Assembly: GCF_900113765.1 (NCBI RefSeq) | Contig: NZ_FOQO01000005.1 | Span: forward strand, 62,001 to 126,000 | Length of the DNA: 64,000 nt | Origin: Parapedobacter indicus | Lineage (GTDB): Bacteria > Bacteroidota > Bacteroidia > Sphingobacteriales > Sphingobacteriaceae | Reading direction: 5' to 3' | In this document: piece after piece, positions 1-64,000 of the stretch | How positions within the stretch are numbered: position 1 is the stretch's first letter | Layout of the letters: each line of letters starts with the position of its first letter | The notes under the pieces: generated by a model | What the model was told of the DNA's origin: nothing | The model's database searches: none | Seen by the model: only the letters and a program-made list of their open reading frames with translations | Made by a program: the position numbers and the translations under genes

Positions 1-491
1 ACAAAAACGTGTCCGATATCCTTGATCTCAGCGTAGATGAAGCACTCGAATTTTTTGCGGATCAGCCGAAAATCATCGCCAAATTGCAACCCCTGGGCGA
101 TGTCGGGCTGGGATATGTCAAGCTGGGCCAGTCTTCCAGCACGCTTTCCGGCGGCGAAGCCCAACGGATTAAGCTGGCTTCCTTTCTCATTAAAGGCAAT
201 AACAGCAAAAATACACTCTTCATCTTTGATGAGCCCACCACCGGGCTGCATTTCCACGACATCAAAAAATTACTAAAATCGTTTGACGCCCTGATTGCCC
301 AGGGCAACAGCATCCTTGTCATCGAGCACAACATGGACATGATCAAAAGCGCCGACTGGATCATCGACATTGGTCCCGAAGGCGGTCAGGCAGGCGGTAA
401 CCTCGTATTTGAAGGCACTCCGGAGGATATGGTGAAACATGCGGATACCTATACCGCACAATTTCTGAAAGCGTATATGCAACCCCGATGA
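1..491 (+). CDS. uvrA: Excinuclease ABC subunit A (UvrA), C-terminal fragment; 5' end outside window
   Basis: UvrA is the damage-recognition ATPase of nucleotide excision repair, acting with UvrB and UvrC in the cytoplasm. The reading frame is open from base 3; the GTG at base 9 is internal, because the residues around it ([18 protein letters not shown]) match a conserved internal UvrA segment. The visible end of the second ATPase half contains the ABC signature [15 protein letters not shown], the Walker B stretch [11 protein letters not shown] and the switch histidine in VIEHNMDMI. About 160 of the usual 930-950 residues are present and the C-terminus looks complete. The downstream sigma gene probably has its own promoter, so uvrA marks the left edge of the polysaccharide locus. 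Identification is very secure; only the start is missing. Confidence 0.95.
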
Positions 492-509
492 TCGACCCGT
501 TTCTTTCTC

Positions 510-540
510 TTGGATTGGTTACATTTTTATAGTAGGTTTG
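510..540 (+). promoter_or_regulatory. Candidate Bacteroidota housekeeping promoter for the sigma gene
   Basis: A TTG at 510-512 and TAGGTTTG at 533-540 are separated by 20 bases, matching the Bacteroidota -33/-7 pattern (TTTG or TTG, about 19-21 bases, TAnnTTTG). The predicted transcript would begin near 547, about 25 bases before the sigma start codon at 572. Similar well-spaced elements precede two other divergently read genes in this window. This is pattern recognition only. Confidence 0.45.
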
Positions 541-571
541 TAATTGGTTAATACAATTATAAACTTATACC

Positions 572-1159
572 ATGTCTTCTGTTGATTCCTCAACTATCCG
601 GCATTTGATGGCTGGCGACGAAGCTGCCTTCCGCATGATCTATGACATTCACAGCGGACAGGTATACCAGTTGGCCTTCCGTTTCCTAAAAGATGCTTCC
701 TGGAGTGAAGAAATCGTGCAGGATGTATTCCTGAAGCTATGGCTTAATCGGGAAGGGTTGGATGATCAGGGCAACCTATGGCTGTACCTGTATGTAATAA
801 CCAAACGACTATGCTTGAATAAACTAAGGGAAATCCGTAAATCCCCCGTACTGTTTGAGCAATTGATGAATGGTATGGAGGTGGCCGGTCGCCCACCCGA
901 AGAGCAGCTTATGGCGGTCGAATTGGAACAACAGGCCCAACGCCTGATCGCCTGTCTCCCCAAACAGCAACAACGGATATACAAACTCAGCAGGGAAGAA
1001 GGCCTCTCCCACCACGAAATTGCCGAGAAATTGGGCTTATCACCCAATACGGTGAAAAATCACATGGTGCAGGCCCTGAAAACATTGAAAAATTCGCTGC
1101 ATCAATCGGGCTACACCTATCTTCTGGCACTTACTTTTTACAGCTTGCTGGCAAGCTGA
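572..1159 (+). CDS. ECF-family RNA polymerase sigma factor (locus A)
   Basis: This 195-residue protein has a sigma70 region 2 at about residues 10-78, with the core-binding/-10 helix around VQDVFLKLWLNRE, and a region 4 helix-turn-helix at about 120-172 (HHEIAEKLGLSPNTVKNHM). It would direct RNA polymerase to the susC promoter when the SusC-FecR signal releases it, as in other Bacteroidota ECF/FecR loci. The last 15 residues (YTYLLALTFYSLLAS) are strongly hydrophobic, as in the two other sigma factors here, and could contact the membrane or the anti-sigma factor. fecR follows on the same strand after 108 bases. The family is certain; the regulon is inferred from position. Confidence 0.93.
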   Translation: MSSVDSSTIRHLMAGDEAAFRMIYDIHSGQVYQLAFRFLKDASWSEEIVQDVFLKLWLNREGLDDQGNLWLYLYVITKRLCLNKLREIRKSPVLFEQLMNGMEVAGRPPEEQLMAVELEQQAQRLIACLPKQQQRIYKLSREEGLSHHEIAEKLGLSPNTVKNHMVQALKTLKNSLHQSGYTYLLALTFYSLLAS

Positions 1160-1267
1160 CACCGCCGCAAAAAAAAAATTCTGTTTCAACTAGTCCTACC
1201 CGTACTTATCTGTGTTCTCTTTATATAACCTCCATTACGAGGAGCCAATTTATTTGCCGATAGGACA

Positions 1268-2464
1268 ATGAACGAAAACCGCTTGCAGCTTTTGCTAAAG
1301 AAATACGTTGACAACACCATCACACGCAAGGACTGTCACGAGTTGCTGGAATATCTGGATACCACGGACACTTCTTTTGTTTCTTCGGCTATTGACGAGG
1401 CATTGCAAACGGCTAACGAACAAACTGCATTTGAACCTGATCGCCAAAAGCATGTATATGATCAGCTTCTCGCCGAAATTCAGGAACGGCAGCTAACCCC
1501 TTCACCGATCAGGCCAACCAAAAAACACTTCCTGTTTTCATTCGTAAAGGTTGCGGCGGTTCTTGTCGCAGCAATCGCTGTGGGTAGTTGGTTATACAAC
1601 GGCAAACAGTTGGACAGGGCCAACCTTCAAAGCAACACAACGAGGGATAGCATCCTGCTGCCTGATCGAAATCAGGCAATACTTACCTTGGCGGATGGCA
1701 GTACCATTCTGCTGGATGATGCGGCAAACGGAATTTTAGCCCAGGAATCGGGTATTGAAATCACAAAGACCGAAGATGGCAGCGTTTTCTATAAAACCGT
1801 CGACAACAGCAATCAAAGCAATACGCTGAAATACAATACGTTTAGCACACCCAAGGGCAGTACGTACCGGATCCTGCTACCCGATGGGACCAAGGTATGG
1901 TTAAACACCGGGTCTTCCATTCGCTATCCGGTCGTGTTCCCGCATGATAAAAGAACGGTATCGATCAGCGGAGAAGCCTATTTCGAAGTAGCGCACGATG
2001 CTTCAAAACCCTTTTTCCTGGATGCCAACGGCAGCACGATACAGGTGCTCGGCACACATTTCAATGTATCTGCTTACGTGGATGAAAAACAGACGACAAC
2101 CACACTGGTGGAAGGATCGGTCAATGTCTCCAAAAATGGAAATAACATCACGCTAAAACCCGGACAACAGGCCGTAGTCGACGAAGCTACCGGAGCCATT
2201 CACCGGTCCGCAGCAGACGTCCGATCGGCAATCGCCTGGAAAAACGGTTATTTCCGCTTTGACAACGAATCCATCGAAGATATCATAGAAAAAATATCTC
2301 GCTGGTACGATATTGAAGCGGTAGAGTATGAAGGACAATTCGACGACCGGTTTTCCGGAACATTCCAACGTTCAAAAAATGTGGCGCAGCTCTTCAGCCA
2401 TCTGGAGAAACTCGCCCCTATACACTTTGAAATCAGGGAAAGGAGGGTGGTCGTCATGAAGTAG
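1268..2464 (+). CDS. FecR-type anti-sigma factor (locus A)
   Basis: FecR-like inner-membrane anti-sigma protein of 398 residues. A cytoplasmic N-terminal part (about 1-90) would hold the sigma factor. One transmembrane helix lies at about 92-110 (VAAVLVAAIAVGSWLY), followed by a periplasmic FecR domain (about 190-290, with STPKGSTYRILLPDGTKVWL and GEAYFEVAHD) and a C-terminal DUF4974 domain (about 325-396) that contacts the signalling domain of the cognate transporter. It lies between the sigma gene and a SusC that carries the matching N-terminal STN domain, so these three form one trans-envelope signalling unit. Length and domain order are normal for the family. Confidence 0.93.
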   Translation: MNENRLQLLLKKYVDNTITRKDCHELLEYLDTTDTSFVSSAIDEALQTANEQTAFEPDRQKHVYDQLLAEIQERQLTPSPIRPTKKHFLFSFVKVAAVLVAAIAVGSWLYNGKQLDRANLQSNTTRDSILLPDRNQAILTLADGSTILLDDAANGILAQESGIEITKTEDGSVFYKTVDNSNQSNTLKYNTFSTPKGSTYRILLPDGTKVWLNTGSSIRYPVVFPHDKRTVSISGEAYFEVAHDASKPFFLDANGSTIQVLGTHFNVSAYVDEKQTTTTLVEGSVNVSKNGNNITLKPGQQAVVDEATGAIHRSAADVRSAIAWKNGYFRFDNESIEDIIEKISRWYDIEAVEYEGQFDDRFSGTFQRSKNVAQLFSHLEKLAPIHFEIRERRVVVMK

Positions 2465-2494
2465 GTATACCTGCATCGCAATGACCAGAAAAAA

Positions 2495-2521
2495 GCCGGA
2501 GGCGTTCGCGGCGCACCCGGC
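2495..2521 (+). other. Short inverted repeat in the fecR-susC junction
   Basis: GCCGG at 2495-2499 is complementary to CCGGC at 2517-2521, with a GC-rich loop between. It lies 30 bases after the fecR stop and 65 bases before susC. No T-run follows, so it is not a classical terminator. The other two fecR-susC junctions in the window also hold a hairpin. It may be a processing or attenuation element. Confidence 0.3.
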
Positions 2522-2586
2522 ACAAATGCTGGTATTGAACTAATTCGTTGAGTACATAATCAATTATTAACCAAACATTTTGTCAA

Positions 2587-5500
2587 ATGTATAAAAAATC
2601 TATTGCATTTCGCCGGCCTCGGCGATATCTATTCAAATTGTTGCTAACCATGAAATTAGTCGCTGTATTGCTGATCGTTACCATCCTGCAAGCAGGTGCA
2701 AAAAGCTATGCACAAAAAGTGACTATCAACGTCAAACAGGCTTCAATCGCATCTGTATTGGACCAAATTCAGCAACAGACCGGTTACGACTTTCTGTACA
2801 ATAGCACACACCTACAAGGAACCAAAACGGTCGACCTCCACTTCAGGAATGCTTCCTTAAATGAAGTACTGGAAGCTTGTTTTTCCGGGCAACCGCTCAC
2901 CTATGAGATTGAAAACACAACGGTGCTGATACACCGGAAAAAAATAAGTACCCCGGTGCCTGATACAGAAATTCTGCAACGTGAAATCTCGGGCCGTGTA
3001 ACGGACCATCAAAACCAGCCACTGGAGGGTGTCACCGTTGCGGCCAAAGGGACCCATTCCGTAACAACCACCGATCGTGCCGGGCGATTTAGCCTATCAG
3101 TCCCCCAACAGGCCACGACCCTGGTCTTTACCTTGGTAGGTTTCGAGCCCCAGGAACATTCCATCGGCACTTCCAACAACCTTAATGTTTCGCTATCCCC
3201 TTCCCTCAGCGACCTCGATGAGGTGGTGGTGATCGGTTATGGAAGCGTAAAAAAGAGCGACGTGACCGGAGCAATCGGATCTGTCGATCGCGATGCCATC
3301 GTGCGCACGGCCAACATACAGGCAGCCGGAGCCATACAAGGGCAGGTGGCCGGTGTTAACTTGCTCAAAGTAAACGGAAAGCCAGGAGACGATTACAGCA
3401 TCGAGATACGGGGATTGAACTCCATCGGCAAGGGCAATGCGCCCCTCGTGGTCATCGACGGTGTAATGGGGGGGTCGCTGAGCTCATTGAATCCGGCTGA
3501 TATCGAGAAAATTGATGTCCTGAAGGACGCCTCGGCAACAGCCATCTACGGATCGAGGGGATCAAACGGTGTAATCATCGTAACCACCCGGCAAGGGGCA
3601 CCCGGGAAAAACCGGATCGCATACGATGGCTATGTTGGCATGAAGACGCCCACGAACCTGCCTGATATGATGGACGGCCCGCAATTTGTCGCGAATTTCA
3701 ACGAAATTTTAAAAAATGGAGGCACCCGGTATTTCGACGACAAGGAAAAGCAAAACATCGAAAATGGCGTCTATACGGATTGGATCGATCTACTGTTGCA
3801 AAATGGCATGCAATCAAGCCACAATATCTCCCTTTCGGGGGGAAATGAAAGTTCCCGGCATTTCTTTTCGGCAGGTTACCTAAAGGAAGAGGGAAATGTT
3901 CCCGCCGAAGAATTTAGCCGGTTTACATTAAAATCGAATATCGACGGAAAAATAAACAGCTGGATCAACGCCGGCACATCCACGTATGTGTCTTATGGCA
4001 TACAAGATCAGGGATCGAACGAAGCCCTTCGGGGTGCGTATCGGCTGCGGCCGACGGGCGACGCCTATGACGAGAACGGCGAGCTGCTTTTCTGGCCGAC
4101 CACCAGCGACAGTCAAACTCCCAACCCGCTATTCGATCCGTTGAACGTAAAAAATGAAACCAGAAATTTCCGGGTTTTCGGCAACCTCTTTGTTGAGGTG
4201 AATTTATTGGATGGGCTATCGTTCCGGTCAACCATTTCGCCTTACTTCGAGAGTGTACGCAGCGGAAATTTCGCCGGAAAATATTCCAAAGCGAATACGG
4301 GAACCCGGAATGGAAGTGGTGGATACAGCAACCAGTTAAATTTTTCTTACACATTAGACAACGTACTTTCTTATAACAAATCGGTCAAATCCCATTCCTT
4401 CGGTGGCATACTGGCCAATAGCATCGTCTCGAGCCGGGGTGAGGGCGCGGCGCAGGATGTATTGGACTTGCCGTACGACTCCTTTTGGTATAATACGGGT
4501 TCTGCCGGCAATATCGAAGGGGTTTCCAGCTACCTGACTGAATGGGCGTTGCTCTCGTATATGGGAAGGTTCAACTATTCCTTCAACGATAAATACCAAT
4601 TGACGCTTACCGGACGGGCCGATGGTTCATCAAAGCTGGCCGCAGGTCACAAGTGGGCTTTCTTCCCTTCAGCAGCGATCGCTTGGCGCGTAAGCGAAGA
4701 AGAGTTCCTTCGGGATGTCAAACCGCTTTCCAATCTCAAGCTTCGATTAAGCTACGGTGTGGTGGGCAACGATGCCGTTGCTCCGTATTCGACCCAAGCT
4801 TCTATCTTGCAGACGTTGTACGATTGGGGAGGCGATGCCGCCCTCGGCTTTGCACCCGGCGCCATTGCCAACAAATCGCTGGGCTGGGAAAAAAGTAAGG
4901 AAATAAACCTCGGTATCGATTTCGGATTCTTAAAGAACCGGATTTCCGGATCGGTGGATATCTACAGCAGGAAAACCGAAGACCTCATCCTTAGCCGGGC
5001 ACTTCCTCAGCACACAGGTTTTGGCGCGATTACCGCCAACGTCGGTTCTACCGCTAATAAGGGCGTAGAAGTAGCGCTTAATACCGTAAACATCCACACC
5101 AGCAATTTCTCGTGGAAAACGACGCTTACGTTTGCCAAAAACCACAACGAAATCGTTGAACTCTACGGAGACCAGAAGGATGACATCGGAAATAAATGGT
5201 TCATCGGCCAACCCATACAAGTACATTATGCTGAAGTCTTCGACGGGATATGGCAGCTCGACGAGGCCGAAGAGGCTGCTAAATACGGTGCAGAGCCGGG
5301 CCACGTAAAGGTAAAAGACCTGAATGAAGATGGGCAGATTACAGAAGTAGACCGGCAGATTATCGGGAGTCCGCTTCCCAAGTGGATCGGTGGCATGACG
5401 AACACCTTCGCCTATAAAGGAGTAGATTTCTCGTTCATGCTGTATTCACGGCAGGGCTCCATGATTTACAGCCCGTTCCATCACTCCAATTTCGCAAGGG

Positions 5501-5847
5501 AATGGAACGGTCGGTATAACAAGCTCAACGTAAATTACTGGACGGAGACAAATCCTTCCAATGAGTGGCCTGCACCCAACAACACCGGCGGCAGGGGACG
5601 CGAAGAGCTGAAAGCCTATGTGGATGCTTCCTTCGTGCGCGTACAGAATATTACATTGGGATATTCGTTTTCGCCAAACATCCTGTCACGCCTGAAGATG
5701 TCGGGATTACGGTTATACCTGACGGCCAACAATCCGTTGATATTTACCGACTATGCAGGGTTTGATCCGGAGTGGAGCGGGCAAAATACGTTTAATATGG
5801 GAATAAGCTCAGCCACCTATCTGTTTGGAGCAAACATATCTTTTTGA
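2587..5847 (+). CDS. SusC/RagA-type TonB-dependent outer-membrane transporter with STN signalling domain (locus A)
   Basis: Outer-membrane beta-barrel that imports oligosaccharides with its SusD partner, energised by TonB. The 1086-residue product has an extended, basic signal region ending near AKSYAQ (about residue 43), a secretin/TonB short N-terminal (STN) domain at about 45-112, a carboxypeptidase-regulatory-like beta-sandwich at about 134-205, and a plug beginning after DEVVVIGYGSVKKSDVTG (about 215), with the family motif ATAIYGSRGSNGVIIVTT near 315. The barrel fills the rest and ends in the aromatic ANISF. The STN domain means it also signals to the FecR at 1268. The start at 2587 was preferred to the internal ATG at 2650 because STN-type SusC proteins usually have this extended N-terminus. 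Substrate is inferred from the downstream sulfatase and lyase genes. Confidence 0.95.
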   Translation: MYKKSIAFRRPRRYLFKLLLTMKLVAVLLIVTILQAGAKSYAQKVTINVKQASIASVLDQIQQQTGYDFLYNSTHLQGTKTVDLHFRNASLNEVLEACFSGQPLTYEIENTTVLIHRKKISTPVPDTEILQREISGRVTDHQNQPLEGVTVAAKGTHSVTTTDRAGRFSLSVPQQATTLVFTLVGFEPQEHSIGTSNNLNVSLSPSLSDLDEVVVIGYGSVKKSDVTGAIGSVDRDAIVRTANIQAAGAIQGQVAGVNLLKVNGKPGDDYSIEIRGLNSIGKGNAPLVVIDGVMGGSLSSLNPADIEKIDVLKDASATAIYGSRGSNGVIIVTTRQGAPGKNRIAYDGYVGMKTPTNLPDMMDGPQFVANFNEILKNGGTRYFDDKEKQNIENGVYTDWIDLLLQNGMQSSHNISLSGGNESSRHFFSAGYLKEEGNVPAEEFSRFTLKSNIDGKINSWINAGTSTYVSYGIQDQGSNEALRGAYRLRPTGDAYDENGELLFWPTTSDSQTPNPLFDPLNVKNETRNFRVFGNLFVEVNLLDGLSFRSTISPYFESVRSGNFAGKYSKANTGTRNGSGGYSNQLNFSYTLDNVLSYNKSVKSHSFGGILANSIVSSRGEGAAQDVLDLPYDSFWYNTGSAGNIEGVSSYLTEWALLSYMGRFNYSFNDKYQLTLTGRADGSSKLAAGHKWAFFPSAAIAWRVSEEEFLRDVKPLSNLKLRLSYGVVGNDAVAPYSTQASILQTLYDWGGDAALGFAPGAIANKSLGWEKSKEINLGIDFGFLKNRISGSVDIYSRKTEDLILSRALPQHTGFGAITANVGSTANKGVEVALNTVNIHTSNFSWKTTLTFAKNHNEIVELYGDQKDDIGNKWFIGQPIQVHYAEVFDGIWQLDEAEEAAKYGAEPGHVKVKDLNEDGQITEVDRQIIGSPLPKWIGGMTNTFAYKGVDFSFMLYSRQGSMIYSPFHHSNFAREWNGRYNKLNVNYWTETNPSNEWPAPNNTGGRGREELKAYVDASFVRVQNITLGYSFSPNILSRLKMSGLRLYLTANNPLIFTDYAGFDPEWSGQNTFNMGISSATYLFGANISF

Positions 5848-5916
5848 TAACCGGAGATGGAAGAACTAACTACGGACTCTTTACAGTTAACGATAGAGCC
5901 GTTAAAGAAAAATTAT

Positions 5917-7542
5917 ATGAAATCGATTATAAAAAATATATCCGGCATTGCACTCATGGCCTGGGTAATCTTAACCGCGGTTTCCTGCAATGGCTTTTTG
6001 GAGGAGGAGCTTATCTCGGACCGCACGACCGACAACTATTATGTAGACGAGCAGGGGTATGAAGATCTCGTAAAATCGGCCTATAGCCCGTTGAGGGAAA
6101 TTCACAAGCTACGAGGCTTGACACTACTGGGTACCGATATCTTTACGCGACCCGGCGACCCGGCCTTGGGTGGGCTAAACCAGTTTAACGAATATTCGGC
6201 ACAGGCTATCAATCCCCAGGATGGAAATTCGGCCGTTTATTGGACCTTTTTATATGCAGCAATCGCCCGCGCCAATACCGCACTTGATCGTGCGCCGGAG
6301 GTATCCATGGATGACGCGATCAAAACGATCCGGGTTTCTGAAATCAAATTCCTGAGAGCCCTCTATTATTTTTACCTGGTCCAGCAATTTGGCGATATTC
6401 CATTGCCACTTACCGAAATTACCGAAGTGGTGACTACCGCCGAACGGATACCAGAAGCACAAGTTTATGAACAGATTATTAAGGACCTCGAAGAAGCCAT
6501 CCCCGCCCTTCCACCCGCGCAGGAAGAATACGGCCGGGTTACAAAAGGTGCAGCGCAACATCTGCTCGCGAAGGTATACCTGACCCGTGGATACCGCGAT
6601 TTTGCTGGATCTGATGATTTCGCGAAGGCGGCCAGTATTGCCACCGATGTCATCAATTCCGGCCAGTATCAGCTGCTTGATACCTTCGGTGAGGTCTTTC
6701 AGCAGGGAAATGAAGAAAACAATGAAATTCTATTTGCGGTACAATACAGCGTCAATACGGTATTAAATGGCGATGGCAACGACGCCCACTCGCTCTTTGG
6801 TCAGGGAGTGGATGGACTGATCGGCATGGATCGGTCGAGCACGTACAATCGGCAGCAAGCAACCTACGTTCCCACGAGATACCTATCAAGCCTCTATGAT
6901 ACGGATATGGATACACGGTACGATATCACCTTTCTTCGGATTTTCTACGCTACCGTGGATAAAGGCGATGTAAAAGTAGGAGATACCGTGCTCTACTTCC
7001 CGAAATGGGACCAACCCTGGACTGTTGAACGGATGGCCGCCGCAGATTACCTCGTCGTCAACTACGACGAATACTACATGAACGTAGCAAAACAAAATCA
7101 GTTCCCGCCCCTGTGGAAATTCTTCGAGGCCGGCTTACCGTACGGCGACGACAAAGGAACCCGTGACCTGTTTGTATTCCGTTTGGCAGAAACCCACCTC
7201 ATTGCCGCAGAGGCGTATCTCAAGGCCGGGAATGAACCCAAGGCCCTCGAACACATCAACGCGGTGCGCCGGCGGGCGGGTGCTCCGGGGATGAAAGATG
7301 CCATGGAGCTTTCTTCGGTAACCCTAGACGACATTCTTGACGAGCGGGCGCGGGAACTCTGCGGCGAGGAACCCAGGTGGACCGAATTGAAGCGGACAGG
7401 AAAGCTCATCGAACGGGTGAAACTGTACAACGAACGGGCTTCGGAAGCCAATACGATTAAGGATTTTCACTTGCTACGGCCGATACCGTTGTCGCAAATC
7501 GAGCGTTCATCGAACACCGTTTCGCAAAATCCGGGCTATTAA
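5917..7542 (+). CDS. SusD/RagB-like surface glycan-binding lipoprotein (locus A)
   Basis: SusD-like protein that caps the SusC barrel and binds glycan at the cell surface. From the ATG at 5917 the product (541 residues) begins with a good lipoprotein signal, MKSIIKNISGIALMAWVILTAVSC, with the acylated Cys at 24. An upstream in-frame ATG at 5857 would bury this signal behind 20 unrelated residues, so it was rejected. The N-terminal SusD domain includes FLRALYYFYLVQQFGDIPLPL, and the C-terminal RagB domain includes ETHLIAAEAYLKAGN and DERARELCGEEPRWTELKRTG, all typical. It follows susC by about 70 bases. Confidence 0.93.
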   Translation: MKSIIKNISGIALMAWVILTAVSCNGFLEEELISDRTTDNYYVDEQGYEDLVKSAYSPLREIHKLRGLTLLGTDIFTRPGDPALGGLNQFNEYSAQAINPQDGNSAVYWTFLYAAIARANTALDRAPEVSMDDAIKTIRVSEIKFLRALYYFYLVQQFGDIPLPLTEITEVVTTAERIPEAQVYEQIIKDLEEAIPALPPAQEEYGRVTKGAAQHLLAKVYLTRGYRDFAGSDDFAKAASIATDVINSGQYQLLDTFGEVFQQGNEENNEILFAVQYSVNTVLNGDGNDAHSLFGQGVDGLIGMDRSSTYNRQQATYVPTRYLSSLYDTDMDTRYDITFLRIFYATVDKGDVKVGDTVLYFPKWDQPWTVERMAAADYLVVNYDEYYMNVAKQNQFPPLWKFFEAGLPYGDDKGTRDLFVFRLAETHLIAAEAYLKAGNEPKALEHINAVRRRAGAPGMKDAMELSSVTLDDILDERARELCGEEPRWTELKRTGKLIERVKLYNERASEANTIKDFHLLRPIPLSQIERSSNTVSQNPGY

Positions 7543-7568
7543 CACGCAATAAACCAACATATCAGTGC

Positions 7569-7620
7569 CGGCTTCGCCGGTTGGTGACAATCCGATGGAT
7601 TCCGCCAGCAGGCGAAGCCG
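7569..7620 (+). repeat. 10-bp perfect inverted repeat between susD and the first enzyme gene
   Basis: CGGCTTCGCC at 7569-7578 and its exact complement GGCGAAGCCG at 7611-7620 flank 32 bases. The left arm can also fold on itself (CCGGCTTCGCCGG, 7568-7580). It sits in the 116-base gap between susD and the three-module enzyme gene, with no T-run. It could be an mRNA-processing or stability element separating susCD expression from enzyme expression, or a remnant of a dispersed palindromic repeat. Confidence 0.5.
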
Positions 7621-7658
7621 TGCTTACCGTCGGGCAACCGGCAAACTAAAATGGATGA

Positions 7659-10600
7659 ATGATGCGATTAAAAATGGATGGATTTCTGGCTGGCTTAGTA
7701 AGTGCAATCTTCGTTTGCTGCTGTCAACCCTCGTTTGCCCAAAAAGGGTGGCAAGCGCTATTCAATGGCCAGAACTTCGATGGATGGGAAAAGAAAAACG
7801 GAACGGCAAGCTATGAAATACGTGACGGCACCATTGTCGGTATTTCGCAGCTGAACACCCCCAATACGTTTCTCTGCACCAAAGAAACGTATGCGGATTT
7901 CATCCTCGAAATGGATGTAAAGATTGACGTTGGCCTCAACTCGGGGATACAGGTCCGGAGCCTGAGCCTCCCTGAAGTAGACAACGGCCGTGTGCACGGC
8001 TATCAAGTGGAGATCGATCCGGCCGAACGTGCATGGAGCGGAGGCATCTACGACGAAGCACGCCAAGGATGGTTGTATCCGCTATCTATCAACGAGAAAG
8101 GCAGAAGTGCCTTTAAAAACGGCGAATGGAACCGTTATCACATCGAAGCCGTGGGTAATACCATCCGGACATGGGTCAACGGAGTACAGTGCGCCAACCT
8201 CATCATCGATCTAACGCCCGAAGGGTTTATTGCCCTGCAGGTGCATGGCATCAAACAGAAAAGCCAGGAAGGACTGACGGTCCAGTGGCGTAACATCCGG
8301 ATCAAAACCGAAGACCTCGCCGCCGATTGCTGGAAACCGGATAACGACGTAGAAGAAGTAAGCTATCTCACCAACCAGCTGACCAAACGCCAAATCGACG
8401 AAGGATGGCGCTTGCTTTGGGACGGTAAAACCACGGCAGGATGGCGAAGGGCAAGTGCCAAGGACTTTCCCCCTACGGGATGGCAAATTGAAAACGGCCT
8501 GCTGAAGGTCCTGCCATCGGAAAAAGGAGACCCTAACAAAGGTGGCGATATCGTTACCGACCGCGAATTTTCCAATTTCGAACTCGAACTGGATTTCCTG
8601 ATCACCGAAGGGGGCAACAGTGGGATCAAATACCTGGTGGTTGAGGAACTCCGGCAACGGCCGGGAACGGGCCTCGGTCCGGAATATCAAATCCTCGACG
8701 ACGAACGGCATCCCGATGCCAAGAACGGCGTAGACGGAAACCGCACGGCAGGATCACTCTATGACCTGATCACTGCCGGAAACTTAAGCGAGCCGGGGAA
8801 AAACAAGCGGATAAACAAACCGGGAAAATGGAACAGGGCCAAGATTGTCGTAAACGGCAACCATGTGGAGCATTGGCTTAACCACATCAAAGTCGTGGAG
8901 TATGATCGCGGGTCAGCCGCCTTCAAGGCCTTGGTCGCGAAAAGCAAGTTTCACGAAGTGCCTGATTTCGGGCAGGCCCTCTCGGGCCATATCCTCCTTC
9001 AGGACCACGGCGATTTAGCCTATTTCAAAAACATCAAAATCAAGGAACTCGCTGCTCCCGTTGACCTCGTACAACCGCTGGTCGATGCAGCCAATTCCCG
9101 TTGGTTCTTTTTCAACTCCGCAACGCGGCCCTTCGGAATGGTCAACCTAAGTCCCGATATGGAAGTAGACGGCGACTGGGGAACCGGCTACCGATATCAC
9201 CAGGATACCATCCGCTGTTTCAGCCACGTACACGGCTGGCAGCTGTCGGGCATTCCGGTATTGCCCACAACAGGGCCATTTCGGGGGCATCTGGGCCCGC
9301 ATGTGTATGGATCGGCCTACACGCATCAACAGGAAATCGTCAGGCCAGGTTATCACAAAATTGTATTGGATGACTACGGGATCACGGCAGAACTGACGTC
9401 CACCACACGGGTCGGATTCCACCGCTATACCTTTCCCAAATCCCGCGAAAGCCACATTCTCTTTGACTTCACGACGGCATTAGGTCCCTCAAAGACGGAC
9501 AGGGGCTATGCCCGAAAGGTCAATGATCGGGAAATCGAAGGCTATGCCGTCATGGGCGCAACCGTACGCCGCCCTAAACCCGTAACGGTTTACTTTACCG
9601 CCAGGATCGACAAGCCTTTCCAGCAATTTTCAGGCTGGCAGAACGGGGAACTCATAAACGGCATCGAGGAGGTGGATGGCGAACACACCGGTATTTTTAT
9701 CAGCTTTCCGACCGCGCAGGACGAGGAGGTGCAACTAAAGGTCGCCATCTCCTACGTCAGCGTGGAACAAGCACGCCTCAATCTTGATGTCGAGCTGCCC
9801 CATTGGGACTTTGACCGGGTGGTGCGTGAATCGAGGGGGGAATGGAACCAATGGCTCAGCCGGATAACCGTAGAAGGGGGTACTCTCGAAGAGCGCCAAC
9901 GATTTTATACCGACCTGTGGCATGCCTTGCAAGGAAGACGGATCATCAGCGATGTGAACGGCAAATACTGCGACATGACCGGGTCAAGCCCAAGGATTGG
10001 CCAGATACCACTTGATGAAAAGGGTAAACCCACGTTTAACCACCACAACTCGGATTCCTTCTGGGGTGCCCAATGGACCATCAATACACTGTGGCACCTG
10101 GTCTATCCGGAGGTCACCCATTCGTTTGTCAACTCCATGCTGCTGATGTATGACGATGGCGGGTTGATTCCACGCGGACCGGCCGGGGGCAATTACACGT
10201 TCGTCATGACCGGTGCCTCATCCACCCCGTTTATCGTAAGCGCATACATGAAAGGTATCCACGGTTTCGACGTGAAGAAAGCATACGAAGGCCTGCGTAA
10301 AAACCACCTGCCGGGCGGGTTGATGAGCAAAGCGGGTTATGAACACGATACGTTCAAAGGCGGTGGCATCGAGCAGTACATCGATAAGGGCTATGTGCCT
10401 TATCCGCTCAGCAATATCCGGTACGGCTATCATCAAAACGGTGCGGCACAGACCCTGGAATATGCCTACCAGGACTTCGCGCTGTCGCAGTTGGCGCATG
10501 CGCTGGGCAAGACGGACGACGCGCAATTATTCCGCCGACGCGCAGAAAACTACAAAAATCTATGGAACAACGAATTGGGCTGGATGTGGGTAAAGGACAG

Positions 10601-11360
10601 CACCGGTCGATGGCGTTCGCCCGCCAATGTCCTCACCTATGAAAACGGATGGGTAGAAGGCAATGCCGCGCAATACACGTGGTTTGTACCCCACGACGTT
10701 GCCGGGCTGATCAACCTGATGGGAGGTGCTGATAGATTCAGCGGAAAGCTCGACAGCGTATTCCAAGTGGCCCAGTCCCATCATTTCACATCGGGCAAAT
10801 CACACTCCGTAGAAACACACGCCCAAAACAGGGAGGTCTACCTTAACTATGGCAACCAGCCCAGTATACACACCGCTTTCCTGTTCAATTATGCCGGCAC
10901 GCCATACCTTACCCAATACTGGACAAGGCAGGTCGTCAAGGAGGTGTACAGCGGTATATCCCCCGACTACGGGTACAGCGGCGATGAAGATCAAGGGCTG
11001 ATGGGCGCGTTGGCTGTACTTTTCAAGATCGGACTTTTTACAACCGACGGCGGTGTGTCGACCACGCCGATATACGAGATCGGCAGCCCCATATTCGACA
11101 AAATAACGCTCCGCCTCAATCCAGACTATTACCCCGGCAAGAAATTCGTCATCGAAACCCGTCATAATAGTCCGAAAAACTGTTATATCCAGTCCGCCAC
11201 GTTAAATGGTAACCCATTGGATCGGGCGTGGATACCCCATGACGTGATGGTAAAAGGCGGAACGCTCCGGTTGGACATGGGGGATGCCCCTAACAAACAG
11301 TTTGGGGCATTGCCCGAATTAGTACCACCCTCGATGTCCGCCATCGAAACCAAGCAATAA
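7659..11360 (+). CDS. Three-module secreted enzyme: 3-keto-disaccharide hydrolase (DUF1080) x2 plus GH92-like domain
   Basis: A 1233-residue exported protein, with a signal peptide to about residue 27 (LVSAIFVCCCQPSFAQ). Module 1 (about 30-212) and module 2 (about 245-458) are concanavalin-like 3-keto-disaccharide hydrolase (DUF1080, PF06439) domains. Module 1 is the subtype with QVEIDPAERAWSGGIYDEAR; module 2 is the classical subtype with NSGIKYLVVEE, GPEYQILDDERHPDAK and LLQDHGDLAYF. Module 3 (about 465-1225) resembles GH92, a calcium-dependent exo-mannosidase family, with FNSATRPFGMVNLSPD, PRGPAGGNY and, near residue 1107, GDEDQGLMGAL in place of the usual GN-D-GQMSAW. The usual FSHTHLSGTG-like motif reads FSHVHGWQLSG, so specificity may differ from mannose. 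It is the first enzyme gene after susCD. Function as an enzyme is likely; substrate is unknown. Confidence 0.8.
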   Translation: MMRLKMDGFLAGLVSAIFVCCCQPSFAQKGWQALFNGQNFDGWEKKNGTASYEIRDGTIVGISQLNTPNTFLCTKETYADFILEMDVKIDVGLNSGIQVRSLSLPEVDNGRVHGYQVEIDPAERAWSGGIYDEARQGWLYPLSINEKGRSAFKNGEWNRYHIEAVGNTIRTWVNGVQCANLIIDLTPEGFIALQVHGIKQKSQEGLTVQWRNIRIKTEDLAADCWKPDNDVEEVSYLTNQLTKRQIDEGWRLLWDGKTTAGWRRASAKDFPPTGWQIENGLLKVLPSEKGDPNKGGDIVTDREFSNFELELDFLITEGGNSGIKYLVVEELRQRPGTGLGPEYQILDDERHPDAKNGVDGNRTAGSLYDLITAGNLSEPGKNKRINKPGKWNRAKIVVNGNHVEHWLNHIKVVEYDRGSAAFKALVAKSKFHEVPDFGQALSGHILLQDHGDLAYFKNIKIKELAAPVDLVQPLVDAANSRWFFFNSATRPFGMVNLSPDMEVDGDWGTGYRYHQDTIRCFSHVHGWQLSGIPVLPTTGPFRGHLGPHVYGSAYTHQQEIVRPGYHKIVLDDYGITAELTSTTRVGFHRYTFPKSRESHILFDFTTALGPSKTDRGYARKVNDREIEGYAVMGATVRRPKPVTVYFTARIDKPFQQFSGWQNGELINGIEEVDGEHTGIFISFPTAQDEEVQLKVAISYVSVEQARLNLDVELPHWDFDRVVRESRGEWNQWLSRITVEGGTLEERQRFYTDLWHALQGRRIISDVNGKYCDMTGSSPRIGQIPLDEKGKPTFNHHNSDSFWGAQWTINTLWHLVYPEVTHSFVNSMLLMYDDGGLIPRGPAGGNYTFVMTGASSTPFIVSAYMKGIHGFDVKKAYEGLRKNHLPGGLMSKAGYEHDTFKGGGIEQYIDKGYVPYPLSNIRYGYHQNGAAQTLEYAYQDFALSQLAHALGKTDDAQLFRRRAENYKNLWNNELGWMWVKDSTGRWRSPANVLTYENGWVEGNAAQYTWFVPHDVAGLINLMGGADRFSGKLDSVFQVAQSHHFTSGKSHSVETHAQNREVYLNYGNQPSIHTAFLFNYAGTPYLTQYWTRQVVKEVYSGISPDYGYSGDEDQGLMGALAVLFKIGLFTTDGGVSTTPIYEIGSPIFDKITLRLNPDYYPGKKFVIETRHNSPKNCYIQSATLNGNPLDRAWIPHDVMVKGGTLRLDMGDAPNKQFGALPELVPPSMSAIETKQ

Positions 11361-11370
11361 ACCATAAGCG

Positions 11371-12720
11371 ATGATACGAAGGATTAGCTATTCGGTTCTC
11401 TTCTTCGCGGTGTGGGCATTCACTGTTTCCTTGGATACGTACGCACAACCAAAACCGAACATCGTAGTTTTCCTTTCAGACGACCATGGGCAGGAAGATG
11501 CAGGATGCTACGGAAACACCGAGGTGATAACGCCCGCAATAGATCAGCTCGCGCGGGAGGGCATGGTGTTTACCCGGGCCTATACGCCCGTTTCGGTGTG
11601 CGCACCGTCCCGTTCGGCGTTGTTTACGGGCTTGTATCCCCACCACAACGGATGCTCCCGCAACCATGGATCGGTATTCGAGGGTATCAGGTCGCTGCCC
11701 CATTACCTCGCTGCTGCCGGATACGAGGTGATATTGGCTGGAAAAGAACATATTAAGCCAAAAGAAGCGTTTCCATTCACGTATATGGAGCGGCATCAGA
11801 TTCCGGCTTACCTAAGCGGCGAGCACGTGCGGCCATTCTGCCTGATTGTATCACTTAATGCGCCGCATCAGCCCTACTTTAACCTGAAAGGAGGCCATGG
11901 TAAAATCACCCCAAAGCGATGGCTGGCCAATACGCCGGAAACCACGCAATATACCGCGGCTTATTACGATCACGTGACATTGGCCGATCAGGAAATCGGA
12001 TCCATACTGTTTTGGCTGGAGCGGCTGGGTCTCCATGAAAACAGTATCCAGCTATACCTCAGCGATCACGGCCCAGCCTTCCCATTCGCCAAGTGGACAC
12101 TTTACGAACAAGGCATACGCATCCCACTCATTGTCAAATGGCCCGGCGTGGTGCAACCGGGTACCGTTTCCGATGCGCTCGTGAGCATGGTCGATATCCT
12201 CCCCACGTTACTCGATATGGCAGGCGTTACTCCCCAACCGCTGGACGGCAAGTCCCTTACCCCCGTCCTGAAGGGCCAGGCAACATCCCTGCATCACGCT
12301 GTATATGGCTGTTATACAAATTTGGGCGTGCAAGGCGCCAATGAATACCCCATACGGACGGTCGTAAGCGATCGTTACAAACTGATCGTAAACCTGCGCT
12401 CAGGTAATCGCTTTTCCTTGAAGGCGATGGACGAACCGGACGAACGGGCGGTCATCGATGCCAAGCGGGTGCTTGATTCGTGGCTGTCGAGTGGCGATGC
12501 CAATGCCATCCAACGTGCCCATTATTACCGGAACCGTCCGCTCATTGAGTTGTACGATCTGTCCCAAGATCCGTACGAATTGGTTAACCGTGCACATGAC
12601 GAAGCGCTGAACAGCACCGTAACGGAAATGTATCAGCTGTTGGTCGACTGGATGAAATCGCAGAATGATCCCTTGCTGAACGAAATGGAAATGAACGGGG
12701 CAAAACTACGCAACAAATGA
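11371..12720 (+). CDS. Secreted sulfatase 1 (FGly type, N-sulfoglucosamine sulfohydrolase-like)
   Basis: Type I formylglycine sulfatase that hydrolyses sulfate esters or sulfamate from glycans in the periplasm. The signal peptide ends near TYA-Q (about residue 25). The calcium-site aspartates are in LSDDHG (D37, D38), and the formylglycine motif CAPSR has the modified cysteine at 77. The short 449-residue form, the LAGKEHIKP segment, YLSDHGPAFPFAKWTLYEQGIRIP and the C-terminal YPIRTVVSDRYKLIVNL resemble heparan N-sulfatase-like (SGSH, about S1_8) enzymes. Members of that group in marine bacteria also act on other sulfated sugars, so the bond cleaved is open. It starts 10 bases after the three-module gene, and its stop overlaps the next start (ATGA). 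Confidence 0.88.
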   Translation: MIRRISYSVLFFAVWAFTVSLDTYAQPKPNIVVFLSDDHGQEDAGCYGNTEVITPAIDQLAREGMVFTRAYTPVSVCAPSRSALFTGLYPHHNGCSRNHGSVFEGIRSLPHYLAAAGYEVILAGKEHIKPKEAFPFTYMERHQIPAYLSGEHVRPFCLIVSLNAPHQPYFNLKGGHGKITPKRWLANTPETTQYTAAYYDHVTLADQEIGSILFWLERLGLHENSIQLYLSDHGPAFPFAKWTLYEQGIRIPLIVKWPGVVQPGTVSDALVSMVDILPTLLDMAGVTPQPLDGKSLTPVLKGQATSLHHAVYGCYTNLGVQGANEYPIRTVVSDRYKLIVNLRSGNRFSLKAMDEPDERAVIDAKRVLDSWLSSGDANAIQRAHYYRNRPLIELYDLSQDPYELVNRAHDEALNSTVTEMYQLLVDWMKSQNDPLLNEMEMNGAKLRNK

Positions 12721-14114
12721 CCCGAAAGGAATTTATATACCAAACAACGGTGGGATTTACCGCCGTATTGACGCTACCGGGCGTCTGGGCTTTTCACAGC
12801 CCGAAAGATAAAGAAAATTGGAAGCCGTTTGATTTCCGCCCATTCCGGAGTGGACAAACCGCCGCGCCGGTTATGCAGGTAACACCGGATGATGGTTATT
12901 ACGTGCATACCTTTTACGATGTATGCCCCTGGAGCCCATCCGGACGGTACCTCGCGCTCACCAAGCTACCCTATCAACGTAAAAAGCCGGTTTGGGGGGA
13001 TACCGCAGCTGTTTGTGTGGTCGATTTGGAAAAACGAGCCATACGTACGGTTTACCAGACCAAAGCTTGGTCTTTCCAGGTGGGTGCAAATGTGCAGTGG
13101 GGCCACGCCACCGACCGGTACCTGTATACCAACGACGTCATCAACGGTATACCGGTCTGTGTACGCATCGACCTGATAACCGGCGACATCAAGGCGTTCT
13201 CAGGGGCAAAATACGACATTGCGCCGGACGATAAATCGGTAATCAGTCCGAACCTCCTGAACATGAACATCCACCAATACGGCTATGCGGTGCCCGATCC
13301 TCCTCCGGGCAAGCCCCAGCCCTTCCGGCCGGAAGACATGCATCGCGAAGGATTGTGGAAAACCGACCTGGAACGAAACGAGACGACACTGCTGGCCACC
13401 ATGGATCAATTTTTCGACGCCGTGGCCGAAAATGATCGCCAGCGGTACAACCGCAGCATCGGTTACCTCTTCCATTCCAAATTCAACCGGCAGAATACCC
13501 GTATTTTGCAGGTTTTCCGTGCGCAGGTCGACGGCGAGGGCCGCAACGCTTCCCTGTTTACCATGAACACGAACGGAAAGGAGCTGATACAGTGCTTGTC
13601 CGCCGAAAAGTGGAACCAGCGCGCCCGATTGGGGGGCTCCGGCAATCACCCGAACTGGCATCCCGACGGGGAACGGATTATTATGAACTGCATCCCAACC
13701 TGGCTGGGTTACCAAGACATGCTGTTTTGCGCTTTTGATTACAGGGGCGACCAGTTTACGGTACTCTCCGAAAAACACCTCGGCAGCGGCCATCCCACTA
13801 TGCACCCGGGTTCGCGATACCTGCTCGCGGATGCCTATCCGAAACAGACCTATGTGGTGCCTGAGAGCGGGGAAATCCCCCTTCGGCTCATTGACCTAAA
13901 ATACGACACCGAAACGATTATCTGCACCCTACCGACGGACGTGGGTGGCGGAAGCAATCAATATTTACCTCCCGATCGCATAACCGGCGGAAGCCACCAT
14001 AAGCTGGACCCTCACCCCGCCTGGAACAGGGACTATACCCAGATTTGCTTCAACGGAGCTCCCGGAGGAAGGCGACAGGTGTTTATTGCTGACATTCATA
14101 CGTTACTACCATGA
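12717..14114 (+). CDS. Secreted beta-propeller protein, possible polyuronide/oligouronide lyase
   Basis: A 465-residue exported protein made of TolB/WD40-like propeller blades. Blade motifs recur at roughly 62-77 (WSPSGRYLALTKLP), 310-325 (HPNWHPDGERIIMNC), 355-372 (GHPTMHPGSRYLLADAY) and 430-445 (DPHPAWNRDYTQICFNG). Oligogalacturonate lyases (PL22) and the propeller-type ulvan lyases use this fold with metal-binding or catalytic histidines. The histidine-rich HPNWHPDG, GHPTMHP and GGSHHKLDPHP segments here are suggestive, and the neighbours GH105 and a heparinase-like lyase fit lyase chemistry. The N-terminus resembles a Tat or Sec signal (MTRKEFIYQTTVGFTAV) but has RK, not RR. The start overlaps the upstream sulfatase stop by 4 bases. 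It could instead be a binding protein. Confidence 0.6.
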   Translation: MTRKEFIYQTTVGFTAVLTLPGVWAFHSPKDKENWKPFDFRPFRSGQTAAPVMQVTPDDGYYVHTFYDVCPWSPSGRYLALTKLPYQRKKPVWGDTAAVCVVDLEKRAIRTVYQTKAWSFQVGANVQWGHATDRYLYTNDVINGIPVCVRIDLITGDIKAFSGAKYDIAPDDKSVISPNLLNMNIHQYGYAVPDPPPGKPQPFRPEDMHREGLWKTDLERNETTLLATMDQFFDAVAENDRQRYNRSIGYLFHSKFNRQNTRILQVFRAQVDGEGRNASLFTMNTNGKELIQCLSAEKWNQRARLGGSGNHPNWHPDGERIIMNCIPTWLGYQDMLFCAFDYRGDQFTVLSEKHLGSGHPTMHPGSRYLLADAYPKQTYVVPESGEIPLRLIDLKYDTETIICTLPTDVGGGSNQYLPPDRITGGSHHKLDPHPAWNRDYTQICFNGAPGGRRQVFIADIHTLLP

Positions 14115-15892
14115 TTAGATTGATTATTACGCTATTATTTTTTAGTATCGCCATACAGACCGTCAGTGCGCAGGATGGTTGGCAAAAAGACAACATACGC
14201 AACCTGATGAACAAAACGGCACAGTGGCAGATGCAGCAACCGGCCAAATATCCGAAGCTCGACTGGCACGAAGGAACGTGGTACGCGGGTTTAATGGCGC
14301 TCTATGATACCACACGCGATTCCATTTACGACGATTACCTTTGCAACATCGCGTCCAGCCACCACTGGCAGGGAATGTCTGATGTCTACGATGCCGACCG
14401 CTTGATGGTGGTACAGACTTACCTGGACCTCTTCCGGCACCAACCCGACAGCCAACGTATCCAGCACAGCAAATGGATGCTGGATGCACACTTAGCCCGC
14501 CGACCCAAAGCCGATGTGCAGTTTACGGACAACCCGTACCGCAGAGAATGGTGGTCGTGGTGCGACGCGCTTTTCATGGCTCCGCCTGCCTTTGCAAAGT
14601 ACTACCGGTTGACTGGTGATGAAAAATACCTCGATTACCTGACCGAACATTGGTGGAAAACATCGGAATATCTCTATGCCCAACCGGAAAACCTCTTTTA
14701 CCGCGACGACCGGTTCTTCGATGCCAAAAGTCCCAATGGTGCGAAAGTTTTTTGGAGCCGCGGCAACGGCTGGGTGTTGGCAGCGATCGCGCGCATAGGA
14801 AGTGAACTACCCTCCGATTTTAATGGCCGCCCCCGATTCGAAAAGCAATTTGTGGAGATGGCCGCGTCCATCCGCGCGCGCCAGGGAGCCGACGGCCTCT
14901 GGCGGGCAAACCTGTTGGACTACGATGCATTCCCGGAGCCGGAATGCAGCAGCACCGCGCTCTTTTGCTATGCGTTTGCCTGGGGGATCCGCACCGGCTT
15001 ACTCGACGCCGACACCTACCTACCGGTCGTCAAGAAGGCTTGGGCCGGGTTGAGTAGCCACATCAACGCGGAAGGACGGCTGGGCTTTGTGCAGCCGCCG
15101 GGTATTGAACCCAAAGCGTTTTCCGAAGAAAACTGGGAATCGTATGGGACTGGGGCGTTTTTGCTAGCGGGATGTGAAATTATTCGGCTGCTTGAAGAAT
15201 CCGGTCCTGCCGTGACCTATGAAAAAGGGGAACTGCTTTACGAAAACACGTTGTCAGACCCGGCCGCTGTCCGCGGATGGGTCATGGAAGGACCCGGTAA
15301 ACTGGAATTTAAGAACGGATGGATGGAACTCTATGCCGAACAACAGCAATGGCACCACGTGTTTTGGTGCCCCCAAACCTTTCCGGGTAGTTTCATAGCC
15401 GAATGGGAAGTGCAAAACCTCCACACCGAGGCCGGCCTGTTGATTACATTCTTTGCAGCCGCCGGAAGAAACGGCGAAGACCTCTTCGACTCCGCGCTTC
15501 CGCCCCGCGAGGGTACATTCAAGTATTATACAAAAGATCAGATCAACAGCTACCACATTTCCTACTACGCGAATAATCCCAAGAATCCGACGCGCGAATT
15601 TGCCCACTTACGCAAGAACAGTGGCTTCGCGCTCGTACAGACCGGACCGGAGGGCATCCCAAAGACATCTCCTGCCGTTCACCACATCAAGCTGGTCAAA
15701 GATCTGGGCCGTATCTGCTTTTTTATCGATGGCCGTAAAATCATTGACTGGACAGACGATGGGAATACACAAGGTCCGGTCCTCGGTGCAGGTAAGATCG
15801 GTTTCCGCCAGATGCAATGGTCACACTTCCGCTACCGGAACTTCCGGGTTTGGCAACTCACCCATCAAAACCGTACAAGCCATGATTCCTAA
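14111..15892 (+). CDS. GH105 unsaturated-uronyl hydrolase fused to a DUF1961 domain
   Basis: GH105 (and related GH88) enzymes remove the 4,5-unsaturated uronic acid left at the non-reducing end after lyase cleavage. Residues about 28-360 form the (alpha/alpha)6 barrel, with WWSWCDALFMAPP holding the probable catalytic Asp152 and WSRGNGWVLAAIARI typical of the family. Residues about 375-592 are a DUF1961 (YesU-like) concanavalin-type domain, recognisable from the start GELLYENTLSD and the end KIGFRQMQWSHFRYRNF. In many genomes these are separate neighbouring genes; here they are one 593-residue exported protein (signal ending near VSA-Q). It overlaps its upstream neighbour by 4 bases and its downstream neighbour by 11. 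It strongly implies a uronate-containing substrate. Confidence 0.87.
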   Translation: MIRLIITLLFFSIAIQTVSAQDGWQKDNIRNLMNKTAQWQMQQPAKYPKLDWHEGTWYAGLMALYDTTRDSIYDDYLCNIASSHHWQGMSDVYDADRLMVVQTYLDLFRHQPDSQRIQHSKWMLDAHLARRPKADVQFTDNPYRREWWSWCDALFMAPPAFAKYYRLTGDEKYLDYLTEHWWKTSEYLYAQPENLFYRDDRFFDAKSPNGAKVFWSRGNGWVLAAIARIGSELPSDFNGRPRFEKQFVEMAASIRARQGADGLWRANLLDYDAFPEPECSSTALFCYAFAWGIRTGLLDADTYLPVVKKAWAGLSSHINAEGRLGFVQPPGIEPKAFSEENWESYGTGAFLLAGCEIIRLLEESGPAVTYEKGELLYENTLSDPAAVRGWVMEGPGKLEFKNGWMELYAEQQQWHHVFWCPQTFPGSFIAEWEVQNLHTEAGLLITFFAAAGRNGEDLFDSALPPREGTFKYYTKDQINSYHISYYANNPKNPTREFAHLRKNSGFALVQTGPEGIPKTSPAVHHIKLVKDLGRICFFIDGRKIIDWTDDGNTQGPVLGAGKIGFRQMQWSHFRYRNFRVWQLTHQNRTSHDS

Positions 15893-18449
15893 GCAACTGA
15901 TCCGTTTGTTCGCGGGCGTGGCCGCAGCAATTCTCATCCAATGCGGGGCTCCACGCACACAGCCGGTGTCGTATCCAGATGCCGTCTATTCACGGTACCT
16001 TTCGGCCGCTGAGCCGACGGCCGGCATTGCGGCGCAATTCAATACGCCTGTCCTCCGCTGGCCTGCGGAAAAGGGGAAATCCGTGCGCTATGACGTACGC
16101 CTGTCACCCGATTCCTTGTTTCCAAACGAACAGACGCTACACCGCGAAAACATTCCCTGGGCGCTGTTCAATCCGCACCAGCGCCTTCCCGAGGGAATCT
16201 GGTACTGGCAGTACCGGGTCTCCGGAAAAACGTGGTCTGCTTTGCAGACTTTTCAAATCACACCCTCCGCCATCCCCTTGGTGTCACCACCCGCAAACCG
16301 GTTCCTCGATGGTATACCGGCAGTTCATCCGCGTTTACTCGCAGAAGGGGCAGATACGACCCACATCCGGTCCCTCGCTGCTGACGGTGATGTGCAGGCC
16401 ATTATCCGGGAAGCGGAAATGGCCCTGAAGCAGCCCATCCTGACGGAGCGCGATGGCCTGCCGAAAAGGCGGCACGACGACGCCGAGCGGAACCGCAAAC
16501 AGGAGCAGGATGCCAGCAAGCGATTGGGTGAGTTCGCCTATGGCACCACGCTACCGCTGTGCCAGGCTTACCTCCTCACCGGCGACAGCCGGTACCGCGT
16601 CCATGCGATACGCATTGCCCGGGAAATTGCCACGTGGGACCCCAAAGGGGTATCCCGGATCAGCGACTTCAGCGATGCACGCTGCATGTTGGCCCTCGCG
16701 CTCGTATTCGATACCTTTCACGGATCGCTGACCAGCGCGGACCGGGCGCTCATGCTTCGATCAATCACCGAACGTGCCAGCAGCTTTTACATCAGCTGGC
16801 GGAACGATGTGGAGGCAAAAATATTGAGCGGCCACGTGTGGCAGCACATCCTGCATTATTTTTTTCAGACCGGCATCGCTGTATATGGGGATGTTCCGGA
16901 AGCTGCCCAATGGCTGGAATATGCCTATGAACTATTCCTTGCCCGCGCACCCATATTGGGTGGCGTGGATGGTGGATGGATTGAAGGGGCATCGTATTTC
17001 CGGATGAACATGGCGACACTCATCGATATTCCCCTGACCATCAAGCAGTATACCGGTTTTGATTTCATCAACACGCATCCCTGGTATACGCATACCATCG
17101 ACTGGCTCTTATACCATGTTCCCCCAGGATCCTCCGCGGACGGGTTTGGAGACAATACCGAGGAGGTCTTTTCGCCGGGCGTGGCGTATATTGCTTATGC
17201 AGACATGCTCGCCAGGCTGACCGGAAATCCCAAAGCCGCGCGGTATGTGGAACTGTGCCGACAATACGAAAATCCGGACATCGCGACCGATCGGTCCCTG
17301 CGGTGGATCCGGCTAGCCCGGACGGAAGACGCTGACAGCGCCAGCTCGGCTGCTGCCGCCGAACTAGAAACCGGAAAGATCTTCCGGGAAATTGGCCTCG
17401 CAGCATTGCATTCCAATCCGGGCAATACTCCTGAAAACCTCATGGTGGCGATGCGGTCGAGCCCCTTCGGTTCGTATGGGCATTTCCTTTCGGATCAAAA
17501 TGCGTTCAACATCTTGTACGGCGGCAAACGTGCGTTCTTCCGCACGGGCTATAAGGTAACGATGAAGGATCCGCACCGCACAGGCTGGTATCAGCACACC
17601 AAAAGCAACAATAGCCTCTTGATCGACGGTGCCGGCCAACCCTATAGTGTGGAGGCCTACGGCTGGATGCCCCGGTTCCTGCAAGGGGAAGAAATGGCCT
17701 ATGTGATGGGAGATGCGTCTGCCGCGTACAGCAGTGCCGAAACCGGTGAAGACTACGGGCTGAAGAAATTCCACCGGCACCTGCTCTTGCTGAAGCCCGA
17801 TATCATCGTGGTGTATGACGAGCTGGAGGCCGACCATCCCGCGAGCTGGTCGTGGCTGCTCCATAGCATGGCCAAAATTCACATCGATACGGCAACCAAC
17901 CGTTTTTCTTCCCGCTTCGAGGGATTCTCCGGCGCAGGTAAGCTGTGGACACCTTCGGCGGTGTCCTGGAGTTTGGCCGATACGTTTGAAGTACGCGCAG
18001 AAAATTGGCGCGGAAGCCTCAATCAGTTCGGGGAACTGAAACGTTATGACGATGAACAATGGCACCTCAAAGCGATCAACGTTGCCAAGATCCGCTCCAC
18101 ACGTTTCCTTGCCGTCTTTCAGGTAGGCCCTACGGTCAACATCGAAGCGGCTGAAGAGGCGTACCATGATGGTGTGCTGACCGTTTCTTTAGGTAATTGG
18201 GACATCCGTGCGCAATTGGACACCGCACGTTCACCGGGCTTATCCGTCACGAACCGTTCGGGCACAACGGCCTTTTCCACGCACGCCGCGCAGATCTCGC
18301 TAGCAGGGAAAACCTTCGGTCAACGTGAGAACAGCGCAAAACTAGCTGAAATGCTCAGCAGTCATATCCGCTATGTGGAGGCTTCGGATGAATTACCCTA
18401 CGCCATGCAGCAACGTTTACTAATCGACAGCAAAAACAAGAAAAAATGA
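15882..18449 (+). CDS. DUF4962/heparinase II/III-type polysaccharide lyase lipoprotein (PL40-like)
   Basis: An 855-residue lipoprotein: the signal MIPKQLIRLFAGVAAAILIQC has its lipobox Cys at 21. This supports the start at 15882, inside the end of the GH105 gene; an in-frame extension further upstream is only a shadow of GH105. A fibronectin-like stretch (about 40-125) precedes an (alpha/alpha) toroid and a heparinase II/III beta-sandwich (about 560-830). Candidate catalytic residues lie in GHVWQHILHYFF (His318) and EGASYFRMNMA (Tyr372), where heparinase II/III-type lyases use histidine and tyrosine. GDNTEEVF and QHTKSNNSLLIDG are also family-like. Known relatives include ulvan lyases and a uronate dehydratase, so lyase versus dehydratase remains open. 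Confidence 0.75.
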   Translation: MIPKQLIRLFAGVAAAILIQCGAPRTQPVSYPDAVYSRYLSAAEPTAGIAAQFNTPVLRWPAEKGKSVRYDVRLSPDSLFPNEQTLHRENIPWALFNPHQRLPEGIWYWQYRVSGKTWSALQTFQITPSAIPLVSPPANRFLDGIPAVHPRLLAEGADTTHIRSLAADGDVQAIIREAEMALKQPILTERDGLPKRRHDDAERNRKQEQDASKRLGEFAYGTTLPLCQAYLLTGDSRYRVHAIRIAREIATWDPKGVSRISDFSDARCMLALALVFDTFHGSLTSADRALMLRSITERASSFYISWRNDVEAKILSGHVWQHILHYFFQTGIAVYGDVPEAAQWLEYAYELFLARAPILGGVDGGWIEGASYFRMNMATLIDIPLTIKQYTGFDFINTHPWYTHTIDWLLYHVPPGSSADGFGDNTEEVFSPGVAYIAYADMLARLTGNPKAARYVELCRQYENPDIATDRSLRWIRLARTEDADSASSAAAAELETGKIFREIGLAALHSNPGNTPENLMVAMRSSPFGSYGHFLSDQNAFNILYGGKRAFFRTGYKVTMKDPHRTGWYQHTKSNNSLLIDGAGQPYSVEAYGWMPRFLQGEEMAYVMGDASAAYSSAETGEDYGLKKFHRHLLLLKPDIIVVYDELEADHPASWSWLLHSMAKIHIDTATNRFSSRFEGFSGAGKLWTPSAVSWSLADTFEVRAENWRGSLNQFGELKRYDDEQWHLKAINVAKIRSTRFLAVFQVGPTVNIEAAEEAYHDGVLTVSLGNWDIRAQLDTARSPGLSVTNRSGTTAFSTHAAQISLAGKTFGQRENSAKLAEMLSSHIRYVEASDELPYAMQQRLLIDSKNKKK

Positions 18450-20035
18450 ACAAGTTCTTAATCTATAACGTACTGATTGGATCCTTGATCGCTTGGGGTG
18501 GCTGTGTCCAGCAACCCGATAAAACGAAGTCTCAGCGTCCCCCAAACATCCTGTTTGCCATCGCCGATGACCAGTCTTTTCCGCATGCTTCGGCCTATGG
18601 CCTGCCGCAGTTTAAAACCCCCGCGTTTGACAGCGTGGCGGCACATGGCGTCCTGTTCAGCAACGCATTTGTCGCCGCACCCCAATGCAGCCCTTCCAGA
18701 GCAGTCATCCTTACCGGCCGCAACATCTGGCAGTTGGAAGAAGCAGGTACGCACAGCAGCTATTTCCCTAAGAAATTCCCCGTGTTTACCGATGCGCTGG
18801 CCTCGGTCGGCTATGCTACCGGCTATACGGGCAAAGCCTGGGGGCCCGGCAACTGGCGCGATGCCGGGTGGAAGCAGAATCCCGTGGGACCAGAATATAA
18901 CAACGAAAAATATACCAGTGTGCCTACCAGCGGGATCAATCCCACAAACTACGCGGCCAATTTCGAACGCTTCCTGGAGGAAAAACCTGAAGGACAGCCT
19001 TTTTTCTTTTGGTTTGGCTGCCACGAGCCACACCGGGTATATGAATACGGATCGGGCCTTCGCCAGGGCTTGGACCCGGCGGGAATGGACGTCCCCCCGT
19101 TCCTGCCCGACCACGATACCATACGGACCGACTTATTGGACTATGCATTGGAAATCAGCTGGTTTGATCAGCATCTCAAGAAAATGCTCGACATGTTGGC
19201 GCGCAGGGGAGAGCTGGAAAACACGATCATCGTCGTAACGGCCGACAACGGCATGGCCTTTCCCCATGCCAAGGCCAGTCTGCATGAGTATGGCATCCAC
19301 GTACCCCTGGCCATTTGCGGTCCGGGTATCACGGGGCAACGCTTGGTCGATGCGCCGGTGAGCCTCATTGACCTGGCACCCACCATCCTCGAATGGGCCG
19401 CTGCGGAGCCGCTGCCCGCAATCACGGGAAAAAGTCTTATCCCCCTCGTAAGCGGCAATGTACCCGATACAGCCAGCCGGTTTGCACTGACCGGAAGGGA
19501 GCGGCATACGCACGCCCGTCCGGACAACCTCGGTTATCCCGCCCGGGCAATCCGTACCGCCGATTACCTGTATATACGCAACCTTAAACCCGACCGGTGG
19601 CCCATGGGCGACCCACCTCCGGAAAACCCCAGCGGTGAGGCTGACGGTACCGGTATGAAACCGATCGTGTTGGGCTTTGAGGATATCGACGATTCGCCCA
19701 CAAAAGAACTCCTGCTCACCAACCGCTACCGGTGGCCGACGCAATACGGTTTGGCTACTGCTAAGCAGGCCGCCGAAGAATTGTACGCGATCCGCGAAGA
19801 CCCGGCCTGCGTGGCAAACCTGGTAGCGGATAACCGCTATGCCGACGTGCTGGCTGGGCTCCGTATCCAACTCGAACAACTCCTGATCGAGCAGGGGGAT
19901 CCGCGGATGATTTCGGGAAGCGACGTATTTGACAGCTATCCGCGGTTTGGCAGGATGCGCCCCTTCCCCGGTTTCCGCGAACAGGGGGCATATAACCCCG
20001 CTTATCAAAATAAGGAACAACATCATGAGGAATAA
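18446..20035 (+). CDS. Sulfatase 2 (FGly type, lipoprotein, SGSH-like)
   Basis: Type I sulfatase of 529 residues with a lipoprotein signal (LIGSLIAWGGC, Cys20), so it is membrane-anchored. Metal-site aspartates are D41 and D42 (ADDQ), and the formylglycine motif CSPSR starts at Cys81. FGCHEPHRVYEYGSG, VTADNGMAFPHAKASLHEYGIHVP and the C-terminal YPARAIRTADYLYIRNLKPDRWP place it in the same N-sulfoglucosamine-sulfohydrolase-like group as the sulfatase at 11371, but it is clearly a different enzyme. Its ATG overlaps the lyase stop by 4 bases. Together with the lyase, this suggests stepwise desulfation of lyase products. Confidence 0.88.
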   Translation: MNKFLIYNVLIGSLIAWGGCVQQPDKTKSQRPPNILFAIADDQSFPHASAYGLPQFKTPAFDSVAAHGVLFSNAFVAAPQCSPSRAVILTGRNIWQLEEAGTHSSYFPKKFPVFTDALASVGYATGYTGKAWGPGNWRDAGWKQNPVGPEYNNEKYTSVPTSGINPTNYAANFERFLEEKPEGQPFFFWFGCHEPHRVYEYGSGLRQGLDPAGMDVPPFLPDHDTIRTDLLDYALEISWFDQHLKKMLDMLARRGELENTIIVVTADNGMAFPHAKASLHEYGIHVPLAICGPGITGQRLVDAPVSLIDLAPTILEWAAAEPLPAITGKSLIPLVSGNVPDTASRFALTGRERHTHARPDNLGYPARAIRTADYLYIRNLKPDRWPMGDPPPENPSGEADGTGMKPIVLGFEDIDDSPTKELLLTNRYRWPTQYGLATAKQAAEELYAIREDPACVANLVADNRYADVLAGLRIQLEQLLIEQGDPRMISGSDVFDSYPRFGRMRPFPGFREQGAYNPAYQNKEQHHEE

Positions 20036-21479
20036 CATGCGCACAGAGAGCCGAAGAAACTTCCTGAAGAAAACAGGGCTTGGCATGATGGCGCTCCCCG
20101 TTTTCGAGGATATCGCCGCATCGATTTCGCTCCCGGTTTATTTTACAACCGGATTTAAAATTTCCGAAGTCACCGACCGGTCGGCCCTATTTTGGACCCG
20201 ATTATGCAGCCAGGAAACACCCGGTCCCATCCGCCATAGCCGGCGGGAAGAGGTATTCAGGCATCCCATCGATTTCGATGAAAACCAGCCGGTGGGCAAC
20301 ATGGACGGTGCCGTTGCCGGTGCGGCGGGATTTGTGCGGATTACGCTCTTTAACGGTCGTATACAAACGTTCCGTTCGGATTGGCACACAGCCGCAGCGG
20401 ACGACGATTATACCGTGAAAATACCAATAGACAACCTGAAAAGCGGCACCAATTACCGCGTGGAAATCGAAGCACGTACGTCAATGAATGGAACATCCGC
20501 CTATGCCAGCGTTTCGTTCCGTACGGCACCGGACCCGCGAACGCCCGCCGCAGTGAATTTGGTGGCCTGCACCTGCCAGTACCTCTGGAGTTACGATGAC
20601 AATGACCGGGGATTTAAAGTGTACGACAGCATGCGTCGGCTGCGGCCGGATTGTTACGTCCACACGGGCGACTATGTCTATTATGATAAACCCGGGCCGC
20701 TGGCTACGACTCGGGAAAAGGCACGGCACAAATGGCACGCCATGAATTCAAGGCCGGCTATCCGTGATTTCTGCCGTGAGGTGCCCATCTACATGCTCAA
20801 AGACGACCACGACCTGCTAAAAAACGATGTCGACCCTACGGCGCAACCCTACGGCGAGCTCTCTTATGCGGACGGTCTGAAGGTATGGAACGAACAGGTG
20901 GCGCTCCGTGGGAAACCCTACCGGACCTATCAGTGGGGCAAAGACCTACAACTCTGGCTCATCGAAGCGCGTGAATACCGGTCAAACAACGACGTACCCG
21001 ACGGCCCCGGCAAAACCATCTGGGGCGATGAGCAACTGGCGTGGTTTAAGGAGACCATAGCCGCCTCCACCGCGACATTCAAGTTACTGATCTCACCCAC
21101 ACCGATCGTTGGCCCCGATCGGGACACCAAAAAAGACAACCACGCCAATAAAAACTTCCATACGGAGGGAGCCTGGTTGCGGCAGTACCTATCGACGGTG
21201 GACCAGCTATTTGTCGTCAGCGGCGACCGGCATTGGCAGTACTTCTCCGAAGACCTTGAAACAGGCCTGCTGGAGTTCGGATCCGGCCCGGTCAGCGACT
21301 TCCATGCACAGGGGTGGAAACCGGGCGATGTGCGGCCGGAACACCGTTTCCTGCGCGTCAAAGGCGGATTCCTACAGGTCCGCGTATTCCGGAAAGACGA
21401 AAATCCGTGCATTCAATTCAATCATTACGATGTGGATGGCAACATCGTCAATACTCATACACACTATGCTTACTCATAA
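20025..21479 (+). CDS. PhoD-like metallophosphoesterase, Tat-exported
   Basis: PhoD-family phosphodiesterase/phosphatase-like protein of 484 residues. The N-terminus carries a twin-arginine signal (ESRRNFLKKTGLG), expected for PhoD enzymes that fold with metals before export. A fibronectin-like N-terminal domain (about 38-165) is followed by the catalytic domain, with metal-binding motifs HTGDYVYYD, LKDDHDLLKND and VVSGDRHWQ. The start at 20025 overlaps the previous stop by 11 bases; the in-frame ATG at 20037 is equally plausible. Its placement amid six sulfatases is notable. It may remove a phosphate or phosphodiester substituent from the glycan, or act on sulfate esters, but the sequence alone does not decide. 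Confidence 0.85.
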   Translation: MRNNMRTESRRNFLKKTGLGMMALPVFEDIAASISLPVYFTTGFKISEVTDRSALFWTRLCSQETPGPIRHSRREEVFRHPIDFDENQPVGNMDGAVAGAAGFVRITLFNGRIQTFRSDWHTAAADDDYTVKIPIDNLKSGTNYRVEIEARTSMNGTSAYASVSFRTAPDPRTPAAVNLVACTCQYLWSYDDNDRGFKVYDSMRRLRPDCYVHTGDYVYYDKPGPLATTREKARHKWHAMNSRPAIRDFCREVPIYMLKDDHDLLKNDVDPTAQPYGELSYADGLKVWNEQVALRGKPYRTYQWGKDLQLWLIEAREYRSNNDVPDGPGKTIWGDEQLAWFKETIAASTATFKLLISPTPIVGPDRDTKKDNHANKNFHTEGAWLRQYLSTVDQLFVVSGDRHWQYFSEDLETGLLEFGSGPVSDFHAQGWKPGDVRPEHRFLRVKGGFLQVRVFRKDENPCIQFNHYDVDGNIVNTHTHYAYS

Positions 21480-21489
21480 ATCATCAATC

Positions 21490-22884
21490 ATGATCCGGAC
21501 AGCCCTTTTTTTAGTGGTATCCACACTATTAACCGGAGTTGCAAAAGGACTATGCGCACAACAACCTACAGCACCTAATATCGTATTCATTTTAGCCGAC
21601 GACCTCGGTTGGTCCTCGCTCTCCTCGCGGATGGATAAATCCGACCCGCAGTCGGCCAGTGATTACCACGAAACCCCCAACCTGGATCGGCTAGCTGCCG
21701 CAGGCATGCGCTTCTCCCAGGCTTATGCCCCCGCGTCCATCTGTTCGCCTTCCAGGCGAAGCATCCTCTTCGGCCACACACCTGCCCGGCAGGGAGATGA
21801 GTCGTTTGGAACGAATTACCAGCCAACGGCAGGGAACTATCCAACCTTGCCCCAAGTGCTCAAAGGCATCAACGGCCGCTATCAGACGGCCCATTTCGGC
21901 AAGTGGGATATGCGTGCCGGATTTTCCCCCGAAGATGCGGGCTATGACGAAAGTGACGGCGATACCGGCAACAAAAACGGCAACTTTGCCATCGAGGGAA
22001 CAGACAAGTGGACCGATTATTTCATCACGAGCGATCCGAAGCGGGCGAATACACTCGCGGCACGGTCGACCAACTTCATGACACGCCAGGCAAAAGCCGG
22101 AGTTCCCTTTTTCCTGCAAATCTCGCACTATGCCACACACGTAGAGAAGCAGACGACTGCCGGGTCGTATGAAAAATACCAGAAGAAACCTAGGGGAAAG
22201 AAGCATGACGACCCCGCGTTCGCAGGTATGCTGGATGACCTCGACCGCAGCATCGGGGCCGTCTTGGATACCCTCGAACGGCTGGGTATTGCCCAAAACA
22301 CCTATGTCTTTTTCATGGCCGATAATGGCGCCACCGAATTCATGCCTGCCGTGCGGAACCGGCTGGACCATCCGTCGCAGTTTACCAAGCCGATGCGGAA
22401 TTATCCCCTTCGCGGCGGAAAATGGACACTCTACGAAGGGGGGATACGGGTGCCGTTCCTGGTCATGGGCCCCGGTGTTGAGGCCGGTAGCCAATGTGAC
22501 GTCCCAATTGTCGGTTGGGACCTGCTAGCTACGTTTGCCGAGCTGGCCGGTGAAAACCCGGCTTCCGGTAGCCTGGACACCGATGGCGGCAGCTTCGTGA
22601 GCCTGCTCTCGGGCGAAACGGGCAAACCCGTTGCGCGCACAAACAACGCACTCGTTTTCCACCGCTATAACAACGGGTATCCCCATTCGGCGGTGATCGA
22701 TGGCGACTACAAACTGTTGAAATTCTGGAAATCCGGCAAGGTGGAATTGTACAACCTCAAGGAAGACCGGGGTGAAACCCACAACATTGCCGGTGAAAAC
22801 CCCGGAAAAGTCAAGGAATTAGCCGCCGAAATGACGGCCTATTTCCGAAAAGTGAATCCCGAATTATTAACGCGTTACCAATAG
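21490..22884 (+). CDS. Secreted sulfatase 3 (FGly type, arylsulfatase A-like)
   Basis: Type I sulfatase of 464 residues from the ATG at 21490, which gives a clean signal peptide (ALFLVVSTLLTGVAKGLCAQ) and starts 10 bases after the phoD-like stop. An in-frame ATG at 21466 would overlap phoD. Metal-site residues are in LADDLG (D37, D38), and the formylglycine motif CSPSR begins at Cys85. HFGKWDMR (a lysine of the sulfate-binding site) and FMADNGATEF are standard. The order of motifs and HETPNLDRLAAAGMRF resemble S1_16-type enzymes, so an endo-sulfated galacto- or uronide residue is possible, but subfamily assignment needs alignment. Confidence 0.88.
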   Translation: MIRTALFLVVSTLLTGVAKGLCAQQPTAPNIVFILADDLGWSSLSSRMDKSDPQSASDYHETPNLDRLAAAGMRFSQAYAPASICSPSRRSILFGHTPARQGDESFGTNYQPTAGNYPTLPQVLKGINGRYQTAHFGKWDMRAGFSPEDAGYDESDGDTGNKNGNFAIEGTDKWTDYFITSDPKRANTLAARSTNFMTRQAKAGVPFFLQISHYATHVEKQTTAGSYEKYQKKPRGKKHDDPAFAGMLDDLDRSIGAVLDTLERLGIAQNTYVFFMADNGATEFMPAVRNRLDHPSQFTKPMRNYPLRGGKWTLYEGGIRVPFLVMGPGVEAGSQCDVPIVGWDLLATFAELAGENPASGSLDTDGGSFVSLLSGETGKPVARTNNALVFHRYNNGYPHSAVIDGDYKLLKFWKSGKVELYNLKEDRGETHNIAGENPGKVKELAAEMTAYFRKVNPELLTRYQ

Positions 22885-22891
22885 CAAAACC

Positions 22892-24412
22892 ATGAAGTAC
22901 GGTTCTTTATCCTTTCTACTCGTGGGGTGCATGCTTTTCGCTGCCCGGTCAGCCGGACAGCAGAAAGCTTCCCCGCCGATTATTGTCATCATGGCCGACC
23001 AGTTGCGGGCCGATGTCATCGGCGAAATGACACCGAATATTTCGGCACTTGTGCAAGAAGGTGTTACGTTTACTACCACGTATGCTGCTTCACCGCTCTG
23101 TGCGCCTTCGAGGGCCTCTTTCTTCACCGGACTGTATCCCAACCGCACACATTCGCTGATCAATCCGTGGGCGCCGCAAGATGCCCATTTCGGGTACGTA
23201 AGTGCGGGCATCCCCAACTTGTATACCCTCATGGAGGATAGTTGGGACAGCTGGCATGTGGGCAAGCAACACCTTTTTACCGAAGACCCGCTTGAAAAGG
23301 ATCCGGAAACTCAAACCAAATGGATTACCCAGCAGACGTATGCGCAGTGGATGAAATCGGAAGGTGTGGACAAACCCGGAGGACGCATTTTCAAGGCATT
23401 GGTTCCGGAACAGGTATCCGGACACCATACCGGTGCCCGGTATTATTCAACCCCATTTGCAGCACCTTATAAGCCGGGCGTCGGATACTTTACGGACCGG
23501 TATTTCAGCAACGAAGCACAGCGGGCCATCCGGCAGCGCGACAAAACCAAGCCGTTCCTCCTCAACTGCATGTTTCTGGCTCCGCATCCACCGTTTCATA
23601 TCCCCGAACCTTATTTCTCTGCCATCTCCAGCCAACAGGTGGATTTGCCGGACAATGTCGGCCAGTGGTATCCCGGTCAGTCTCCCCTGCAATTGTATAA
23701 CATCACCGGATTTTTGGGCACCCGGTACACCCGCGATGAATGGCGGGATACCTGGGCAAAATACCTCGGATTGGTCAAACTGCTGGACGATGAGGTAGGC
23801 CGGATCGTCCAAGCATTGAAAGAAGAAGGCCTGTACGATGAGGCCATCATTGTTTTCACCGCCGACCATGGCGAGATGCTCGGCAGCCATTCGCTCTGGC
23901 AAAAAAACTGTATGTATGAAGAGTCCGTGCGCGTACCGTTGTATATCCGGTTTCCGAGTGGTTTTCCGGTTGGCCGTACAGCCATTGATGAGCCGGTGAG
24001 CCTGGTAGACGTATTGCCTACCTTATTGGATTATACAGGTGTGCCCGTTCCGGATGACCTTGATGGCCAGTCGCTGCTCCCGTTGGTACGTAAAGAGCAG
24101 CCGGACAAGGCACGACCGATATTCCTGCAATACGACGGCAACGGTTCCCTGGGTAATTTCCAGCGGGCAGTGGTGAAGGATGGTTATAAGCTGATTGCTG
24201 ATATTTTTGGCGATGAAATATTTCTCGAATTGTACCATATAACGAAAGACCCCCAGGAAAAAGTTAATCTCGCCTTCCAACGGGAAAACGAACGCAGGGT
24301 GCTCCAACTGCTGACGTGCCTCCGGGCACATATGGAACGGACGGATGACCACCTCTCGATTCCGGAAAATGTGTACGCACAATTTATAAGCCATTACAAT
24401 CGTTTGAATTAA
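22892..24412 (+). CDS. Secreted sulfatase 4 (FGly type, choline/iduronate-sulfatase-like)
   Basis: Type I sulfatase of 506 residues with an N-terminal signal ending near SAG-Q. MADQLRADVIG supplies metal ligands with the D-Q pair typical of choline-sulfatase-like and iduronate-2-sulfatase-like groups, and the formylglycine motif CAPSR begins at Cys70. The stretch between these motifs is shorter than usual because the common GCYGN segment is absent. FTADHGEMLGSHSLWQKNCMYEESVRVPL is diagnostic for this branch (about S1_7/S1_9). It starts 7 bases after the previous stop, so it is cotranscribed. The likely bond is a sulfate on a uronic or related sugar, by inference from the neighbours. Confidence 0.87.
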   Translation: MKYGSLSFLLVGCMLFAARSAGQQKASPPIIVIMADQLRADVIGEMTPNISALVQEGVTFTTTYAASPLCAPSRASFFTGLYPNRTHSLINPWAPQDAHFGYVSAGIPNLYTLMEDSWDSWHVGKQHLFTEDPLEKDPETQTKWITQQTYAQWMKSEGVDKPGGRIFKALVPEQVSGHHTGARYYSTPFAAPYKPGVGYFTDRYFSNEAQRAIRQRDKTKPFLLNCMFLAPHPPFHIPEPYFSAISSQQVDLPDNVGQWYPGQSPLQLYNITGFLGTRYTRDEWRDTWAKYLGLVKLLDDEVGRIVQALKEEGLYDEAIIVFTADHGEMLGSHSLWQKNCMYEESVRVPLYIRFPSGFPVGRTAIDEPVSLVDVLPTLLDYTGVPVPDDLDGQSLLPLVRKEQPDKARPIFLQYDGNGSLGNFQRAVVKDGYKLIADIFGDEIFLELYHITKDPQEKVNLAFQRENERRVLQLLTCLRAHMERTDDHLSIPENVYAQFISHYNRLN

Positions 24413-24427
24413 TTACAAACAGCTCTT

Positions 24428-25963
24428 ATGAATAGCTTCGTTTTCAAGAACACCCTGCTATGCTTAATCGGGCTTGGATCCGTTGTCCAACCCATCAGGG
24501 CACAGCCAGCCCAACCCAATATTGTGTACATTCTTGCTGACGATTTGGGTTACGGTGATGTAAGCATCTACAATCCTGACGGCCGGATCAACACGCCCCA
24601 CATCGACGCCCTAGCTAAGCAAGGAATGCGGTTTACGGATGCCCATGCCCCAACGTCGGTGTGTACGCCCACCCGCTATGCGATTATGACGGGTACTTAC
24701 GCCTGGCGAAGCCGTTTACCTGTCGGCGTACTCCGGGGATATGGCCGCGCTATCATCCCACAGGGCAGTTTTACGGTAGGCACCTTACTCCAACAACAGG
24801 GCTACCGCACCGCCGTCATCGGCAAATGGCACCTGGGACTGGATTGGGCGGTCAAGGAGGCACATCGTGACGTGCTTGATCCCAGCAATCCGCAAATGAA
24901 CGAGTTTGGGCTATTGAAAGACATGAATCCCGAATACATCGACTTTACCAAACCGCCGGCCGGAGGGCCGTTGAGCCTTGGATTCGATTATTCTTTTATA
25001 CTCCCGGCTTCGCTCGACATGGAGCCGTACTGTTACCTTGAGCGGGATACGCTGATTGAGCTTCCCACCGCCCACACACCGGGCAACGACCTGAATACCG
25101 GATATACCGGTGCCTTTTGGCGCGCGGGGAAAATGGCCCCTTCTTTTGAATTTGACCGCGTATTGCCGACGTTTACCGACAAAGCCGTGCAGTACATTGG
25201 ACAGCAAGCAAAGCAGCCGCAGCCGTTTTTTCTGTACCTTCCCCTTCCCGCACCCCATACACCGTGGTTACCTACCGGTGACCAGCGCGGGGCCTCCAAT
25301 GCCGGGGATTATGGTGATTATGTACAAATGGTAGACGATGCCGTAGGTCGCGTATTACGGGCAATCGACAGCCTCGGCATTGCAAAAAACACACTGGTCG
25401 TCTTTACCAGCGACAACGGTCCCTACTGGCGGCCGCAATTTGCCGAACGTTTCCATCACCGCGCAACCGGTCCCTATCGCGGAATGAAGGGCGATGCCTG
25501 GGAAGGCGGCCATCGCATCCCCTTTATCGTGCGGTGGCCCGCTGCCGTACAGCCGGGTACAACGAGTGATGCCCTGACAACATTGGCCAACCTTTCGGCT
25601 ACCTGTGCCGCCATCCTGCAGACCAGAATGCCGACAGATGCCGCGCCCGACAGTTACAGTATCTTGCCCGTATTGAAGGGGGAGACAGACGACATTCCCG
25701 GTCAACACGCCGTGGTCCATCAGGCCTCAAACGGTTATCTCGCCATCCGCAAAGGTCCGTGGAAACTGATAGACGGTCTCGGATCCGGCGGCTTTTCCGA
25801 ACCTCAACGCGAAGAACCCGTTCCCGGCGGACCTGCCGGGCAGCTGTACAACCTTGAAAAGGATCCGCAGGAAACCACAAACCGCTATCAACAGTTTCCG
25901 GATAAGGTAAAGGAGTTACATGCGTTACTCGACGAAATAAAAGGAATGCACAAAACACATTAA
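24428..25963 (+). CDS. Secreted sulfatase 5 (FGly type, motif CTPTR, S1_15-like)
   Basis: Type I sulfatase of 511 residues with a signal peptide ending near IRA-Q. LADDLGYGDVSIYNPDGRINTPHIDALAKQGMRF and the formylglycine motif CTPTR (Cys79), followed by YAIMTGTYAWRSRLPVGVL, resemble the S1_15 group, which includes 6-sulfated hexosamine sulfatases. GKWHLGLDW and FTSDNGPYWRP are normal catalytic-site motifs. Threonine instead of serine at the fourth motif position still satisfies the minimal CxPxR rule. It follows the upstream sulfatase by 15 bases. Activity requires a formylglycine-generating enzyme, which is not encoded in this window. Confidence 0.88.
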   Translation: MNSFVFKNTLLCLIGLGSVVQPIRAQPAQPNIVYILADDLGYGDVSIYNPDGRINTPHIDALAKQGMRFTDAHAPTSVCTPTRYAIMTGTYAWRSRLPVGVLRGYGRAIIPQGSFTVGTLLQQQGYRTAVIGKWHLGLDWAVKEAHRDVLDPSNPQMNEFGLLKDMNPEYIDFTKPPAGGPLSLGFDYSFILPASLDMEPYCYLERDTLIELPTAHTPGNDLNTGYTGAFWRAGKMAPSFEFDRVLPTFTDKAVQYIGQQAKQPQPFFLYLPLPAPHTPWLPTGDQRGASNAGDYGDYVQMVDDAVGRVLRAIDSLGIAKNTLVVFTSDNGPYWRPQFAERFHHRATGPYRGMKGDAWEGGHRIPFIVRWPAAVQPGTTSDALTTLANLSATCAAILQTRMPTDAAPDSYSILPVLKGETDDIPGQHAVVHQASNGYLAIRKGPWKLIDGLGSGGFSEPQREEPVPGGPAGQLYNLEKDPQETTNRYQQFPDKVKELHALLDEIKGMHKTH

Positions 25964-25967
25964 ACCG

Positions 25968-27524
25968 ATGAAGACGACCATTTTCCCGCTTGTGATACTG
26001 CTATTTGCCAGTTGCTACAACCCAAGTTTCGCCCAACAGGGCACAGCAGATCGCCCCAACATCGTGGTCATCCTCGCTGACGACATGGGTTATTCCGATA
26101 TCGGCTGTTACGGCGGCGAAATACATACGCCGAACATCGATAAGCTTGCGGAAGGAGGAATGCGGTTCCGGAGCTTTTACAATGCCGGAAGGTGCTGCCC
26201 CACGCGCGCCTCGTTACTGACGGGCCAGTATCCGCACGATGCCGGCATGGGCCATATGGTCAGTTACGCCGATGAACCCATCACGCCCGGACCGTACCAG
26301 GGATTTCTCCGTACCGACCGGCCGACAATTGCCGAGGTGCTGCGCGAAGCGGGATACAGCACCTACATGGCCGGAAAATGGCATGTGGGCGAGCGACCGC
26401 AACACTGGCCCCGGAAACGGGGCTTCGACCGGTATTTCGGGCTCATCTCGGGCGCCAGTAGCTACTACGAGCTGGTAGACGAAAAGCGCAAGCGGGTGAT
26501 GGTACGGGACGATGCCATTTGGAATCCCCCAGCAGCAGGGTTTTACATGACCGATGCGTTTACAGACACTGCGCTCACGTTCGTTAACGAGCATTATGCC
26601 GACAATCGTACAGCAAAGCGGCCCTTTCTGCTTTACCTTGCCTACACAGCGCCACACTGGCCGCTGCATGCGCCCGATTCCATCGTGGCGAAGTATGAAG
26701 CGCGTTATTTACGCGGCTGGGATGCGATACGCGCATCGCGATTTGAGCAGATGAAGGCAAGCGGAGTGATAGACGACCGTTACACACCCGGCGTCCGGCC
26801 CGAAGACATTCCGGCGTGGAATTCGATTCCTGATAAAAAGCAATGGGCCAGAAAAATGGCTGTTTATGCAGCGATGATCGAAGTTATGGATAAGAACATC
26901 GGAAGATTGGTCCATCAACTCGAAGAAAAAGGGGTGTTGGAGAATACGCTCATCGTGTTCCTTTCGGACAACGGTGCCTGTGCCGAAAGCGTTGAACGGA
27001 GAGGCCTCAACGACGCAACCAAGCGCGTCGGTGAACGCGGTTCCTACACCGCTTATGAAGCACCCTGGGCGTACGCATCGAATACGCCTTTCAAAAAATA
27101 CAAGAAATACATGCACGAAGGCGGCATTGCAACGCCGTCGATCTGGTACTGGCCGCAGGGAATCAAACAACCGGGGGGATTCACCGACGGTGTAGGTCAT
27201 ATTATCGATTTGATGCCAACCCTGCGGGAGTTATCCGGAGTGGCCGCCGATGGCCACTTACCCGGCATCAGCCTGGTATCCTTACTGAAGCGGAACGACA
27301 TCGGTAGCCTCCACAACCGGACGCTATATTGGGAGCACGAAGGGAACATCGCTATCCGTAGAGGCGACTGGAAACTCGTGAAAGACAAGGAAGATCCTGC
27401 TTGGGCGCTGTACAATCTCGACGACGATCCAACTGAATCGCGAGACCTGAGCGCCGCTTACCCACAAGAGGTGCATGCGCTGAAGGACACGTTGGATCGA
27501 AGGATCAAACCGATAGTCCGTTGA
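25968..27524 (+). CDS. Secreted sulfatase 6 (FGly type, motif CCPTR, S1_4-like)
   Basis: Type I sulfatase of 518 residues, last gene of the locus A operon, starting 4 bases after the previous stop. A signal sequence covers about residues 1-23. LADDMGYSDIGCYGGEIHTPNIDKLAEGG and NAGRCCPTRASLLTGQYPHDAGMGHM, with formylglycine Cys76, are typical of the large S1_4 arylsulfatase group. GKWHVGERPQHWPRKRGFDRYFG and FLSDNGACAE complete the active site. S1_4 proteins have broad substrates, so specificity cannot be given. The stop codon is only 7 bases from the convergent sigma gene on the other strand. Confidence 0.9.
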   Translation: MKTTIFPLVILLFASCYNPSFAQQGTADRPNIVVILADDMGYSDIGCYGGEIHTPNIDKLAEGGMRFRSFYNAGRCCPTRASLLTGQYPHDAGMGHMVSYADEPITPGPYQGFLRTDRPTIAEVLREAGYSTYMAGKWHVGERPQHWPRKRGFDRYFGLISGASSYYELVDEKRKRVMVRDDAIWNPPAAGFYMTDAFTDTALTFVNEHYADNRTAKRPFLLYLAYTAPHWPLHAPDSIVAKYEARYLRGWDAIRASRFEQMKASGVIDDRYTPGVRPEDIPAWNSIPDKKQWARKMAVYAAMIEVMDKNIGRLVHQLEEKGVLENTLIVFLSDNGACAESVERRGLNDATKRVGERGSYTAYEAPWAYASNTPFKKYKKYMHEGGIATPSIWYWPQGIKQPGGFTDGVGHIIDLMPTLRELSGVAADGHLPGISLVSLLKRNDIGSLHNRTLYWEHEGNIAIRRGDWKLVKDKEDPAWALYNLDDDPTESRDLSAAYPQEVHALKDTLDRRIKPIVR

Positions 27525-27531
27525 TGGATAA

Positions 27532-28122
27532 TTAAAAACAGGATAAAAAGAGGCCGATTAACACGAACGTCCACTGTCCCCTGGATAAAGCCTCCCGTAA
27601 ATATTTCAGTGCCTTCGTGATGTAGTTTTCGACCGTGCGGGCAGAGATATCCATTTCTTCGGCAATTTCTGCAATCGACTTGTGCGCAAACCGGCTCATG
27701 CGGAAAGCCTGCTGGCATTTGGGAGGCAAAGTTGCTATCCGCTCCTCGATGACGGCTTCCAAATCCGCTACATCCAGCAAATCCGCAGTCATATTCGCAT
27801 GATGCTGGGCAACGAACAAGGCAAAATGTTCGGCATACCGTCGGCGTACCTTCTCCGATCGGATATGGCTCAAAATTTTATGCTTCGCTGCACTGAATAA
27901 ATAAGGTTCCAACGCCGTCCTGATGCTAAGGTCGTGCCTGCGCATCCATAAAGAAATAAATATCTCCTGAATGATTTCTTCACTGACCGCCCGATTTTGG
28001 ATTCTACTGTGCACATAGTGAAGCAATTGCTCGCCCATCTGCAAATAAATCCGTTCAAAAGCGTTTGCGTCTCCGCTTCGTAAGGCTTCCAGCAACTGCG
28101 TATTATCGGTATTCTGGGTCAT
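27532..28122 (-). CDS. ECF-family RNA polymerase sigma factor (locus B), divergent from its fecR
   Basis: A 196-residue ECF sigma factor with region 2 at about 15-85 (NAFERIYLQMGEQLLHYV and SEEIIQEIFISLWMRR) and region 4 at about 125-180 (KSIAEIAEEMDISARTVENYITKALKYL). The C-terminus ends in the hydrophobic WTFVLIGLFLSCF. The adjacent fecR at 28276 is read away from it, leaving a 153-base divergent control region. The other two sigma genes in the window are co-directional with fecR. It probably controls susC at 29571 through that fecR, but its placement directly after the locus A operon leaves room for cross-talk. Confidence 0.92.
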   Translation of the reverse strand: MTQNTDNTQLLEALRSGDANAFERIYLQMGEQLLHYVHSRIQNRAVSEEIIQEIFISLWMRRHDLSIRTALEPYLFSAAKHKILSHIRSEKVRRRYAEHFALFVAQHHANMTADLLDVADLEAVIEERIATLPPKCQQAFRMSRFAHKSIAEIAEEMDISARTVENYITKALKYLREALSRGQWTFVLIGLFLSCF

Positions 28123-28143
28123 GGCAATTGGTTACTACCGGAT

Positions 28144-28173
28144 CAAACTTAGGTGTTTTTGATGTGATCGCAA
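28144..28173 (-). promoter_or_regulatory. Candidate Bacteroidota promoter for the locus B sigma gene
   Basis: On the minus strand TTG (28171-28173) and TAAGTTTG (28144-28151) are separated by 19 bases, an excellent fit to the Bacteroidota -33/-7 pattern. The predicted transcript would begin about 15 bases upstream of the sigma start at 28122. The remaining divergent region to fecR contains an A/T run (around 28183-28200), but I see no matching -7 box for the plus-strand fecR. Confidence 0.5.
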
Positions 28174-28275
28174 CTTTTTCCGATATTTTTTTTAAAAAAT
28201 CAAATTAGCCTGTGTGTATCGTGGGAGTTAGGCGACTTCCTATTAAAGCGGCCCCACAAGCTGCGCGCTGACCAT

Positions 28276-29400
28276 ATGAACACAGAAAAATTCAAACGGC
28301 TCATTGAGAAGTACCAAAGCGGCGAGCTCACCGGCGAACAGCGGGCCCTGCTGGATCAATGGTTCGACTCCATCGGCGATACCGAACCTGCGCACTGGCC
28401 CCCCGATCAACTGGAAGCATTGGGCAGCCGTATTATGGATCGGCTGCAAAACGAATCGCTGCCAACAACAACTCCGCCGCAGCGTTTTCGCCGATGGTTG
28501 CCTTATGTTGCCGCAGCGCTGCTTTTATCGGTACTGGGTACCACGTATTATTATTTATCATCGCCTCGCAAACCGCTCCAATCGGCTACTGCAATTGTGC
28601 AGGATATCGAACCGGGAGGTAACAAGGCCACCCTCACATTGCCAGATGGACAGACAATCAACTTAAGTACGGAACAAACCGGGGTAATCATTGGTAATGA
28701 AATTACCTACGCAGACGGAAGTTCTGTGCTAAATACACGAAATCAAACATTGGACGTGTCGAAACCGCTTTCCCTTTCCACCCCAAAAGGAGGTACGTAT
28801 CAAATCACGTTGCCCGACGGGACCAGGGTATGGCTCAATTCCGCCAGTACGCTACGTTATCCCCCCCGATTTGACCAATCCGCACGCATCGTTGAACTGG
28901 AAGGCGAGGCCTATTTCGAAGTGGTATCTGCTGCTCATAAACCCCGGCCTTTTCGCGTAAAAACCAAAGAGCAAACGGTGGAAGTCCTTGGAACGCACTT
29001 TTGCATCACCGCCTATGTCGACGAGTCCGAGACCAAGACAACCCTTGTGGAAGGCGCGGTTAACGTATTCAACTTAAAAACCAATCGGGCCAATCAACTG
29101 AAGCCCGGTGAACAAAGCATCATCCGAAATGCCGAAACCGAAATCCGCAATGTAAATACAGAAACCGTAATCGCATGGAAAAATGGAATCTTTTATTTTG
29201 AAGAAACACCTTTTGAACAGATGATGAAACAAATAGACCGTTGGTACGATATCGACGTGCACTATCAAGGTGCAGCCCCTAAGGAACTTTTTTCGGGCAA
29301 AATGAGCAAAAATGTCAACTTGCAGATCTTTGTCGATTTCCTGAAAGATTCAGGTATCCATTCCCGCATCAAGGGGCGGCAGTTAATAGTTGGAGAGTAA
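28276..29400 (+). CDS. FecR-type anti-sigma factor (locus B)
   Basis: A 374-residue FecR-like anti-sigma factor. The cytoplasmic N-terminus (about 1-72) precedes a transmembrane helix (about 76-93, YVAAALLLSVLGTTYYYL), a FecR domain (about 165-270, with STPKGGTYQITLPDGTRVWL and GEAYFEVVSAAHK) and a DUF4974-type C-terminus (about 300-372, FEETPFEQMMKQIDRWYD). Its cognate sigma gene is divergent and its cognate STN-bearing SusC follows on the same strand after 170 bases. The domain order is normal. It should relay the transporter-occupied signal to the sigma factor. Confidence 0.92.
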   Translation: MNTEKFKRLIEKYQSGELTGEQRALLDQWFDSIGDTEPAHWPPDQLEALGSRIMDRLQNESLPTTTPPQRFRRWLPYVAAALLLSVLGTTYYYLSSPRKPLQSATAIVQDIEPGGNKATLTLPDGQTINLSTEQTGVIIGNEITYADGSSVLNTRNQTLDVSKPLSLSTPKGGTYQITLPDGTRVWLNSASTLRYPPRFDQSARIVELEGEAYFEVVSAAHKPRPFRVKTKEQTVEVLGTHFCITAYVDESETKTTLVEGAVNVFNLKTNRANQLKPGEQSIIRNAETEIRNVNTETVIAWKNGIFYFEETPFEQMMKQIDRWYDIDVHYQGAAPKELFSGKMSKNVNLQIFVDFLKDSGIHSRIKGRQLIVGE

Positions 29401-29468
29401 TCAATAAATATAGTTAAGAACCCTTTAAACGTATGCCTATGAAACCCATATAAATCAAAAAAACAAAA

Positions 29469-29495
29469 CAGGGAAGTGGTTCCAGCACTCCCCTG
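29469..29495 (+). other. Hairpin in the locus B fecR-susC junction
   Basis: CAGGGAAGTG (29469-29478) pairs with CACTCCCCTG (29486-29495) at 9 of 10 positions around a 7-base loop. No T-run follows. It lies about 70 bases after fecR and about 75 bases before susC. It could be an attenuator, a processing site or the start of a structured susC leader. Confidence 0.45.
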
Positions 29496-29510
29496 CGCCT
29501 GTTCGGATGT

Positions 29511-29528
29511 GCCAATTGATGGCCAATT
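29511..29528 (+). promoter_or_regulatory. Helically phased direct repeat GCCAATT upstream of susC
   Basis: GCCAATT occurs at 29511-29517 and again at 29522-29528, an 11-base period that would place both copies on the same DNA face. It lies 43 bases before the susC start. It may be part of an ECF promoter or an activator site. There is no independent support. Confidence 0.25.
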
Positions 29529-29570
29529 TTATAAAACGACGTTATAAACTATCCAAAACAATCAAAGTTA

Positions 29571-32500
29571 ATGAAAAATAACTTAGTACGTCCATGGGAT
29601 GTTCAAACTCCCATGCGAAGAAACCAATTATGCGGTGTTAAGCGCTGGATCATGCACATAAACATTACGACATTATTAGTACTATTGAGCTGTATGCACC
29701 TCAGCGCCACCTCACTCTCCCAAACGGTCAGTTTGGATGTAAAGAAGCAATCACTGGCGAATGTATTCAAAGAAGTAGAATCACAAACCGGATACTATGT
29801 TCTATATAATGCCCGGGTTATACGATCCGCTACGCCGGTTACTTTCAGGGCCACCAAAATGCCCCTGACCGATTTCCTTGATGCGATATTGGAACAGCAG
29901 TCCCTCAAATACACGATCAACGAAAAAACCATACTCGTTAGTCCATCGATGAAAAAAGTAAGGGAAGAAAAGACCGCGGTGCGTGCCTCCATACAGCAGC
30001 GCGAGATTACGGGCCGAATCACCAATGGAAAGGGCGAACCCTTGGAGGGAGTTACGGTATCGGCTAAAAACACTTCCGCGATCACAACAACCGACGCGAA
30101 TGGGAATTACCGCATTTCACTGTCGCCCGAAGAAAAAGCACTCGTATTTACCATCATTGGCTACGAGGACCGGGAAATCCCCATTAGCAGCTCTTCCGTC
30201 ATCAACACGATGATGACAGAGTCCGTCAGCGACCTGGATGAAGTGGTGGTCGTGGGTTATGGTACCCAACGAAGGGCCGACGTCACCACTGCGGTGGCAT
30301 CGGTATCGGCAGAAAATATCCAAAATCGGCCCGTTCAGAATTTTGGTGAGGCGATCGCCGGACAAATGGCCGGTGTTCAGGTACAGCAAACCAGCGGGGC
30401 ACCGGGCGGTGAAAGCTTATCCATCCGCGTCAGGGGTACGGGTTCCATCACCCAATCCAGTGACCCCCTGTATGTGGTCGACGGGTATCCGATGGAAGGA
30501 AATGCATTCCGGCTGATCAACCCTTCTGATATCGAAAGCATTCAGGTGCTGAAAGACGCCTCGTCCACGGCCATTTACGGTTCTCGGGGCGCCAACGGCG
30601 TTGTCGTCATCACCACAAAAAAAGGACACGTTGGCCCTCCGAAGGTTTCGGTAAATTCATTTGTCGGGTTTCAGCAGCGCGGTAAAGAGGTAGACATGAT
30701 GAACCGGGACCAATTCGTCCAGTGGCTGATCGATGGCAGAAATGAGGCGTGGTTGGACGCAGCGGTGATTCCCAGCGACCCCGACCAAAGCCCACACACC
30801 ATCAACGATCCAAACTCCCGGCGGCGCCTCTACCCAAGTGCCACGGGCCAATACATCATCCCCGATGGCACGGGTGGTTATCGCTATAACTTTCTGGACC
30901 CTGCCTCGGTCGCCCAGATGCCCGACAATAACTGGCAGGACCTCCTGTACCGGAATGCACTTACCCAACAAAACGAACTGTCGGTAAACGGCGGGTCGGA
31001 AAATACACAATATAATTTTTCGGGCAGTTATACGAAGCAAGACGGTATCGTCATCAACACGGACTACCAACGGTTCAACTTCCGGTCTTCCGTCACTTCA
31101 AAAGTAACTAAAACCATTGAGCTGGGGATGAACCTCATGGCCTATTCCGCAAACGGGCGCGAACAGGATCAGGGAAAGTATTCGGCGGTGATGTATGCGC
31201 TCCAGCTGCCGCCCATCTATCCGATTCAGAACGCAGATGGCAGTTATGGTTCCATGGTGAGGAATCCGGATATACTAGGCGGAGATGTTGCCAGCCCCAT
31301 GGGTGTCGCCGATTTGGTAAAACTCAACAACAAAAGATATGGCTGGCTGGGTACTCTCTCGGCCGATTGGGAAATTATCGAGGGTCTCAAGTACCGTGTA
31401 AGCATCAATGGTGGTATTGAAAACAGCCAAGATAACCGGTTTGAGCCCTCAACGGTAGACCTCGATGCATCCCGGGCACCCCGACCGGCCCTATCAAGGG
31501 AAGAAAGGGAAACGGATTACGACTGGGTCATTGAAAATACCCTCAACTACACGAAGACGTTCGCGGATAAACATCAGCTGACCGCATTAGTAGGGTATAC
31601 TACGCAAAAACACACCGACAGCCAGATAGAGGGTGAGGCCCGGGGATTTGCAAACGACGAGATTGAAACGCTGAACGCCGGCAATATGTATAACTTGACC
31701 AGCTCCGCCTCGGAATACTCGATGATCTCGTACCTGAGCCGGGTAAATTACATCTACGATGACCGCTACCTTTTTACAGCTGCGCTACGCAGTGATGGGT
31801 CCTCCCGGTTCGGTCTACGCCGTAAATGGGGAACATTTCCTTCTGCGTCCGTTGGCTGGCGGATATCCCAGGAGGAATTCATGCAAAGTGTAGGCGCCAT
31901 CAGCGACCTGAAAATCAGAGCCGGTTTTGGGATTTCGGGAAACAATCGCATCGGCAACTATTCAGCCATCGGGCTCCTAAGCCCTGGGTATTATCCCGGA
32001 GGTGGTACGCTCCAGAATACGGTCGACCCCGAATCGATACCCAATGAAGACCTCGGATGGGAAAAAACCCAACAGATCAATCTTGGCTTAGAGCTGGGGC
32101 TGTTTAACGATCGCATCCGGGTGGAAACCGATTTCTATAACAGCCAATCGATCGACCTGTTGCTCGATGTGCAGGTACCCACTATTACCGGCTATGACAG
32201 TCAACTGCAAAACATCGGAAAGGTACAGAACAGAGGGGTCGAACTTGCGGTTACAACCCGCAATTTGATTCATGATTTCAAATGGAACACCAATTTCAAC
32301 ATTTCCTTTAACCGGAACAAAGTGTTGGAAGTAGGCCCCGATCGACGGCCTATTTATGCAAGCGCACCCAACGCCAACAATGCGTTCGTGGCGACCATCG
32401 GATACCCCATTGCTACGTTCTATGGGTATAAATACGAAGGTGTTTTTACTTCACAGGAGGAACTGGACCGGTATCCACATCTTGCGGCTGATCAAATCGG

Positions 32501-33080
32501 AGATGGTCGGTATGCCGACGTCAACGGAGACGGAATATTGAATCAAAATGATAAGACCTATTTAGGAAATAATCACCCAGACTTCATTGCGGGCATGACC
32601 AACCATTTTTCATATAAGAACTTCTCCCTGGGCATCCAATTCACAGGCTCATACGGAGCGGAGGTTTTCAGCTTTTTCAAACGGATGGTTGGAATTTACC
32701 ACGGCGATCGGAATGGCATGATTGAACAGGTCAATCGCTGGCGTTCGCCGGAAGATCCCGGCGACGGCATCCACTTCCGGGCCACCCGCAACCCAACAGG
32801 CTGGCAACGGGACCCGTCTTCGGCCTGGGTACAGGATGCTTCCTACCTGCGGCTGAGAAACGTAAACCTGGCCTATAATGTAGGTCAAAATCTGCTCGAC
32901 CGGCTGCACGTCGGTGCCCTTCGGTTATACGTAACGGGCGGCAACCTGTTTACCATCACCAACTACACGGGCTATGATCCCGAGACAAGCAGCGAGGGCG
33001 CAGGGTTACAAAAAGGGGGAGATTACCTGGGGTATCCTACTTCCCGGTCCTTTATTTTCGGTATAAACCTCACGCTGTAA
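29571..33080 (+). CDS. SusC/RagA-type TonB-dependent transporter with STN domain (locus B)
   Basis: A 1169-residue outer-membrane transporter. A long N-terminal extension and signal (TTLLVLLSCMHLSATSLSQ) is followed by an STN domain (about 55-125), a carboxypeptidase-regulatory-like domain (about 145-215), the boundary motif DEVVVVGYGTQRRADVTTAV, a plug with STAIYGSRGANGVVVITTKK, and a beta-barrel ending in FIFGINLTL. The STN domain pairs with the FecR at 28276. The stop codon shares bases with an ATG of the SusD frame (taatg), consistent with an operon. The cargo is unknown; the downstream genes suggest a glycoside processed by 3-keto chemistry. Confidence 0.94.
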   Translation: MKNNLVRPWDVQTPMRRNQLCGVKRWIMHINITTLLVLLSCMHLSATSLSQTVSLDVKKQSLANVFKEVESQTGYYVLYNARVIRSATPVTFRATKMPLTDFLDAILEQQSLKYTINEKTILVSPSMKKVREEKTAVRASIQQREITGRITNGKGEPLEGVTVSAKNTSAITTTDANGNYRISLSPEEKALVFTIIGYEDREIPISSSSVINTMMTESVSDLDEVVVVGYGTQRRADVTTAVASVSAENIQNRPVQNFGEAIAGQMAGVQVQQTSGAPGGESLSIRVRGTGSITQSSDPLYVVDGYPMEGNAFRLINPSDIESIQVLKDASSTAIYGSRGANGVVVITTKKGHVGPPKVSVNSFVGFQQRGKEVDMMNRDQFVQWLIDGRNEAWLDAAVIPSDPDQSPHTINDPNSRRRLYPSATGQYIIPDGTGGYRYNFLDPASVAQMPDNNWQDLLYRNALTQQNELSVNGGSENTQYNFSGSYTKQDGIVINTDYQRFNFRSSVTSKVTKTIELGMNLMAYSANGREQDQGKYSAVMYALQLPPIYPIQNADGSYGSMVRNPDILGGDVASPMGVADLVKLNNKRYGWLGTLSADWEIIEGLKYRVSINGGIENSQDNRFEPSTVDLDASRAPRPALSREERETDYDWVIENTLNYTKTFADKHQLTALVGYTTQKHTDSQIEGEARGFANDEIETLNAGNMYNLTSSASEYSMISYLSRVNYIYDDRYLFTAALRSDGSSRFGLRRKWGTFPSASVGWRISQEEFMQSVGAISDLKIRAGFGISGNNRIGNYSAIGLLSPGYYPGGGTLQNTVDPESIPNEDLGWEKTQQINLGLELGLFNDRIRVETDFYNSQSIDLLLDVQVPTITGYDSQLQNIGKVQNRGVELAVTTRNLIHDFKWNTNFNISFNRNKVLEVGPDRRPIYASAPNANNAFVATIGYPIATFYGYKYEGVFTSQEELDRYPHLAADQIGDGRYADVNGDGILNQNDKTYLGNNHPDFIAGMTNHFSYKNFSLGIQFTGSYGAEVFSFFKRMVGIYHGDRNGMIEQVNRWRSPEDPGDGIHFRATRNPTGWQRDPSSAWVQDASYLRLRNVNLAYNVGQNLLDRLHVGALRLYVTGGNLFTITNYTGYDPETSSEGAGLQKGGDYLGYPTSRSFIFGINLTL

Positions 33081-33106
33081 TGTTTACTCAATCAAACATG
33101 TGGATT

Positions 33107-34681
33107 ATGAAAAAGATCATCTTATCACTCGTCATCACACTTATACTGGGGTCCTGTTCCAACGATTTTATCAATTTGGCACCCCCTTCCAATTTGAATT
33201 CCAGTACGTTTTACAAAACCCAACAGGACATCAATCAGGCAACGATGTCTGCGTATGCAAGTCTTCGTACCCTTTACAACGGATCGTTCTATCGCTTGGG
33301 TGAAATCCGTTCGGATAATACCACCTATTCATGGCTGGCGGGAAATCCCGCCAACGAAAAAGGGATAGATGAATTTGCCGCCCCTTTACTCCCTGAAAAT
33401 AGCTTTCTTAAAGAGTGTTGGGATGATGGCTATATCACCATTTTGCGGTGCAACCTTGTCCTTGGCCGTAGCGATGCTGCTACCTTCTCCAGCGATTCCG
33501 AACCCCTTCGTAACCAGTACAAGGCGGAAGCCAGCTTCATCCGCGCGCTGACCTATTTCTGGTTAAACCGCATATTCGGCGGTGTCGCCCAGAATGGCGA
33601 GTTGCTGGGTGTTATCAAGGTTGACAAAGAAATCACGCCTGATGAAGCGTATGAATTGCATCGCGCACCCTTGGAGGAGATCTATGCACTCATTATCGCC
33701 GACCTCCAGTTTGCGGAAGCCAACCTTCCGCCCTCGTATTCCGGGAGTGATATCGGGCGGGCAACCAAAGGTGCGGCCACCGCATTACTGGGAAAAGTGT
33801 ACATGACCATGGCCGGATATCCGCTGAATAAAGGCAACGAATATTACAACCTGGCTATGGAAAAATTTCAGGAAACCGTTGGAAATAGCGCCTATTCACT
33901 CGTTGCGGATTATGGCAATCTGTTTGACGTGGATAACAAAAATAACGCGGAGTCCCTGTTCGAAATCCAATACATGAAAGGTTCGCCAGACGGCGATACG
34001 GGGAGCCCTTGGAACAATAATTTTGCGCCCCGGTTCTCAAATAAGGAGGTTGTGCTCGTCGGCAACAAAGGTGGCCAAAATGCCCCTACGCAAGACATGT
34101 CGAACGCCTACGAAACAGGCGACTCCCGGAAATACGTGTCCATGCGCGACGGCTGGACCAATGCACAGACCGGTGCGTTTGAACGCGACAAATACGTACG
34201 GAAATATTACGATGTAGCGACCAGCGGATCCGACAATGGAAATAATTGGATCGAACTTCGGTTAGCCGATATCTATCTGCTGTATGCCGAAGCACTGGTG
34301 CGGACAGGCGGGGATAAAACGACCGCTTTGCTTTATGTTAATAAAATCCGGGAGCGTGCGCGGAATACTCCGGGCGACCCGACGATCGAAAAACCGGCCG
34401 ATCTGCTTGCAGACTACGAGTTGACCGATTTCAGTAACGACGATGCGTTTCTCCTTGCCATTGAAAAGGAACGCCGCGTGGAGCTGGCATTCGAAAACCA
34501 CCGCTGGTTTGACCTCGTACGCACCGGACGCGCCGAGGAGGTCATGGTCGCCGAACAAAAAGCCGATGGCTTCAATCCGTTTACATGGAGCGACGACATG
34601 CTGGCTTACCCGATCCCGATGACCGTTATGCAATCCAATCCGCAACAAATCATTCAGAACAATGGATATACGCAAATGTAA
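33107..34681 (+). CDS. SusD/RagB-like surface lipoprotein (locus B)
   Basis: A 524-residue SusD-family lipoprotein starting MKKIILSLVITLILGSC, with acylated Cys17. An in-frame ATG at 33080 overlaps the susC stop and would add nine residues before the signal, so 33107 was chosen. Family landmarks are KAEASFIRALTYFWLNRIFGGV, KGAATALLGKVYMTMAGYP, ELRLADIYLLYAEALVRTGG and EKERRVELAFENHRWFDLVRTG near the C-terminus. It would bind the extracellular substrate and form a pedal-bin complex with the SusC above. Confidence 0.93.
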   Translation: MKKIILSLVITLILGSCSNDFINLAPPSNLNSSTFYKTQQDINQATMSAYASLRTLYNGSFYRLGEIRSDNTTYSWLAGNPANEKGIDEFAAPLLPENSFLKECWDDGYITILRCNLVLGRSDAATFSSDSEPLRNQYKAEASFIRALTYFWLNRIFGGVAQNGELLGVIKVDKEITPDEAYELHRAPLEEIYALIIADLQFAEANLPPSYSGSDIGRATKGAATALLGKVYMTMAGYPLNKGNEYYNLAMEKFQETVGNSAYSLVADYGNLFDVDNKNNAESLFEIQYMKGSPDGDTGSPWNNNFAPRFSNKEVVLVGNKGGQNAPTQDMSNAYETGDSRKYVSMRDGWTNAQTGAFERDKYVRKYYDVATSGSDNGNNWIELRLADIYLLYAEALVRTGGDKTTALLYVNKIRERARNTPGDPTIEKPADLLADYELTDFSNDDAFLLAIEKERRVELAFENHRWFDLVRTGRAEEVMVAEQKADGFNPFTWSDDMLAYPIPMTVMQSNPQQIIQNNGYTQM

Positions 34682-34697
34682 TGTTAACTTTATAGGA

Positions 34698-35405
34698 ATG
34701 AACAAACTCATTTTATCTGTATCCCTACTCCTGCTGGCAGCTGGAGTACAAGGCCAAACCCGCGATAACGAGCTGACCACCCAAGAGCAAGCCGATGGCT
34801 GGCAACTGCTCTTCAACGGAAAAGACCTGACGGGATGGAAAACCACCCGGGGCATTTCACCGAATGAAGACTGGCAGATAGCGGACGGCGTGCTGTCTGT
34901 CCGTCCCGAAACCAAAGGTCACCGGGATATCATTTCCGACGAGCAGTACAGCGACTTTGATCTGCGGATTGATTTCAAGATCACCAAAGGCGCCAACAGC
35001 GGCATCAAATATTTCTTTACCAATTACGAGGAAGGCGGCTGGCTAGGCCCCGAATACCAGATCATCGACAACCAAAACCATCCCGACGCCAAACTGGGCT
35101 TACACGGAAATCGCCAACTCAGCACACTGTATGACCTGCTTCCCGTAACCAATAAGGTAGCAATCAAGGTCGGCGAATGGAACCAGGCCCGGATTGTCGC
35201 CCACGGCTCCAAAGTGACTCATTACGTAAACGGTCAGGAAGTATTGACATACGACCGGAAAAGTCCGGAATTTGAACAAGCCCGGGAGTTAAGCAAATTC
35301 AAAGAGGTCAAACCAAGCTTTGGCTCCATCAATAAAGGCCACATCCTGTTGCAGGATCATGGCGACGTGGTGTTTTTTAAAAATATAAAAATCAAATCCT
35401 TATAA
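34698..35405 (+). CDS. 3-keto-disaccharide hydrolase-type (DUF1080) secreted protein
   Basis: A 235-residue exported concanavalin-like protein (PF06439). The signal peptide ends near VQG-Q. The domain (about 32-233) has the full set of family motifs: GWQLLFNGKDLTGWK, NSGIKYFFTNYE, LGPEYQIIDNQNHPDAK, STLYDL, HYVNGQEVLTYDR and ILLQDHGDVVFFKNIKIK. Characterised relatives hydrolyse glycosides after the sugar has been oxidised to its 3-keto form. The start at 34698 follows TATAGGA; an upstream in-frame ATG at 34662 inside susD lacks a signal and was rejected. The oxidoreductase 10 bases downstream is the natural partner that would create the keto sugar. Confidence 0.88.
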   Translation: MNKLILSVSLLLLAAGVQGQTRDNELTTQEQADGWQLLFNGKDLTGWKTTRGISPNEDWQIADGVLSVRPETKGHRDIISDEQYSDFDLRIDFKITKGANSGIKYFFTNYEEGGWLGPEYQIIDNQNHPDAKLGLHGNRQLSTLYDLLPVTNKVAIKVGEWNQARIVAHGSKVTHYVNGQEVLTYDRKSPEFEQARELSKFKEVKPSFGSINKGHILLQDHGDVVFFKNIKIKSL

Positions 35406-35415
35406 ATCAAAGATC

Positions 35416-36780
35416 ATGAACGCAAATTCCAGAAGAGATTTCATCAAAAAGGTCGGCATTGGCACAGCCGCAATTTCCTTGGGAAACAGCCTGTTCAATA
35501 ACTCAGCCATGGCCGCTTCGGCCAAAAGTTACCGTAACATCATCGGCGCAAATGACCGGATCCGTATGGCAATGATTGGTGTAAACAGCAGAGGAGCCAG
35601 CATGAGCGGAACCTTCGCCCGCCAGAAGAATGCAGAAGTTTCTTATGTATGCGATGTGGATGAACGGGCCATTCCGAAAGCCATCAAACGCGTGGCAGAA
35701 GCCGGTCAAACCAACACACCGAAATCGGAAAAGGACCTCCGTAATGTTTTAGAGAACAAAGACATCGATGCGATTTACACAGCAACACCCGACCACTGGC
35801 ATGCTCCCCTTACCATCATGGCCTGTCAGGCAGGGAAGCACGTTTACGTGGAAAAGCCCATGGCGCACAATCCCGCCGAGGGCGAAATGGCCGTTGCTGC
35901 CGCCCGAAAGTACAATCGCGTCGTGCAAATGGGTGCACAGCGCCGTTCGGCACCCATCCTTACCAAAGGCATCGAGCTGCTGCACGACGGCATCATTGGC
36001 AACGTGTACATGGCCAAAACCTGGTATACGAATACCCGAAAGGAAACATTCCTAAAACCGGGTAGCGTTCCCTCGTGGCTGGACTATGATTTGTGGCAGG
36101 GGCCGGCCCCGCGCATGGCTTATCAAGATGGACTGATTCACTACAATTGGCATTGGTTTTGGCATTGGGGAACCGGTGAAGCGCTCAACAACGGCACGCA
36201 CGAAGTGGATGTAGCGCGGTGGGGCCTTGGGGTCGACTTCCCCACGCGGGTCAGTTCCATCGGTGGCCGCTATCAGTTTCAGGACGACTGGGAAACGCCG
36301 GACACGCAGGTTGTCACCCTCGAATATCCAGGGGCCACTCTCCTTTGGGAAAGCAGGAGCTGCAATGGGCGAAACGTGGAAGGCAAGGACCGGGGCATCA
36401 TCTTCTACGGTGAAAATGGAAGCCTGGACACCGGGGAAGACGCTTACCAAATATACGACCTGAAGGGAAAACTGATCAAAGAAGAAAAAGCGGCGGCCGA
36501 TGGAAATGCCATGCAGGGACGGAATCTTGCCAGCCCCAGCCTCGGAATGGACAGCATGCATGCGGCTGATTTTCTGGATGCGATCCGTAACGACCGTCGC
36601 CCCAATTGCGACATCGAGCTCGGCTACAAAAGCACCGTTGCGATGCTGCTTAGTAACATCGCCTGGCGCGTGGGGCGCGACCTCAAGTTAGATCCCAAAA
36701 ACGGCCATATCATCGGCGACCCCGAAGCTGCGAAGCTCTGGAGCCGTACGTATGAACCCGGCTGGGAGCCCAAAATATAA
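35416..36780 (+). CDS. Tat-exported Gfo/Idh/MocA-family oxidoreductase
   Basis: A 454-residue NAD(P)-dependent sugar dehydrogenase. A twin-arginine signal (SRRDFIKKVGIG) indicates export of a folded, cofactor-loaded enzyme. The Rossmann domain (about 48-170) carries RMAMIGVNSRGASMSG as a variant dinucleotide loop, TATPDHWHAP and the active-site EKPMAHN; the C-terminal substrate domain (about 180-445) includes WHWFWHWGTGEALNNGTHEVD. In related Bacteroides loci such exported dehydrogenases oxidise C3 of a glycoside, which a DUF1080 enzyme then cleaves. The gene immediately follows a DUF1080 gene. The oxidised sugar and the electron acceptor that recycles the cofactor are unknown. Confidence 0.88.
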   Translation: MNANSRRDFIKKVGIGTAAISLGNSLFNNSAMAASAKSYRNIIGANDRIRMAMIGVNSRGASMSGTFARQKNAEVSYVCDVDERAIPKAIKRVAEAGQTNTPKSEKDLRNVLENKDIDAIYTATPDHWHAPLTIMACQAGKHVYVEKPMAHNPAEGEMAVAAARKYNRVVQMGAQRRSAPILTKGIELLHDGIIGNVYMAKTWYTNTRKETFLKPGSVPSWLDYDLWQGPAPRMAYQDGLIHYNWHWFWHWGTGEALNNGTHEVDVARWGLGVDFPTRVSSIGGRYQFQDDWETPDTQVVTLEYPGATLLWESRSCNGRNVEGKDRGIIFYGENGSLDTGEDAYQIYDLKGKLIKEEKAAADGNAMQGRNLASPSLGMDSMHAADFLDAIRNDRRPNCDIELGYKSTVAMLLSNIAWRVGRDLKLDPKNGHIIGDPEAAKLWSRTYEPGWEPKI

Positions 36781-36806
36781 TTCAGCATTAACTTCGTTTT
36801 TTATGG

Positions 36807-36840
36807 AAATACCCCGCTTTTTGCAGGGTATTTCTTCTTA
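36807..36840 (+). terminator. Probable rho-independent terminator after the first DUF1080-oxidoreductase pair
   Basis: AAATACCC (36807-36814) and GGGTATTT (36826-36833) form a perfect 8-bp stem, with further GC pairing inside the loop, followed by the T-rich CTTCTT. It lies 26 bases after the oxidoreductase stop and just before the second DUF1080 gene. It would end or attenuate the susCD transcript and separate the two enzyme pairs. Confidence 0.65.
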
Positions 36841-36855
36841 ACTAAAAACAACTCG

Positions 36856-37566
36856 ATGAAACCTTTGATGATCTTATGGCTTTTTTTTAACTTTCAGGTC
36901 TTTAATGCGGCCGCCCAAGAACCAACAGTCTTGACAGCCGCCGAAAAAGCCGAGGGATGGGAACTGCTTTTTGATGGAGAAAGTTTTCGCGGATTGCGGA
37001 AACTGGCTGAAGGAGGATGGGAAATCAAAGACGGTATGCTTTTGGCAACCCCCATTCCCCATGGAAAACAGATGGACATTATTACCGAAAGACAATTCGG
37101 AAATTTTGAACTCACATTTGAGTTCGCCCTTTCAGAAAACACCAATAGTGGCGTTAAGTACTTGGTAACGAACAATTATAAAAGCCAAAAGGGAGCATAC
37201 CTGGGATTGGAATACCAGATTTTGGACGATATCAATTACCGGTACCCTGAACGGGGCAATTTACGCTCGGTTGCTTCTCTCTATGACCTGATAACTGCCG
37301 ATCCTGCGAAAACCGTCAGTGCGTTCGGACAGTGGAATACCGCTAAAATTACGGTAAATGGCAACCTCATTACCCATTGGCTGAATGGTGATAAAGTGGT
37401 CGAGTATGACCGAAGCACCTCTTCGTTTGCGGCATTGATCCGAGACAGCAAGTACAAAGATTTACAGGGCTTCGGCAAAGCCAAAAAGGGACACCTGCTC
37501 TTTCAGAATGAAGGCACGCCGATAGCCTTCAGAAACATAAAGATAAAGGAAATTAAAATCGAGTAA
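36856..37566 (+). CDS. Divergent 3-keto-disaccharide hydrolase-like (DUF1080) secreted protein
   Basis: A 236-residue exported protein (signal ending near NAAA-Q) with the same concanavalin-like fold as the gene at 34698. NSGVKYLVTNN, GLEYQILDD, ASLYDLITAD, HWLNGDKVVEYDR and AFRNIKIKEI are retained. Several positions that are near-constant in relatives differ: the HPDAK-type histidine stretch reads NYRYPERGN, the LLQDHGD stretch reads LFQNEGT, and the first GW motif reads FRGLRKL. It could have altered specificity or reduced catalysis, or be the partner of the following oxidoreductase on another sugar. It is separated from the first pair by a terminator. Confidence 0.82.
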   Translation: MKPLMILWLFFNFQVFNAAAQEPTVLTAAEKAEGWELLFDGESFRGLRKLAEGGWEIKDGMLLATPIPHGKQMDIITERQFGNFELTFEFALSENTNSGVKYLVTNNYKSQKGAYLGLEYQILDDINYRYPERGNLRSVASLYDLITADPAKTVSAFGQWNTAKITVNGNLITHWLNGDKVVEYDRSTSSFAALIRDSKYKDLQGFGKAKKGHLLFQNEGTPIAFRNIKIKEIKIE

Positions 37567-37585
37567 CTGCTAAATACAGACACGT

Positions 37586-38983
37586 ATGACAAAGCCAACG
37601 GAAAGTTCACGACGGATTTTTTTAAAGAAACTGGGACAGTCAACGGCGGTGATGGCCGTAACCCCTACTGCGTTTTCAACTGCGGCAAACCAGCCGGCAT
37701 TTCAGTATTTGGATCTCGTTAAAAAGCAGCCCATCGCAGCAAATGATCGGATTCGTATCGCGCTGATCGGAACCGGAGGGATGGGGATCGGCGACATGAA
37801 TACCGCACTTCAGGTCCCCGGTGTGGAAATTGTGGCTGCATGTGACCTCTATGAGGGACGTCGCATCCGTGCAAAAGAACTCTGGGGCCAACAGCTGTTT
37901 GTGACAAAAGACTATCGCGAGATACTGGAACGCGATGATGTGGACGCCGTAATCAATGCAACCACCGACCATTGGCACGAAAAAATTTCGATAGATGCGA
38001 TGCAGCAGGGAAAGCACGTATACTGTGAAAAGCCAATGGTGCAAAAGGTAGCCGAAGGACACCGCGTCATTGAGGCACAAAAGAAAACCGGAAAAGTCTT
38101 TCAGGTAGGCAGCCAGTTCGTGAGTTCCATCATCCATGCCAAGGCAAAGGAGTTGATCAAGGCCGGCGACATCGGCGAGGTAAACTTCGTGGAAGTACAG
38201 ATTGACCGCCACAGCGCCATCGGCGCCTGGCAGTACTCCATACCGCCCGATGCTTCCCCGGAAACGGTAGACTGGGATACCTACCTGGGGCATGCTCCCA
38301 AGCGCCCTTGGGATCCGCTGCGTTTCTTCCGTTGGAGAAACTATCAGGATTACGGCACCGGCGTTGCCGGGGATCTGTACGTGCATATGCTGTCTATGCT
38401 GCACTTCGTTCTGGATTCCAAAGGCCCCGAGCGCGTCATGTCAACCGGAGGTCTCCGTTATTGGAAAGACGGCAGGGATGTGCCCGATGTTCACCTCGGC
38501 CTATTCGACTATTCCGCCTCCGACACCCATCCCGCATTCAACCTCGCCCTGCGTACGAATTTTGCCAGCGGTGGTGGTGAAAATTATTTATTCCATATTG
38601 TCGGCTCGGAAGGTGATATTTCCATTGGATGGGACAATCTCATGGTAAGACGCAACCCCTGGCCCAAGGCCCCAGGCATGTCCATCGGGTCTTTTTCCGA
38701 AGCCATGCAGCAAAAGTTTAAAGAAGAATATGCCAAAAAGTATCCGGAACAATATGAAATGGAAGGACCCCGTGAGTTTGTCTTTAAGACGCCCAAAAAC
38801 TATAAAGGCGACAGGTACGAACACTTTGTGAACTTCTTTGATGCCATCCGAAACGGAAAACAGGTCGTAGAAGACGCCACTTTCGGGCTGCGGGCATGTG
38901 GACCAACCGAAGCGGGCAATATCAGTTATTTTGAAAAGCGCATCGTTTCCTGGGATCCCGAAAAAATGCAGATCAAGTCTTAA
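37586..38983 (+). CDS. Second Tat-exported Gfo/Idh/MocA-family oxidoreductase
   Basis: A 465-residue dehydrogenase with a twin-arginine signal (SSRRIFLKKLGQ). The Rossmann loop is canonical here (RIALIGTGGMGIGD), followed by TTDHWHEKISIDAMQ and the CEKPMVQK active-site lysine motif. The C-terminal domain carries FFRWRNYQDYGTGVAGDLYVH, unlike the paralogue at 35416, so the two probably act on different hydroxyls or sugars, or in opposite directions (oxidation and reduction). It lies 19 bases after the divergent DUF1080 gene and 11 bases before a glycosidase-like gene. The function as a 3-keto-forming dehydrogenase is inferred from family and neighbours. Confidence 0.87.
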   Translation: MTKPTESSRRIFLKKLGQSTAVMAVTPTAFSTAANQPAFQYLDLVKKQPIAANDRIRIALIGTGGMGIGDMNTALQVPGVEIVAACDLYEGRRIRAKELWGQQLFVTKDYREILERDDVDAVINATTDHWHEKISIDAMQQGKHVYCEKPMVQKVAEGHRVIEAQKKTGKVFQVGSQFVSSIIHAKAKELIKAGDIGEVNFVEVQIDRHSAIGAWQYSIPPDASPETVDWDTYLGHAPKRPWDPLRFFRWRNYQDYGTGVAGDLYVHMLSMLHFVLDSKGPERVMSTGGLRYWKDGRDVPDVHLGLFDYSASDTHPAFNLALRTNFASGGGENYLFHIVGSEGDISIGWDNLMVRRNPWPKAPGMSIGSFSEAMQQKFKEEYAKKYPEQYEMEGPREFVFKTPKNYKGDRYEHFVNFFDAIRNGKQVVEDATFGLRACGPTEAGNISYFEKRIVSWDPEKMQIKS

Positions 38984-38994
38984 TAGGTTGCAAT

Positions 38995-40065
38995 TTGAAA
39001 ACGGGCCTATTCATAACCCTGATCCTCTGCATAACGTCGTGTCACACGACCACAACCAAGCATCGGCAGGTAGCGAAAGAAACGATGGTCGAGGTGTTTG
39101 AAACTGTCAAAACACCTTACAAATACGGCATTGTACTGGCACCTCCGGATTCGACTAAAATGTTCGACAGCCCGACAATCTTCCGTATGGATAGTACGTG
39201 GTATATGACCTACATTGTTTTCGATGGCATGGGCTACGAAACGTGGTTGGCAGAAAGTCCCGATTTGCTCAATTGGGATACCAAGGGCCGCATTCTGTCG
39301 TTTACCGATTCAACATGGGATGCCTCGCAAAAAGCTGGATACGTATCGCTAGTCGATATCGAATGGGGAGGTACTTATCAGCCGAAACAGCACAATGGTA
39401 GGTATTGGCTGTCTTACCTTGGCGGTTCCGATCACGGATATGAAGCCGGCCAATTAGGCATCGGTTTAGCCTCCACGCAAAACGTCACGGCACCTGCAGA
39501 ATGGACGCGCAAGCCCACGCCCATTTTGTCTGCATCCGATCCCGATGCGCGATGGTGTGACAACCTGACGATCTATAAAAGTTTAATCATAGAAGATTCG
39601 GAAAAAGTCACGGGGTATCCGTACGTTATGTACTACAATGCAAAAGGACAGGAAAAGGATGCAAATGGACAGGGATTCGAAAGCATTGCCATGGCCGTTT
39701 CCGACGACTTGGAAAACTGGAAACGCCATGGCGAGCAACCGTTAATTACGATGCACCAGGGTATCTGCGGCGACGCGCAGATCACGAAAATCGATGATCT
39801 TTATGTCATGTTTTACTTTGGCGCTTTCTGGCGTCCGGGAGCGTTCGAACGTTTTGCCTGCTCCTATGATCTCATCCATTGGACGCCTTGGGACGGCGAA
39901 GACCTGATTGCGCCATCAGAGCCCTATGACAACCAATTTGCGCATAAACCTTGGGTAATTAAATGGAATGGCATCGTCTATCATTTCTACAACGCGGTAG
40001 GCGACCAAGGTCGCGTAATCGCATTAGCCACATCCATGGACCTGCGTACAACAACTGAAAACTAA
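38995..40065 (+). CDS. Five-bladed beta-propeller glycosidase-like lipoprotein (GH43/GH130-type fold), TTG start
   Basis: A 356-residue protein with repeated propeller blades, typified by SPTIFRMDSTWYMTYIVFDG, WLAESPDLLNWDTKG, MAVSDDLENWKRHG and CSYDLIHWTPWDGE. This is the architecture of the GH43, GH117 and GH130 families; I cannot fix the family. Carboxylates that could serve in catalysis are in SPTIF-proximal MFDSP, the VDIEWGG segment and ICGDAQITK. The reading frame starts with TTG at 38995; this gives an ideal lipoprotein signal (GLFITLILCITSC), whereas the first downstream ATG would remove it. It is the last gene of the plus-strand run and converges with the gene at 40080 across 14 bases. 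Confidence 0.78.
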   Translation: MKTGLFITLILCITSCHTTTTKHRQVAKETMVEVFETVKTPYKYGIVLAPPDSTKMFDSPTIFRMDSTWYMTYIVFDGMGYETWLAESPDLLNWDTKGRILSFTDSTWDASQKAGYVSLVDIEWGGTYQPKQHNGRYWLSYLGGSDHGYEAGQLGIGLASTQNVTAPAEWTRKPTPILSASDPDARWCDNLTIYKSLIIEDSEKVTGYPYVMYYNAKGQEKDANGQGFESIAMAVSDDLENWKRHGEQPLITMHQGICGDAQITKIDDLYVMFYFGAFWRPGAFERFACSYDLIHWTPWDGEDLIAPSEPYDNQFAHKPWVIKWNGIVYHFYNAVGDQGRVIALATSMDLRTTTEN

Positions 40066-40079
40066 TTTTTTGGTTAAAA

Positions 40080-43000
40080 CTATTTATTCTTTTTCATAAT
40101 ATATGCGAACAAATCACGCACCTCCTGGTCGTTTAACGGATCCAATATTCGCTCGGGCATAACCGATAGCGGCAAGGCTTTCATCTCTTTAATCTGCTTA
40201 GCTGAGATACTGATTTGCCTGCCAGTAAGGGGCTGAAGCGTGGTAACATCACCCTCTTGTGCCACAATCCGCCCTTCCAGCATCCGGCCGTCTTGGGTCG
40301 TAATCTGCTGAATAGTATAACCCTCCCGGATTTCGGCATTGGGGTCTACCACGTTTAGCAGGAAAGTATTCAGGTTGCTGCGCTCATAACCGGTGAGATC
40401 AGGGGCCGTGATTCCTCCTTCTTCAAATAAACGGTGACAGATACCGCAGTGTATCGCAAACAGCATGCGTCCCTTCGCTTCATCCCCTTTGCCGGACTGG
40501 ATCAGACGGGCATAGCGACTCATGCGCGCTTGTTTCTCGTCGGTATCCAAAGGCTTCACATTAGGCCAAATCCGATGGGTGGCCGCTGTAATCTCCGGAT
40601 CGTTCAGTAGTTGGAAACGGCGCGCTTGTTGATCAAGTATATCCGTCGGACTGATCCGTTTATCTTGCTCGATCAATCGAAATAATTCGCGTGTCCATAC
40701 CACCCGGGAGGAAGCCATGTCAATTGCCGCAGTCCGCAAGCCGGCATCCGCACGGAAACCCGGATAAGCCTTCAACACCCGCACGCCAATATCGGGTTGG
40801 TCATACCGCCGTAAGGCAACGATGGCGGCTTGCTTTAGCGCGTTGCTCACCCGGCCGTTCTCTATCAGGGAAAGCAGTACCGGAATGGAAGAAGGTTGAT
40901 CGGTCTCTCCCAGAATCTGGACATAAGTAAGACGGTGATCGGCGTCAGCCTGCTCGTCGGCAATGATAGCGAGCGCCTGTTTGACCGCCTGTGGATCCCC
41001 TTGTTTAAGAGACAAAGCCAGGGGTCCGCCAAAAAATTCAGCTTGATAGGGCCTCAGGGCCTGGGCAAGTTCAGGTGAAAGGCCGACAACGTCACTGCCG
41101 CGCAGGCCTTCCTTGAGGCCACTCACCAGCAGTCTGGTAAATGCCTTATTCGGCGAAAGCTCCATCTGCCGGACAATCGCCGCATAGTTCGCCGCGCCTC
41201 CAGCCATCGCATAACGTTGCGACAACCGAGATAGGATGAACTCCTGGGTGGTCGTTTGTTTCCACACAGCCGGGTCCTTAAACAACGATAAAACGAGCTC
41301 CCGGTCTGTTTCGGCCTTTGACTCGATCGCCCACCAAATCTGCATGGGTATATCCGGGTCTTTGCTGTCGTCATAATGGGTCAACAGGTTTTTGACAATG
41401 GGCATCGCATCCCGGGCAGGCAGGCGCTTGGCTGTAGCAGCCAGCTGACTCCTTACCTCAGCATGTGGCTCAGCAGCAGACAGGCCAATGAGTTTAGCGG
41501 AGAGCGTTGGATTGACTTTACCGGCATCCCCCAATAGCCGAATGGCCCAAAGCCTGACATAAGGGTCTGTATGGTTTAGCGCCTCAAGCGCTGTTTTCTC
41601 GTCAAAGCCACCACATAGGTTAATCGCCCAAAGTGCTTCCAACGCTGTTTGGCCGTCCGCCTCCTGCCGCAGTAATGGCAACAGCTGCTGAACAGCACGT
41701 TGATCCCTATGATTGGCAAACTGCAGCAAGGCCTGTTGGCGGAACCATTTATTAGGGCTTTTCAGCAACTCAATAAGCTGGTCGTTAGTATAATTGCTCA
41801 GGTCAAAAGAAGGGTGATGTGCGCCGCTATCTGCTTTGGCCCGGAGCCGATAGATCCGTCCCGAACCCTTGTCCCATGTGTCGCGCGGATCAACGTGTGA
41901 CAGGCGGCTGTCATACCAATCTGCCATGTATACAGCTCCATCGGGGCCGGCAATGATGTTAACCGGTCGAAACCAATGGTCTTCCGTCTCGATGATTCGT
42001 TTTTCATCAATGTTCTTCAGCGAGGATCCATCCGGTTCGATACGGGTGAGCTGTACGTAGTTGAGCAGCGGGTTGACCGCAATTAATTTGCCCTCATAAG
42101 CAGTTGGCAGCTCACCTCCTTCATAACGGATCAACGAATGTGTAAAACGGGATTTATCTCCCTGAAGAGCCATATTGGGAAGATTGCCAAACGTATACGG
42201 ATTCATATACGGTCCGTGTTTGCCAAGGCTGCGCGGATAAAACCCTCCTTGCTTGAAATTGGGCCCCCGATCGTAGGCATTATTACCTGAAAAAATACGG
42301 CCCTTACTATCGAATTCAATATTAAATGTATTCCCACCACCTTCCGCAAACACTTCGAAAACCTCCGTATCCGGATGATAGCGCCAGATCACTTGCCCTT
42401 GAAAGGCGACATTCTTCGATACAGATGAACTGACATTGGCGGTTGTTGTGCTTCCTTGCGCGCCATATAGCCAGCCATCTGGACCCCACCGGAGGCTATT
42501 TGCGACGGCGTGTGTGTCTTCCAGACCAAATCCCTGCAATTTAACTTCTGGCTCGGCGTCCGGAATTCCGTCGCCATTTTTATCCGGGTATGCCAATAGG
42601 TAGGGCGGATTAAGCACCCAGATCCGCCCTCTCCCCGTAACCACGCTGGTGGCAATATTCAATCCGGTAATCGCATCGGTAGATCGGTCGAATACCCCAT
42701 CGCCGTCGGTGTCTTCAAAGAAGGTGATTTTGTCGGCTCCTCGGGCACCCTGGGGCGGGGCAGCAGGCAGCTTGTCAAACTGTACCCGTAGATAATTGTC
42801 AACACTGACGATTTTGACGCCATTTGGATACGGATACTGATGATATTGCACGACCCACAGACGGCCCCGATGATCAAAGCTCAACTCCACCGGCTGGGTT
42901 ATTTGCGGCTCCGACAATACGAGGTCAAGGGCAAGATCTTCCGGAAAATGGAAATTTTTCAACGCATCTTCCGGAGGAGTGGCCCGGGAAGAGTCCGTCA

Positions 43001-43181
43001 GAGCTCCCAGCCCTTTAAATGCTTCCAAGTATCGGGCTACGTCTTCATTCGCGGCCATTTCGCTAATGCTTTTTGCGTCCGATTGCCTATCGCCCCGACA
43101 GCCTATCAGAATGGATAGCATGCCTATCAATACGAAAGGGATCGCCCATTTCCGGGTTGTAAATTTTAAATTCGTGCTCAT
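40080..43181 (-). CDS. Large lipoprotein with sorbosone-dehydrogenase-like propeller, HEAT-like repeats and c-type heme (PVC-type)
   Basis: A 1033-residue lipoprotein (WAIPFVLIGMLSILIGC, Cys28). Residues about 65-460 form a beta-propeller like the putative membrane-bound dehydrogenase N-terminal domain found in Pirellula/Verrucomicrobium proteins, with an Asp-rich loop EDTDGDGVFDRS. Residues about 470-830 are helical HEAT/PBS-type repeats. Residues about 890-1030 form a heme-binding domain with CGICH (Cys912, Cys915, His916) and the axial-ligand region near MPERILDPLNDQEVRDL. It may oxidise a sugar or aldehyde and pass electrons to the respiratory chain. It is the last gene of the minus-strand operon, 16 bases after the tandem hydrolase. 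Such proteins are most abundant in Planctomycetes and Verrucomicrobia. Confidence 0.85.
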   Translation of the reverse strand: MSTNLKFTTRKWAIPFVLIGMLSILIGCRGDRQSDAKSISEMAANEDVARYLEAFKGLGALTDSSRATPPEDALKNFHFPEDLALDLVLSEPQITQPVELSFDHRGRLWVVQYHQYPYPNGVKIVSVDNYLRVQFDKLPAAPPQGARGADKITFFEDTDGDGVFDRSTDAITGLNIATSVVTGRGRIWVLNPPYLLAYPDKNGDGIPDAEPEVKLQGFGLEDTHAVANSLRWGPDGWLYGAQGSTTTANVSSSVSKNVAFQGQVIWRYHPDTEVFEVFAEGGGNTFNIEFDSKGRIFSGNNAYDRGPNFKQGGFYPRSLGKHGPYMNPYTFGNLPNMALQGDKSRFTHSLIRYEGGELPTAYEGKLIAVNPLLNYVQLTRIEPDGSSLKNIDEKRIIETEDHWFRPVNIIAGPDGAVYMADWYDSRLSHVDPRDTWDKGSGRIYRLRAKADSGAHHPSFDLSNYTNDQLIELLKSPNKWFRQQALLQFANHRDQRAVQQLLPLLRQEADGQTALEALWAINLCGGFDEKTALEALNHTDPYVRLWAIRLLGDAGKVNPTLSAKLIGLSAAEPHAEVRSQLAATAKRLPARDAMPIVKNLLTHYDDSKDPDIPMQIWWAIESKAETDRELVLSLFKDPAVWKQTTTQEFILSRLSQRYAMAGGAANYAAIVRQMELSPNKAFTRLLVSGLKEGLRGSDVVGLSPELAQALRPYQAEFFGGPLALSLKQGDPQAVKQALAIIADEQADADHRLTYVQILGETDQPSSIPVLLSLIENGRVSNALKQAAIVALRRYDQPDIGVRVLKAYPGFRADAGLRTAAIDMASSRVVWTRELFRLIEQDKRISPTDILDQQARRFQLLNDPEITAATHRIWPNVKPLDTDEKQARMSRYARLIQSGKGDEAKGRMLFAIHCGICHRLFEEGGITAPDLTGYERSNLNTFLLNVVDPNAEIREGYTIQQITTQDGRMLEGRIVAQEGDVTTLQPLTGRQISISAKQIKEMKALPLSVMPERILDPLNDQEVRDLFAYIMKKNK

Positions 43182-43197
43182 TCACCTCGTTGTTTGT

Positions 43198-45567
43198 TCA
43201 TGGATTTTCATTCGTCTTATCAATATAAATAGGTCGCTTAAAATGTTTGGCAATAAACTCGCACGATGCGATACCGTTAATTTCATGCCCGCCGTTAAAA
43301 TAAGCGATACTGGTCATTTCCGGTCGGCGGAGCCAATCGTATAATCGGTTGACTTTGGCATATTCGAATGCGACCATTTCATCGATGCCTACCCCATCGT
43401 CGTGCCCACGTTCTACCATGAACGCTCGGGGTGCGATAAGGGCCACCATTTCCCCGTAATTGAATGTCCTGCCTAGATTAAAATCGAACATTTCATATTC
43501 GGGGTTTAACATATAGCTGTTTGCCCAGTCGGTCGTCGCGTTTTTCCAGATCCACTCGTTAAAGTCGCCAGAACAAATGGATAAACGGTAACCATCCAAC
43601 AGGGCCGGTACGCGCACGGCGACTTTCCCACCCCAAGAAAGCCCATACAGCCCGATCCGGCTGGTATCCGTGGAAGGCTGTATAGCCAGCCAGTCGAGGA
43701 TTCGTTCGTGCTGACTGAGAATGATTGAAAAGACAGAAAGGCCCAAAGGGTTCGCTTTCCGCTGAAGATCCCGATACGCCTTTCCGCCGCGCCAAGGGAA
43801 ATGTGGGGCAAAGACAATGTAGCCACTGTTTGCCAGCACCTTAGCTATTCCGTTGTATGGGCCTTCGTCATTGAGTACGTCCGACGGCAGTCCACCGCCA
43901 CCATGCTGTACCACCACAACCGGTCTTTTTTCACCGGGCCGCAGCCCTTTTGGAAGCAGGTAATACCCCCACACGAAGATGCCGGGGGCAACATCCAATG
44001 TCACTTCGTAACCCACCCACTTGGGTTCATCCAGGATCTTTCGCGTTTTGGGGTGCATGGGCATCCCGGAGTCTGGTAGCTTCCCGATAATCTCATTCCA
44101 CAGGTAATGTTTGTACGGTTGAATGTCTTTGCCCCACTGTTCGGGTGATGAAGAGGACAACCGTTCCCAGAAAAACTGATCTCGATCATGCCGCGACGAA
44201 CGGATTAGACCCTGCGTAAACTGTTCCATTTCTGCAAGCTGGCGCAGTTGCCGTTGGCGCGGGTCAAAATCTGCCCGCATTTCGGAAGGAGGTTCTCCGG
44301 GTGATTGCAACGCCTGCATACCGGGGATTAGTTGCTGCACAAACAAGTGCACGCCCGATTCGCCGAGACGGCTGAACGGTTTACCATCGTCTGCAGATAA
44401 CGCCAAAAAAGAACCATATGCACCCGCCAGCCTTCTAGCCCGATTTACTTCGTCATGTACATTGGCATAAGAAGCCGTCGACAACACACCGGGAGCCGCG
44501 GACGCACCCAGACGTGGCGGCCCCGGTCTGGGCGGGGGCGGACCCAGTACTTGGGGAGATTGTGAATAGTCAATAACCAACTTCCTTGGGGCAATCAAAC
44601 TGGCAATTTCCGCATCACCAAACTCGGGTAACAAACGAAACAGGTTCCGGTAGATCGGCTCCTGCCAAAGGCTGTCGCGCTTCCCGAAATAACCACTCAC
44701 GAGCGCCGCATCAATACGGGTATCTACCGCAGCACTATAAAATGCCAATAGCCCCCCTTCTCCCCACCCCGCAACGCCGATAGGAATGTCCGCTTTCTGA
44801 TTTTCCTGCTCAAACCAGTTGACGGCTGCCAGCACTTTCTGGACTTCAAAGCCGATAATATGGCGGCCGAAGGTATATGCCTGCCGATAAATCCACTCGC
44901 GGTGCGGTTGGTTCGTAAATCTATTCAACCGCCTGCTGCCCGAAGCTTCGTCAGACCGATCGATAACGACCGGAACAATCACCTGACAACCGTTCTCCGC
45001 CAGCCGACGCGCATATTGATGCACAGGAGCGAGTCCGGGCGCGGTGCCAATCAACTGCTCAGGCGTTTCATCGGCATCAGGAAGGACAACCACACGGGCG
45101 CGTATCGGTCCCTTGGGCTGTAACAAAAGACCTTCACCGTGAATCTCAGCAAACACCCCCCATTGTACAGCATATGCTGTGAAAAGGGGATTGTCAGCTG
45201 CATTAGCTGGAGTCGATGTAGTAGAAAGATAAGCCATCTCCACGTTCCCGGCAACGGAATCGGCCAGGCCAATGATTCGACCAAGTCGGGAACGGTTGGC
45301 AAAGACGGATTCTTCATACGCGTGCTGATTGGAGAAATCGCGCTTCCAAAGACTAGCCCTTCGGTCCGCTGCTTCGGCCAATGCACCGTCTAAGTAATGT
45401 CCAATCCCTTCGATCATGAGGTCCGACAGATCCCTGTTTTCTGTCAACGGGGTGCTACCCGCGAGCGTAGGCGCGGCCTTGGATTCAGAAGGCTCTTGGG
45501 GAAACCCGATCGAAGCGAGGGACACCCACACAACCACAATTAAAATCAGCGACTTTGTTTTCCACAT
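43198..45567 (-). CDS. Tandem-domain alpha/beta hydrolase 1; N-terminal domain lacks nucleophile serine
   Basis: A 789-residue exported protein (signal ending near SIG-F) with two dienelactone-hydrolase/acetyl-xylan-esterase-like alpha/beta-hydrolase domains. The N-terminal one (about 130-420) has the elbow GWGEGG, with Gly269 where the catalytic serine should be. The C-terminal one (about 515-780) has an intact GLSWGG elbow (Ser644), an acid candidate in ERGHDDGVG and a histidine in FNGGHEING. So only the second half should be catalytic, probably removing acyl groups from a polysaccharide. A proline-rich insert lies at about 342-354. A paralogue at 47161 shows the same replacement. The gene lies between the beta-helix protein and the heme lipoprotein in the locus C operon. 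Confidence 0.83.
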   Translation of the reverse strand: MWKTKSLILIVVVWVSLASIGFPQEPSESKAAPTLAGSTPLTENRDLSDLMIEGIGHYLDGALAEAADRRASLWKRDFSNQHAYEESVFANRSRLGRIIGLADSVAGNVEMAYLSTTSTPANAADNPLFTAYAVQWGVFAEIHGEGLLLQPKGPIRARVVVLPDADETPEQLIGTAPGLAPVHQYARRLAENGCQVIVPVVIDRSDEASGSRRLNRFTNQPHREWIYRQAYTFGRHIIGFEVQKVLAAVNWFEQENQKADIPIGVAGWGEGGLLAFYSAAVDTRIDAALVSGYFGKRDSLWQEPIYRNLFRLLPEFGDAEIASLIAPRKLVIDYSQSPQVLGPPPPRPGPPRLGASAAPGVLSTASYANVHDEVNRARRLAGAYGSFLALSADDGKPFSRLGESGVHLFVQQLIPGMQALQSPGEPPSEMRADFDPRQRQLRQLAEMEQFTQGLIRSSRHDRDQFFWERLSSSSPEQWGKDIQPYKHYLWNEIIGKLPDSGMPMHPKTRKILDEPKWVGYEVTLDVAPGIFVWGYYLLPKGLRPGEKRPVVVVQHGGGGLPSDVLNDEGPYNGIAKVLANSGYIVFAPHFPWRGGKAYRDLQRKANPLGLSVFSIILSQHERILDWLAIQPSTDTSRIGLYGLSWGGKVAVRVPALLDGYRLSICSGDFNEWIWKNATTDWANSYMLNPEYEMFDFNLGRTFNYGEMVALIAPRAFMVERGHDDGVGIDEMVAFEYAKVNRLYDWLRRPEMTSIAYFNGGHEINGIASCEFIAKHFKRPIYIDKTNENP

Positions 45568-45691
45568 ATCCGGTAACGTACGAGAACCGACTGCTCAATA
45601 TAGTCGGATTCCTCCGATAAGACTACTATTTTTCTCTCTGATCCTGATACCATTTTTCCTTTCTTAGAGCCCGATGCGACAACCCTTGCAG

Positions 45692-47146
45692 TTAATCGCC
45701 GCTAACGACCTGATTGTGTTCAATCACAACTCCCTGCGCGTGATTGACAATGGCACCATCCTTCCCCTTGCCAACTTGGTTCTGGCGGATCACTGTATAC
45801 GCGCAATCGCCGTTCAACACAATTCCCGCAGCCATTTCAGGATCGGCCTTTCCGTCAATCAAGCAATCGGTCACTTGCACATGAGTACTGTGTGCAATGC
45901 GTATACCGTTGTATCGTGCATTGTAGATGTGAGAGCCTCTGACCGTTACCATTTGGCTATTTGCAATGACGACGGCACCTCCGTCGGTCTCATTGCCATA
46001 ACCCGTTCCGTCGATGATGTTATCGTTCAGCGTGATGTGATTTGCACGATCAATGCTAATACCCCCTGGCGCATCAACCTGCGACGTGTAATAATCATCG
46101 TTATGATCAAAAAGATTGTTATTGATCAATATATTTTTACTGTCGACTATTTTTACATGACGGTCATAACCGCGCATAAAGGTATTACCCGTTACGGTGA
46201 TCCCCCGACAGTGGTCTAAATGAATGTTCACTGCTTGGTTACCGATGTGATTATCGGATATACTCCATAAACCGATCTTGTCTGCGTTGCCGGGGACACC
46301 CGTAAAGCGTATGTTGGCTCCGTCGGGACTATGGATCGCCTGAATCGTGTTACCGACAATGGTCCCTTCCCGCACACTACCCCCCTGTGAGCAGTCGACC
46401 CAAATATCCGCAGAAACTTCTCCTTCAGGATCGCAATTGTACTCGATGTCATTACCCGTGATCTGGAAGTTACGGATTTCCCCGCCACGGACCTTGATTC
46501 CCCCTTGTTGACAATAACTGATGTGGCTGTCGCTGACGATCATTTGATGGATATTCACGTCGTCTAGGTAAATGCCAACGCCCCGAGCATGGTAAATGTG
46601 GCATGCATCGATGAGTACATTCCGATTTCGCGACAAAAGATGAATTCCGTATCTAACATCACGAATCAATACACCCGTCAGAACGGGCATGAAGGTGTTT
46701 ACAAGGGCAATGCCATCCGCCTCCGCATGTGCTCCGATAATCTCAATTGCCGTTACTGTTGGCATACGCTCTTTTTCCCAAGTAATTGGCTTTACAGAGG
46801 CGGGTAGTGCCGACCCTTTATCGTGCGATCCAACAATCCGTAGCGCGGGCCCTGCTCCTGCCATCACAATCCGGGCACTCCCTCCTTTTCCCGAAATGCC
46901 CAGCGTACCGACTTCAGCAAGATCAATCTCCAGGGTTTCCGTAATCCGGTAGCTTCCTTTGGGAAACTCGAGCAGACCGTCCTTTGCATGGATAATGGCC
47001 TTACGGATGGCGTCCGTGTCGTCTATCTTTCCGTCGCCTTTGGCGCCGAAATCCTTGACATCGGTGGCCCACGCCGTCAGCGGAACAATCACGGAGATTA
47101 AGACACGAAATAGCAAACGTGCTGAAAAAATGGATGTATTATGCAT
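45692..47146 (-). CDS. Secreted right-handed beta-helix protein (pectate lyase-3 superfamily)
   Basis: A 484-residue exported protein. The mature N-terminus has the hallmark VKDFGAKGDGKIDDTDAI of the pectate-lyase/GH28-type beta-helix superfamily. The rest consists of about 20-residue coils with repeated N-x-I and D-x-x-I ladders (for example GVLIRDVRYGIHLL, SDSHISYCQQGGIKV, ITVTGNTFMRG). Such proteins are polysaccharide lyases, hydrolases or epimerases. I can see no unambiguous catalytic motif, so the activity is open. It is sandwiched between the two tandem hydrolases (14 bases after one, 124 bases before the other) and would be the main chain-cleaving candidate of locus C. Confidence 0.82.
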   Translation of the reverse strand: MHNTSIFSARLLFRVLISVIVPLTAWATDVKDFGAKGDGKIDDTDAIRKAIIHAKDGLLEFPKGSYRITETLEIDLAEVGTLGISGKGGSARIVMAGAGPALRIVGSHDKGSALPASVKPITWEKERMPTVTAIEIIGAHAEADGIALVNTFMPVLTGVLIRDVRYGIHLLSRNRNVLIDACHIYHARGVGIYLDDVNIHQMIVSDSHISYCQQGGIKVRGGEIRNFQITGNDIEYNCDPEGEVSADIWVDCSQGGSVREGTIVGNTIQAIHSPDGANIRFTGVPGNADKIGLWSISDNHIGNQAVNIHLDHCRGITVTGNTFMRGYDRHVKIVDSKNILINNNLFDHNDDYYTSQVDAPGGISIDRANHITLNDNIIDGTGYGNETDGGAVVIANSQMVTVRGSHIYNARYNGIRIAHSTHVQVTDCLIDGKADPEMAAGIVLNGDCAYTVIRQNQVGKGKDGAIVNHAQGVVIEHNQVVSGD

Positions 47147-47160
47147 AGTACTTATTTTTG

Positions 47161-49593
47161 TTAGGGCCAGTTGAGGTGTTCGTGAAGGAAGGCAAAGGAA
47201 CCTTCACTTTTCATCGAATGACCTCCGTTGAAATATTCAATATACGTTTTGTCTCCAAGATTAAACTGGTCGTATAGATATTTTACTTTCGCAAACTCGT
47301 AGGCGACCCAGGCATCGGGCTGAACCAGGTCATCGTGACCACGCTCTACCATAAACGGTCTCGGAAAGATTAGGTAGGCCATTTCCGCATAGCTAAACGT
47401 GTTCCCCATGTTAAAGTAAGACATCTCCCATTCGGGCGTGTTTATAAAGCTTCCCTTGTAATAAGCATCGGTAACTTTCCGGGTCCAATCCCCGAAATCC
47501 CCGGAACAGATTGATAAGCTGTAGCCCTCCAGTACAGCCGGAAGGCGCATGGCCGCTTCGCCACCGTAGCTGATGCCGTAGAACCCAATACGCTTTGCAT
47601 CGACAAAAGCAAGGTCAGACAGCCATTTTAATGTTTGCTCATGCTGAGATATAATAAAAGAAAAAAGGGTCTTCCCGAGGGCATTTGCTTTGCGATCAAG
47701 CCACCGATACCGATCCTCTCCGCGGTAGGGGTTGTAAGGTGCGTACACGATAAAACCTTGGTCTGCCAACCTGGCTGCCACATCGTTGTATGCGGAATGG
47801 TTTCCTTCTACCAACTGCTGCGGAATTCCGCTCCTACCATGCTGTGTCACCACAACCGGACGCTTTTCACCCGGCTGCAAATCTTTGGGGATAAGGAGAA
47901 TTCCTGCTGCAAAAAGATGGGGATACACCTCAAGTTCCACCTCATAACCCGTCCATCTTTCGCGATCGTATTTCTTTCGGGTTTTTGCATGGGGAGCTAA
48001 CATGTCATCCTCAAACCTGCCCAGGATTTCTTCCAGAAAATATCGACGATATTCCTTCGTTGCTTCGATAAACTTCTCGGGTGACTGGTAGGCATGATAA
48101 AGCCTGGAGCTCCAAGATTTTGTCGGCCATTCCGGCATTGCCCTATGCAGAAAAAAAGCATTTCGCTCATCATCAGACACCCGCATCAACCATTGGACAT
48201 GGTCTTCCAGTTCTTTTGCCTGCTGCTGTTGCCTTCCGGCTACATCAACAAACCGCCGATGGTCTGTAGGAATCTTGTCGGAAGCAATGATGGGTGACGA
48301 AAAACCCAACACAGCCGCCAGTCTCGTCAACGCTTTCGTGGAGCCAAATGGTAACGGTTCGTCCTTTTCGCCGGCAATCAAATACCGGGTCTGGAATCCG
48401 GGAGGTACCAATTCTTCCAGGCGGTGATATTCTGCGGACACGCTGGCAAAGGCGGGGGTTCGCAGCTGACCTTTGTAGCCGGTAAATGGGAAACCATTAA
48501 GCTGAGAAGGCTGCCTTGCCCAAGCCGCTACTTCATCCCGTATGGCTTGTATGTTACTGTACTCAATTACCAATGGTCGGGGAGCAATAAGAGTGGCAAG
48601 TTCAGCATCTCCAAATTCCGAAAACCCTCCGAAAACGTTGCGATAAAGCGGTTCATCCCATGCGTTTTTATGGGTATCGAAATAACCACTGACAAAAGTC
48701 GCATCGATCCGACTGTCGATCGCCGAGCTATAGAGCGCCAACAGTCCCCCTTCACCATATCCGGCCACACCTATCTTCGTGCCTGCGGGCAACGACTCTT
48801 TGAAATAATCAACCGCTGAACGGATCTTTTCCACTTCGTACCCGATGATGTGGCGCCCCATATGAAAGGATTGCCGATAAATTCTTTCTCGAAAAGTCTG
48901 TTGCTTAGTCGTTCCGGGGAAGAGTAAATTTCGACTGATCAGTAACGGCACCAGTACCGTAAACCCGTTCTCAGCGAGGTGCCTAGCAAATTGCGATTCA
49001 GGCGGCACTCCCGGAGCAAGACCCACAAACTGCTCGGGTGACTGATCAGCATCCGGAATCGCAATGACACATGCCACCGTCTTTCCTTTTGGCTGAATCA
49101 AGAGTCCTACGCCCGTCACCCGGTTCAAGACCGGCCATCTCACTTGATAGATTACATACTTCCCGGTTTCGGCGATTACAATCGAGTCTCCCACCGCAGC
49201 GATTTTATCCATAGCCGCCCCCGGCCGCTTGTCTTCCCATCCGGTGTTGTAATTTACGGGTGGTTCACTGGAATCTTCGACACCAAGACGCGCCATCAAC
49301 CGTTTCCGATTGGGCTCGATAGATGCGCGATACGACGCGGTTGAACTGAAATCTCGCTTCCAATACTGAGCTCGTTGACTCTCCGCTTCATCGAGCTTTT
49401 TGTCAATGAATAAATGTGCTTCATCCAACATCCGCGCAGACACATCGCCCTCCCACGTCAATGGATTGGTCCCCGGCATAACAGGGGGCATCGCTGTAAA
49501 CTTGTAAGAGACCGTGTCGGTTTCGTCTTTTTGAAATGCGGCAGCTGCCGAGCCTATCAACAGGTAAGCCCAGAATAAACAAATTCTTCTCAT
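47161..49593 (-). CDS. Tandem-domain alpha/beta hydrolase 2; N-terminal domain lacks nucleophile serine
   Basis: An 810-residue exported paralogue of the product at 43198, with the same plan. The N-terminal alpha/beta-hydrolase domain (about 145-415) has the degenerate elbow GYGEGG (Gly280 at the serine position). The C-terminal domain (about 545-805) has the intact GISYGG (Ser675), ERGHDD and FNGGHSMK. The domains share SQFARHLAENG, RIYRQSFHMGRHIIGYEVEKI and FGDAELATLIAPR with the paralogue, indicating an old duplication. It directly follows susD (1 base), so it is the first enzyme of locus C. It is probably a glycan esterase; the inactive half may bind substrate. Confidence 0.83.
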   Translation of the reverse strand: MRRICLFWAYLLIGSAAAAFQKDETDTVSYKFTAMPPVMPGTNPLTWEGDVSARMLDEAHLFIDKKLDEAESQRAQYWKRDFSSTASYRASIEPNRKRLMARLGVEDSSEPPVNYNTGWEDKRPGAAMDKIAAVGDSIVIAETGKYVIYQVRWPVLNRVTGVGLLIQPKGKTVACVIAIPDADQSPEQFVGLAPGVPPESQFARHLAENGFTVLVPLLISRNLLFPGTTKQQTFRERIYRQSFHMGRHIIGYEVEKIRSAVDYFKESLPAGTKIGVAGYGEGGLLALYSSAIDSRIDATFVSGYFDTHKNAWDEPLYRNVFGGFSEFGDAELATLIAPRPLVIEYSNIQAIRDEVAAWARQPSQLNGFPFTGYKGQLRTPAFASVSAEYHRLEELVPPGFQTRYLIAGEKDEPLPFGSTKALTRLAAVLGFSSPIIASDKIPTDHRRFVDVAGRQQQQAKELEDHVQWLMRVSDDERNAFFLHRAMPEWPTKSWSSRLYHAYQSPEKFIEATKEYRRYFLEEILGRFEDDMLAPHAKTRKKYDRERWTGYEVELEVYPHLFAAGILLIPKDLQPGEKRPVVVTQHGRSGIPQQLVEGNHSAYNDVAARLADQGFIVYAPYNPYRGEDRYRWLDRKANALGKTLFSFIISQHEQTLKWLSDLAFVDAKRIGFYGISYGGEAAMRLPAVLEGYSLSICSGDFGDWTRKVTDAYYKGSFINTPEWEMSYFNMGNTFSYAEMAYLIFPRPFMVERGHDDLVQPDAWVAYEFAKVKYLYDQFNLGDKTYIEYFNGGHSMKSEGSFAFLHEHLNWP

Positions 49594-49594
49594 A

Positions 49595-51391
49595 TTATTG
49601 ATAATCTGGGTTCTGAATCAATAATTTATTCTTATTCATCTCACTGCGCGGAATCGGGAAAAAATACGTTCGTTTAACCCATTCCCGGTTTTCAATGACA
49701 ACGGGCGTGATTGTTGGTGCAGTAGCCGTCTCCCGATTGGCCAGTAATTCATAAACTATTTTTACACCATGCACCGGATGGTAGGCCTCGGGGCCGATGA
49801 CCCATCGTCTGACATCGTAAAAACGATGATCCTCCAGTGAAAGCTCTATCCGCCTTTCGTTTCGATACCGGGCAAGCAAGGCTTCTCCCGACTCCGTGAT
49901 ACCCGGCAAACCGGCCCGTTTCCTAATCAGATTAATGTAGGTCCGCGCCTCTTCCTCTTCACCCAATTCAATGCATGCCTCAGCATAATTAAGTAATACT
50001 TCGGCATATCGGAAATATCGCCAGGGTACCGTTTGCGGATCAAATTGCTGGTTCACAGATGCATCAACCATCTTCCGGCTGTATATCCCCGTATAGCTAC
50101 CGTTATGTGGGGCAAACGGTCCTCTTCTCGTGTCAAGTCCCCATTGTTCGGTTACTGCGCCCGAGGCGGCATCCCACCGGTGCCAAACACCGGCTTGTAT
50201 CACACCGATAGGGTCTATCACACTTGCATCAGCCGGCCGTGGTTTAAACACCGCCCCCTCATAGAGCACATTCGCGTAGAATCTCGGTTCCCGGTTTTTG
50301 TACGGTTCCTTCGCATGTACCGGATTATTCCAGCTGAATTTTGTCCCATCAGCCATTTCATAACTATCCACCAGTTCTCCCAACAGTGAAATGGTGCTGG
50401 TCCCCCCATATCCATTCGGGGTACTGAACCGGCCAAACCCCCGTGCATCTGCAAGTTCATTGATGTACTTCACAAAGATATCTTCGGTGGTTTTCTTCAA
50501 CGTGAAAAGTTCAATGATGTTCTGAGAAACAGCTTCAGGCGATTCTGGATCTGCTTTGTATAATTCATATTGCTGGAGATCGATCACCGCTTTGGCTGCA
50601 TCTTTCGCCGCTTGCCACCGCGCCTCCCGGTTCCCATCCGTGTAGCCGATCAGCTCGGGATTGGGATAAGAAGAAAACACCGGTGTATTATATAGGTCGC
50701 TCGCTGCAAAAAGAAGTACCCGGGCCTTAAGCGCCAGCGCAGCTCCTTTAGTGGCCCGGCCATCATTTTCCCCACTCTGTACTTCCGGCAATAACGCCGC
50801 AGCTTTGTCACATTCACTCACAATGAAGTCAATGCACTCCGCATAGGTGTTCCTCGGCACCAGAAAATCATCATTTAATCCGTATACCTTAGTGATAAGC
50901 GGAACCCCGCCAAAATAATTAACCAAATACGTATAGAGAAAAGCGCGCTGGAAAGTCACTTCGCCCGTCATTCGCTCGCGAAGTGTTTTCCCGTCCGCCG
51001 TTCCATCAGGCCATTCGATTTGATCAGCGTGTTCGAAGAATAGATTGCAATCCCTGATGGTCTTGTAATACTGTGCCCAGCTCCGGAAAGAGTTACCCCG
51101 GTTTGGAAGATAGTCGGGAGACAATTCGATAAAATTAAAATTCAGACCCGCGAAGGTTTGATTTGATTCGTCCACCAATCCACTCTTCATTCCCTCGGTA
51201 AATACAAAATCGAATTCATTATATATTCGATTAATGATTAATTCTACCAATGCCGGATCCTTCCAGACATCTTTCTCAGAAAACTCGTTCAGTGGATTGG
51301 TATTAAGTATGTCACTCGTACAGGCGGTCATCCATATCAACAACACCCATACTAATAGTCTCTTGTGATAAGCTATACTTTTCATATCCAT
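49595..51391 (-). CDS. SusD/RagB-like surface lipoprotein (locus C)
   Basis: A 598-residue SusD-family lipoprotein. The signal RLLVWVLLIWMTAC has the acylated Cys at 24. Family landmarks are GEVTFQRAFLYTYLVNYFGGVPLITK, KGAALALKARVLLFAASDLYN, YFRYAEVLLNYAEACIELGE and YRNERRIELSLEDHRFYDVRRW, with the terminal LLIQNPDYQ. It is somewhat longer than the SusD of loci A and B and belongs to the branch with large loops. It starts 4 bases after the susC stop and ends 1 base before the first tandem hydrolase, so these are cotranscribed. Confidence 0.93.
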   Translation of the reverse strand: MDMKSIAYHKRLLVWVLLIWMTACTSDILNTNPLNEFSEKDVWKDPALVELIINRIYNEFDFVFTEGMKSGLVDESNQTFAGLNFNFIELSPDYLPNRGNSFRSWAQYYKTIRDCNLFFEHADQIEWPDGTADGKTLRERMTGEVTFQRAFLYTYLVNYFGGVPLITKVYGLNDDFLVPRNTYAECIDFIVSECDKAAALLPEVQSGENDGRATKGAALALKARVLLFAASDLYNTPVFSSYPNPELIGYTDGNREARWQAAKDAAKAVIDLQQYELYKADPESPEAVSQNIIELFTLKKTTEDIFVKYINELADARGFGRFSTPNGYGGTSTISLLGELVDSYEMADGTKFSWNNPVHAKEPYKNREPRFYANVLYEGAVFKPRPADASVIDPIGVIQAGVWHRWDAASGAVTEQWGLDTRRGPFAPHNGSYTGIYSRKMVDASVNQQFDPQTVPWRYFRYAEVLLNYAEACIELGEEEEARTYINLIRKRAGLPGITESGEALLARYRNERRIELSLEDHRFYDVRRWVIGPEAYHPVHGVKIVYELLANRETATAPTITPVVIENREWVKRTYFFPIPRSEMNKNKLLIQNPDYQ

Positions 51392-51395
51392 GCGA

Positions 51396-54300
51396 TTAAA
51401 AAGTTAATGCCAGTCCAATATTGGAAGTCTTGTCATTGGGGTAAATGGTCCCTGTTGTCTGGCTGTATGCAGATTCGGGGTCAAAATCCTTCAATTTGGT
51501 AAAAGTCAGCAGATTTTGTCCACTCAGGTAAACCCGTAGCTCCGTTACGCCAAATTTCTTCAGGATTTCTTCCGACAAACTATAGCCAATTTCAATATTC
51601 TTGAGTCGTAAGTAATTATTATTTTTGGTGTAATACGTGTTGTTGAAACCGGGATTTGCCCGCCAATATTCACCGACACGGTTGTAGGCCCGTGGTTTCG
51701 AGGCGTCGATATTATCCGGTGTCCACCTGCCTGCCACGTTCTGCATCAGGTAGTTGAACCCTTCTCCTTCGGATTCCATATAAATGCTTCTCACTGCGCC
51801 TGCAGCTCCCTGAAAAAGGATCGTAGCATAAAAATTCTTGAAACCTAAATCGATTGCCATGCCTCCCGTTAACGTGGGTATATCCGATCGGTAATCCATT
51901 TTCATATCCCGGCCGTCAATAGACCCATCGTTATTCACATCCTCAAAAATAAGATCACCCGGTCTAGCAGTCGCGATATGCGGGTATGCATCAATCGCCG
52001 CCTGATCCCGGAATATACCGATTACTTGGTAATTCAGCTTGGACCCAATTGGATGACCCGTTGATTTCTGGTAATCAGGCACCCCCGGCGATTCGTCCCA
52101 GTATTTGATCTTGTTTTTTGCAAATCCGCCATTTACCGATATGCCATAGGTAAACCCTGCCGACGTATTACCATAATAGCTTACTTGTGCCTCAAAGCCT
52201 TGATTAACGACTTCTCCGATATTTTCACGGGGTAGTGTGAGGCCCGTGGATTCAGGGACAGATGCATTCCGGAATGCTAGAATTTCTGAACGTAGATTAT
52301 AAAAGTAATCGGCCGAAAATTTAAATTGTCCACCAAATAGCTCGCCATCAAAACCTATGTTTGTCTGATTTGCAACCTCCCACGTTACACTCGGATTGGG
52401 GATTCGGATGGGAGAGAGTGTCTTATTGGGGACGTCCTGATCAAACATGTAATTGGCATTTGATCCACCCAGGGCATAGCTTGACAAAAACTGATAAGCA
52501 GCAATGCGATCATTGCCCGTCTGCCCCCAAGAACCTCTAATCTTAAAATAATTAACCGATGACAGGCTTTCTTTCCAGAAATTTTCGTCGGAAATCACCC
52601 AACCCAGCGATACGCCGGGAAAGAAGCCAAATTGCTTACCCTCGGGAAATATGTAAGAACCATCGTACCGCCACACAAATTCCACCAGGTATTTGTTGAG
52701 GTAATCGTAGTTAATACGCCCGAATGCATTTAAACGGGCACTGGTGCTGGCCGAGCCATTGTTATCTTTTAGGAGGTCACCTCCGGCAAACAGCTGGTCT
52801 AATGCAGTGGAAGGAAAATACCTGCGGAATGCAGAAACAAACTCCGAGTCCGTTGTGATCCGCTCTCCGCCGATAAGAAACTTGAGATGATGTGTATCGG
52901 CGAAGCTTTTCTGATAGTTGATCAATGTGTTCAGGCTAATCCGGTTTCCATCTGTCATCGAGTGTGACAGACTGGGATCGGCATAACCCGTAGGTGAACC
53001 GATTAGCACAGGCTGCCCCTGTTCATCATACGTTTTACCGTCCCACGAATAAAGCGTCCAGGGCTTCTTCCAGATCTTGTCATTCAGGATGTTCTTGTCG
53101 AAAGAAGCGTTGCCCGACACGGACAAGCCATCGATCCCAGGTATGGCAATATCCAACCGTAGATTCGTCTCAACAATGTACCTTCTGTCTTTTTGATATC
53201 CCGTGGCATCCGTGGCCATCAAAGGGCTTTTTCCCAATTGGGTATCCGGTCCGGGCAATCCATTCGGCCAATAAGCCGTAACGGTTGGCAACCCGTTGAT
53301 GGTAGCGGCCCAGATGTTGGCCGCCGGTATCGTCGGGTAATTCCGGTTTTCCTGACGTCCTAACAAGTTAAATCCCAAGTCGATATATTCCGACACCTTT
53401 ACATCAAAGTTGCTACGTATATTCGCTTGCGAGTAGTTCGTTGCGCTGTTCTTATAAATACCGTCTTGGAAATTGGATCCCAGCGAGACAAAGTATTTGA
53501 AATGATCAGACCCCCCGTTTACGGACAGACTGCCATAGCGCTGTCCCGCACGGGGCTTAAATGTTTCGTTAAACCAATCTGTATTGGGATACAACCAAGG
53601 ATCCGAACCGTCGTTGTATTTCTGGATCTGTTCTTCGCTATAAGGCTGCGGAGAACCGCGGTAGAGACTCACTTCATTGATCATCTGCGCGTAACTGGCG
53701 GCATCGGCCATTTCGGGAATGACGGTTGGACTGTTCCAACCCTGATTGAGACTGACTTGCACAACCGGTTTGCCGGATCGGCCGCGCTTGGTCGTTACCA
53801 ATATAACGCCGTTGGCGGCCTGAGCACCATAAATAGCGGCAGAGGCATCTTTCAGCACGGTAACACTGAGTATATCTGCCGGATTCAACCGCGTCAGGCT
53901 GCGGTTGGCAATGCCATCGATAACAACAAGAGGCGAGTTGTCACCCAAGGTATTTGTACCCCTGATCCGGAGGCCGGCATCGTCTTTCCCCGGTTCCGAG
54001 CCCCGGGTGACGGCTGTCAGACCTGGCAACCGACCGGCGAGCGAATTGCTGAAATTAACGGTTGGTGCGGTTTCCAGCTTTTCGCCACTAACGGTAGCGA
54101 TCGAACCGGTAACCGTAGCCTTTTTCTGTTCGCCGTATCCCACAACCACAACCTCGTCGAGGTCCGACGCTGTTTCTTCTAATATGACATCCACGGAGGT
54201 GCGTTGACGTACCCGCTCTTCGACGTGTTTATAACCAAGGAAGGAGAATTCCAGAACTGCCGTTCCTGCGTCCGTGATCGCAAGCTGATAAATGCCTTCC

Positions 54301-54818
54301 GTATCTGTTGCCGTCCCGATAGAAGTTCCTTTCACTTTGATGCTAACGCCCGATAATGGCTCGCCGCGTTCATTGGATACCTTTCCCCGGATAACTGTTT
54401 GCATGACGCGACGTTCCGCTTCGCGAGAAGAAGGGGGACTAACAGCGGCACTCGGCATGCGCATTTTTTCCTGTAATACAATCGATCTATCTTTGATCCG
54501 ATAGGTATAGGGTAATCTACTAAATAACTCATTTAGCGCTCTTTCTAGTGATACATTCTTCAGTTGGATACTGATCTTGCTGGTTTTCACCGCGTCAGAA
54601 GTCCAGAAAAAAAGATATCCACTTTGTTGTTCAATCTGTTCCAACACCTCATACAACGGTACATTCCGTGCATTGAGCGTTATTTGCTGTGCATAGGAAT
54701 ATGCACCTGCCTGTAGATTGATTGCCGTCAATAGGATGATGATAATCCGCATGATTCGGAAAATTTGAACGATCGCCCGTCCGTCTGAGACGGTTTGAGC
54801 AAATGCATTTATTTTCAT
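51396..54818 (-). CDS. SusC/RagA-type TonB-dependent transporter with STN domain (locus C)
   Basis: A 1140-residue outer-membrane transporter. The signal ends near AYSYAQ (about 44). An STN domain (about 46-115), a carboxypeptidase-regulatory-like domain (about 143-215), the motif DEVVVVGYGEQKKATVTGSI, a plug with SAAIYGAQAANGVILVTTKRG, and a beta-barrel ending in IGLALTF follow in the usual order. The STN domain pairs with the FecR encoded upstream. The leader between fecR and susC is 186 bases, the longest non-coding stretch in the window. It contains a hairpin and a phased direct repeat but no recognisable small gene. Confidence 0.94.
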   Translation of the reverse strand: MKINAFAQTVSDGRAIVQIFRIMRIIIILLTAINLQAGAYSYAQQITLNARNVPLYEVLEQIEQQSGYLFFWTSDAVKTSKISIQLKNVSLERALNELFSRLPYTYRIKDRSIVLQEKMRMPSAAVSPPSSREAERRVMQTVIRGKVSNERGEPLSGVSIKVKGTSIGTATDTEGIYQLAITDAGTAVLEFSFLGYKHVEERVRQRTSVDVILEETASDLDEVVVVGYGEQKKATVTGSIATVSGEKLETAPTVNFSNSLAGRLPGLTAVTRGSEPGKDDAGLRIRGTNTLGDNSPLVVIDGIANRSLTRLNPADILSVTVLKDASAAIYGAQAANGVILVTTKRGRSGKPVVQVSLNQGWNSPTVIPEMADAASYAQMINEVSLYRGSPQPYSEEQIQKYNDGSDPWLYPNTDWFNETFKPRAGQRYGSLSVNGGSDHFKYFVSLGSNFQDGIYKNSATNYSQANIRSNFDVKVSEYIDLGFNLLGRQENRNYPTIPAANIWAATINGLPTVTAYWPNGLPGPDTQLGKSPLMATDATGYQKDRRYIVETNLRLDIAIPGIDGLSVSGNASFDKNILNDKIWKKPWTLYSWDGKTYDEQGQPVLIGSPTGYADPSLSHSMTDGNRISLNTLINYQKSFADTHHLKFLIGGERITTDSEFVSAFRRYFPSTALDQLFAGGDLLKDNNGSASTSARLNAFGRINYDYLNKYLVEFVWRYDGSYIFPEGKQFGFFPGVSLGWVISDENFWKESLSSVNYFKIRGSWGQTGNDRIAAYQFLSSYALGGSNANYMFDQDVPNKTLSPIRIPNPSVTWEVANQTNIGFDGELFGGQFKFSADYFYNLRSEILAFRNASVPESTGLTLPRENIGEVVNQGFEAQVSYYGNTSAGFTYGISVNGGFAKNKIKYWDESPGVPDYQKSTGHPIGSKLNYQVIGIFRDQAAIDAYPHIATARPGDLIFEDVNNDGSIDGRDMKMDYRSDIPTLTGGMAIDLGFKNFYATILFQGAAGAVRSIYMESEGEGFNYLMQNVAGRWTPDNIDASKPRAYNRVGEYWRANPGFNNTYYTKNNNYLRLKNIEIGYSLSEEILKKFGVTELRVYLSGQNLLTFTKLKDFDPESAYSQTTGTIYPNDKTSNIGLALTF

Positions 54819-54951
54819 ACTTTTGTTCTGCTTGGGTCAGTAAAATATTTGCTTTGGAAACTGTAAATAGCTTGCCCAACGATTGGCTGGAGGTGTTCAC
54901 GGCACTTCCGGCTTTATAAAGGTGCTCTGTTTGGTTAGTGGTAGGAAAATC

Positions 54952-54968
54952 TCGTTACATATCGTTAC
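54952..54968 (-). promoter_or_regulatory. Phased direct repeat GTAACGA upstream of locus C susC
   Basis: Read on the coding (minus) strand, GTAACGA occurs twice with a 10-base period (plus-strand TCGTTAC at 54952-54958 and 54962-54968). It lies about 135 bases upstream of the susC start and just downstream of fecR. It could be a binding site for a sigma factor or activator. Locus B shows a comparable phased repeat of different sequence. Confidence 0.25.
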
Positions 54969-54984
54969 TCCTTTCTTTCATCTG

Positions 54985-55004
54985 ACCGGACGAAACCTTC
55001 CGGT
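54985..55004 (-). other. Hairpin immediately after the locus C fecR stop
   Basis: ACCGGA and TCCGGT (54985-54990 and 54999-55004) form a perfect 6-bp stem with an 8-base loop, directly abutting the fecR stop codon. No T-run follows on either strand. It parallels hairpins in the fecR-susC junctions of loci A and B. Confidence 0.35.
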
Positions 55005-56186
55005 TCATGGTTTGACCAATAAAATGTGTTCATTTTCTCCTCGCTGTTGGATTTCAAAGCGGAGCCCCCCCAAGTGCAACACTTCCAATACTTGAGCCAA
55101 TGTATAGTCACGGCTAATGCGACCGTAAAAGTGCAAGACTTTTGGATTCCCTTCGTATACTATTTCAATATTGTACCACCTCGAGAGTTCGGCCATCGCT
55201 TCGTGGACATTGGTTTTGTTGAAGTAAAATATCCCCGATTTCCAAGCAACTGCTTCCTCGGTGTCGACATGTTTTTTGCTAAGACCTTCCGACCGGCTCA
55301 CGGACGATTGTTCGCCGGGCTGCAAAATAGTGGTTTGGTCAGCGTGGCGAACCTGAACTGCACCGCTTACGAGGGTGGTCTTAACCGTCTCATTCGTATA
55401 CGCATTTACGTTGAACGAGGTTCCTAAGACAATTACCTCCTGGCCACTGGAAATTACTTTAAACGGTTTCTTTTCATCGCGAGCCACTATAAAATATCCC
55501 TCCCCTTCGATTTCCACGATACGGCTATCACCCGTGAATTCAAGTGGGTATTTTAATGTAGATTGGGCATTTAACCAAACGTGGCTACCGTCACTGAGTA
55601 CAACCTCGTATCGTCCTCCTTTTGGTGTGCTAATCACAGCATGGGAAGCCTCAGCGTTCTCAATCACATCGGTCCCATCGTTGTAGTGAATTTTACCCGC
55701 TTCCATCACAACCGCGGATTTGCTGCTGCTGAGTTCCAACGGCTTGCCGCCGCCTAGTGTCAAGGTGGCCCGGTTGGTTCCGGGCAGTATAACCGGCGAG
55801 GCATTCTTTTCCTGATTGTCAGAAGGCGCAATAAAGTTTTGAAAAACCAGACTTCCGGCAAAATAAGTGGTGATACCGACAAGTAAAACAGCTGCATATC
55901 TCCAAAAGCGGTGCCTCCGCTTTTCAGGGATATTTTCTTTATTGGCCGGTAAGGGTACTGCCTCGCGGATACGAGTGTCCATATGGCGAAGAATCTTTTG
56001 GATCCGTTCGTGTTCTATTTCCCCAGATGGCTCCACGTCGGCAAAATACTCGTCTATCAGCAATTGCAAATAACGGGATTCTTCTGGATCGCAAAAGCCT
56101 GCTGTCAGTTTCTTTAGATCTTCCAGGCTATAATTGCCGCCTATGTACTGCTGAAATAATTGGCGCCATTTTTCTTTGTCAACCAT
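55005..56186 (-). CDS. FecR-type anti-sigma factor (locus C)
   Basis: A 393-residue FecR-like protein. The cytoplasmic part (about 1-90) is followed by a transmembrane helix (about 93-113, YAAVLLVGITTYFAGSLVF), a FecR domain (about 185-285, STPKGGRYEVVLSDGSHVWL and GEGYFIVARDEKKPF) and a DUF4974-type domain (about 320-392, FNKTNVHEAMAELSRWYNIEIVY). It is co-directional with the sigma gene upstream (81 bases away) and the STN-bearing susC downstream, completing the third trans-envelope signalling set. Confidence 0.93.
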   Translation of the reverse strand: MVDKEKWRQLFQQYIGGNYSLEDLKKLTAGFCDPEESRYLQLLIDEYFADVEPSGEIEHERIQKILRHMDTRIREAVPLPANKENIPEKRRHRFWRYAAVLLVGITTYFAGSLVFQNFIAPSDNQEKNASPVILPGTNRATLTLGGGKPLELSSSKSAVVMEAGKIHYNDGTDVIENAEASHAVISTPKGGRYEVVLSDGSHVWLNAQSTLKYPLEFTGDSRIVEIEGEGYFIVARDEKKPFKVISSGQEVIVLGTSFNVNAYTNETVKTTLVSGAVQVRHADQTTILQPGEQSSVSRSEGLSKKHVDTEEAVAWKSGIFYFNKTNVHEAMAELSRWYNIEIVYEGNPKVLHFYGRISRDYTLAQVLEVLHLGGLRFEIQQRGENEHILLVKP

Positions 56187-56267
56187 CCTGTCGTCGAACT
56201 GATGTCTCTTAAATACGCCTGAACGAAAAAAAGTATGACAGTGCTCCGTGAAATAATTTCAATGAGA

Positions 56268-56867
56268 TTATCCCTCTAAAAGAAAAATGGAGAGAAATAG
56301 CGCAATAAATGGAAGCTTAGGGTTCACCAAACGATTGAGGTGCTGCATGGCACGGTAAATATGCTGGTTGATTGTAGCCGGTTCGATACCCAATTCTTCA
56401 CTAATCTCCTTATAGCTTTTTCCATCAAGCTTGTGCAACACGAAGATTTCCCGTTGACGTTCAGGCAGCTTTAGCAACGCGTCACGGATTAGCCGGATAT
56501 TCTCTTTACTGATGACTTCCTCTTCAATGTGGTAATAGCTATCGGGATTCTCATGCAGCAACTGCTCCTGCAAAATGATCTCCCGGTGTAGTTTTCTGAA
56601 AATATCCGTAACTTGATTGCTGACGATGCGGAATAAATAGGCTCGAAATGACCTGTCGGGGTCGATAGTCGATCGATGCTCCCAAACCTTTAGGAAAAGG
56701 TCTTGTAGCACATCTTGCACCAATTCATCTGCTTTCAATAATAGAAGAACCCTGCGGGCAAGCGGGTCTTTATACCGGTCGTAGATTTCGTGGAATGCGT
56801 ACACATCTCCATTACGCATCCTTTCCAGCAAATCTTTTTCATTAAAAGGGTCGCTCGACCGTTTCAA
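56268..56867 (-). CDS. ECF-family RNA polymerase sigma factor (locus C)
   Basis: A 199-residue ECF sigma factor with region 2 at about 18-90 (DVYAFHEIYDRYKDPLARRV, DELVQDVLQDLFLKVWEHR) and region 4 at about 128-182 (PERQREIFVLHKLDGKSYKEIS, with the recognition helix in IEPATINQHIYRAMQHL). Like the two other sigma factors here, it ends in a hydrophobic tail (LPFIALFLSIFLLEG). I found no good TAnnTTTG element in the 59 bases before it. It should control susC at 54818 under FecR at 55005. Confidence 0.93.
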   Translation of the reverse strand: MKRSSDPFNEKDLLERMRNGDVYAFHEIYDRYKDPLARRVLLLLKADELVQDVLQDLFLKVWEHRSTIDPDRSFRAYLFRIVSNQVTDIFRKLHREIILQEQLLHENPDSYYHIEEEVISKENIRLIRDALLKLPERQREIFVLHKLDGKSYKEISEELGIEPATINQHIYRAMQHLNRLVNPKLPFIALFLSIFLLEG

Positions 56868-56926
56868 AATCTAGTCTTACTTGGTTACTCCGGTAAATTT
56901 ACAATATTCCGCAGGTAAACGAAAAT

Positions 56927-58174
56927 TTATTCATACCTCAATGCCTCCACGGGGTCAAGCCGGGAGGCTTTTGATGCCGGGTAATAACCAGAAAGCATAC
57001 CAACCCCAACACATACGGCTACTCCCAATACCATCCAGTGCCAAGGAACGATGAAGCTCGCTCCCATGATTACAGCCAGAATATTGCCAATCAATATCCC
57101 CAGAAAAATACCCGCAAAGCCGCCCATCAGGCAAATGACCACCGCCTCTGTGAGAAACTGCCTGCGGATCACGCGTGGCGTAGCGCCGATGGCTTTACGT
57201 ATGCCGATTTCGCGGGTACGTTCGGTAACAGATACGAGCATGATATTCATCAGACCAATGGAGGCACCGATAAGCGTAATCAAGGCGATGACAATTGCTC
57301 CCCATCGCACGTACATTAAACTATCAAACAGTATCTGTGCCACGGCATCACTCTTGGTAATTTCAAAGTTGGTTTCCTGCCCAACCCGTACACCACGCAC
57401 ATTCCGGAACACCGCGGTTGCCTCACCGATTGCCGAGTCCATATGCTGCGGATTTCCCACCATGACCGTGATGGTATACGAAGGCTGGCCAAACGCCATC
57501 ACCGCCCTGGCTTTTAACAAGGGAATGATACATGTTTTGTCACCGCCAAACCCGCCACTCGATCCCTTGTCTTCCAAAACCCCGATGATGGAATACCGTG
57601 CATTGCCAATCGTGATAAACGCGTCAAGCGGATCCTCGTTCTCCTTAAATAACCGCTCCACAATTTCGGAGCCGACAATGACCACATTATTCCCGTACTC
57701 AATTTCCCGCAGCGAAAAATTACGGCCCAAAGAAAGTTTATAACCGGCGGTTTCCAGGTAATTCTCGTCGGCGCCGAGTATGTTGATATTCGGATTTGTC
57801 TCTTCGCTTTTGTATTTGGCAACCGCACCCGTCGATGCATACGTGCTCAACGATACCACCGCCGGGTAATCAAACTCTTTCTTAAAATCCGTGGCTTGAT
57901 AATACGTAATAGGCGGAAATTGCTTGGGTCGCTCACCTCCACCCCCAATTCGCACATTTAATCCCCTATTCCGGATGTTAAAAGAATTGGAGCCCATTGC
58001 GGAAAAGGAATCGGTAAGCGAGCTTTTAATGGCATCGATCGATGTCAGAATCCCAACCAATGCCGTGATGCCAATCGCAATAATCAAGGCTGTCAAAAAA
58101 GTGCGCAATTTATTGCTACTGATCGACTGCAGCGATAGCTTTACATTTTCCGTATTGGACATTTGTACCGACAT
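56927..58174 (-). CDS. MacB/FtsX-type ABC transporter permease
   Basis: A 415-residue inner-membrane protein. One N-terminal transmembrane helix (about 24-46, [21 protein letters not shown]) is followed by a periplasmic MacB-PCD domain (about 48-285) and three C-terminal helices (about 293-317, 340-370, 378-398). The cytoplasmic coupling region [21 protein letters not shown] and the terminal [12 protein letters not shown] are hallmarks of the family. These transporters act mechanically across the periplasm in peptide or lipoprotein export or drug efflux. No ATPase gene or membrane-fusion protein is next to it, so its partners must be encoded elsewhere. It lies 57 bases after the esterase gene on the same strand. 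A start at the internal Met at 58162 is possible. Confidence 0.9.
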
Positions 58175-58231
58175 CTCACGTAATTAACGCTAATTAGACC
58201 CGGCCCGTAGCGGAGTGTTACAAGTTTCTGC

Positions 58232-59017
58232 TTATTTCTTCGTTTGGCTGAAAAGCCAGGGAAGTAGATCAGGCTCAGCAAAGGCAGCATCCCAGCTGTT
58301 GTGATTGGCAGTTGGATAAAACGTGTACTTCGGGTGGGCACCAAGCCGAGTTAATTCCGCAACGATCGCATGTGAGTGCGTCGATGGCACCACATCATCC
58401 TGCTCACCATGAAATATCCAAAGCGGAATTTTGGCATATTTCTTAACATTGGATGTATGGTCGCCCCCACAGATGGCGAATGCGCCGGCAAACACTTTTC
58501 GCTTGCGCCGCAAAGCTTCATAGGTTCCCATCCCGCCCATCGATAGCCCGCCAATATACACCCGCTGCTCATCGACCGCTTCATTCTTAAGCACATCCTT
58601 TACTAAACGCAGGAACAAGGCCATTCCTGCAGATGGTCTGCCGCCGGTGCGGAAATAGAATTCCCGTCCACCGCCTTCCTGAGATTGAATACCTACATTG
58701 CTCCAGTACGAATCGGCCGGGCATTGCGGAAATACCACGATAGCTGGAAACGCCTTGCGCACACTATCCGATAAAAACAAGTCCCCTCCGTGCATTAACT
58801 GTTTGGCGTTGTCGTTTCCCCGCTCGCCCGCCCCGTGAAGGAAAAACAACACCGGGTATTGTCCGTTAGCGTCGTAGTTTTCCGGATACAATATCCGGTA
58901 AGGAAGCGTGTCTCCGCGGTGAATAAGTTGTTTCGGCTGAAAAGCCGAAAAATCCTGCGCATAGGTAACCATGGAGATCAATAAGCAACTAAAAAAAATC
59001 AGCGTGGTTTGTTTCAT
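58232..59017 (-). CDS. Secreted esterase/depolymerase-like alpha/beta hydrolase
   Basis: A 261-residue exported protein with a signal peptide ending near TYA-Q. The alpha/beta-hydrolase core has the oxyanion-hole HGAGERGND, the nucleophile elbow GGLSMGG (Ser159), an acid in HGEQDDVVP and a histidine in ANHNSWD. It resembles the phospholipase/carboxylesterase and PHB-depolymerase-like (LpqC) group, often feruloyl or acetyl esterases in carbohydrate loci. It is read divergently from the GH32 gene with 130 bases between, so the two may share control. The natural substrate is not evident. Confidence 0.86.
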   Translation of the reverse strand: MKQTTLIFFSCLLISMVTYAQDFSAFQPKQLIHRGDTLPYRILYPENYDANGQYPVLFFLHGAGERGNDNAKQLMHGGDLFLSDSVRKAFPAIVVFPQCPADSYWSNVGIQSQEGGGREFYFRTGGRPSAGMALFLRLVKDVLKNEAVDEQRVYIGGLSMGGMGTYEALRRKRKVFAGAFAICGGDHTSNVKKYAKIPLWIFHGEQDDVVPSTHSHAIVAELTRLGAHPKYTFYPTANHNSWDAAFAEPDLLPWLFSQTKK

Positions 59018-59047
59018 AGTTAAACTAGGTCAACTTTTCTTATCGAT

Positions 59048-59078
59048 CAAAAGTACTATTTTATTCTTTTCTGCCAAA
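59048..59078 (-). promoter_or_regulatory. Candidate Bacteroidota promoter for the secreted esterase gene
   Basis: On the minus strand TTTG (59075-59078) and TACTTTTG (59048-59055) are separated by 19 bases, an exact match to the Bacteroidota TTTG-N19-TAnnTTTG pattern. The predicted transcript begins about 24 bases before the ATG at 59017. Confidence 0.55.
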
Positions 59079-59096
59079 AAAAGTAGGAAGATTACG

Positions 59097-59127
59097 TTGC
59101 GGATTCCCCTTTAAACGATTATCTTCG
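59097..59127 (+). promoter_or_regulatory. Candidate promoter for the GH32 gene
   Basis: TTG at 59097-59099 and TATCTTCG at 59120-59127 are 20 bases apart; the -7 box differs from TAnnTTTG at one base. The transcript would start about 14 bases before the ATG at 59148, giving a short leader. It is back-to-back with the minus-strand promoter at 59048-59078. Confidence 0.4.
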
Positions 59128-59147
59128 TACTAAAAGCAAACGAAGTT

Positions 59148-60791
59148 ATGAAACCTGCCGTAATTACCACACTCGCCCTTTTTATCCTTCTTTGCTCAAA
59201 TTTTTCGCTGTCTGCGGATGAGATCGAAATAAGAATCACCAAAAATTACCTCAACTTTCCGGTGTCGCACCAGCAAGACCGGGCTAAAATGATCTTTCAG
59301 GTGGAGGGCAAACCCGACCTGTCCGTCATGATACGCCTCGCCGCCGATGATGCCGACTATTGGGTGTTTAGGGATGTATCCGCACTGAAAGGCAAAACGA
59401 TTAAAATTACCTATGAAGGTACCGGCAACGGACTGAGTAACATCTATCAGGATGACAAAATTGCCGGACAGGATCGTATGTATAAAGAAAAAAACCGGCC
59501 CCAGTTCCATTTCACTACCCGGCGTGGCTGGATAAATGATCCCAATGGATTGATCTACCACAACGGGGAATACCACCTTTTCTACCAACATAACCCGTAT
59601 GAAAAGGAATGGGGAAATATGCACTGGGGGCACGCCGTCAGTAAGGATCTGGTCCACTGGCAGGAATTGCCTGTGGCGTTGTTTCCGGACGAAATTGGCA
59701 CGATGTTTTCCGGCTCGGCCGTCATTGACCACGCCAATACCGCTGGCTACAATCAAGGCGACACGCCAGCGATGATTGTGGCTTACACCGCCGATAGCCC
59801 GGAAAAACAGGTGCAATGCATCGCATATAGCCTCGACAACGGGCGCACCTTTACCAAGTATGACGGAAATCCGGTGATTGACTCTAAGCATAAATGGAAC
59901 AGCAAGGATACGCGCGACCCAAAGGTGTTTTGGTATGATCCGGGCAACCATTGGGTCATGGTGCTCAATGAGCGCGATGGGCACTCCATTTATACGTCCG
60001 CAAACCTGAAGGATTGGAAATACGAAAGCCACGTAACCGGATTCTGGGAATGCCCCGAACTGTTCGAGCTTCCGATTGACGGAAACACTAATAACACCAA
60101 ATGGGTGATGTATGGCGCGTCGGGAACGTATATGCTGGGTTCTTTTGATGGTAAGGTGTTCACGCCCGAAGCGGGGAAATACCAATATACCACGGGCTCC
60201 CTTTATGCCGCACAGACGTTCAGCGAAATGCCAGATGGGCGCCGTGTGCAGATCGGTTGGGGGCGTGTCAGCCATCCTGGGATGCCGTTCAACGGGATGA
60301 TGCTGCTACCCACTGAACTGACTCTCCGTACAACAAAAGACGGTCCGCGGCTAGTTAACGCCCCCGTAAAAGAAACCGAACAATTATTTGCTTCGGCCCG
60401 GCAGTGGACAAACCTAACTTCGGATCAAGCAAACGAATTGCTCAACGAATTTGATCACGCAGACCGCCTGCGGATAAAGACCACCTTCAAGCTGTCGCAC
60501 GCGACCAGTGCCGGACTCAACCTATTCGGACAACGGATCGTAGACTACGACCTGAATCCTAATACGCTAAATGGCGTATTCTATTCACCCGAAGATATGA
60601 CCAGTATGGAGCTATTTGCCGATATTTATATCGACCGCACAACCATTGAGGTATTCATCGATGGCGGAGCGTATTCCTATTCAATGGAACGAAAACCCGA
60701 AAGCAACAACAAAGAAGGACTTCTCTTCTGGGGGAATACGATCACAATAAAGACCTTAGAAGTCTTTAACGTGCAATCCATCTGGGAATAA
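59148..60791 (+). CDS. GH32 fructan hydrolase (levanase/inulinase/invertase type) with N-terminal DUF4980 domain
   Basis: A 547-residue exported glycosidase that hydrolyses fructosyl bonds in fructans or sucrose. After a signal peptide (to about 22) comes a DUF4980 domain (about 24-112), a beta-sandwich-like module found before many Bacteroidota GH32 catalytic domains. The five-bladed propeller (about 118-420) has all three catalytic motifs: GWINDPNG (nucleophile Asp131), TRDPK (stabiliser Asp257) and WECPEL (acid/base Glu301). The C-terminal GH32 beta-sandwich (about 430-545) ends the protein. It is not beside a susCD pair or a fructokinase here. Endo versus exo action cannot be decided. Confidence 0.95.
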   Translation: MKPAVITTLALFILLCSNFSLSADEIEIRITKNYLNFPVSHQQDRAKMIFQVEGKPDLSVMIRLAADDADYWVFRDVSALKGKTIKITYEGTGNGLSNIYQDDKIAGQDRMYKEKNRPQFHFTTRRGWINDPNGLIYHNGEYHLFYQHNPYEKEWGNMHWGHAVSKDLVHWQELPVALFPDEIGTMFSGSAVIDHANTAGYNQGDTPAMIVAYTADSPEKQVQCIAYSLDNGRTFTKYDGNPVIDSKHKWNSKDTRDPKVFWYDPGNHWVMVLNERDGHSIYTSANLKDWKYESHVTGFWECPELFELPIDGNTNNTKWVMYGASGTYMLGSFDGKVFTPEAGKYQYTTGSLYAAQTFSEMPDGRRVQIGWGRVSHPGMPFNGMMLLPTELTLRTTKDGPRLVNAPVKETEQLFASARQWTNLTSDQANELLNEFDHADRLRIKTTFKLSHATSAGLNLFGQRIVDYDLNPNTLNGVFYSPEDMTSMELFADIYIDRTTIEVFIDGGAYSYSMERKPESNNKEGLLFWGNTITIKTLEVFNVQSIWE

Positions 60792-60853
60792 CAAACCACA
60801 ATCCGGGCAAACTAAGTGGGGACGAAAGTTGTTGAATAGAAAAACTAACATAC

Positions 60854-62023
60854 ATGAACGCACTACCAATAGGGATTGCATTGCTATGTGCCTTCCAACA
60901 GGAACCTTCATTTGAACAGCAATTGATAGACGACAAGGTATCCATTGGTTATGGTATCGCCATCGGCGACGTGGATGGCGATGGCAAACCGGATATTTTA
61001 TTGGCCGATAAGAAAGCATTTGTCTGGTACCGCAACGGCGATTGGAAAAAGTTTGTCATGGTAGAAAATCTTACCGAGCATGATAATGTGTGTATCGCAG
61101 CACGGGACATCGATGGCGACGGAAAAGTAGAAGTGGCCGTGGGTGCACAGTGGAACCCCGGCGAAACGGCAGATACCACGCAGTCCGGTTCCGTCCACTA
61201 CCTCATCCGTCCGGACGACCCCACCCAACCGTGGTCGCCCGTCAAGCTCCATCACGAGCCCACGGTGCACCGCATGCGCTGGGCCAAAGCGGGAGAAAAC
61301 ACGTATCACCTGATCGTCTTACCCTTGCACGGCCGGGGCAACAAAAACGGGGAGGGAAAGGGGGTAAAAGTGATCGCCTATGAAAAGCCCCAAAATCCCA
61401 GGCAGCCTTGGAAACATTGGGTCGTCGATGAGTCTATGCACCTCACACACAATCTTGATGTACACAACGAAGGCGAAAGCGAATGTATCTATATCGGCGG
61501 CAAAGAAGGCATAAAAGCCTTTTCGTACACCAAGGGCAAGTGGCGTTCCAAAAACAGCTTAAAACAGTTGGGAAAAGATAGCGGGTTTGGGGAGCTTCGT
61601 TTGGGAAAAGTGGAAGAACAGATTCCACTATTGGCCGGCATTGAACCCCTGCACGGCAACATCCTGACCGCGTATGTACCCCGTAACGGGGCGCGGAAGC
61701 TCAATCAGGCAGAACGTATCGTGCTCGATGAAGACCTCCACGAAGGGCATGGTTTGGCCGTAGCCGATTTTATGGATCAAGGAAGAGATCAGGTCGTTGC
61801 TGGATGGCGTAAGCCAAATAAGGCGGGCCTAATCGGCATCAAGTTATACATTCCCTTCAATTCTCTATGGGAGGCTTGGAGTGTGCGGGCAATTGATATC
61901 GGAGATATGGCCTGTGAAGACCTGGCTGTAGCCGATTTAAATGGAGATGGCAAACCGGATATCATTGCCTCCGGGCGGTCTACCCAAAATCTCAAGATCT
62001 ATTGGAACCGGACCGGCGATTAA
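60854..62023 (+). CDS. FG-GAP/VCBS repeat beta-propeller protein
   Basis: A 389-residue protein with integrin-like FG-GAP repeats. Calcium-binding loops are visible as DVDGDGKPD (about 39), DIDGDGKVE (about 92) and DLNGDGKPD (about 365), with more degenerate copies between them. The N-terminus (MNALPIGIALLCAFQ) is weakly hydrophobic and could be a poor signal peptide. Such proteins usually act as secreted binding or scaffold propellers. It follows the GH32 gene by 62 bases and may be cotranscribed with it. Its 3' end overlaps the convergent metallophosphoesterase gene by 32 bases. No enzymatic motif is seen. Confidence 0.82.
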   Translation: MNALPIGIALLCAFQQEPSFEQQLIDDKVSIGYGIAIGDVDGDGKPDILLADKKAFVWYRNGDWKKFVMVENLTEHDNVCIAARDIDGDGKVEVAVGAQWNPGETADTTQSGSVHYLIRPDDPTQPWSPVKLHHEPTVHRMRWAKAGENTYHLIVLPLHGRGNKNGEGKGVKVIAYEKPQNPRQPWKHWVVDESMHLTHNLDVHNEGESECIYIGGKEGIKAFSYTKGKWRSKNSLKQLGKDSGFGELRLGKVEEQIPLLAGIEPLHGNILTAYVPRNGARKLNQAERIVLDEDLHEGHGLAVADFMDQGRDQVVAGWRKPNKAGLIGIKLYIPFNSLWEAWSVRAIDIGDMACEDLAVADLNGDGKPDIIASGRSTQNLKIYWNRTGD

Positions 62024-63293
62024 CTCCGGCGGGCCGTTCTCCTTTGATGAGTTCGAAAACGGTTATTTCGGGTAAAATACCCACCCTGCCTGGATAGCCG
62101 AGAAATCCAAACCCGGTATTGACATACAGTTGCTGATGTCCTTCGTGATACAATCCCGACCATTCTTTGTAAATGTATTGTGCCGGGCTCCACTGGATAT
62201 TGCCCATACGCACGCCAAATTGCATGCCGTGGGTATGACCGGCAAACATCACATCCACATCTGGTTTGCAGAGTACCTGCGCACGCCAATGGGTCGGATC
62301 GTGCGATAACAGTAATTTCACCGGCAGATCGTCCGTTCCCTGCAGCGCGTCGTCCAGCTTGGCAAATTTGGGAAACCGTTTTCCCGCCCCCCAGTTCTCC
62401 ACACCGATAATACCGATTTCCGCATTGTCCACGGTTAGCTTACGGTTTTCGTTAAGCAGCAAGTCCCAGCCCATCACCTGGTGTGTGTCTTTCAGATCCT
62501 GAAGGTTTTTCGCCTTCGCCGGTGACGGTTCGGGACCAAAGTGGTAATCGCCATAATCATGGTTTCCCAACGTGGAGTAAACACCCAGCGGCGCCTGTAC
62601 CTTCGCAAAAATATCCTGATATTCGCGCATCTCATTGGCCAGATTATTCACCAAATCCCCGGTAAAAAAGATTACATCCGGCTTTTCTGCCAATAGTAGC
62701 TCGACGCCCCCCAGCACCGCTTTCTTATTGTAAAAACTACCGGAGTGTACGTCAGATAACTGACCGATTTTCATTCCGTGAAACTCGCGGGGAAGATTCG
62801 GCAAATAAAGCTTTTGCCTACGAACGCGGTAATCGTAAGCTCCCGAAATAACGCCCCATCCCATGGGAACAATCGGCAGCGAGGCAACAACAATCCCAGC
62901 CTTGGTCAAAAATTCGGAGCGGCTGATGCCTTTCACCGGCCGCTCGGGCAACGGTTTCGAAGGAGCCGCGTCCGCTACCGCCTGCTCATTTTTGGAAGCA
63001 AACAACCGCTTCATCCACACGCCTCCCCGGCGGATATCATCCGCCAGCAAGACCAAAATGAATATGAATTTGCTTACGAAGGTCAAGAAAAAGGCAACCA
63101 AGATGATCGCCCGGAACATTAGGGGAATGCTGAAATAAACACTGACAAAAACGCCGCCTACCAATAGCAGGCTGTATCCCCACCATACTTTCGGAAATGT
63201 CGGAGACGACGCCCACTTCAACCGCGTCGACCGCAATGCCTTGTAGATGTAAAAATCTATCAAGAGCAAAATAACTGTATTAAAGATAATCAT
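61992..63293 (-). CDS. Membrane-anchored metallophosphoesterase (YkuE/calcineurin-like)
   Basis: A 433-residue inner-membrane protein. Three to four N-terminal hydrophobic segments (about 1-20, 38-58, 60-85) and a further one (about 132-150) precede a calcineurin-like phosphoesterase domain (about 170-415). All metal-binding motifs are present: QLSDVHSG, FTGDLVNN, LGNHDYG, LLSHDP and AGHTHGMQ. Relatives include lipid pyrophosphatases and general phosphodiesterases of unknown substrate. It lies 43 bases downstream of hemH on the same strand, which may be an ordinary housekeeping arrangement. Its end overlaps the convergent FG-GAP gene by 32 bases. Confidence 0.88.
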   Translation of the reverse strand: MIIFNTVILLLIDFYIYKALRSTRLKWASSPTFPKVWWGYSLLLVGGVFVSVYFSIPLMFRAIILVAFFLTFVSKFIFILVLLADDIRRGGVWMKRLFASKNEQAVADAAPSKPLPERPVKGISRSEFLTKAGIVVASLPIVPMGWGVISGAYDYRVRRQKLYLPNLPREFHGMKIGQLSDVHSGSFYNKKAVLGGVELLLAEKPDVIFFTGDLVNNLANEMREYQDIFAKVQAPLGVYSTLGNHDYGDYHFGPEPSPAKAKNLQDLKDTHQVMGWDLLLNENRKLTVDNAEIGIIGVENWGAGKRFPKFAKLDDALQGTDDLPVKLLLSHDPTHWRAQVLCKPDVDVMFAGHTHGMQFGVRMGNIQWSPAQYIYKEWSGLYHEGHQQLYVNTGFGFLGYPGRVGILPEITVFELIKGERPAGVNRRSGSNRS

Positions 63294-63336
63294 GAATGAA
63301 ATTCCTCGTTCGGATTGCAGCTAGTTTATCGCATCG

Positions 63337-64000
63337 TTATCTTGTAGCCGTTGCTAACTGCTGCAGCCCTTTGATCCACAAGGGATGTGCATTTAGGCTT
63401 TGGACCAGTTGCACGTGCTCACCTCCCAGATCTTTAAACTCTGTTGCATATTCTGTGCCAACTTCGTAGATGGTCTCCAAGCAGTCGGACACAAAAGCCG
63501 GGCAGAAAACAAGCAGCCGCTTTTTACCTTTTGCCGCTACATCCTTCAATACATCGCTCGTATACGGCTGTATCCAAGGCGTTTTGCCCAAACGCGATTG
63601 AAAACAGACGGTGTACCCTTCCGTTGAAAGCTGAAGCTTTTGGGCTAACAGGCGTGTGGTGGCATAACATTGGGCAAGGTAGCAATACCGGTTATGTCCC
63701 GCAATACGCTCGCGGCAACCCGCTTTTTCGCAATCGTGTGTACCCGAAGCCTCTACATCAGTCAGCTGCCTCACCGGCAGCCCATGGTAACTGAATAAGA
63801 CGTGATCGTACGTTTCCGGTTGGTGGGTTAATGCATTTTCCACAAAAACGTCAATCATCGCTTCGTTGTCGTAAAAATCATTGACCACCGAAACCTCGGG
63901 AAACGTATGCCATTTCCGCATCAGTTCCATCACCTTGTCAATCACCGATCCGGTACTCGCTGAGGCATATTGAGGAAATAACGGAATAACCCGGATACTT
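63337..64000 (-). CDS. hemH: Ferrochelatase (HemH), C-terminal part; start outside window
   Basis: Ferrochelatase inserts ferrous iron into protoporphyrin IX, the last step of heme synthesis. The frame is open to the window edge, with the conserved substrate-loop segment PLFPQYASASTGS before the GTG at 63945, which is therefore not the true start. The active-site histidine is in FSYHGLPVRQL, and the metal-pathway segments QSRLGKTPWIQPYT and CPAFVSDCLETIYEVG (with the catalytic glutamate) are intact. About 220 of the usual 340-360 residues are visible. A CEKAGC pair after the histidine loop is typical of Bacteroidota enzymes. It marks the right housekeeping border. Heme would also serve the cytochrome-like lipoprotein at 40080. 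Confidence 0.94.
   Translation of the reverse strand, partial: SIRVIPLFPQYASASTGSVIDKVMELMRKWHTFPEVSVVNDFYDNEAMIDVFVENALTHQPETYDHVLFSYHGLPVRQLTDVEASGTHDCEKAGCRERIAGHNRYCYLAQCYATTRLLAQKLQLSTEGYTVCFQSRLGKTPWIQPYTSDVLKDVAAKGKKRLLVFCPAFVSDCLETIYEVGTEYATEFKDLGGEHVQLVQSLNAHPLWIKGLQQLATATR

Follow-up and report, generated by a model that had tools for sequence, protein, structure and literature searches.

The GH92 family has been said to comprise exo-acting alpha-mannosidases solely (PMC6298971), and 32 bacterial members have been characterised (PMC12858847). In BT3130, Asp353 and Trp390 hold O3 and O4 of mannose, and contacts with O4 have been described for both BT3130 and BT3965 (PMC5930347). GH92 enzymes with additional domains packed round them, as in the fused protein described here, have also been reported. 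For example, the extra parts of NnGH92 of Neobacillus novalis (PDB 7nsn) are a helical bundle, CBM32s and one domain like a CBM, not DUF1080, and its substrate-binding site, unlike that of our protein, is described as highly conserved with BT3990 (PMC10167667). At the level of operon content, locus A resembles the sulfatase/GH92/GH88 polysaccharide utilisation loci (PULs) of North Sea Flavobacteriia, although these hold several GH92s and GH2/3 and, in the accessible part of that report, no DUF1080 fusion (PMC6298971).

Two activities have been reported for DUF1080 proteins, namely 3-keto cleavage (PMC9007349) and endo-glucanase/xanthanase action (PMC10881899). CCNA_01705, encoded near LacABC, and the 3-ketotrehalose hydrolase BT2157 share the PF06439 domain with the fused protein; unlike it, they have one DUF1080 domain and no GH92, and CCNA_01705, unlike the fused gene, has dehydrogenase genes nearby (PMC9007349). 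In a Pedobacter with ten DUF1080 genes, the same study found no lactose phenotype for them, a point against 3-keto action here, redundancy being one explanation offered (PMC9007349).

The fused gene and its operon

The window, a stretch of 64,000 nucleotides from Parapedobacter indicus, contains a single unbroken frame with an ATG start that encodes an N-terminal hydrophobic leader, two DUF1080 modules and a GH92 (Table 1). PF06439 matched it with 301 bits against a curated cut-off of 26.8 (whole-protein E 5e-90; 154.1 and 159.3 bits for the two copies), PF17678 with 207.4 bits (E 4e-61) and PF07971 with 489.2 bits (E 2e-146), both far above cut-off, and TIGR01180 with 488.7 bits (cut-off 249.55). 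The model of the GH92 module (pLDDT 81.5) matched 16 listed GH92 entries at Z 36.6-45.7, with the next row at 15.3; BT3130, BT3965 and BT3990 (PDB 6f8z, 6f91 and 2wvx) share its fold at Z 39-43. An earlier, sequence-only reading had proposed one exported polypeptide with DUF1080 and GH92 domains, and the single frame, the leader and the domain matches, obtained by the HMM search that it had suggested, agree with this.

Table 1. Features of the fused gene and its surroundings (positions in the window).
Feature	Position	Strand	Basis
SusC-type TonB-dependent transporter, locus A	2587..5847	+	Pfam
SusD-type protein, locus A	5857..7542	+	Pfam
Fused gene: leader, tandem DUF1080 and GH92, 1233 aa	7659..11360	+	ORF, Pfam, same fusion in L090/L115
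DUF1080 module 1, divergent copy, aa 29-222	7743..8324	+	PF06439; 4jqt alignment
DUF1080 module 2, aa 237-464	8367..9050	+	PF06439; 3hbk, 8v31, 3h3l, 8rr2 alignments
Fusion junction	9051..9068	+	comparison with P. soli split genes
GH92 N-terminal domain, aa 471-698	9069..9752	+	PF17678
GH92 catalytic domain, aa 704-1213	9768..11297	+	PF07971, TIGR01180, fold match
D799-S-F-W-G-A-Q-W806, in place of canonical ..WDTFR	10053..10076	+	alignment to GH92s
R839-G-P: Gly840 = BT3130 Trp390, Arg just before	10173..10181	+	alignment to GH92s
Glu1000 = general acid position (BT3130 Glu535)	10656..10658	+	alignment; role from PMC5930347
Asp1109-Glu-Asp1111; Asp1111 = general base position (BT3130 Asp637)	10983..10991	+	alignment; role from PMC5930347
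S1 sulfatase, 10 nt 3' of fused gene	11371..12720	+	Pfam
Unnamed protein, low-confidence beta-propeller model	12717..14114	+	no Pfam match; model pLDDT 57
GH88 + DUF1961	14111..15892	+	Pfam
DUF4962 + heparinase II/III-like protein (frame; gene likely starts near 15900)	15453..18449	+	Pfam
S1 sulfatase	18446..20035	+	Pfam
PhoD-like phosphatase (frame)	19929..21479	+	Pfam
S1 sulfatase (frame)	21109..22884	+	Pfam
Sulfatase-like protein	22892..24412	+	NCBIfam sulfatase models, below cut-offs
Sulfatase-like protein	24428..25963	+	NCBIfam sulfatase models, below cut-offs
Sulfatase-like protein	25968..27524	+	NCBIfam sulfatase models, below cut-offs
Gfo/Idh dehydrogenase of locus B, the nearest one detected; might supply a 3-keto substrate	35416..36780	+	Pfam

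Locus A has the arrangement by which a PUL is recognised in Bacteroidota, a SusC/SusD pair followed by carbohydrate enzymes. The fused gene comes first after the pair, and, in agreement with the earlier claim, heads the enzymes of a sulfatase/lyase locus and not of a plain mannan locus. The model of the unnamed propeller protein matched 3c5m/3pe7 (oligogalacturonate lyase) at Z 21.7-21.8 and 8wt1 (S9 peptidase) at 22.5; tied with S9 peptidase and near many propellers, the predicted likeness to oligogalacturonate lyase is only a lead. From the neighbour genes of related loci, 76 of 206 unnamed ones were chosen and scanned as a set. For one family of about 570 aa, neither Pfam scans of single members (L125, L119, L122:4438, L118:3524, L185 and L139) nor a sequence comparison with the PDB returned a match. 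It occurs together with the heparinase-like protein in one of the best 80 of at least 583 relatives' loci, about two being expected by chance, so that mutual exclusion of the two is not supported.

Origin of the fusion

The same fusion is present in a second species, P. pyrenivorans (G400), in a 1234-aa frame with 94% identity over DUF1080 and 93% over GH92. P. soli (G401) has the same operon, and both species keep the order of SusC/SusD and then enzymes, but in P. soli the tandem DUF1080 and the GH92 are two separate genes in one frame. Its junction contains a TAG, a second ATG and a second signal sequence, 126 nt more than the fused gene. The best reading of these alignments is that the fused gene would be a recent in-frame joining of two adjacent genes in one polysaccharide-utilisation operon, recent because P. 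soli keeps them separate.

Judged by their relatives, two old proteins are joined here. Residues 30-464 match PDB 4jqt, a putative glycosyl hydrolase, end to end (532 bits); this is a complete tandem-DUF1080 protein that, unlike ours, stands alone without GH92. The frames that hold the 24 other tandem-DUF1080 matches are each 455-504 aa long, so these matches can also be taken to be without GH92. Where the sequence-only reading saw two different DUF1080 subtypes combined with a GH92, the joining of the GH92 holds, but the DUF1080 pair is an old standalone protein and not a new combination. The fusion is unusual, as that reading supposed: no other was found among the best 80 of at least 583 relatives' loci, many of them cut by contig ends, or in 12 matching family genomes, and the literature search, in which two papers (one of them PMC10881899) contained both GH92 and DUF1080, found among the papers listed no title or abstract opening on a GH92-DUF1080 enzyme.

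The fusion might be a neutral accident, a deletion between adjoining co-transcribed genes with no effect; one short in-frame gap and the loss of the TAG suffice to explain it, and it is known from two close species only, with GH92 halves 93% identical. We give this account appreciable weight but do not favour it, as the two halves are still intact in both species and fusion recurs, the GH92 clade having joined several other modules too. A sequencing or assembly artefact, such as a frameshift hiding two genes, which the earlier reading had named as its possible undoing, is next to impossible, with the fused frame in two assemblies from different species and no support for it found. The fusion, with the split form surviving in a relative, offers a natural experiment on the cooperation of 3-keto-type and hydrolytic enzymes.

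The tandem DUF1080 half and 3-keto chemistry

DUF1080 module 2 keeps the residues EYQILDD..HPDA..DGNR..SLYD..QDHGD of the solved single-domain DUF1080s (3hbk, 8v31, 3h3l and 8rr2). They belong to 68 residues that do not vary in either kind of tandem gene, and no residue tells the kinds apart; the tree has a group (support 100/99) of 14 tandem genes, of which 13 come from GH92 loci. A standalone tandem DUF1080 lies close to the altered-pocket GH92 type described below in 16 of the best 80 of at least 583 loci (L145, whose DUF1080 is cut by the stretch end, was left out of the count). The pairing is frequent, not obligatory, because in 63 of the 80 a tandem DUF1080 is neither fused nor seen within the available stretch.

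In 18 of 20 neighbourhoods, taken from the 24 other tandem matches, the standalone gene adjoins a Gfo/Idh dehydrogenase, which fits 3-keto chemistry, a plausible role for the DUF1080 half; DUF1080 had indeed been said to work normally with a separate dehydrogenase. In GH92 loci, no enrichment of Gfo/Idh alongside the tandem gene was seen (3/16 with it vs 11/64 without, co-occurrence not above expectation), so that the proposed coupling of 3-keto chemistry to this GH92 gains no support from them. As had also been stated, there is no Gfo/Idh among the Pfam-scanned proteins of locus A. The locus B dehydrogenase has a 98% identical homologue in the fused P. pyrenivorans and a best homologue of 58% in the split P. 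soli; three genomes are too few, and a tie between the fusion and this enzyme was set aside.

Alternatively, the tandem half may work here without 3-keto chemistry, as a glycan binder or an ordinary endo-hydrolase. The operon without a detected dehydrogenase, the low count of Gfo/Idh near the tandem genes of GH92 loci and the DUF1080 xanthanase on record (PMC10881899) speak for this possibility, which we rate as credible though somewhat the weaker one. Against it, module 2 retains the residues common to the solved domains, and the 68 invariant residues are shared by the GH92-locus lineage and the Gfo/Idh-partnered lineage; had this half served for binding alone, more drift would be likely. In the numbering of the fused protein, conserved residues of this half include Glu342, His351 and His450.

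The GH92 half, its clade and a proposed role

Glu1000 and Asp1111, at the general acid and general base positions, have their Glu and Asp counterparts in 156/156 aligned GH92s. The Asn of GN[EQ]P, a motif that we take to serve the site of the single catalytic Ca2+ of GH92s, is kept in 156/156 as well; we infer that this site is kept in the clade. BT3130 and BT3990 share the acid, the base, Met400 and this Asn with the GH92 half in the alignment. The motifs FSHVHGWQLSG and GDEDQGLMGAL, previously called altered, do differ from canonical ones, but the base inside GDED and the general acid are intact; with both residues in place, a bearing of these motifs on catalysis is not supported, and the loss of catalytic carboxylates that would have overturned the proposal was rejected. 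The GH92 domain is nevertheless divergent, as claimed. The telling changes from canonical GH92s are WDTFR to WGAQW and P-x-W to P-R-G: relative to BT3130, Asp353 is Gly803, the Arg three residues on is Trp806, and Trp390 is Gly840 with an Arg added before it. The -1 subsite Asp and Trp for mannose O3/O4 are thus absent (compared in alignments to 6f8z, 2wvx/2wzs and 7zgm, of 14 matching solved sequences, and for BT3965 via PMC5930347). Asp799, which is conserved and lies four positions ahead of Gly803, might stand in for Asp353; the model is weak just there, with pLDDT below 50 for residues 329-332 and 364-382 of the module.

These changes go together in a large clade. Among the 156 aligned GH92s (near-copies included, some genomes entering via two routes; exact duplicates alone removed), Asp353 is present in 40 and absent in 116, the two groups being defined by this column itself. 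Three residues on, Arg stands in 40/40 of the former and Trp in 115/116 of the latter; the Trp390 column has Trp in 38/40 and Gly in 113/116, preceded by Arg/Lys in 1/40 vs 113/116. D[SAG]xWxxx[WF] occurs in 116/116 sequences without Asp353, as a loose pattern that also matches an unrelated site in the canonical L198. In a 79-row tree (39 of the 116 and all 40 others), the types fall on opposite sides of one branch (SH-aLRT 100), although most clade sequences came in by similarity to the query and the canonical ones as best Pfam matches, which may have left intermediates under-sampled. Fusion partners in the clade are a PF05426 lyase, SASA esterase, GH28, PL4 domain III and GDSL, and with its neighbours they include sulfatases, lyases, GH28, GH88 and esterases; one canonical GH92 is fused to GH47. 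The -1 sugar of the clade is probably not plain mannose, because the Asp and Trp for O3/O4 are lost and Arg/Lys is gained, but a modified or acidic (sulfated or uronic) one.

An ordinary alpha-mannosidase that contacts O3/O4 through other residues (e.g., the shifted Asp799), in an operon degrading a glucuronomannan-like sulfated glycan, is to us the less likely reading. In its favour, fold and acid/base pair are conserved, every clade variant listed has an Asp three before the Trp, and PULs that hold GH88 and are rich in sulfatases and GH92s were interpreted as serving glucuronomannan (PMC6298971). On the other side, the O4 contacts of BT3130 and BT3965 are lost (PMC5930347) where 38/40 Asp353-bearing sequences keep Trp390, a new Arg/Lys lies beside them, and the clade's fusion partners are mostly uronate-polysaccharide enzymes, not mannosidases. 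The alternatives weighed (mannosidase, non-3-keto, neutral accident and artefact) are not mutually exclusive.

The sequences themselves show the joined and the split form of the gene, which residues are retained or missing, and what the operon contains. Starting from these, we propose with even confidence that a sulfated uronate-rich glycan is the target of two recently tethered enzymes: a tandem DUF1080 of the 3-keto family and a GH92 of a distinct clade, its target perhaps not plain mannose. The lyase, GH88 and sulfatases would make oligosaccharides from the glycan, which the tethered modules would trim in the periplasm. A dehydrogenase acting in trans, from locus B or elsewhere, would oxidise a residue at C3, and the N-terminal half, a complete tandem-DUF1080 protein of a 3-keto-glycoside-cleaving family, would open it; the C-terminal half would be an exo-acting, inverting GH92-fold hydrolase with Glu1000/Asp1111 as acid/base pair. 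More speculatively, and in our view less likely than not, the large GH92 clade, now filed under the name alpha-mannosidase, might be a distinct exo-glycosidase type for an acidic or sulfated sugar in glycans from water and soil, joined in Parapedobacter to a 3-keto-glycoside-cleaving unit, with hydrolytic and oxidative/eliminative cleavage on one bound chain.

PULs have been assigned to mannose-rich glycans on the view that all GH92s are mannosidases, and some of these assignments could be wrong given a clade of this kind (116 aligned sequences, near-copies included), in which catalysis is kept but the mannose contacts described so far are not. The type can be told from sequence by WDTFR vs DxxWxxxW and P-x-W vs P-[RK]-G.

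Architecture and distribution of the fused protein

The fused protein is encoded by a single open frame of 1233 aa, in which Pfam recognises two PF06439 stretches (DUF1080, '3-keto-disaccharide hydrolase') together with both GH92 domains. From the sequence alone, a three-module fusion (DUF1080, DUF1080, GH92) had been proposed, and each of these modules has been matched by Pfam; however, the solved protein 4jqt (431 aa) aligns end to end with residues 30–464 (532 bits), so that the DUF1080 pair corresponds to one old protein and the fusion to two old proteins joined rather than to three free modules. The N-terminal half is assigned to DUF1080 by domain, and the remainder belongs to GH92 by sequence, fold and acid/base. 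Among the tandem-DUF1080 matches in 295 genomes of the class, a frame of 1233 aa was found in the window only, the 24 other matches all lying in frames of 455–504 aa.

Coordinates of the features discussed
Feature	Location	Basis
Fused DUF1080–GH92 gene	window 7659–11360	open frame
GH92 N-terminal domain	aa 471–698 of the fused protein	Pfam
GH92 catalytic domain	aa 704–1209 of the fused protein	Pfam
Candidate beta-propeller protein	window 12717–14114	model
GH88–DUF1961 fusion	window 14111–15892	
Alternating DUF1080 and Gfo/Idh genes (locus B)	window 34662–38983	
HEAT-repeat protein with two DUF1080 domains	L109:7490–10903	
~570-aa family, members	L125:6041–7771; L119:4557–6266; L139:6158–7867	

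A close GH92 (E <= 1e-180) is present in three of nine Parapedobacter genomes, those of the window, P. pyrenivorans (93%, frame of 1234 aa) and P. soli (83%, frame of 809 aa), which have in common the gene order SusC, SusD, [DUF1080–GH92], sulfatase, unnamed protein, GH88, heparinase-like protein, sulfatase, PhoD and four sulfatase-like genes. The search for the same architecture thus recovered the fusion in P. pyrenivorans and a split version in P. soli. In the latter, the DUF1080 gene (frame of 485 aa) ends in TAG and is followed in the same frame by the GH92 gene, which starts at a separate ATG and has a hydrophobic leader; in the alignment with the window, a 126-nt in-frame gap lies at the junction and the TAG faces a sense codon. 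Separate genes are most probably the ancestral condition, because standalone tandem DUF1080 and standalone GH92 genes neighbour each other in other families as well (16 of 80 named loci, the best 80 of at least 583 relatives, P. soli included). Among these best 80, which may omit records of the window's own genome, only P. pyrenivorans carries the DUF1080 fusion. In a survey of the family, 12 of 399 genomes matched, with a comparably long frame only in the window's genome and P. pyrenivorans and 772–905 aa in the rest. No description of a GH92–DUF1080 enzyme was found in the portions of the literature searched.

An altered mannose pocket in a GH92 clade

The model of the GH92 module (pLDDT 81.5) resembles the 16 listed GH92 entries with Z of 36.6–45.7, the next row falling to Z 15.3. 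In BT3130, according to excerpts of its description, Glu535 is the acid and Asp637 the base, Asp353 bridges O3 and O4 of mannose, Trp390 contacts O4, Met400 lies below the ring and Ca2+ binds O2 and O3, the -1 subsite being considered fully conserved (PMC5930347). Acid and base are present in the fused module and retained in all 156 aligned GH92s. FSHVHGWQLSG and GDEDQGLMGAL, taken as altered motifs in the sequence-only reading, proved to be close to clade-wide forms, and the second still carries the catalytic base. The Asp353 and Trp390 contacts of the -1 subsite are absent from the aligned module, which makes it at most a putative alpha-mannosidase.

When the 156 GH92s were split by the Asp353 column itself, a division of our own choosing, 40 had Asp353 and 116, query included, did not (Gly in 105). 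The WDTFR Arg column holds Arg in 40/40 of the former and Trp in 115/116 of the latter; Trp390 is kept in 38/40 and replaced by Gly in 113/116, and the preceding residue is Arg/Lys in 1/40 versus 113/116. Met400 is common to both types (40/40 and 114/116). In a 79-row tree, the two types fall on opposite sides of one branch (support 100). Co-varying columns and one-branch separation together indicate that the divergence is a stable property of the clade. The basic residue near O4 would fit an acidic or sulfated sugar, a putative role that, like that of the shifted Asp, falls exactly in the loops where the model is weakest (pLDDT).

Chemistry of the DUF1080 half

Two functions have been described for DUF1080 in the source excerpts: 3-keto-glycoside hydrolysis, by BT2157 and, from fitness data, CCNA_01705 (PMC9007349), and endo-glucanase/xanthanase activity (PMC10881899). 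A Gfo/Idh dehydrogenase occurs in 18 of 20 neighbourhoods of standalone tandem DUF1080 genes, mostly as the next recognised gene. In GH92 loci (best 80 of at least 583) it occurs in 3/16 with a separate tandem gene, no more often than in those lacking one (11/64); none was found in the locus A operon, as had been noted before. In the tandem DUF1080 tree, one half holds 17 of 18 GH92-locus genes and three genes that have a Gfo/Idh partner; a strongly supported group consists of 13 of the GH92-locus genes and a single gene from the 20 neighbourhoods. Sixty-eight residues are invariant in both sets, including in module 2 (window protein numbering) E342, Q344, D348, H351, D353, R362, S366–D369, N392, N408 and Q448–H450, and no residue separates the sets at the 90% level. 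The simplest reading is that the GH92-locus lineage would retain the chemistry, with a dehydrogenase from another site in the genome supplying its oxidised substrate; the 3-keto role may also have been lost. The fused protein would be exported and reached by products of the lyase, GH88 and sulfatases; the GH92 half would remove an alpha-linked terminal sugar, modified or acidic, with inversion, and the DUF1080 half would open a neighbouring bond once C3 is oxidised, tethering holding both halves on one chain.

Locus B has two DUF1080 and two Gfo/Idh genes in alternation. Its FecR/SusC part adjoins locus A in P. pyrenivorans and is absent from the 2.4 kb beyond locus A in P. soli. Elsewhere, a 1138-aa protein combining HEAT repeats with two DUF1080 domains adjoins a Gfo/Idh-like gene.

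Genomic company of the clade

Of the 80 named loci (best 80 of at least 583), 42 contain S1-sulfatase-like genes, 37 SusC, 38 SusD, 16 tandem DUF1080, 8 a heparinase-like gene and 5 GH88-like genes, all lower bounds because contig ends cut many loci. The 76 further neighbours, our choice from 206, include 11 NPCBM-melibiases, 9 GH28, 5 esterases, 4 GH95 and 4 LacI regulators. Clade GH92s are also fused to a PF05426 lyase (L152, an extension that recurs in seven further loci at 707–838 bits), a SASA esterase (L177), GH28 (L157, L183), PL4 domain III (L087, L089, L073 and L039, the second clade member in the genome of the window), F5/8C modules (L073, L086) and a GDSL hydrolase (L084), clade motifs having been checked in the last three kinds; GH47 is fused to a canonical GH92 (L198). 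Judged by this company, the glycans involved are more likely uronate-rich, sulfated or esterified than N-glycans or yeast mannan, although PULs of similar content have been interpreted as glucuronomannan PULs (PMC6298971). In L075, L076, L077 and L078, from another family, a clade GH92 adjoins one with canonical WDTFR, which suggests non-redundant roles.

A family of ~570-aa proteins that begin with an MNRRNF-like leader, with no Pfam match (members scanned singly) or PDB match, occurs in 21 of the best 80 of at least 583 and is commoner with tandem DUF1080 (10/16 vs 11/64 loci); its sequence pattern tentatively suggests a new polysaccharide lyase. The candidate beta-propeller protein of the window, with neither a Pfam match nor a credible PDB sequence match, is modelled with low confidence as resembling oligogalacturonate lyase, and is conserved in three Parapedobacter loci and in Agriterribacter (L132). 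The GH88–DUF1961 fusion is likewise present as a ~599-aa frame in P. pyrenivorans and P. soli.
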